The notes below the pieces were generated by a model, which worked only from the letters and a program-made list of their open reading frames with translations, was not told the DNA's origin and ran no database searches. From IMG/VR virus record IMGVR_UViG_3300006802_020295, positions 1-20,562 of that record: a stretch of DNA of 20,562 bases; one strand, written 5' to 3'. The first letter of the stretch is position 1, and each line of letters begins with the position of its first letter. The stretch is from a virus. The position numbers and the translations under genes were made by a program. Positions 1-20,562 of the stretch are shown here, one piece after another.

Positions 1-113
1 AGAGTTGGGCTAGTGATTTCCGTGCATCCGACTGGATTCCCCATAGCGGAGCAATAAGAGAGTTGACTGCCAAAAAACAAAGGTCAAACAAAAACCAATG
101 GGGATGGCACTAA
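1..113 (+). CDS. 3' end of an upstream phage gene (partial, unidentified)
   Basis: A reading frame that is open from base 3 ends at TAA 111-113, giving 36 C-terminal residues that begin SWASDF and end NQWGWH. It contains tryptophans and a basic stretch (TAKKQRSNKN). The stop overlaps the Shine-Dalgarno site of the next gene, the same tight packing used at the other junctions here, which supports a real gene. The fragment is too short to identify. By position before a T7 gp14-like gene it could be a tail tube, adaptor or other virion protein, but this is inference only. It has no cysteine, as with most of the module. Confidence 0.6.
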   Translation, partial: SWASDFRASDWIPHSGAIRELTAKKQRSNKNQWGWH

Positions 114-122
114 GGAGGTGAT
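112..122 (+). promoter_or_regulatory. Full-length Shine-Dalgarno site for gene A
   Basis: AAGGAGGTGAT is complementary to the usual bacterial 16S rRNA 3' end over all 11 bases. The AGGAGG core ends 7 bases before ATG 126, and the site overlaps the upstream stop codon. It is clearly the strongest ribosome site in the window. This suggests gene A is made in larger amounts than the giant proteins after it, and it fixes the start of gene A. Confidence 0.9.
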
Positions 123-125
123 ATA

Positions 126-824
126 ATGATATTTGCAGAACTTGCATTAGGATCTGGTATATTAGGTGGATTGTTCCAAGGAATTGCTGGGGTTTTTGGA
201 GCAGATAACAGAAACCAGCAGGCAATCAATGCTTGGGTGCAGGGAGAAATGCAAAAAGGAATCAATAATGGAAAAGAGTTGTTCAATGCATCGTATGCGG
301 AAGCCCAACAAAGAGAAAGAAATGCGGCAATACAGAAAGCAGCATACCTATATGAGTCAGATTCTCTTACTGCTCTTGGCAGACAAAAAGAATTTGTTGA
401 TGGTGAAATGAGCAAGAACTATCGACAAATGAAAGGAGCATTAGCAAGAACAATGGCATCATCAAGAATAGCAGGAGGAACATCAAGGGCACTTCAATTG
501 TCTCAGAGTTCTAACTTTTTAAAGCAAGCAATGCAATCGGACCAGAACTTTAAACAAACAGAAGCAAACATCCAAAGACAAATGCAAAACATGATGGCTC
601 AGCAAAGGTTTGATTTAATACTACCAAATCTTCAACTCCCAAGCCAAAAACCAATGTTGGAATCAGGTGGAGCATTGGGAGTTGTCTCTGGAATTCTTGG
701 TGGAACTGCTGCTGGTCTTGGCACATTCGCTCAACTTCATGGAGCAGGACTGTCATCCTATCAAGGTCCGGGAGGAACAGTAACAACTAATGCCGGGCTT
801 CCTTACGGTGAAAGAGGAGGATAA
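126..824 (+). CDS. T7 gp14-like internal virion (ejection) protein
   Basis: The protein has 232 residues, close to T7 gp14 (about 196). What is seen: a hydrophobic Gly/Ala/Leu segment at residues 5-26, a long polar Gln/Ala/Glu-rich helical region at about 30-170 with a conserved-looking ASSRIAGGTSRA turn near 112-123, and a second hydrophobic Gly-rich segment at about 177-202 before a flexible Gly-rich end. This layout, and the position ahead of much larger inner proteins, match the short ejection protein of T7-like phages, which is released with the DNA and forms a pore part in the outer membrane. The homology is inferred from layout, not from a search. There is no cysteine. The start is set by the Shine-Dalgarno site at 112-122. 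The end overlaps the ribosome site of gene B. A P22 gp7-type DNA transfer protein is an alternative family. Confidence 0.8.
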   Translation: MIFAELALGSGILGGLFQGIAGVFGADNRNQQAINAWVQGEMQKGINNGKELFNASYAEAQQRERNAAIQKAAYLYESDSLTALGRQKEFVDGEMSKNYRQMKGALARTMASSRIAGGTSRALQLSQSSNFLKQAMQSDQNFKQTEANIQRQMQNMMAQQRFDLILPNLQLPSQKPMLESGGALGVVSGILGGTAAGLGTFAQLHGAGLSSYQGPGGTVTTNAGLPYGERGG

Positions 825-826
825 TA

Positions 827-3800
827 ATGATTGACCCAAGATTAATAAGGCCAGAAGCAATTGCTCCTTCTACTGATATTGTTACACCATCACCCCAATA
901 CTATGGGGAAGGGACAGTAAGAGGAGGACAGATTCAACTTGGTGATGTATACGGTCAAAGACCAAGACAATCACAAGAGGAGTACTTGTTCCAAAATCTT
1001 GCATCCATGGCTCAATCATCCATGAGCATGTTTACTTTTCCTGCTCAAATGGAAGAAGCAGAACAACAAAGAAATAATAAACATGACCAAGATAAACTAT
1101 TTGAGTATAGAACTGCCTATGCTGCTCTAGAACAAGCACAGTTAAATGGAGAAGGGGTGTTTGAATGGGGAGGAACTAAACACGACATTAATAATCCTGA
1201 GTTGTTATCTGCTCTTGAACTTCAAATGCAAGAAGAAATTTTAGGGGGAATGAGAACAAAAGCAGGTATTGCAAATGCTGCTGAAATAAAAACAGCATCA
1301 CTTGAGGCAAGAAACAAAAGTGTTGATGGTAGAATTGCTGAGTTAGCCCAAGAATGGGAAACAGAACTTGCAAGATTTGAAAGTGAAAATCTTTTGCTTT
1401 CTCCAGAAAAATATTATGAAGCATTTAGATCCGACCCAAGACTTTTGGAAAAAATACAACAAATATTGTCATATAGAAACACCAGATCACCACAAATGGA
1501 AGCAGTTTTAAGATCTATTAGTGCAGTTGAAAACAAAGCAGCAGGTGAAAGAAGTGCTTATTTGGTTGACGTAGCCACAGAAATGATGAGAGATACTACA
1601 GCAAGTCTTGTTGATTCTTTGCCGGGAATGGTTGAACTATTAAGAGGACCATTTGCCCCTGTTGCTACTTTAAGATGGCTTACAGAAATTGAAAACCCAG
1701 AAATTATTTATCAAGCAATAGGTCTTTTACAAGATGAAAAGGGAAATTGGAGCATCCAAAGTGGATCTCTTTTGGATTCTATTAGTAGTTATCAAAGACC
1801 ACAGGATATTAGAGAATTAATTGAAACAGTTGTATCGCATTCTCTTCAAACCAATACTGCATTTAGAAACGATGATGACAGAACTTCGTATGCTAGAAAA
1901 ATAGTCCAACAATTTAACAATGAAATAGTTAAAATATCTTCAACTTTTCGTCAAATGCGAGCAAATGAAGCAGTAGCTGAAATGGAAATAGGATTAAGAG
2001 CCGCAAGAAACAATTACATTGAAGGAAGAAGTGAAAATACACCAGACATATTTGCTGGAAAAGACTCAAAAGAAACAAAGGGAATAATAATAGGGGGTCT
2101 TTTAAATCAAAACAATACAAGAAAAGGGATAGATAGGAGAAATTTTGTGATAAGGGATGCGGTAGATTCAATTGAATCTAATATGGGAAAGCCAGATATT
2201 CCACTTAGCCAAAGAGAGCAAAGACTTGCTCGCGCATACCTTAATGTGAGTGATCTTGTTAACACTGGTTTGTATGAACAAAGAGAAGATGGAGAAATAT
2301 ACTTATCAGATGCTGGGAAAAAAGAATTACAAAATAGATCCAATGCCGTATTAAGAGAAGTCTTTAATGATCCTGTGTATATGAATCTTGTAAAAGATGA
2401 GTTAGACTCTATTCAATACAGTGCTAAGTATTTGCCGGGAGTCCAACCATCATTTGAAGCACTTCAAAAAGAATTGAACAAAGATTTGTTAGGTTTTGTT
2501 AAGACCCATTTTCCAACAGGAAAAACAACTGACAAAGATTTGTTAATTGCAATGGGACTTGAGGATGCCCCAGAAGGCTATGCTTTCCCAGCCGATCTAT
2601 CTAAATGGATAGATGATCCTGTTGTAAGAATGTTTCACGGAGTTGTTAACACTATTTTTCAAGACTATGGAAGATCTGTTAGTGCAGCAGCAACCGAGGC
2701 TGCAAAAATACCAGATGCATTTAAACCATTTGCAACACTAAACAGACAAGATGTGTTGGATGATAACAGTGTTGAGGCTTTTTATGCAGCGGGGGAATTC
2801 AACCGAAAGATGTCAGAAGCAAGAACAGATGAGGAACGAGCAAAAATTATAAGAGATGACTATGCAAGTCAGCCTTGGATGACTGCTCCTATGATGCAAA
2901 ATCTTGTGGCTAAGGCTAGACAACTTGATCAAAAAACAGATCTTGCAAAATATGCAATGATTCGTTTAAACAACGGGCAACTTGGTCCAAATGAACCCGT
3001 AGAAATTAGCCCACTTGATTTTACAGAAAAATTACCAATAAAAAATGCTGCGGAATTCTGGACAAATCCAGAGTATTTTAATCAAGAAACAGGTAGATTC
3101 ACTAAACGCGGTGCTAAATTGTTTGCACTTTGGTCTACCAGTTTCTTTAGTGGTCCTATATCAAGCACCCAAAGAGAGGGAATGCAGCAATGGATGGATG
3201 AAGTTGTTAATACAGAACTATCCGAACTAGGTAACCCAACATCTATGCTAAGCGGATCTCCACTGCTAATGCTTGCAGAAGTGGTAACTCTTGCGGAATC
3301 TTTTACTTCAAAGGGAATAGCAAGTTTTCACCAATCCCATGCAAACAAGTACCCAAGAGAGGTGTCATATATAGACCCACAAACAGGAGATACAATGGTT
3401 CTGGATTTGTCGTACAGTCCAGAAGCAGCGGCAAGAGTGGACAATTTTATGTCTATCTTTGGAAACCCAAGTGAAAGAACAACACAACTACAACTAGCCT
3501 TTGCAAGGCAATTAGCACACCAACTTCGTGGTGTTGATGGTCTTGATAGATCGGCAGTAAGAGATTTTGTACAAAGGAATGCAAAAATATACACTGGGTT
3601 AATGACAACAGGAACAAGAGATTTATCAAACGTAGCATCAGAAATTTTAGCTTCAGCAGGTCCAATAGGAATGAGAGGCAATGATGCATATTACCCAGGA
3701 AATTCTAATGATTTTGTTAGAGTAATGCTAGAGGCAATGGCAAGAGAAGATCATTCTTCTGTTATAAATGGTTTTGTTTCAATGTCTAATATAATGACCT

Positions 3801-5857
3801 CTGATAAACAAGCACCAATAAAAATAAATGAGGATAATAGAGCTAAACTAACAAGAGATATTCTTGTGTCCTCAGCAATGTGGTCACAATCGCAAGGACA
3901 CCAGTACTATTATCAAATACCACAACGATTTGCAAATTCTTATAATGCAGGAATATCAGATCCTTTTTTTCACATCCAAGCGGGGGATATTCTTCCTCTT
4001 TGGGGTAACGGTGACAATGAAAAAAACATTATGAGTATTCTTGCTAATATGTCTGATGAGTACTTAAAAGACGATAGTTGGTGGTGGATAGCTGGTCAAT
4101 CAGTTGGGGCAAGGAGTAAAAAAGATTCTCCAATGGAATGGAACATTGTTGATGGTCTGCTTAAAAACCTATTGCATGGAATTAATGTGCCTGTTCCCGG
4201 AACCTTAAGACCATCTTTGGCGGCTGTACTTCCAACAATGATGACTTTACAGCAAGACAATATACTTGACTTCCCAAAAAATGATTCCGTGCTAGATAGA
4301 ATGAGAACACTTTTTAAGTATTTTTCCTTTGTTGATGGGCATAATAATACAAATGGTTATCTTCCTACGTTATATCAAGATTACAACGGAACTAAATTAG
4401 GAAGCACACAAAGAAAAACCCTGCCGCCAGCATATCATTATCAGGGATCTCCAATTCCCCTTGGATGGGGAAGCCAAATAGAGGTTAAAAACTACGATAA
4501 TGAGTTTGTTCCTTTATTTAAAAATAAGGGAAACGAAATTGCAGCCGAATTCTTTTTGGCATCCCCAAATACATCAACAAATAAAAGAGAGTTTGCAGAA
4601 GCCAGAATGAATTATTTTATTGATGAGCTTATTTCACCAACAGTTTGGGACCAATTTGACTCTGGGTTAAAAGATGAGATAACTGCTTTGTCAAAAAAGG
4701 GAGATGTGAGTAACATAACTTTCTTTAGGGCAGCATTGAATATAGCTGACAAGTCTTTGCCAGTGCCTTCACCATTCTTTTCATCTGATTTTGAGGGTCT
4801 TGTTTATAATAATGCACTTTTGCCTGAGCAAGAATTTAATAGAGCATGGAGCCAAAGTGGATACTATCTTATGGAGAATGGAAGAAACACACACAGTGGA
4901 TTCTTTTTAAACAAAAATGGTCACATAATGATTGGACAAAACGGACGCTCACCAATGATAAGAATTCCACTATCTCCTGCTATTATGAGACTTATTGATG
5001 TTTCAACATTAGGAGAAGTGTTAATTACTCCAGAAACAAAAGAAGAACCATTTACAAATTTTGGAGTAGGAGGAGCTGGAGACAAAGCAAGAGGAGCTGG
5101 GGACAGACCACTAAAAAAAACTAAAGAGAAAAGTTTAGAAGAACAGCAACTAGAAGAACAAAGACTAAATGAAGTGCATGCTGAAGCGCTTAAAATGTCA
5201 TCAAATACAACCACAAAAGGACCAAGAGGAATGGCAGCACAGGCATTAGGAATGGCTGCTGTTGCATACCTGCCTCCAAACAACAAGATAGCAAGCGAGA
5301 TTATTGGGTCAGAAGGGTTTAGTTCATCACCCAAGAAAGTGGATAGAAAGGGCGATTTCTTTACTGTAGGGCATGGACATCTTTTAGATGGCTCAGAAAG
5401 AAGTAGAAAGGCATTTAAAGAAGCATTCCCAGACAAAAATTATGATGAGTTTATGGCAGGAAAAGGAACCTTAACTAAAGAAGAGGCATTCTTGTTGTTT
5501 GAAAAAGATATCCCAACTTATATTGAAAGAGCAAAAAAGTTTACTAATAAGCATGGTGGACTTAAGTTTGAAGATCACACAGAAGAACTACAGATTCAAT
5601 TGATATCCGCAACATACAGAGGATCATGGGGGAAATCCCCTAAAGCAAGAAAATATTTGTCTGAGGGTAAATATGAAGAGGCAGCCAAGGAATTTCTTGA
5701 CAACAAAGAATATAAGGATGCTGCTACAGACCCGCGAATATTTGGCATTAGGGCAAGAATGGAAAAAGTTGCAAATGCAATTAGAACAGAGGGAGAAAGA
5801 AAGAAAAAATTAGAAGAAGAAAAGAAAAAGAAAGAACAAGCGGAGAAAACTAAATGA
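827..5857 (+). CDS. Giant inner virion protein with C-terminal phage lysozyme (GH24) domain
   Basis: The protein has 1676 residues. Residues 1-1410 are mostly helical-looking, rich in Gln, Asn and Glu, and show no domain I recognise. Residues about 1410-1465 form a charged linker that contains a short repeat (GAGDKARGAGDR) and an A-rich run in the DNA. Residues about 1486-1657 are a T4-lysozyme-type muramidase. The last about 20 residues are nearly all Lys and Glu. The likely role is an ejected core protein that opens peptidoglycan during entry, as the transglycosylase of T7 gp16 does. Here the enzyme is of another family and sits at the C-terminus. No signal peptide and no cysteine are seen. 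ATG 827 follows an AGAGGAGG site (813-820) inside the end of gene A, and the TGA stop overlaps the start of gene C (ATGA), which suggests coupled translation. Confidence 0.88.
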   Translation: MIDPRLIRPEAIAPSTDIVTPSPQYYGEGTVRGGQIQLGDVYGQRPRQSQEEYLFQNLASMAQSSMSMFTFPAQMEEAEQQRNNKHDQDKLFEYRTAYAALEQAQLNGEGVFEWGGTKHDINNPELLSALELQMQEEILGGMRTKAGIANAAEIKTASLEARNKSVDGRIAELAQEWETELARFESENLLLSPEKYYEAFRSDPRLLEKIQQILSYRNTRSPQMEAVLRSISAVENKAAGERSAYLVDVATEMMRDTTASLVDSLPGMVELLRGPFAPVATLRWLTEIENPEIIYQAIGLLQDEKGNWSIQSGSLLDSISSYQRPQDIRELIETVVSHSLQTNTAFRNDDDRTSYARKIVQQFNNEIVKISSTFRQMRANEAVAEMEIGLRAARNNYIEGRSENTPDIFAGKDSKETKGIIIGGLLNQNNTRKGIDRRNFVIRDAVDSIESNMGKPDIPLSQREQRLARAYLNVSDLVNTGLYEQREDGEIYLSDAGKKELQNRSNAVLREVFNDPVYMNLVKDELDSIQYSAKYLPGVQPSFEALQKELNKDLLGFVKTHFPTGKTTDKDLLIAMGLEDAPEGYAFPADLSKWIDDPVVRMFHGVVNTIFQDYGRSVSAAATEAAKIPDAFKPFATLNRQDVLDDNSVEAFYAAGEFNRKMSEARTDEERAKIIRDDYASQPWMTAPMMQNLVAKARQLDQKTDLAKYAMIRLNNGQLGPNEPVEISPLDFTEKLPIKNAAEFWTNPEYFNQETGRFTKRGAKLFALWSTSFFSGPISSTQREGMQQWMDEVVNTELSELGNPTSMLSGSPLLMLAEVVTLAESFTSKGIASFHQSHANKYPREVSYIDPQTGDTMVLDLSYSPEAAARVDNFMSIFGNPSERTTQLQLAFARQLAHQLRGVDGLDRSAVRDFVQRNAKIYTGLMTTGTRDLSNVASEILASAGPIGMRGNDAYYPGNSNDFVRVMLEAMAREDHSSVINGFVSMSNIMTSDKQAPIKINEDNRAKLTRDILVSSAMWSQSQGHQYYYQIPQRFANSYNAGISDPFFHIQAGDILPLWGNGDNEKNIMSILANMSDEYLKDDSWWWIAGQSVGARSKKDSPMEWNIVDGLLKNLLHGINVPVPGTLRPSLAAVLPTMMTLQQDNILDFPKNDSVLDRMRTLFKYFSFVDGHNNTNGYLPTLYQDYNGTKLGSTQRKTLPPAYHYQGSPIPLGWGSQIEVKNYDNEFVPLFKNKGNEIAAEFFLASPNTSTNKREFAEARMNYFIDELISPTVWDQFDSGLKDEITALSKKGDVSNITFFRAALNIADKSLPVPSPFFSSDFEGLVYNNALLPEQEFNRAWSQSGYYLMENGRNTHSGFFLNKNGHIMIGQNGRSPMIRIPLSPAIMRLIDVSTLGEVLITPETKEEPFTNFGVGGAGDKARGAGDRPLKKTKEKSLEEQQLEEQRLNEVHAEALKMSSNTTTKGPRGMAAQALGMAAVAYLPPNNKIASEIIGSEGFSSSPKKVDRKGDFFTVGHGHLLDGSERSRKAFKEAFPDKNYDEFMAGKGTLTKEEAFLLFEKDIPTYIERAKKFTNKHGGLKFEDHTEELQIQLISATYRGSWGKSPKARKYLSEGKYEEAAKEFLDNKEYKDAATDPRIFGIRARMEKVANAIRTEGERKKKLEEEKKKKEQAEKTK
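5071..5105 (+). repeat. Short imperfect direct repeat in the linker of gene B
   Basis: AGGAGCTGGAGACA (5071-5084) recurs as AGGAGCTGGGGACA (5092-5105) with one mismatch, 21 bases apart and therefore in frame. It encodes the repeated GAGDK/GAGDR of the linker before the lysozyme domain. It looks like a small in-frame duplication that lengthens the linker. Confidence 0.7.
5282..5797 (+). other. GH24 lysozyme domain (residues about 1486-1657 of gene B)
   Basis: The catalytic triad of T4 lysozyme (E11, D20, T26) aligns with E1496 in GSEGF, D1506 in KKVDRKG and T1513 in FFTVGHGHLL. The T4 counterpart of the last motif is YYTIGIGHLL. Each spacing is one residue longer than in T4 (10 and 7 against 9 and 6). 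Downstream, TLTKEEAFLLFEKDI matches the T4 segment VITKDEAEKLFNQDV, and KYLSEGKYEEAAKEF matches the usual late helix. All catalytic residues are present, so the domain is probably active. Confidence 0.92.
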
Positions 5858-8595
5858 GCATTTACGATTGGCAAAGACTAAAGACACAGCCAACTGAGGC
5901 CGAAAAAAGCAGACAAGAGCAAAACAAAAGGTTGTATGATATTGCAGCCGGAAGAATTGCCGAAGAAACAGAAAGAGACTCAGAAGAGTTTTCAAAGTTC
6001 TTCTCTGATTTAGCAGTTTATTCAACATTCTATGAAAAGAAAGACACTACTACCTATGCACAATATGTAGCAGAAGAAGAAGCAGAAAAAAGATCACAAC
6101 AGGAAAATCAAAAATCAATTGAGTTTATTAATAAAATGATTAAAAGTTCAAGTGGTCTTACTCCAAGAGGAAAGGAATTAAGAGAAGAACTTGGACTAGC
6201 TGCTCCTATTATTGGTATTGATTATGATACTGGTAACATAGGTTATAGAGACATTGACCCAAGGCATGCTCAAGATCTTTTGGCTTACGGGCGAGAAAAC
6301 ATGTTGGCACTTAGTGGAACCGAACAAGCATCTATATACAGAACAAATAGATTGTACACAGCAGGTGGCAACATATTTGGAACACTGGAGGATCAGTTTC
6401 CTGAAATGTTCCCAAAACCAACCCCAGAAGAACAAGCCAATATAGACCGTGCAAAAACCTTTCAAGGATCGTGGGATAGATTGCTTGATGTCATCCCTTT
6501 TGTGGATGGAAGAACAGAAGGTAGTCAAAATGTTGACACCAATTTTATTTTTCTTGAAAATGTTAGAGCATGGTGGGATGAAGGAATATTGCCAACCGAT
6601 TATTTAGGAGGGGCTAAGCAAGAAGGATGGGATGGAAAACAAGCATGGAGGGTTTTATCAGAATACCACCCTGACTTTGCTGCATATCTTACCAGTGTTG
6701 CTGGACTAAATCCAGAAATGCTGGCAAACACCCCAAACCATTGGGAGTTTAGATATATGATTAATGAGTCTATTGATAACTCTAATCTAGCTGCTATTTT
6801 AGAAAATGACAGAAGAGACAGCAGTACTTTAGGATATGCTCTTGATTGGGGTTTAAATTTCCTTAGACAGTCATTTAGATCAGCAGACATGCCGATTGAA
6901 ATAGCATTAACTCTTGCCTCAGTTGGAGTATATGGTGGCATTTCGGGAGCAACTATTGGCGTGCGGGGAGTAAAAGCATTAAGAATGGCTAGTACAATAA
7001 ATGATCAAGTGCAAACACTTAACAACATAAATAGACTAAGTTTGGCAACAAGAAACACCAATAGAATAATTCATGGAGCAAGAACGGCGCAGGCATTAAT
7101 GGTTCCAAGCAATTGGGGAAGCATTGCAACAAGTAGTATTGCAGGCAGAATAATGACTGGTGGATGGGGTCTTGTGGCAGAAGGAGTTAAATGGGGTTCT
7201 GAACTTAATGTAGCACAACGATTCTTATACATGGCTCCAATAGATGCAACACAGGGTCTTGTTGAGGGTTTCTTGTACGGTCTTCAAAACCAATTAACAG
7301 ACAATATGGCATGGAGTGGAGAAAGATTGTGGCAAGAAACCTACTCAGAAGCACTAGGTCAAATTGCTTTTGGGCCTCTATTTAGAACAACAAACCTAAG
7401 TGTTGGTAAGTTATTTGAGGCAGGAAATACTAAAGCACTAGGTCCATTTATTTGGAATGTTGCAACCAGAAAAATAAATCCCAATCTTAAAAGAATGATT
7501 GAGTTCCAAGCACAACTCACAAATAAAGATTTATCTTTAGATCAAATAGAACAAGCATACTTTGGTGCTTACCTTACATTGCATCAACACATTGTGTGGC
7601 AAAACATGACAGATAATACTGATGCAACAATGCCACCACATGTTATGCAAGCCATGGTTGTATTACAGAGTGCTGCAAGACAAAAAGGAATCAATATTGA
7701 TCTTACCTCAATATCCACAGGAGTTCTTGAGTCATTGCCTAAGGATCCAACAACAGGAAAGAACATTGCTCTAGACGAAGAAGAAGCAGCCCTTCTTCTA
7801 TACGGAGCAGTCTTGGATCAAATGAGTGAAAGAGGGTTGACAATAGCAGAATCGGATTGGGATATCGTCAATCGACAAATCGCCATACAATTTTTGGTTG
7901 CAGACAAGATGAAGGAAATGGGTATTTCCGAACAACAGCAAGCACAGATGATGGCTGAAGATCCTGCAAAATATAAAGAGGAAATAAAGAAAGCATATGC
8001 TGATATTCTTTTAGATACAGAAGCAATAAATCAAAGGGTAGAAAGGCTTGCTGAGGTTGGCAAAAGTGCTGTTGCCAAAGCAGGCATAGCCCCACAAATA
8101 AATGTTGTAAACACAACTCAACAAGCAGTTAGCATTATTGATGCATTCAGAACAGATAACGGTGAGTTTGACACCACCCTTATTAAAGAGATTTTTGAAA
8201 ACGCACAAACCGTAGGGCTAAACATAAGTCAAGAAACATTTAATAAAGTTCTTGGGTTTGCCAAAGCAAAAGAAGCACAGGTTGTTGAAGAGGCTGCTGA
8301 GGTTACTCCTGCTGTTGAACAGGAAACTGTTACGGCTCCACAAGAAACTCCAGCCGTTTCTGAGCCACCCTCTAATATTGAGGCTAAACTTGAAATCAAT
8401 CCTGTTGAATCGCCAACATCAGATGCATCTCCAGAAACAGAATCATTGGATCCTCCAATAACAGAAAGTCTAAGTGAAGAGGTTGTTCAGCAACCAACAA
8501 ACCTAGAAGAAACCTTAACCAGTACTGATAATATTGATAGAGAAGAATTCCTAAGAAACCTCAGAGATGATCCTGAGTTTAGAAACTGCCTTTGA
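5854..8595 (+). CDS. Inner virion protein of unknown family with acidic C-terminal tether
   Basis: The protein has 913 residues and no enzyme motif I recognise. What is seen: a charged N-terminal helical region, a Trp-rich central part (GSWDRL, RAWWDEG, KQEGWDGKQAW), a hydrophobic Gly/Ala stretch at about 346-369, a second Gly/Trp-rich stretch at about 418-445, helical regions to about 805, and then an acidic Glu/Pro/Thr/Ser-rich, probably disordered segment at about 810-890. It ends DPEFRNCL, where C912 is its only cysteine. By position between the lysozyme protein and the polymerase giant it is probably co-ejected, and it may match the T7 gp15 role. That is inference from context. The start overlaps the gene B stop (ATGA), with GGAG 8 bases upstream. 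Confidence 0.75.
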   Translation: MSIYDWQRLKTQPTEAEKSRQEQNKRLYDIAAGRIAEETERDSEEFSKFFSDLAVYSTFYEKKDTTTYAQYVAEEEAEKRSQQENQKSIEFINKMIKSSSGLTPRGKELREELGLAAPIIGIDYDTGNIGYRDIDPRHAQDLLAYGRENMLALSGTEQASIYRTNRLYTAGGNIFGTLEDQFPEMFPKPTPEEQANIDRAKTFQGSWDRLLDVIPFVDGRTEGSQNVDTNFIFLENVRAWWDEGILPTDYLGGAKQEGWDGKQAWRVLSEYHPDFAAYLTSVAGLNPEMLANTPNHWEFRYMINESIDNSNLAAILENDRRDSSTLGYALDWGLNFLRQSFRSADMPIEIALTLASVGVYGGISGATIGVRGVKALRMASTINDQVQTLNNINRLSLATRNTNRIIHGARTAQALMVPSNWGSIATSSIAGRIMTGGWGLVAEGVKWGSELNVAQRFLYMAPIDATQGLVEGFLYGLQNQLTDNMAWSGERLWQETYSEALGQIAFGPLFRTTNLSVGKLFEAGNTKALGPFIWNVATRKINPNLKRMIEFQAQLTNKDLSLDQIEQAYFGAYLTLHQHIVWQNMTDNTDATMPPHVMQAMVVLQSAARQKGINIDLTSISTGVLESLPKDPTTGKNIALDEEEAALLLYGAVLDQMSERGLTIAESDWDIVNRQIAIQFLVADKMKEMGISEQQQAQMMAEDPAKYKEEIKKAYADILLDTEAINQRVERLAEVGKSAVAKAGIAPQINVVNTTQQAVSIIDAFRTDNGEFDTTLIKEIFENAQTVGLNISQETFNKVLGFAKAKEAQVVEEAAEVTPAVEQETVTAPQETPAVSEPPSNIEAKLEINPVESPTSDASPETESLDPPITESLSEEVVQQPTNLEETLTSTDNIDREEFLRNLRDDPEFRNCL
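8281..8523 (+). other. Acidic low-complexity tether (residues 810-890 of gene C)
   Basis: The segment is dominated by Glu, Pro, Thr, Ser and Val (for example VTPAVEQETVTAPQETP), with almost no basic residues and no predicted secondary structure by eye. It separates the folded part of protein C from a short C-terminal helix and the terminal cysteine, so it would act as a flexible arm. Confidence 0.7.
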
Positions 8596-8596
8596 T

Positions 8597-8602
8597 AAGG
8601 AG
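8597..8602 (+). promoter_or_regulatory. Shine-Dalgarno site for gene D
   Basis: AAGGAG lies immediately after the gene C stop codon (8593-8595) and 5 bases before ATG 8608. It fixes the start of the giant protein at MNPC, which matters because the cysteine at residue 4 would be lost with any later start. Confidence 0.85.
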
Positions 8603-8607
8603 AAATA

Positions 8608-11600
8608 ATGAATCCATGTTCACCAGAAATACTTGCAAAGATTCTTGATAAGAGAAGAACACAACTTCAATCCAAGGGTTTGTCTGAATCACAAATTAAA
8701 ACAGATTTGGACCACCTTAAAGAGATGCTTGCAAATCCAACTGGTTACTCCCAACTGGTTCAAAAAGTTCTCAATGTAAAGAGAGGATTCTCTGAAACAG
8801 AACAGAACGAGTTTAATGAACTAAAAGCAAGGCTCATGGATGGATTTGAAAAGGGAAAGACAAAGGCAGAAGACATTCTAGGTGAATCAGATGCTCGCAA
8901 GTTCAAGATCCTATTATACAAGAGCGTATCAGGAGACAGGGCAGCACAGATTGGAAACCAAGGAGCCCCAACAAACATAATTGATGTGCTTGCCCAGCGT
9001 GAAAAAGAATTAACAGAAGCAGGAAACATTAGAGGTGCTAGAAGAATGCGACTCATCAGAAAAAAGATGGAACGCATTGACAAACAGAACACAAGACTTG
9101 GAAGAGACTATAAGAAGATAAAGGAACTGGATGATGAACTAAGAAGCATCGAAGAATCTCTTATATCATACAAGACTCTTTTAGAAGAAAGCACTGAAGG
9201 AATTACTGAAGAAACAAACAAGGTAAAAGAAAAGATAAGTAATATTTCAGAAAGACAGGCAAAACTAGGTCAATCTTTAGAAGCAATCAATAATAAAATT
9301 GACTCCGCAGACAAGGCTCAACAAAGAAAGTTGAAGAAAGAGGCTGCTAATATAAACAAACTATTGGATAAGTTGAAAAAAGAAAAACTTAGAACCATAG
9401 AAACACTTAAAGAACGCCTTGATAAACTAACAGAAAAAGCCAAAGAATCTCCAATGGGCAAGGCAATAGTCAAGTTGGAAAGAGAAAGAAAACTTCTCAT
9501 CTCGGAACTTTCCAAGTTCGGCGTAAACAGAGCCGTCGCCATCAACAACATTATTGACAACGCCCCGGCAACTGGACGACAACTGGCTATGCAACTTGAT
9601 GAGGTGTCAAAGGATATTGAATTCAAAACTCAGGTAATTGACAATCTATTCAAGGAATCAAACACGATTGATGCTGTTGTAGTGGGCAAACTATTTGGCG
9701 ACAACTTTGTAATGCAAAGAGTAGAAAAAAACAAACCATTGACTAAAAAAGATGTTGATAAGTTATTCTCTGAATACAAAGCACTTGCTTTTGAGTATGC
9801 TGGATCTAGAGAACGATTTATCATGGATATGGAGTTTTCTGACAAGGCGTCATTAAAAGAGATCTCTGAAACATCTATTGATCCAGAGACCGAGGGAGCC
9901 ACCATTGAAGAGGCAGACGGTGACTATCCTATTGTCCCAACCCTTACAATGAAAGAGGTTGGTGTTCTATCCAATCCGGGAATCATACCGCCAGAAAACC
10001 TGTTCTCTGAAAATGAAGGTGAAGTACTATATGGAAAACTAAGATCTTTGTTATACAGACTTGAGACACTAAGACGACTTCCTCAATTTGGTAAGTTTGT
10101 CGATGTTGCTTTTGTAAGCAAGATCATGAGTGAGATTGAAAAACTAGACGATGTTGATCCATCAATCCTTTTCAAGAGTGCTATTCAATGGGATAGAGGC
10201 AATACAAGAAACGCACACTTATCTCATGCTGAAATGGTTTCAATTGCAAAAAGCGTTCTTATGGATCTTGGTATTGATGAAACAGTGTTCAGTTCAAGAG
10301 AGTTCACAGATCCGGTCAAATGGGCAGAGACTGCTTCGGTGTTTTCCTTTGATATTGAAACACACCTAGACAACCAAGGAGGAATCCATACTATCATCCT
10401 CATGGATGATGTCAATACTGAAAACTATGAGTCTGTGCGATCAAGCAGCGATGGTAATCTATTTACCACAGAAGAGTTGATGAATGTTCTTGTTGAAATT
10501 GAAGACATGCAAAACCAAGGGAAGTTGCTTGCAACCTTCAATGGAAATGGATTTGATCTTCTTGCAATGGCAGAGACCATAGGAACCCCAGAAGCACGGC
10601 AACTTGCCGCTAGAATTGTGTTCCGAAGTGTTGACATCTTCCAAAACCTAAGGGCATTTGACAGCACAACAAACACTGACCCAACTCCAAAAAGCAAGAT
10701 GTATAGCCTAGGAAACACAGCAGATGCTCTTAACTTGCTGGAAAGCAAGGTGGGAGGAAGCCATATGCCGACTCTATGGAAGAAGAGATCAATGGGCAGA
10801 ACGATCACTATCCAAGACCTGTCCAAAATAGACAACTCAAAGATCAGCGAAGGCGAGAAAGAAGTAATTGTAGATGAGGTAAATGCTTTGAGAGAGTCAG
10901 ATGCTGCAAGACTTCTTTATGAGTATTCAATGGCTGATGGAAGACTTACTATCAAAACCCTTAATGAACTCAGGCAAAGAGATGGAGCATCTGTTAGAAT
11001 AAGGAACGCAGATGGAAACATCTACTCAGTGGCAATCAAACCAGCCATACCAACTTGGAGCCTTGCTTCATATCAATCGCCTATTTTTGGTGGCGTTGAA
11101 GATGCTGTGTCTAACTGGGAAGCACTTCCTGAAGGAAGGCAAATGGCAACGGCATTTGATGGAGTTCTTCCTAGAGATGGATCAGCAAAGACTGTCATTG
11201 ATCTGGACAAGGCACAGCCAATCATTATGTCATTGATGGCTATTGCACTTGAGCATTCTCCAAACACAAGATCGTTTGGCAAGGCAATGCTGGATCTTGC
11301 CCAACGAGGAGTTACGCCAGAAGAGCAGGCATACCTGACTGCAATAAACATTGCACAGGAAAACTCAAATGCTTCATCTAAGATCAACAAAGCCGCTTAT
11401 GAAAAAGCAGGCAACAGGTTGCCTCTTGGTATTCGAGGAACCAACCAAACGGGAGGGAAGATTCCCGGAATCAACTTTGCTGAAGGAAACCCAGAGTCAC
11501 AAAGAAACCAATACATAAATGCAGTTACTGAAGGTGCCCTTGACCAAATCAAAAGCCTAAGACTAACTCTTTCAGATCTAGCAGAGATTGTTGATTACGT

Positions 11601-14600
11601 TCCTAAGGATAGTGTGCAATCAGAAAGAGATTATGTCTTTAATCTTATTGTCCATACAATCAAGAAATACTCCAGTCACAAGGATTTTGACATTGCTGAT
11701 TTTGGAAACGGAAACATTGACTTTGCAATTGGAGATAGCCTAGGCAGAGGCGTCATTCAAATCATAACAAGAACCCCACAAGGATTCAGAAAGTCACTTC
11801 ATTCTGAGGCAGTAATAAAGAAGGGGACGGATGTGACGCGGGCTGAGGAGATTGCTAAGGCATCAGAACCCGCCCATAGAGTAAACATGTCAATGGTTTA
11901 TAGACTTCCTATCCTAAGCGAGGTCAACCACATCTTCCCAAGATCATTGACTGAGGTTGAATACGCATACAAGGATTATAGACTAAGACAAAGAATCTCT
12001 CATATTCTAAACTCACCTATTGCAAGCAAAGAAGAAGCAACTGAAATAATCAATTCTTACATGAATCAGAGGGAGAATCCTGATGAGGTTATTTCAGAAA
12101 CAAGTGAGTTGACTCTGCAACTGCTTCCAAATGTTAACAATAGAGGCATGTTTGATAAACTTGCTAACATGGTGGAGTACAGAAGAAGGGCTATTGAGGC
12201 ACTACTTGATCTTCCTGAACTGCTCATGATGTGGCAGCACGACTCGGTTACATATGCTCCCGGATCAAAGATATTTATGAGTGAAAAAACCAAAGGAAGA
12301 GTCTTTGCTCAGGATGCATTATCTCCGGGGTCTCTATCAGGAGCGTCTCTCTTATCTGGATTAGGTCCAATGTTTGCACATGTCATGACCTATCCAATAC
12401 TAACAACTGATCTTGTTTACAAGTCACTTGAAAGAGGAATTGCTGCTTATAAGGATGGGGGATATAGCCTTAGCAATTACTTTGACTTCAACATGAACGG
12501 TGTTCACCATATGGCTGCGTTGACTTTAATGTATATGGATGAAGACGGATCTGCTTTAGATCGAATGCTTGAAGAGGTTGGATTTGTAGACAAGCCGGAA
12601 GATAGGTATCAAAAAGCAGTTGATATACTACTAGACAATCTTGATAGAATCAAGATGGCATACATTACAAATGGCGACCAAAGGAATGCTGAACAAGCAG
12701 ATAAGTTAAAAGAATTCCTAACAACAGGAGATGCAAGAGATGCATTCAAGACCGCAGTAATTGCCAGACTTTACATGGGTGGATTGAAGGCAGTTTATGA
12801 AGGCATTAGAGACTGGTCGTATGATACTGGGAACAACATGAATGGTGTTGATGCTAAGTTTATTGCAGAACACCTCATGAATGCAAAGTCATTTATTCAA
12901 TTCAACATACTTGACTCTGCAATTGGAAACCTAAACGATGCTGGGCGAAGAAAACTATCTGAAAAAATTGCAAATGAACTAAGAGAAACGTATTCATCAA
13001 CAGGATGGCACACTAGACTTAGAAAAATTGCCACTAAGAATGGATTTACAAATGCTGGCAAAAGCATGTTCTCTCTTAACCAAGTGGAAGAAGCAATCAA
13101 AGAAAGAATCAGATTTATCGCAACAATGGAAAGAAGAACAGAAGAAGAAGTTGCAAAATCATACGAGAAAAGAATCAATGCTGCAACTGATTATATGAAG
13201 AAGATAGGAGGAAAGATTTCTAATGATGAGCAAATGCGAGAACTCAACATCATTCTTATGGGCAACGAAGAAGCATACAAAACAACTCCTGTTCTGATTG
13301 CGCTCAATGCCTTGCAAAGAACTCCTTATAGACTAAGAGGCACAGAGTCTGAGGGAATTAGAGGAAGAGTGGAAGAGCATGCCATGCTTATGGGAAGGGA
13401 TCTGGAAGTATCGGATCTCCTTGGGTTTGAAGACTTTAACATTTATTTCCTTATGGGTCTTGATTCAAGCGGTGGGCGTATTTACATGCACGGGCACAGG
13501 CACCAGCCATTGAACTCCAAACTATCTTCCATTGTGAGAGAAAACACACCAGATATGAAAGATGATAACCCATATGCCATGTGGGAATTTGGTCGAAACA
13601 ATCTTGGTCAATTGGGAAGAGAAGAAGCAGAAGCAGAAATTGAAAAACTGATTGCAAGACATATTGCCGTGCAACTGTCAAAAACCTATGAGCCAAAGTT
13701 TGGAAACTATTCAGCCGACTCTGAGAACAGAGAAGGATTCATGGAAGAGTGGTTGAGAAAGTCTGAAAGAGCAAATCGTGCATGGAAGAGCGGAATCTTA
13801 GAAGAGGCTACTCTTCCTGATAATCTCCGTAACTTAAGAAGAAGCAATGGCGGTCTTCTCAGGGATTCAGCAAGATTCCTTCTCGACCCATCACGAAACA
13901 TGAGCGATGCCCTTCAAGCACAATACAATCCCGGTTCCAACCTAAAGGGATTGTTGGCATTCTCCGCACCTTACTCAGACATACCATGGGAAGAAAGAGG
14001 AATCTTTTCTCTTCAAGAAATGTTCTACAACCGGGAATTGGAAGAGACAAGAAAGACAAGGGCAAAAAGACCAGAACGAGAAATCCCATCAGTCAATGAT
14101 GTAATCCCAAGAGAAGCAAGAGGATACAAGAACAGATACAAGGGATCCAAGGCACCCTACATATATGAAACGCCATTTGACTCTACATATGAGATGACAA
14201 CCGGAAGTTCAACAAGAAGAATTGAACTAAGAGCAAATAACCTTATGCATGTCCTTGAAAAGTTTGCTGAATCAAGCGGCTACTTAGATATTCTCCAATC
14301 AGGAGATATTGCTAAACTATTCACCATTTGGAAGATGACAAACTCAATTGTGAATCCATTCCTCAGAAAGATGGAGAAACTAAAACTGAAAGGTGGAACA
14401 ATTGAAGAGCAGTCTGAGTATAGAGATGCACAAGCAAATGTATTGACCATGTATCAAGGCTTGACCAATCTATGGTCATTCCATGATGATGTGTCCCATG
14501 AGTCAAGAAGTTACCTTGAGTTTGGGAAAATGATAGGAATTGACGGGAAGAAGATCAAGGGGATGTACTACATCGACTTCCTTCTTTATCTTGCAAAGCA

Positions 14601-17600
14601 AGGCATTGATAGCCTAAGTCCACTGACTCTTGGACTAAGCCCAACCAATAACCTTCTTGCAACTGGAGATCCAGCAGCAGACAATAGAGACACAAGGATC
14701 CTTACCCTTACTGTCCAAAGCCTTGACTCATTGCAGGTAATCTTTAACGTCTTGTATGAAGTTGTTGGCAGGGAAATAGCAACCAATTACATGAAGAGAG
14801 TTGACCCAGACAACTTTGATTCATTGGAAAAAGACAGCAATGGTTTTGTCTTGTTGAGTTCCGTTCCCATTGAATACCAAAGATCAATCCTAAATGAGAT
14901 CTTCAAGTCTGAAAAAATAAGAACAGATAGTCAATTTGATTTATATCTGTTCCTTGATGACTTTGGAAGAATGCAGATTGGAAACAGATTTGATTATGAA
15001 AACTTCATGGAAGCAAGGATAGACACATCTACTGGCAAGGCACCAAAAGTCAGATCTGGAGGTTTTATCAGATTTGACACATCAAGAACACAAGCCAATG
15101 CTGTATACCACTTGACTCCAGAAGACATTAGAAACATGTTTACCCAGATCCAGAACCAAGTGTTCTTCAACAATGCGGAAATTGCAGCAGCACTTGGGTC
15201 CGAGGTCGGTGTTGCAACCAATGAAAACATGAAATTCATGAATGCGGAAAGACGCAAGTTTTACGAGATGCAAAGGCTTGCCTATGCCGATGAAATGGAC
15301 ATACTTGCCTTGCTTCACCAAAGAGCAGGAACAAAGTTAAGAACAACCAACAACACACAAAGGCGTGGAGACTATGGTCTTCCCTTGGAAGTGTACGATG
15401 CCAGATATTATGTAGCCGGTGAGGATGGAGACCCTAGAGGAACTGCATTTGACATGGCTTGGGGAGCAAAGATTAATCAAGCAATTAAACTTGCAGACAT
15501 GTATGGTCTTGAAGAAGAAGGGATTCAACTTAGATCCCTTCTTAGCCTAGATGACAAGTACATGGTTCCTGCGGTAATTCTTCTTGCACAGGTTGATGGT
15601 CAGAATGTCATCTCATCAAAGAAAAGGCTTCGTGCATATGTGGGAGACATCATGGATGACAAAGAACTCAATAGCTTGTACTCAACAGCCAGAGGATTCA
15701 CAGAAGCATACCTGTCAGCCGTTAGTCGAGACGAGATAAGGAACCCATACTTCCATGCTGCCAAGAGATATGTGGAACTCAACGGACCAATTGCGGATAT
15801 CCCCAATGTTCTTAACAGAGTTCTTAGCAGCATTGGAGTCACCGACATCACCAACCTAAAGGAAGTGACCAAGGCAAAGAAAGCACTGGACAGAGCCAAT
15901 CAACAATATAATCCAGATATCAGGCTTATGGATGAGGATGTTCTTGCTTTGGCAGAAGAGGATGGATTGACCAATGCCTTTGGAATTGACGGACAGAAAA
16001 TTGAAATCGTCATACAGGATCTCGTCAATCAAGGAGCAATATCAGAAGAAACCGCTGAACTATACAAGGGAATGCTTGGAATCATCCTTACGCATAATGA
16101 GGAGTTTGCCAACAACCTATCCATAATCCTTGATCCAAACATGGAAAGAGCAGGCAAATCTTTGCAGATTGGGGATAGATTTGTAGTCAAGTTAAATCCA
16201 GAGTTGCTTAAGAAGAGAGCATCGCTAGAAGCACTAGATGTCTTTGCACACGAAATCTCCCACATTGCAAGAATGCAGCACCTTGAGACAGATGGCGAAG
16301 TGTATCAGGGATTCCTGACTGCATTCAGAACCAACTCTGGCAAGAACGCAATAACCGATATGGTGTCAGCCATGTTTGCCGGTGATCGCAGTGAAATCGG
16401 TCTGTTGATCGAACACTACACCTCAAACCCAGAAGAGTTCCTTGCCGAATGGGGATCATTCATTCTGATCTCCAAGACAATCAACAACAAAAATGTCATC
16501 AACAACATAAGAAAACTAAGAGATAAGCATGTTGTTGCAGACGAGTCGGCAAGTTGGTGGGAAAGAGCCTTCAACAGAATCAAGAGAATGGCTTCCACGG
16601 TTGTCCAAAGAATGCAAGTTTTTAGGAACCAGAACCCAGAAGCCATGAAACTCATGGATGATGCGATTGAAGTCATGTTCAATTTTGGAAATACCTACAG
16701 CAAATCTAGGGCACTTGCGGAAATATCCACAAGATCTTTCTCGTATCCTTTGACGGAACTTCCAAAGGGATCTTCGTTGTTGACTGAGGGAGACATTCAA
16801 ACACTTCATTACAAAATAGATCTTAGAAGACAACTTGAAAACGGAGGAACTTTGAGCGAAGATAAGATTGCAACCCTTGCTTCGCTTGTGGATGAAACCG
16901 AAGAATACATCTCAGGATCAAAATCAAGAACTGTTCTTGGACAACCAACCGAAGACTATTTAAAATATATGAATGAAATGATTGGAATGGAAGAGGGAAC
17001 CATAAAGGTAAGCAGACAACCAAGAACAAAGGCACAAGAAATAGCATTGGCTACCTTTGTCCTTGAAAAGGTTGCAACTTTGAGAGGAAGGAGAGGCGGT
17101 GAACTTGCCAGCATTGCCAAGATCATCAGCGATATGCCAAACAAAAGCACAAGAGTCAAGCAATGGCTCACTGACTTTTTGTATTATGGGTCTTCAAGAA
17201 AAATAGGAGAGGCTGGAATTGGCGGGGTATATGGCATGGGTGGAGGAAACAGTTCAAACATAACATATGCATCATCGGAACCAATCCTAGCATCCCTTGG
17301 TTTTATCCTAGATGCTACAAAAGGATCGGGGCAAAACGTATATGGCGGCGCGGTTGGTGGAGTACTGCAAGGATTGAACTATATTCAACAATGGTCAAGA
17401 GCTGTGATACGAAACTCGGACAGAATCAGAAACACCTACAAAAACAAAGAGGCTATCATAATTGAGAGAAGTGCATTTGATTATCTTCTATATGATCGAC
17501 CAGAAAAAAAGGAATCCTTGCCTCTTGGTCACAAACTAACTGATCAGATGTTTGAAGAAGCAAAGAAGCACGCTGAACTGTATGCAGCAAACATGCAAAA

Positions 17601-20559
17601 CTTTGTGGATGTGGCACAGAAGTATGGAACTTACACAAAATCACTAATTCCACCAAAAGACATGCTTGCCTTGAGAGTAAACAACACATATTTTGAAAAG
17701 ACAACAGCAGAAACAATCTCAACCTTTACAGATGCCTTGACAAAAGCATATAAGAGCAAGATTTTGGCAAACATGAGACAAAACGGAACCGCAGATTCCT
17801 ATTCCATTTACCTTAGCGGTGGGATGTTCCAAATTGAGGGTGAAATACAAACAGATAAGGGAACCATTTCCTCAATCCAACAATTTTATTACACAATAAA
17901 TGAAAATATAGGTGGATCAAAGGTTCTTACTCAAGGTCAACGATTGATTTTGGATGAGATTGAGGAATATGCTGCAACACTTTGGGCGGAAGAAAGACCA
18001 AATGCCAAGCAAGCAAAGGCAAATTTCAAGGCTAAGTTGAAAAACTCACCATATAGTTCAGATTTCAAGGATGTTGAACCATATTTGAGAGATGCTGCAA
18101 TAAGATTGCTAAGAAAAGCCAAGGCTGGCGCCACTTACAAGGAAGTGTTCAAGTCACTTGAGTCTTCTAAACTAGATATTGTGATCAATGAGTTGAAAAA
18201 CAGGATTGACACAAGCGATAGAACATCAATCAGTCTTGCAACAGACATTTTGGATGGTCGCTTGCCCTCTGTTTTCCCCGGATCTTCATCTCCACCATCA
18301 TATATGCGTGGATCTTTAGAGCAAGTGGGCTATTCCGTGGCTTCATTGCATGCGAGAAAACATCTTATGACCCAAGGTCACAGCACAACTATGCCGGATT
18401 CCTCTTCATTAGACCTTACAGCAAAGGACATTTTCTTAGAAAACAATGGATTGACCCCAGAGCAAGGAAGAATCCTAAGAGAAGGCTTTACAATAGACCT
18501 TAGATCCATCATTGTAGGCATGGAAAGGAATATGGCAAGGTCCGCATATAACAATAAAGCAATCCAAGACCTTACTGGAGTCGAAGGAGTATCCTTCTCT
18601 TGGCTAATCAATGCAATTTCAAAGGCAAAAACAGATAGTGATTGGGATATTGTACTTAAAGAAGTAAAGAGAAAACATGATCTTGCTATTGGTGCTGCTA
18701 CAGTCATTGATGAAAGAGAAGGCTCGGGCACGGAAAACATGGCTGTTAAGGTGGCAGATGCATTCACAACTGCCCTTTGGGGAGGAAACAGAAATGCTGC
18801 AACTCTTCTCAATGAGGGAACACTAAGCGCAGCCACCTCAGTTATGTTTGGAGGAAACACCATTTCGCTTTACAAAGATCTTTTAACTGGCATGGCTGGT
18901 TTGTTTATAAATGTTTTCAGTAGAAAATATGGAAATAGACTCCTTAACTCATCTTTTTGGTTAACGGCTGTAGATGGACTATTTGATACAGACAGCGCAA
19001 CAAAGGGCATCATGGAACATCATCTTGTCGATTATGATGAAATGCCATTTGATGTTAGAGAAAGACTAAGAATGAATCAAAAAAATCCCATTAACTCTGG
19101 AATTTCAGATTTTTGGAAAAGACTTAAAGACTCACATCTTATTGCAGAGCCGGCATTAAGAGTTGCGCTTATGCGCCAAGGTCAAAGGCAATTGCTCAAA
19201 AGACTTGGGAAAATGGACTCTTATCTTGAATTCATTGAGAATTACGAGGGACCAAAAAACCAAGAGATGTATGAAAACGCCATAAGAGAACTTGGAGCAG
19301 AAAGAATCTTAGACTTTGCAGGGACGGAAAAGGTTCTGCTCCAACTTATGTGGGAGTCTGGTGTGTTGACAAAAAAAAACATTGAGGCTATCAAATATAT
19401 AGTCAAGAGATTTGGAACATCTAAGCAAGGATTCACAAGACGAGAGTTTCTTGATATTGGGAATATCCAAATCAAGATGGAAACAGAACTTAAGAGAAAG
19501 TTGTGGGAAGAAATTCCTGAGTCCAATGGATTAATTAAAAATGATATTTATGAGGCGTTGGCTGCAATAGGAAGATTCCAAAAGGCATATGCAAGGCAGT
19601 CAATTGTAGAAGGCAATACATTGGATAGACCCACAAAGGGAGACCCAAGATCCTTCCTCTTCAATCTTTATCGATCCTTCCCCAAACTGTTCGTTACGCA
19701 ATTTGCACTTGAGACCTATGGAAGAACAACACCTATGCTTCTGGCAGGTCGCCTTATTATTGCTGCTGCTATGGATGTCTTATACAACTTTGCACTTATG
19801 CTTGTTGCTGGAGCAATATCATATGATGATTTTGAACGAATTGCAAAAGGAGACATCAATGGAGATGATGTTACCAAAATTCTGTCGGTTGTGGCAAGGA
19901 ACCCCCTCATTTCCAATAGAATGTTGACCGGAACACTCGCACAACTTGCCATCATTGGCGGAAGCAGCATTGCAACAGGAAAGAATCAGTTCACAAATCC
20001 AAATATACTAGCCGCAGCTATTCCTCCAGCAGGAATGGCTGTAGCATCTGGGATCTCAAGAGCCGGAAGAATCACGCATGATGCCATCAATGGTGATGGC
20101 AACTTTGATTCCGCAGCGTTAGCGGATCTCTTTTTAAGGATAATCCCAGCCATCGGACCTACCGTTCGATATGGCATAACACGATCAATAGATCCCAATT
20201 ACGGAAAGAAAGGGAAGTCAAGGTCTCAATCCAATGGATCTGCATTCAGCCCAGTATCCGTGGCAAACCATATCATGGATCAGGAAAGCATGGATGAGTA
20301 CAAACTAATAAGAGACCTACTTAAGGAACTGTTTCCAACAGGGTATAACAACCTAACAACATCAATACCACCCTTCCTAGATGCTCAGATTCCCTCTGTT
20401 CAAGCGGCTCAGCCTCAGGCTACCCAGACACCCCCAGCACCACAAAGCCCAGCACAGGGCATTTCCGTGCCTCCTGCGGCAAATCAACCACAACAGACCC
20501 CAGCCCCTCCCCAATCTGGATCTAGGGCTACAACACCAGCCACACCCCCCAATATTTAA
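8608..20559 (+). CDS. Giant virion protein: exonuclease, N4/T7-type RNA polymerase and metallopeptidase
   Basis: The protein has 3983 residues, longer than N4 virion RNA polymerase gp50 (about 3500). Order of parts: coiled coil 132-302; DEDDy exonuclease about 572-800; single-subunit RNA polymerase motifs about 1190-1640; a long helical region without a recognised domain; gluzincin motif 2548-2614; further helical regions; hydrophobic segments about 3715-3815; Pro/Gln-rich tail 3925-3983. The likely role is injection with the genome, followed by transcription of early genes as for N4. The exonuclease could remove RNA or DNA 3' ends, and the peptidase could trim virion proteins. These roles are inference. 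C4 is the only cysteine. It may also be viewed as a phage polyvalent protein, a class of giant multi-domain proteins thought to enter with DNA. The CDS is secure. The polymerase call rests on motifs read by eye, and motif C is uncertain. Confidence 0.85.
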   Translation: MNPCSPEILAKILDKRRTQLQSKGLSESQIKTDLDHLKEMLANPTGYSQLVQKVLNVKRGFSETEQNEFNELKARLMDGFEKGKTKAEDILGESDARKFKILLYKSVSGDRAAQIGNQGAPTNIIDVLAQREKELTEAGNIRGARRMRLIRKKMERIDKQNTRLGRDYKKIKELDDELRSIEESLISYKTLLEESTEGITEETNKVKEKISNISERQAKLGQSLEAINNKIDSADKAQQRKLKKEAANINKLLDKLKKEKLRTIETLKERLDKLTEKAKESPMGKAIVKLERERKLLISELSKFGVNRAVAINNIIDNAPATGRQLAMQLDEVSKDIEFKTQVIDNLFKESNTIDAVVVGKLFGDNFVMQRVEKNKPLTKKDVDKLFSEYKALAFEYAGSRERFIMDMEFSDKASLKEISETSIDPETEGATIEEADGDYPIVPTLTMKEVGVLSNPGIIPPENLFSENEGEVLYGKLRSLLYRLETLRRLPQFGKFVDVAFVSKIMSEIEKLDDVDPSILFKSAIQWDRGNTRNAHLSHAEMVSIAKSVLMDLGIDETVFSSREFTDPVKWAETASVFSFDIETHLDNQGGIHTIILMDDVNTENYESVRSSSDGNLFTTEELMNVLVEIEDMQNQGKLLATFNGNGFDLLAMAETIGTPEARQLAARIVFRSVDIFQNLRAFDSTTNTDPTPKSKMYSLGNTADALNLLESKVGGSHMPTLWKKRSMGRTITIQDLSKIDNSKISEGEKEVIVDEVNALRESDAARLLYEYSMADGRLTIKTLNELRQRDGASVRIRNADGNIYSVAIKPAIPTWSLASYQSPIFGGVEDAVSNWEALPEGRQMATAFDGVLPRDGSAKTVIDLDKAQPIIMSLMAIALEHSPNTRSFGKAMLDLAQRGVTPEEQAYLTAINIAQENSNASSKINKAAYEKAGNRLPLGIRGTNQTGGKIPGINFAEGNPESQRNQYINAVTEGALDQIKSLRLTLSDLAEIVDYVPKDSVQSERDYVFNLIVHTIKKYSSHKDFDIADFGNGNIDFAIGDSLGRGVIQIITRTPQGFRKSLHSEAVIKKGTDVTRAEEIAKASEPAHRVNMSMVYRLPILSEVNHIFPRSLTEVEYAYKDYRLRQRISHILNSPIASKEEATEIINSYMNQRENPDEVISETSELTLQLLPNVNNRGMFDKLANMVEYRRRAIEALLDLPELLMMWQHDSVTYAPGSKIFMSEKTKGRVFAQDALSPGSLSGASLLSGLGPMFAHVMTYPILTTDLVYKSLERGIAAYKDGGYSLSNYFDFNMNGVHHMAALTLMYMDEDGSALDRMLEEVGFVDKPEDRYQKAVDILLDNLDRIKMAYITNGDQRNAEQADKLKEFLTTGDARDAFKTAVIARLYMGGLKAVYEGIRDWSYDTGNNMNGVDAKFIAEHLMNAKSFIQFNILDSAIGNLNDAGRRKLSEKIANELRETYSSTGWHTRLRKIATKNGFTNAGKSMFSLNQVEEAIKERIRFIATMERRTEEEVAKSYEKRINAATDYMKKIGGKISNDEQMRELNIILMGNEEAYKTTPVLIALNALQRTPYRLRGTESEGIRGRVEEHAMLMGRDLEVSDLLGFEDFNIYFLMGLDSSGGRIYMHGHRHQPLNSKLSSIVRENTPDMKDDNPYAMWEFGRNNLGQLGREEAEAEIEKLIARHIAVQLSKTYEPKFGNYSADSENREGFMEEWLRKSERANRAWKSGILEEATLPDNLRNLRRSNGGLLRDSARFLLDPSRNMSDALQAQYNPGSNLKGLLAFSAPYSDIPWEERGIFSLQEMFYNRELEETRKTRAKRPEREIPSVNDVIPREARGYKNRYKGSKAPYIYETPFDSTYEMTTGSSTRRIELRANNLMHVLEKFAESSGYLDILQSGDIAKLFTIWKMTNSIVNPFLRKMEKLKLKGGTIEEQSEYRDAQANVLTMYQGLTNLWSFHDDVSHESRSYLEFGKMIGIDGKKIKGMYYIDFLLYLAKQGIDSLSPLTLGLSPTNNLLATGDPAADNRDTRILTLTVQSLDSLQVIFNVLYEVVGREIATNYMKRVDPDNFDSLEKDSNGFVLLSSVPIEYQRSILNEIFKSEKIRTDSQFDLYLFLDDFGRMQIGNRFDYENFMEARIDTSTGKAPKVRSGGFIRFDTSRTQANAVYHLTPEDIRNMFTQIQNQVFFNNAEIAAALGSEVGVATNENMKFMNAERRKFYEMQRLAYADEMDILALLHQRAGTKLRTTNNTQRRGDYGLPLEVYDARYYVAGEDGDPRGTAFDMAWGAKINQAIKLADMYGLEEEGIQLRSLLSLDDKYMVPAVILLAQVDGQNVISSKKRLRAYVGDIMDDKELNSLYSTARGFTEAYLSAVSRDEIRNPYFHAAKRYVELNGPIADIPNVLNRVLSSIGVTDITNLKEVTKAKKALDRANQQYNPDIRLMDEDVLALAEEDGLTNAFGIDGQKIEIVIQDLVNQGAISEETAELYKGMLGIILTHNEEFANNLSIILDPNMERAGKSLQIGDRFVVKLNPELLKKRASLEALDVFAHEISHIARMQHLETDGEVYQGFLTAFRTNSGKNAITDMVSAMFAGDRSEIGLLIEHYTSNPEEFLAEWGSFILISKTINNKNVINNIRKLRDKHVVADESASWWERAFNRIKRMASTVVQRMQVFRNQNPEAMKLMDDAIEVMFNFGNTYSKSRALAEISTRSFSYPLTELPKGSSLLTEGDIQTLHYKIDLRRQLENGGTLSEDKIATLASLVDETEEYISGSKSRTVLGQPTEDYLKYMNEMIGMEEGTIKVSRQPRTKAQEIALATFVLEKVATLRGRRGGELASIAKIISDMPNKSTRVKQWLTDFLYYGSSRKIGEAGIGGVYGMGGGNSSNITYASSEPILASLGFILDATKGSGQNVYGGAVGGVLQGLNYIQQWSRAVIRNSDRIRNTYKNKEAIIIERSAFDYLLYDRPEKKESLPLGHKLTDQMFEEAKKHAELYAANMQNFVDVAQKYGTYTKSLIPPKDMLALRVNNTYFEKTTAETISTFTDALTKAYKSKILANMRQNGTADSYSIYLSGGMFQIEGEIQTDKGTISSIQQFYYTINENIGGSKVLTQGQRLILDEIEEYAATLWAEERPNAKQAKANFKAKLKNSPYSSDFKDVEPYLRDAAIRLLRKAKAGATYKEVFKSLESSKLDIVINELKNRIDTSDRTSISLATDILDGRLPSVFPGSSSPPSYMRGSLEQVGYSVASLHARKHLMTQGHSTTMPDSSSLDLTAKDIFLENNGLTPEQGRILREGFTIDLRSIIVGMERNMARSAYNNKAIQDLTGVEGVSFSWLINAISKAKTDSDWDIVLKEVKRKHDLAIGAATVIDEREGSGTENMAVKVADAFTTALWGGNRNAATLLNEGTLSAATSVMFGGNTISLYKDLLTGMAGLFINVFSRKYGNRLLNSSFWLTAVDGLFDTDSATKGIMEHHLVDYDEMPFDVRERLRMNQKNPINSGISDFWKRLKDSHLIAEPALRVALMRQGQRQLLKRLGKMDSYLEFIENYEGPKNQEMYENAIRELGAERILDFAGTEKVLLQLMWESGVLTKKNIEAIKYIVKRFGTSKQGFTRREFLDIGNIQIKMETELKRKLWEEIPESNGLIKNDIYEALAAIGRFQKAYARQSIVEGNTLDRPTKGDPRSFLFNLYRSFPKLFVTQFALETYGRTTPMLLAGRLIIAAAMDVLYNFALMLVAGAISYDDFERIAKGDINGDDVTKILSVVARNPLISNRMLTGTLAQLAIIGGSSIATGKNQFTNPNILAAAIPPAGMAVASGISRAGRITHDAINGDGNFDSAALADLFLRIIPAIGPTVRYGITRSIDPNYGKKGKSRSQSNGSAFSPVSVANHIMDQESMDEYKLIRDLLKELFPTGYNNLTTSIPPFLDAQIPSVQAAQPQATQTPPAPQSPAQGISVPPAANQPQQTPAPPQSGSRATTPATPPNI
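9001..9513 (+). other. Long coiled-coil region (residues about 132-302 of gene D)
   Basis: Nearly continuous Lys/Glu/Leu-rich helix with heptad-like spacing of Leu and Ile and almost no Pro or Gly for some 150 residues, for example KKLEKLKK-like patterns around 250-290. It is likely an elongated rod or oligomerisation element, and a shape that can unravel for ejection. Phase and oligomer state cannot be given by eye. Confidence 0.75.
10321..11007 (+). other. DEDDy (DnaQ-like) 3'-5' exonuclease domain (residues about 572-800 of gene D)
   Basis: Exo I is FDIET with D582 and E584, the form found in family B DNA polymerase exonucleases. Exo II is NGNGFDL with D650. Exo III is YSMAD with Y773 and D777, the YxxxD form of the DEDDy group. 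Between II and III lies MYSLGNTADALNLLESK, like the SL..vA..lL...K helix common before Exo III. All four metal-binding acids and the tyrosine are present, so activity is likely. The closest groups by eye are PolB-type or YprB-type exonucleases. The substrate (DNA or RNA) cannot be told from sequence. Confidence 0.82.
12181..13527 (+). other. T7/N4-type single-subunit RNA polymerase core (residues about 1192-1640 of gene D)
   Basis: GR motif: KTKGRVFA with R1231, against T7 DWRGRVYA. Motif A: FDFNMNGVHHMAAL with D1293, against T7 FDGSCSGIQHFSAM. G1298 is in the place of T7 G542, where DNA polymerases of family A carry a glutamate. Motif B: R1377, K1381 and Y1389 in RDAFKTAVIARLYMGG, with the spacing of T7 R627, K631, Y639. 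I1385 stands where T7 RNAP has M635 and DNA polymerases have Phe or Tyr. Motif A to B distance is 84 (T7 90). The GR to A distance is only 62 (T7 112), so a subregion seems missing. Motif C: best colinear candidate D1619, 28 residues after H1591, equal to T7 H784-D812, but the usual HD is LD. Confidence 0.78.
16105..16527 (+). other. Gluzincin metallopeptidase domain (residues about 2500-2640 of gene D)
   Basis: HEISH gives zinc ligands H2548 and H2552 and catalytic E2549, preceded by a helix (LEALDVFA). The third ligand is probably E2610 in NPEEFLAEWGSF, which aligns with NEAEFFAEAF of anthrax lethal factor, where E735 binds zinc. The spacing from the second His to this Glu is 58 (45 in lethal factor). 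Such peptidases also occur in phage polyvalent proteins. Possible roles are self-processing or cleavage of another virion or host protein. The target is unknown. Confidence 0.75.
19732..20052 (+). other. Hydrophobic, possibly membrane-active segments near the C-terminus of gene D
   Basis: Residues about 3716-3737 (LIIAAAMDVLYNFALMLVAG) form a strongly hydrophobic helix with one Asp and one Asn. Two weaker Ala/Gly-rich stretches follow at about 3775-3788 and 3799-3816. Such segments would be unusual in a soluble enzyme but are expected in ejection proteins that contact the inner membrane. An alternative is burial inside the packaged core. Confidence 0.55.
20380..20556 (+). other. Pro/Gln/Ala-rich low-complexity tail (residues 3925-3983 of gene D)
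   Basis: About 59 residues made mostly of Pro, Gln, Ala, Ser and Thr (for example QATQTPPAPQSPAQG), ending PATPPNI. It is probably disordered and could serve as a flexible leader or anchor during packaging or ejection. No signal or motif is recognised in it. Confidence 0.75.
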
Positions 20560-20562
20560 GGA

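What the first reader, a model, noticed from the sequence alone, without database searches (positions are those of the whole stretch)
12181..13527. A T7/N4-like RNA polymerase core hidden in the middle of a 3983-residue virion protein
Motif A (D1293, with G1298 and HHMAA following as in T7 GIQHFSA) and motif B (R1377-x3-K1381-x7-Y1389) match single-subunit RNA polymerases in residues and spacing, and a GRVFA motif precedes them. Gly in place of the steric-gate Glu and Ile in place of Phe/Tyr favour RNA over DNA synthesis. The central position in a giant protein of an ejection module is the N4 gp50 layout, but the neighbours (gp14-like and lysozyme protein) are not N4-like. This may be a divergent class of virion RNA polymerase.
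Basis: partly seen in the sequence, partly recalled or inferred. Interest (0 to 1): 0.88.

Follow-up and report, generated by a model that had tools for sequence, protein, structure and literature searches.

The report
Rearranged RNA polymerase in phage protein
A giant phage protein, probably injected into the host with the DNA, contains the building blocks of a T7-type RNA polymerase joined in an unusual order, which would be a new version of the rare 'virion RNA polymerase' known from phage N4 if it is active.

Summary
The 3983-aa protein (8608-20559 +) has relatives in six IMG/VR contigs (five distinct proteins); D1293, G1298, R1377, K1381 and Y1389 are invariant in all six proteins including the window's. 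Residues 1280-1420 match single-subunit RNA polymerases by profile: T7-like 38.5, N4-like 35.3, each above 100 of 100 shuffles; three DNA polymerases A of these phages give nothing. Two low-confidence AlphaFold models have mitochondrial RNA polymerases as top match for about 1331-1430.

GRVFA is not conserved. An HExxH motif follows at 2548 and an exonuclease-like domain precedes, a layout that recalls N4 gp50.

Not settled: motif C (candidates WQHDS 1209-1213, without profile support, and D1619), the palm, activity, presence in the virion. A separate short RNA polymerase gene lies 0.9-2.0 kb downstream in the five contigs that reach it, so the embedded core might be inactive. Best reading: a permuted, N4-like virion RNA polymerase.

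The parts
8608..20559 (+). giant ejection-module protein, 3983 aa, with the embedded polymerase core
   Evidence: open frames of relatives, stop to stop: L003 3995, L004/L005 3950, L010 3992, L016 4034 residues; L002 is cut at its contig end
10348..10953 (+). 3'-5' exonuclease-like RNase H fold domain (about residues 581-782: DIE, FNGNGFD, SVD, YSMAD)
   Evidence: Pfam RNase_H_2 PF13482, E 8.6e-5 in the whole protein; 6 of 6 family members match, best E 1.2e-11; DNA_pol_B_exo2 in 2 of 6
12232..12246 (+). WQHDS, residues 1209-1213: candidate motif C, placed before motif A (unproven)
   Evidence: H1211 and D1212 invariant in 6 of 6; one of two invariant HD dipeptides in the protein. T7-like C block aligns there but 7 of 100 shuffles score as high; N4-like C block scores above 100 of 100 shuffles for 1180-1250 but at 1183-1202, not at the HD
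12466..12834 (+). motif A to motif B region (residues 1287-1409)
   Evidence: hhalign 38.5 vs shuffles 14.4+-2.1; N4-like 35.3 vs 14.7+-2.1; model part 1331-1431 matches mitochondrial RNAPs, Z 10.1/9.8/8.3
12484..12519 (+). motif A DFNMNGVHHMAA, D1293
12736..12774 (+). motif B R1377-x3-K1381-x7-Y1389
13279..13341 (+). ALN segment (KTTPVLIALNALQRTPYRLRG, residues 1558-1578), which in T7-like RNAPs lies before DxxGR and motif A
   Evidence: best T7 window against the whole protein; z 11.8, 0 of 100; shown beside 15 ssRNAPs
13435..13527 (+). DxxGR-like segment (FNIYFLMGLDSSGGRIY...QPLNSKL, residues 1610-1640); alternative label motif C
   Evidence: N4-like DxxGR z 6.1, 0 of 100; T7-like DxxGR z 3.0, 1 of 100; T7-like motif C z 3.5, 0 of 100; N4-like C z 0.5, 28 of 100
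16249..16263 (+). HExxH (residues 2548-2552), zincin-like motif downstream of the core
   Evidence: H2548, E2549, H2552 invariant in 6 of 6; N4-like HExxH block best at 2544-2582, 20.6 vs next 14.2; but 3 of 100 shuffles as high, and the same region scores 20.1 (3 of 100) against the unrelated N4 RNAP part
126..824 (+). gp14-like internal virion protein (neighbour)
   Evidence: Pfam T7_gp14 E 0.012, below its cut-off
827..5857 (+).
   Evidence: PHROG 37474 (unknown function) E 1.1e-6 at 1564-1653; no Pfam family over its cut-off; no PDB match at E 0.1 for the piece 5444-5800
5854..8595 (+). 913-aa neighbour of unknown function
   Evidence: no confident family

Best explanation
The protein is a giant internal virion (ejection) protein that carries an embedded single-subunit RNA polymerase of the T7/N4 superfamily whose chain order is permuted: motif A and the region to motif B come first, and the ALN and DxxGR-like segments, which elsewhere come before motif A, come after. 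Proposed action, as for N4 gp50: it is packaged, ejected with the first DNA, and transcribes the first phage genes, possibly including the phage's own T7-like RNA polymerase gene. Shown by computation: the homologous segments A-B and ALN, their conservation, their order; DxxGR with less certainty. Inferred: that a palm assembles in three dimensions, that D1293 pairs with a motif C carboxylate (best candidate D1212), virion location, early transcription. The break between DxxGR and motif A is where N4 RNAPII is naturally split into two subunits (PMC4496689, passages), so a fusion of such halves in reverse order is a possible origin (inference).
For: A-B region: 0 of 100 shuffles as high vs T7-like and vs N4-like; no match to three DNA polymerases A (81 of 100 shuffles as high). 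ALN z 11.8 and motif A z 11.5. ALN is the only pair above the maximum of 60 shuffles in an all-against-all window scan. DxxGR z 6.1 vs N4-like, z 3.0 vs T7-like. By hhalign no ALN or DxxGR match above noise upstream of A, and nothing above null in 1640-2200. Same order in the window and six contigs (five distinct relatives). Control: in N4 gp50 the same blocks have their best places at 1322-1358 (ALN) and 1655-1686 (B), i.e. T7 order, with low scores of 16.3 and 22.0. Model part 1331-1431: top three of 977 chains are mitochondrial RNAPs; top of 969 is POLRMT in the other model. Layout recalls N4 gp50 (PMC12633501, section 5 and passages).
Against: Motif C not found by profile (1100-1285: 21 of 100 shuffles as high; 1150-1285: 23 of 100). 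D1619 matches T7-like motif C about as well as T7-like DxxGR. No alignment bridged both blocks, and the order test did not separate orders. The N4-like motif A block does not find D1293. N4-like A-B has weak further places at 1850-1917 and 3729-3754 (21-23 vs 36). Both AlphaFold models poor; Foldseek nothing at E 0.001. Pfam RNA_pol does not match the protein. A separate short RNAP gene with intact motifs lies downstream.
Confidence: 0.55

Rival explanations
1. Pseudo-polymerase: the segments descend from a single-subunit RNAP, but the rearranged domain no longer polymerises; it keeps a DNA-binding or structural role in ejection, and the short RNAP encoded downstream, or host RNAP, transcribes early genes.
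For: No profile support for motif C. Short RNAP genes of 575-596 aa with DxxxR, motif A Asp, motif B R/K/Y and HDS lie downstream in 5 of 5 contigs that extend far enough, 4 distinct proteins. The exonuclease motif is already degraded in L004/L005 (DIE to GLE), so domains of this protein can decay.
Against: D1293, R1377, K1381, Y1389, D1619 and R1624 are invariant in six proteins down to 35% identity; the motif A stretch NGVHHMAA is among the best conserved 8-mers of the whole protein.
Confidence: 0.26
2. Canonical order: D1619 is motif C (A-B-C as in T7), the T/DxxGR element is degenerate before motif A, and the ALN-like stretch is a coincidence or an insertion.
For: The best 13-column match of T7-like motif C in the protein is 1613-1625, z 5.1; L010 reads GHDTFGERFY there; T7-like C block 0 of 100 shuffles; second-best ungapped DxxGR place is 1231-1257, before motif A.
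Against: N4-like C gives nothing at D1619 (28 of 100) but N4-like DxxGR gives z 6.1; R1624 and Y1626 are invariant and the following QPQNSKL of L003 recalls N4 NPQSAKL by eye; Gly-Arg at 1231 is in 2 of 6 proteins; ALN, z 11.8, would remain unexplained.
Confidence: 0.12
3. DNA polymerase with a proofreading exonuclease: the exonuclease-like domain at 581-782 and the polymerase core form a family A-like DNA polymerase.
For: Exonuclease-like domain some 500 residues before a polymerase core.
Against: No profile match of the core to three DNA polymerases A of these phages; Gly, not Glu, at the steric-gate position (position recalled, not aligned here); ALN is shared with RNAPs; 3 of 7 records already encode a DNA polymerase A.
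Confidence: 0.04
4. No polymerase at all; chance motifs in a helical structural protein.
For: Poor AlphaFold models; no Foldseek hit at E 0.001.
Against: 0 of 100 shuffles for separate blocks, against two RNAP families for A-B and against T7-like for A and ALN.
Confidence: 0.03

Closest known systems
N4 gp50 virion RNA polymerase (Schitoviridae)
   Same: Giant protein (N4 3500 aa) with an ssRNAP core in the first half or so, HExxH after the core and a large C-terminal part (PMC12633501, section 5 and passages); B and DxxGR segments match by profile.
   Different: Order of segments (ALN and DxxGR-like after B); exonuclease-like domain before the core; phages that also carry a full-size T7-like RNAP where the record is long enough (3 of 7 records); motif A closer to T7-like; C not identified; relatedness of the HExxH part not specific.
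T7-type single-subunit RNA polymerases
   Same: Motif A, motif B, ALN and, less surely, DxxGR segments.
   Different: Embedded in a 3983-aa protein; permuted; N-terminal, palm-insertion, B-to-C and C-terminal blocks not detectable.
N4 RNAPII gp15/gp16 (split ssRNAP)
   Same: The break lies between DxxGR and motif A, like the junction here (PMC4496689, passages read).
   Different: Two separate chains there; here one chain with the halves in reverse order.
Permuted-palm RdRps of birnaviruses and permutotetraviruses
   Same: Right-hand polymerases with motif C before motif A (C-A-B) exist with an active site compatible with the canonical one (PMC4666646, passages read); the candidate HD here would also precede A.
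   Different: RNA-dependent polymerases of RNA viruses; there motif C is 17 residues before the motif A Asp (D352, D369), here 81.
P23-45 gp96 tail-tape-fused virion RNAP
   Same: RNAP fused into a giant virion protein, with a second, non-virion RNAP gene in the same phage (PMC10770324, abstract in listing and passages).
   Different: Two-barrel RNAP homologous to cellular RNAPs, not an ssRNAP of T7 type.

Membership tests
single-subunit (T7-like) RNA polymerase | motif A with catalytic Asp | tested here: met
   D1293 invariant; T7-like A block z 11.5, 0 of 100; N4-like A block no match (51 of 100)
single-subunit (T7-like) RNA polymerase | motif B R-x3-K-x7-Y | tested here: met
   invariant; A-B profile 0 of 100 vs T7-like and N4-like
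single-subunit (T7-like) RNA polymerase | motif C with second catalytic Asp (HD) | tested here: inconclusive
   candidates D1212 (7 of 100 shuffles as high) and D1619 (ambiguous with DxxGR); the C-end block did not find the true place in N4 gp50 either
single-subunit (T7-like) RNA polymerase | T/DxxGR element | tested here: inconclusive
   D1619-x2-G-x-R, one residue more than the consensus; hhalign N4-like z 6.1, T7-like z 3.0, but T7-like C z 3.5 at the same place; ungapped N4-like ranks 2 and 21
single-subunit (T7-like) RNA polymerase | order ALN - T/DxxGR - A - B - C in the chain | tested here: not met
   ALN match (z 11.8) lies after B in all six proteins; so it is not filed as an ordinary member
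single-subunit (T7-like) RNA polymerase | right-hand fold | tested here: inconclusive
   only a part of low-confidence models resembles mitochondrial RNAPs
N4-like virion RNA polymerase | giant protein with ssRNAP core followed by an HExxH motif | tested here: met
   HExxH invariant in 6 of 6 after the core; this shows the layout, not descent
N4-like virion RNA polymerase | sequence relatedness over the HExxH domain and C-terminal part | tested here: inconclusive
   HExxH region 21.5, 3 of 100, and 20.1, 3 of 100, against the N4 RNAP part as well; 3300-3500 vs N4-like C-terminus 23.6, 0 of 100, shuffle maximum 23.4; no tblastn hit among 50,697 phage records for residues 501-3983
N4-like virion RNA polymerase | packaged in the virion and active on ssDNA templates | not testable with these tools
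   needs proteomics and transcription assays
family A DNA polymerase | profile relatedness of the polymerase core | tested here: inconclusive
   81, 53 and 83 of 100 shuffles as high for 1280-1420, 1495-1660 and 1150-1285, but the profile holds only three close sequences

The most novel reading that the evidence does not exclude
A working DNA-dependent RNA polymerase of the T7/N4 superfamily with a fully rearranged core (C - A - B - ALN - DxxGR), carried in a 3983-residue ejection protein together with a proofreading-type exonuclease domain, serving as a third RNA polymerase in a T7-like phage that also encodes a full-size and a short ssRNAP. The searches made here found no earlier permuted member of this superfamily.
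Probability: 0.35. Interest if true: 0.93.

Novelty: new variant of a known kind. Interest (0 to 1): 0.8.

Why it matters
Virion RNA polymerases let a phage start transcription without the host enzyme; those met in the papers seen here are the N4-like ssRNAPs and two-barrel enzymes in giant proteins (P23-45; crAss-like phages by abstract listing). A permuted ssRNAP core would show that this superfamily tolerates the kind of chain rearrangement described for birna- and permutotetravirus polymerases, and would test which connections the T7-type fold needs. It would also make a T7-like phage with three RNA polymerases, one probably injected.

Tried and rejected
AlphaFold: both jobs used (residues 800-1895 and 1090-1720, six sequences each); mean pLDDT 42.1 and 49.0, no palm, so neither D1212 nor D1619 could be placed. 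Foldseek against PDB: 107 matches at E 10, none at E 0.001. VIA-align looked only at Foldseek's first 1000 chains; its note warns that Z under about 13 may be fortuitous for helical parts. I considered adding fragments of the short RNAP to the second job and dropped it: motif A of the fragments was misaligned and the model would have been hypothesis-laden.

GRVFA as T/DxxGR: rejected, Gly-Arg in 2 of 6 proteins, though an ungapped scan ranks 1231-1257 second for DxxGR. D1436 (LDSAIG) as motif C: rejected, only 47 residues after Y1389 and in a predicted helix of the poor model. HDD near 1959 as motif C: Asp not conserved in L010 and L016. 'KAPYIYETPFDS' 1847-1884, a weak hhalign hit to an RNAP stretch between B and C: region 1640-1950 not above null (33 of 100). 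Tandem duplication of two decayed polymerases: no second copy above null by T7-like blocks, weak N4-like A-B places at 1850-1917. Misassembly: same order in the window and six contigs.

Order test: blocks joined in eight orders gave 35.9-38.0 (T7-like) and 35.0-35.1 (N4-like), no discrimination, because no local alignment bridged the gap between the two segments. In the window scan several pairs that I hold for chance scored between ALN and motif A (T7 214-234 vs 1943-1963, Z 4.5, and others); only ALN exceeded all 60 shuffle maxima, DxxGR (Z 4.3) and motif A (Z 3.1) did not.

Relatives: 8 of 8 viral scans and 2 of 2 genome scans used; new contigs came, none in the last three scans; none confirmed in genome contigs. 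tblastn against phages: none for window residues 501-3983 or L010; three Streptomyces phage hits at E 0.7 for L016, taken as chance. Literature (open-access library only; listings and abstract starts): 'permuted' + 'single-subunit RNA polymerase' + 'phage', six papers that did not bear on this; 'circular permutation' + T7 RNA polymerase + palm, none; 'permuted' + 'phage RNA polymerase' + palm + fingers, none. Polyvalent-protein paper PMC5512222: passages on RNA polymerase only.
Full report
What was checked. The window is a 20,562-base virus record with four large forward genes: a gp14-like protein (126-824), a 1676-aa protein (827-5857), a 913-aa protein (5854-8595) and a 3983-aa protein (8608-20559). 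Over its cut-off, Pfam finds only an RNase H-fold domain in the giant (PF13482, E 8.6e-5, residues 581-725) and no polymerase; PDB sequence searches find nothing of note.

Relatives. Eight scans of IMG/VR gave six contigs with five distinct proteins besides the window's, at 81, 66, 54, 37 and 35% identity over residues 800-1895; L004 and L005 encode the same protein. No relative was confirmed in GTDB genome contigs and none of note in 50,697 phage records. The alignment is thin (six rows; Neff 2.3). This limits every profile and structure result below.

Motifs. NGVHHMAA is among the best-conserved 8-mers of the protein, along with LYRSFP, the HExxH stretch and SWW-RAF.

Are they polymerase motifs? 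I compared the six-row profile with two families: 15 T7-like RNAPs (3 full-size and 4 short ones from the same phages, T7, and 7 other phages) and 9 N4-like virion RNAPs. Giant 1280-1420 scores 38.5 against T7-like (100 column shuffles: 14.4 +- 2.1, maximum 21.2) and 35.3 against N4-like (14.7 +- 2.1, maximum 24.4). Against three DNA polymerases A of the same phages it scores 12.3, below its shuffle mean of 14.0. Without preselection, the A-to-B block of T7-like RNAPs has its best place among 32 windows of the giant at about 1290-1411 (37.8; best unrelated 21.7). The second AlphaFold model is poor overall (pLDDT 49.0), but blocks of ten in 1330-1430 have pLDDT 54-86, and its best structural matches among 977 chains are yeast and human mitochondrial RNAPs (8c5u Z 10.1, 87 residues, 2.8 A; 8att 9.8; 7pzp 8.3; next, unrelated, 6.5). 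That these chain ranges are the fingers with motif B is recalled. The tool warns that Z under about 13 can be fortuitous for helical parts; what counts is that the top rows are the predicted family. I take residues 1287-1409 to be descended from a single-subunit RNAP with high confidence.

Permutation. In T7-like RNAPs the segment called ALN here (T7 from 319) and DxxGR (T7 421) precede motif A (T7 537). In the giant the ALN match is at 1558-1578 and the DxxGR-like match at 1610-1640, after motif B. ALN: best T7 window against the whole protein, Z 5.28 against 60 shuffles whose overall maximum was 5.18; hhalign 29.4, best unrelated window 14.5; z 11.8, 0 of 100; N4-like ALN z 2.6, 1 of 100. 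By eye, TTPALAALNALQRVPYRL (L003) stands beside ETPLAFLNKIQKVAFRL (S-CBP1) and EPVKAAMNKAQSVPYRI (APK44). DxxGR: N4-like z 6.1, 0 of 100; T7-like z 3.0, 1 of 100; giant 1499-1639 aligns with N4 about 1314-1445 (26.4, next unrelated 17.7). The 52 residues from the ALN Asn to D1619 are close to the 50-56 of the short RNAPs of the same phages and unlike the 100 of T7 and the full-size ones (positions). By hhalign there is no ALN or DxxGR match above noise upstream of motif A and nothing above null in 1640-2200. In N4 gp50 the same search has its best places for ALN at 1322-1358 and for B at 1655-1686, the T7 order, with low scores.

What speaks against. The D1619 site also resembles motif C (T7-like C z 3.5; L010 reads HDTFG), and by ungapped short windows C is the better T7-like label (z 5.1 against 4.2). 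If D1619 were C, A-B-C would be canonical and only ALN displaced. Comparison of block orders did not discriminate. The N4-like motif A block does not recognise D1293.

Motif C. None found by profile. The invariant WQHDS/WNHDA at 1209-1213 holds one of two invariant HD dipeptides of the protein and aligns to the right residues of T7-like motif C, but 7 of 100 shuffles score as high; N4-like C scores above all 100 shuffles for 1180-1250 but at 1183-1202, off the HD. The C-end block also misses the true place in N4 gp50, a known enzyme, so the gap is not proof of loss. If it is C, the order is C-A-B-ALN-DxxGR; C-A-B palms exist in birna- and permutotetravirus polymerases (PMC4666646, passages).

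Setting. A 67-kb relative encodes a full-size T7-like RNAP and a DNA polymerase A; that its other large genes are T7-like structural genes is read from size, position and sequence starts, not tested. In the seven records, full-size RNAPs (809-811 aa) and DNA polymerase A occur in the same three; the other four are shorter. In the five contigs that extend far enough, a second, short ssRNAP gene (575-596 aa) lies 0.9-2.0 kb downstream of the giant gene with its catalytic residues in place; the window and L003 end too early to tell. The giant, with HExxH after the core and a large C-terminus, recalls N4 gp50, whose RNAP is 1007-2101, C1 with HExxH 2124-2375 and C2 to 3500 (PMC12633501, section 5 and passages). 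Profile support for descent of the HExxH part is modest and not specific (best place 20.6 vs 14.2; 3 of 100 shuffles, and the same 3 of 100 against the N4 RNAP part). The exonuclease-like domain (6 of 6 members match RNase_H_2) has no match in the N4 N-terminus (90 of 100 shuffles as high) and a short one to the phages' DNA polymerase A (11 columns, 2 of 100); in L004/L005 its first catalytic Asp is gone.

How it most likely works. By analogy with N4 and P23-45 (PMC4496689, PMC10770324; passages), the protein would be ejected with the DNA and transcribe the first genes. Shown: A-B and ALN homology, conservation, order. Less sure: DxxGR. Inferred: fold, activity, virion location, role. N4 RNAPII is split into gp15 (N-terminus, thumb, DxxGR) and gp16 (A, B, C) at the junction broken here, so reverse-order fusion of two such halves would make A-B-(C)-ALN-DxxGR; this predicts C between B and ALN, where I found none, and is only a suggestion.

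Verdict. A real and unusual find: an ssRNAP-derived core, permuted with good but not final support, in a giant ejection protein of N4-like layout. As a defining feature of ssRNAPs (segment order) was tested and not met, I file it as a new variant, not as an ordinary member. A dead polymerase is the main rival.

Noticed in passing
L002:13269-15026, L004:19800-21587, L005:19800-21587, L011:20990-22714, L018:15820-17583 (+): A separate short single-subunit RNA polymerase gene (575-596 aa; Pfam RNA_pol E 3e-9 to 9e-16 for the four distinct proteins; motifs in place) lies 0.9-2.0 kb downstream of the giant gene in 5 of 5 contigs that extend far enough.
   Followed up: partly
L004/L005 giant, position of window residue 582: The exonuclease motif DIE reads GLE, so the exonuclease-like domain has probably lost catalysis in one branch while the rest of the protein is kept.
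   Followed up: no
window 20401-20556 (residues about 3932-3983): Pro/Gln/Ala-rich tail ending in RATTPATPPNI; L010 ends near RATNPATPPP and L016 near ATTPITPPEG, possibly a shared packaging or ejection signal.
   Followed up: no
window 18505-19107 (residues 3300-3500): Weak profile similarity to the C-terminal part of N4-like vRNAPs (23.6, 0 of 100 shuffles, shuffle maximum 23.4; also 3378-3417 vs N4 about 3153-3191).
   Followed up: partly
window 11692-11754 (residues about 1029-1049): A conserved stretch before the core (DFGNGNIDFAIGDSLGRG in the window; D-GNG--D-A invariant, GRG not in L016), of unknown role.
   Followed up: no
L067 (Enterobacter phage SonariX, 248,734-base record), 1068-11939: A 3623-aa N4-like virion RNA polymerase homologue annotated only as hypothetical protein, with HExxH and motifs A, B and C in place in the alignment, in a jumbo-size record.
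   Followed up: no
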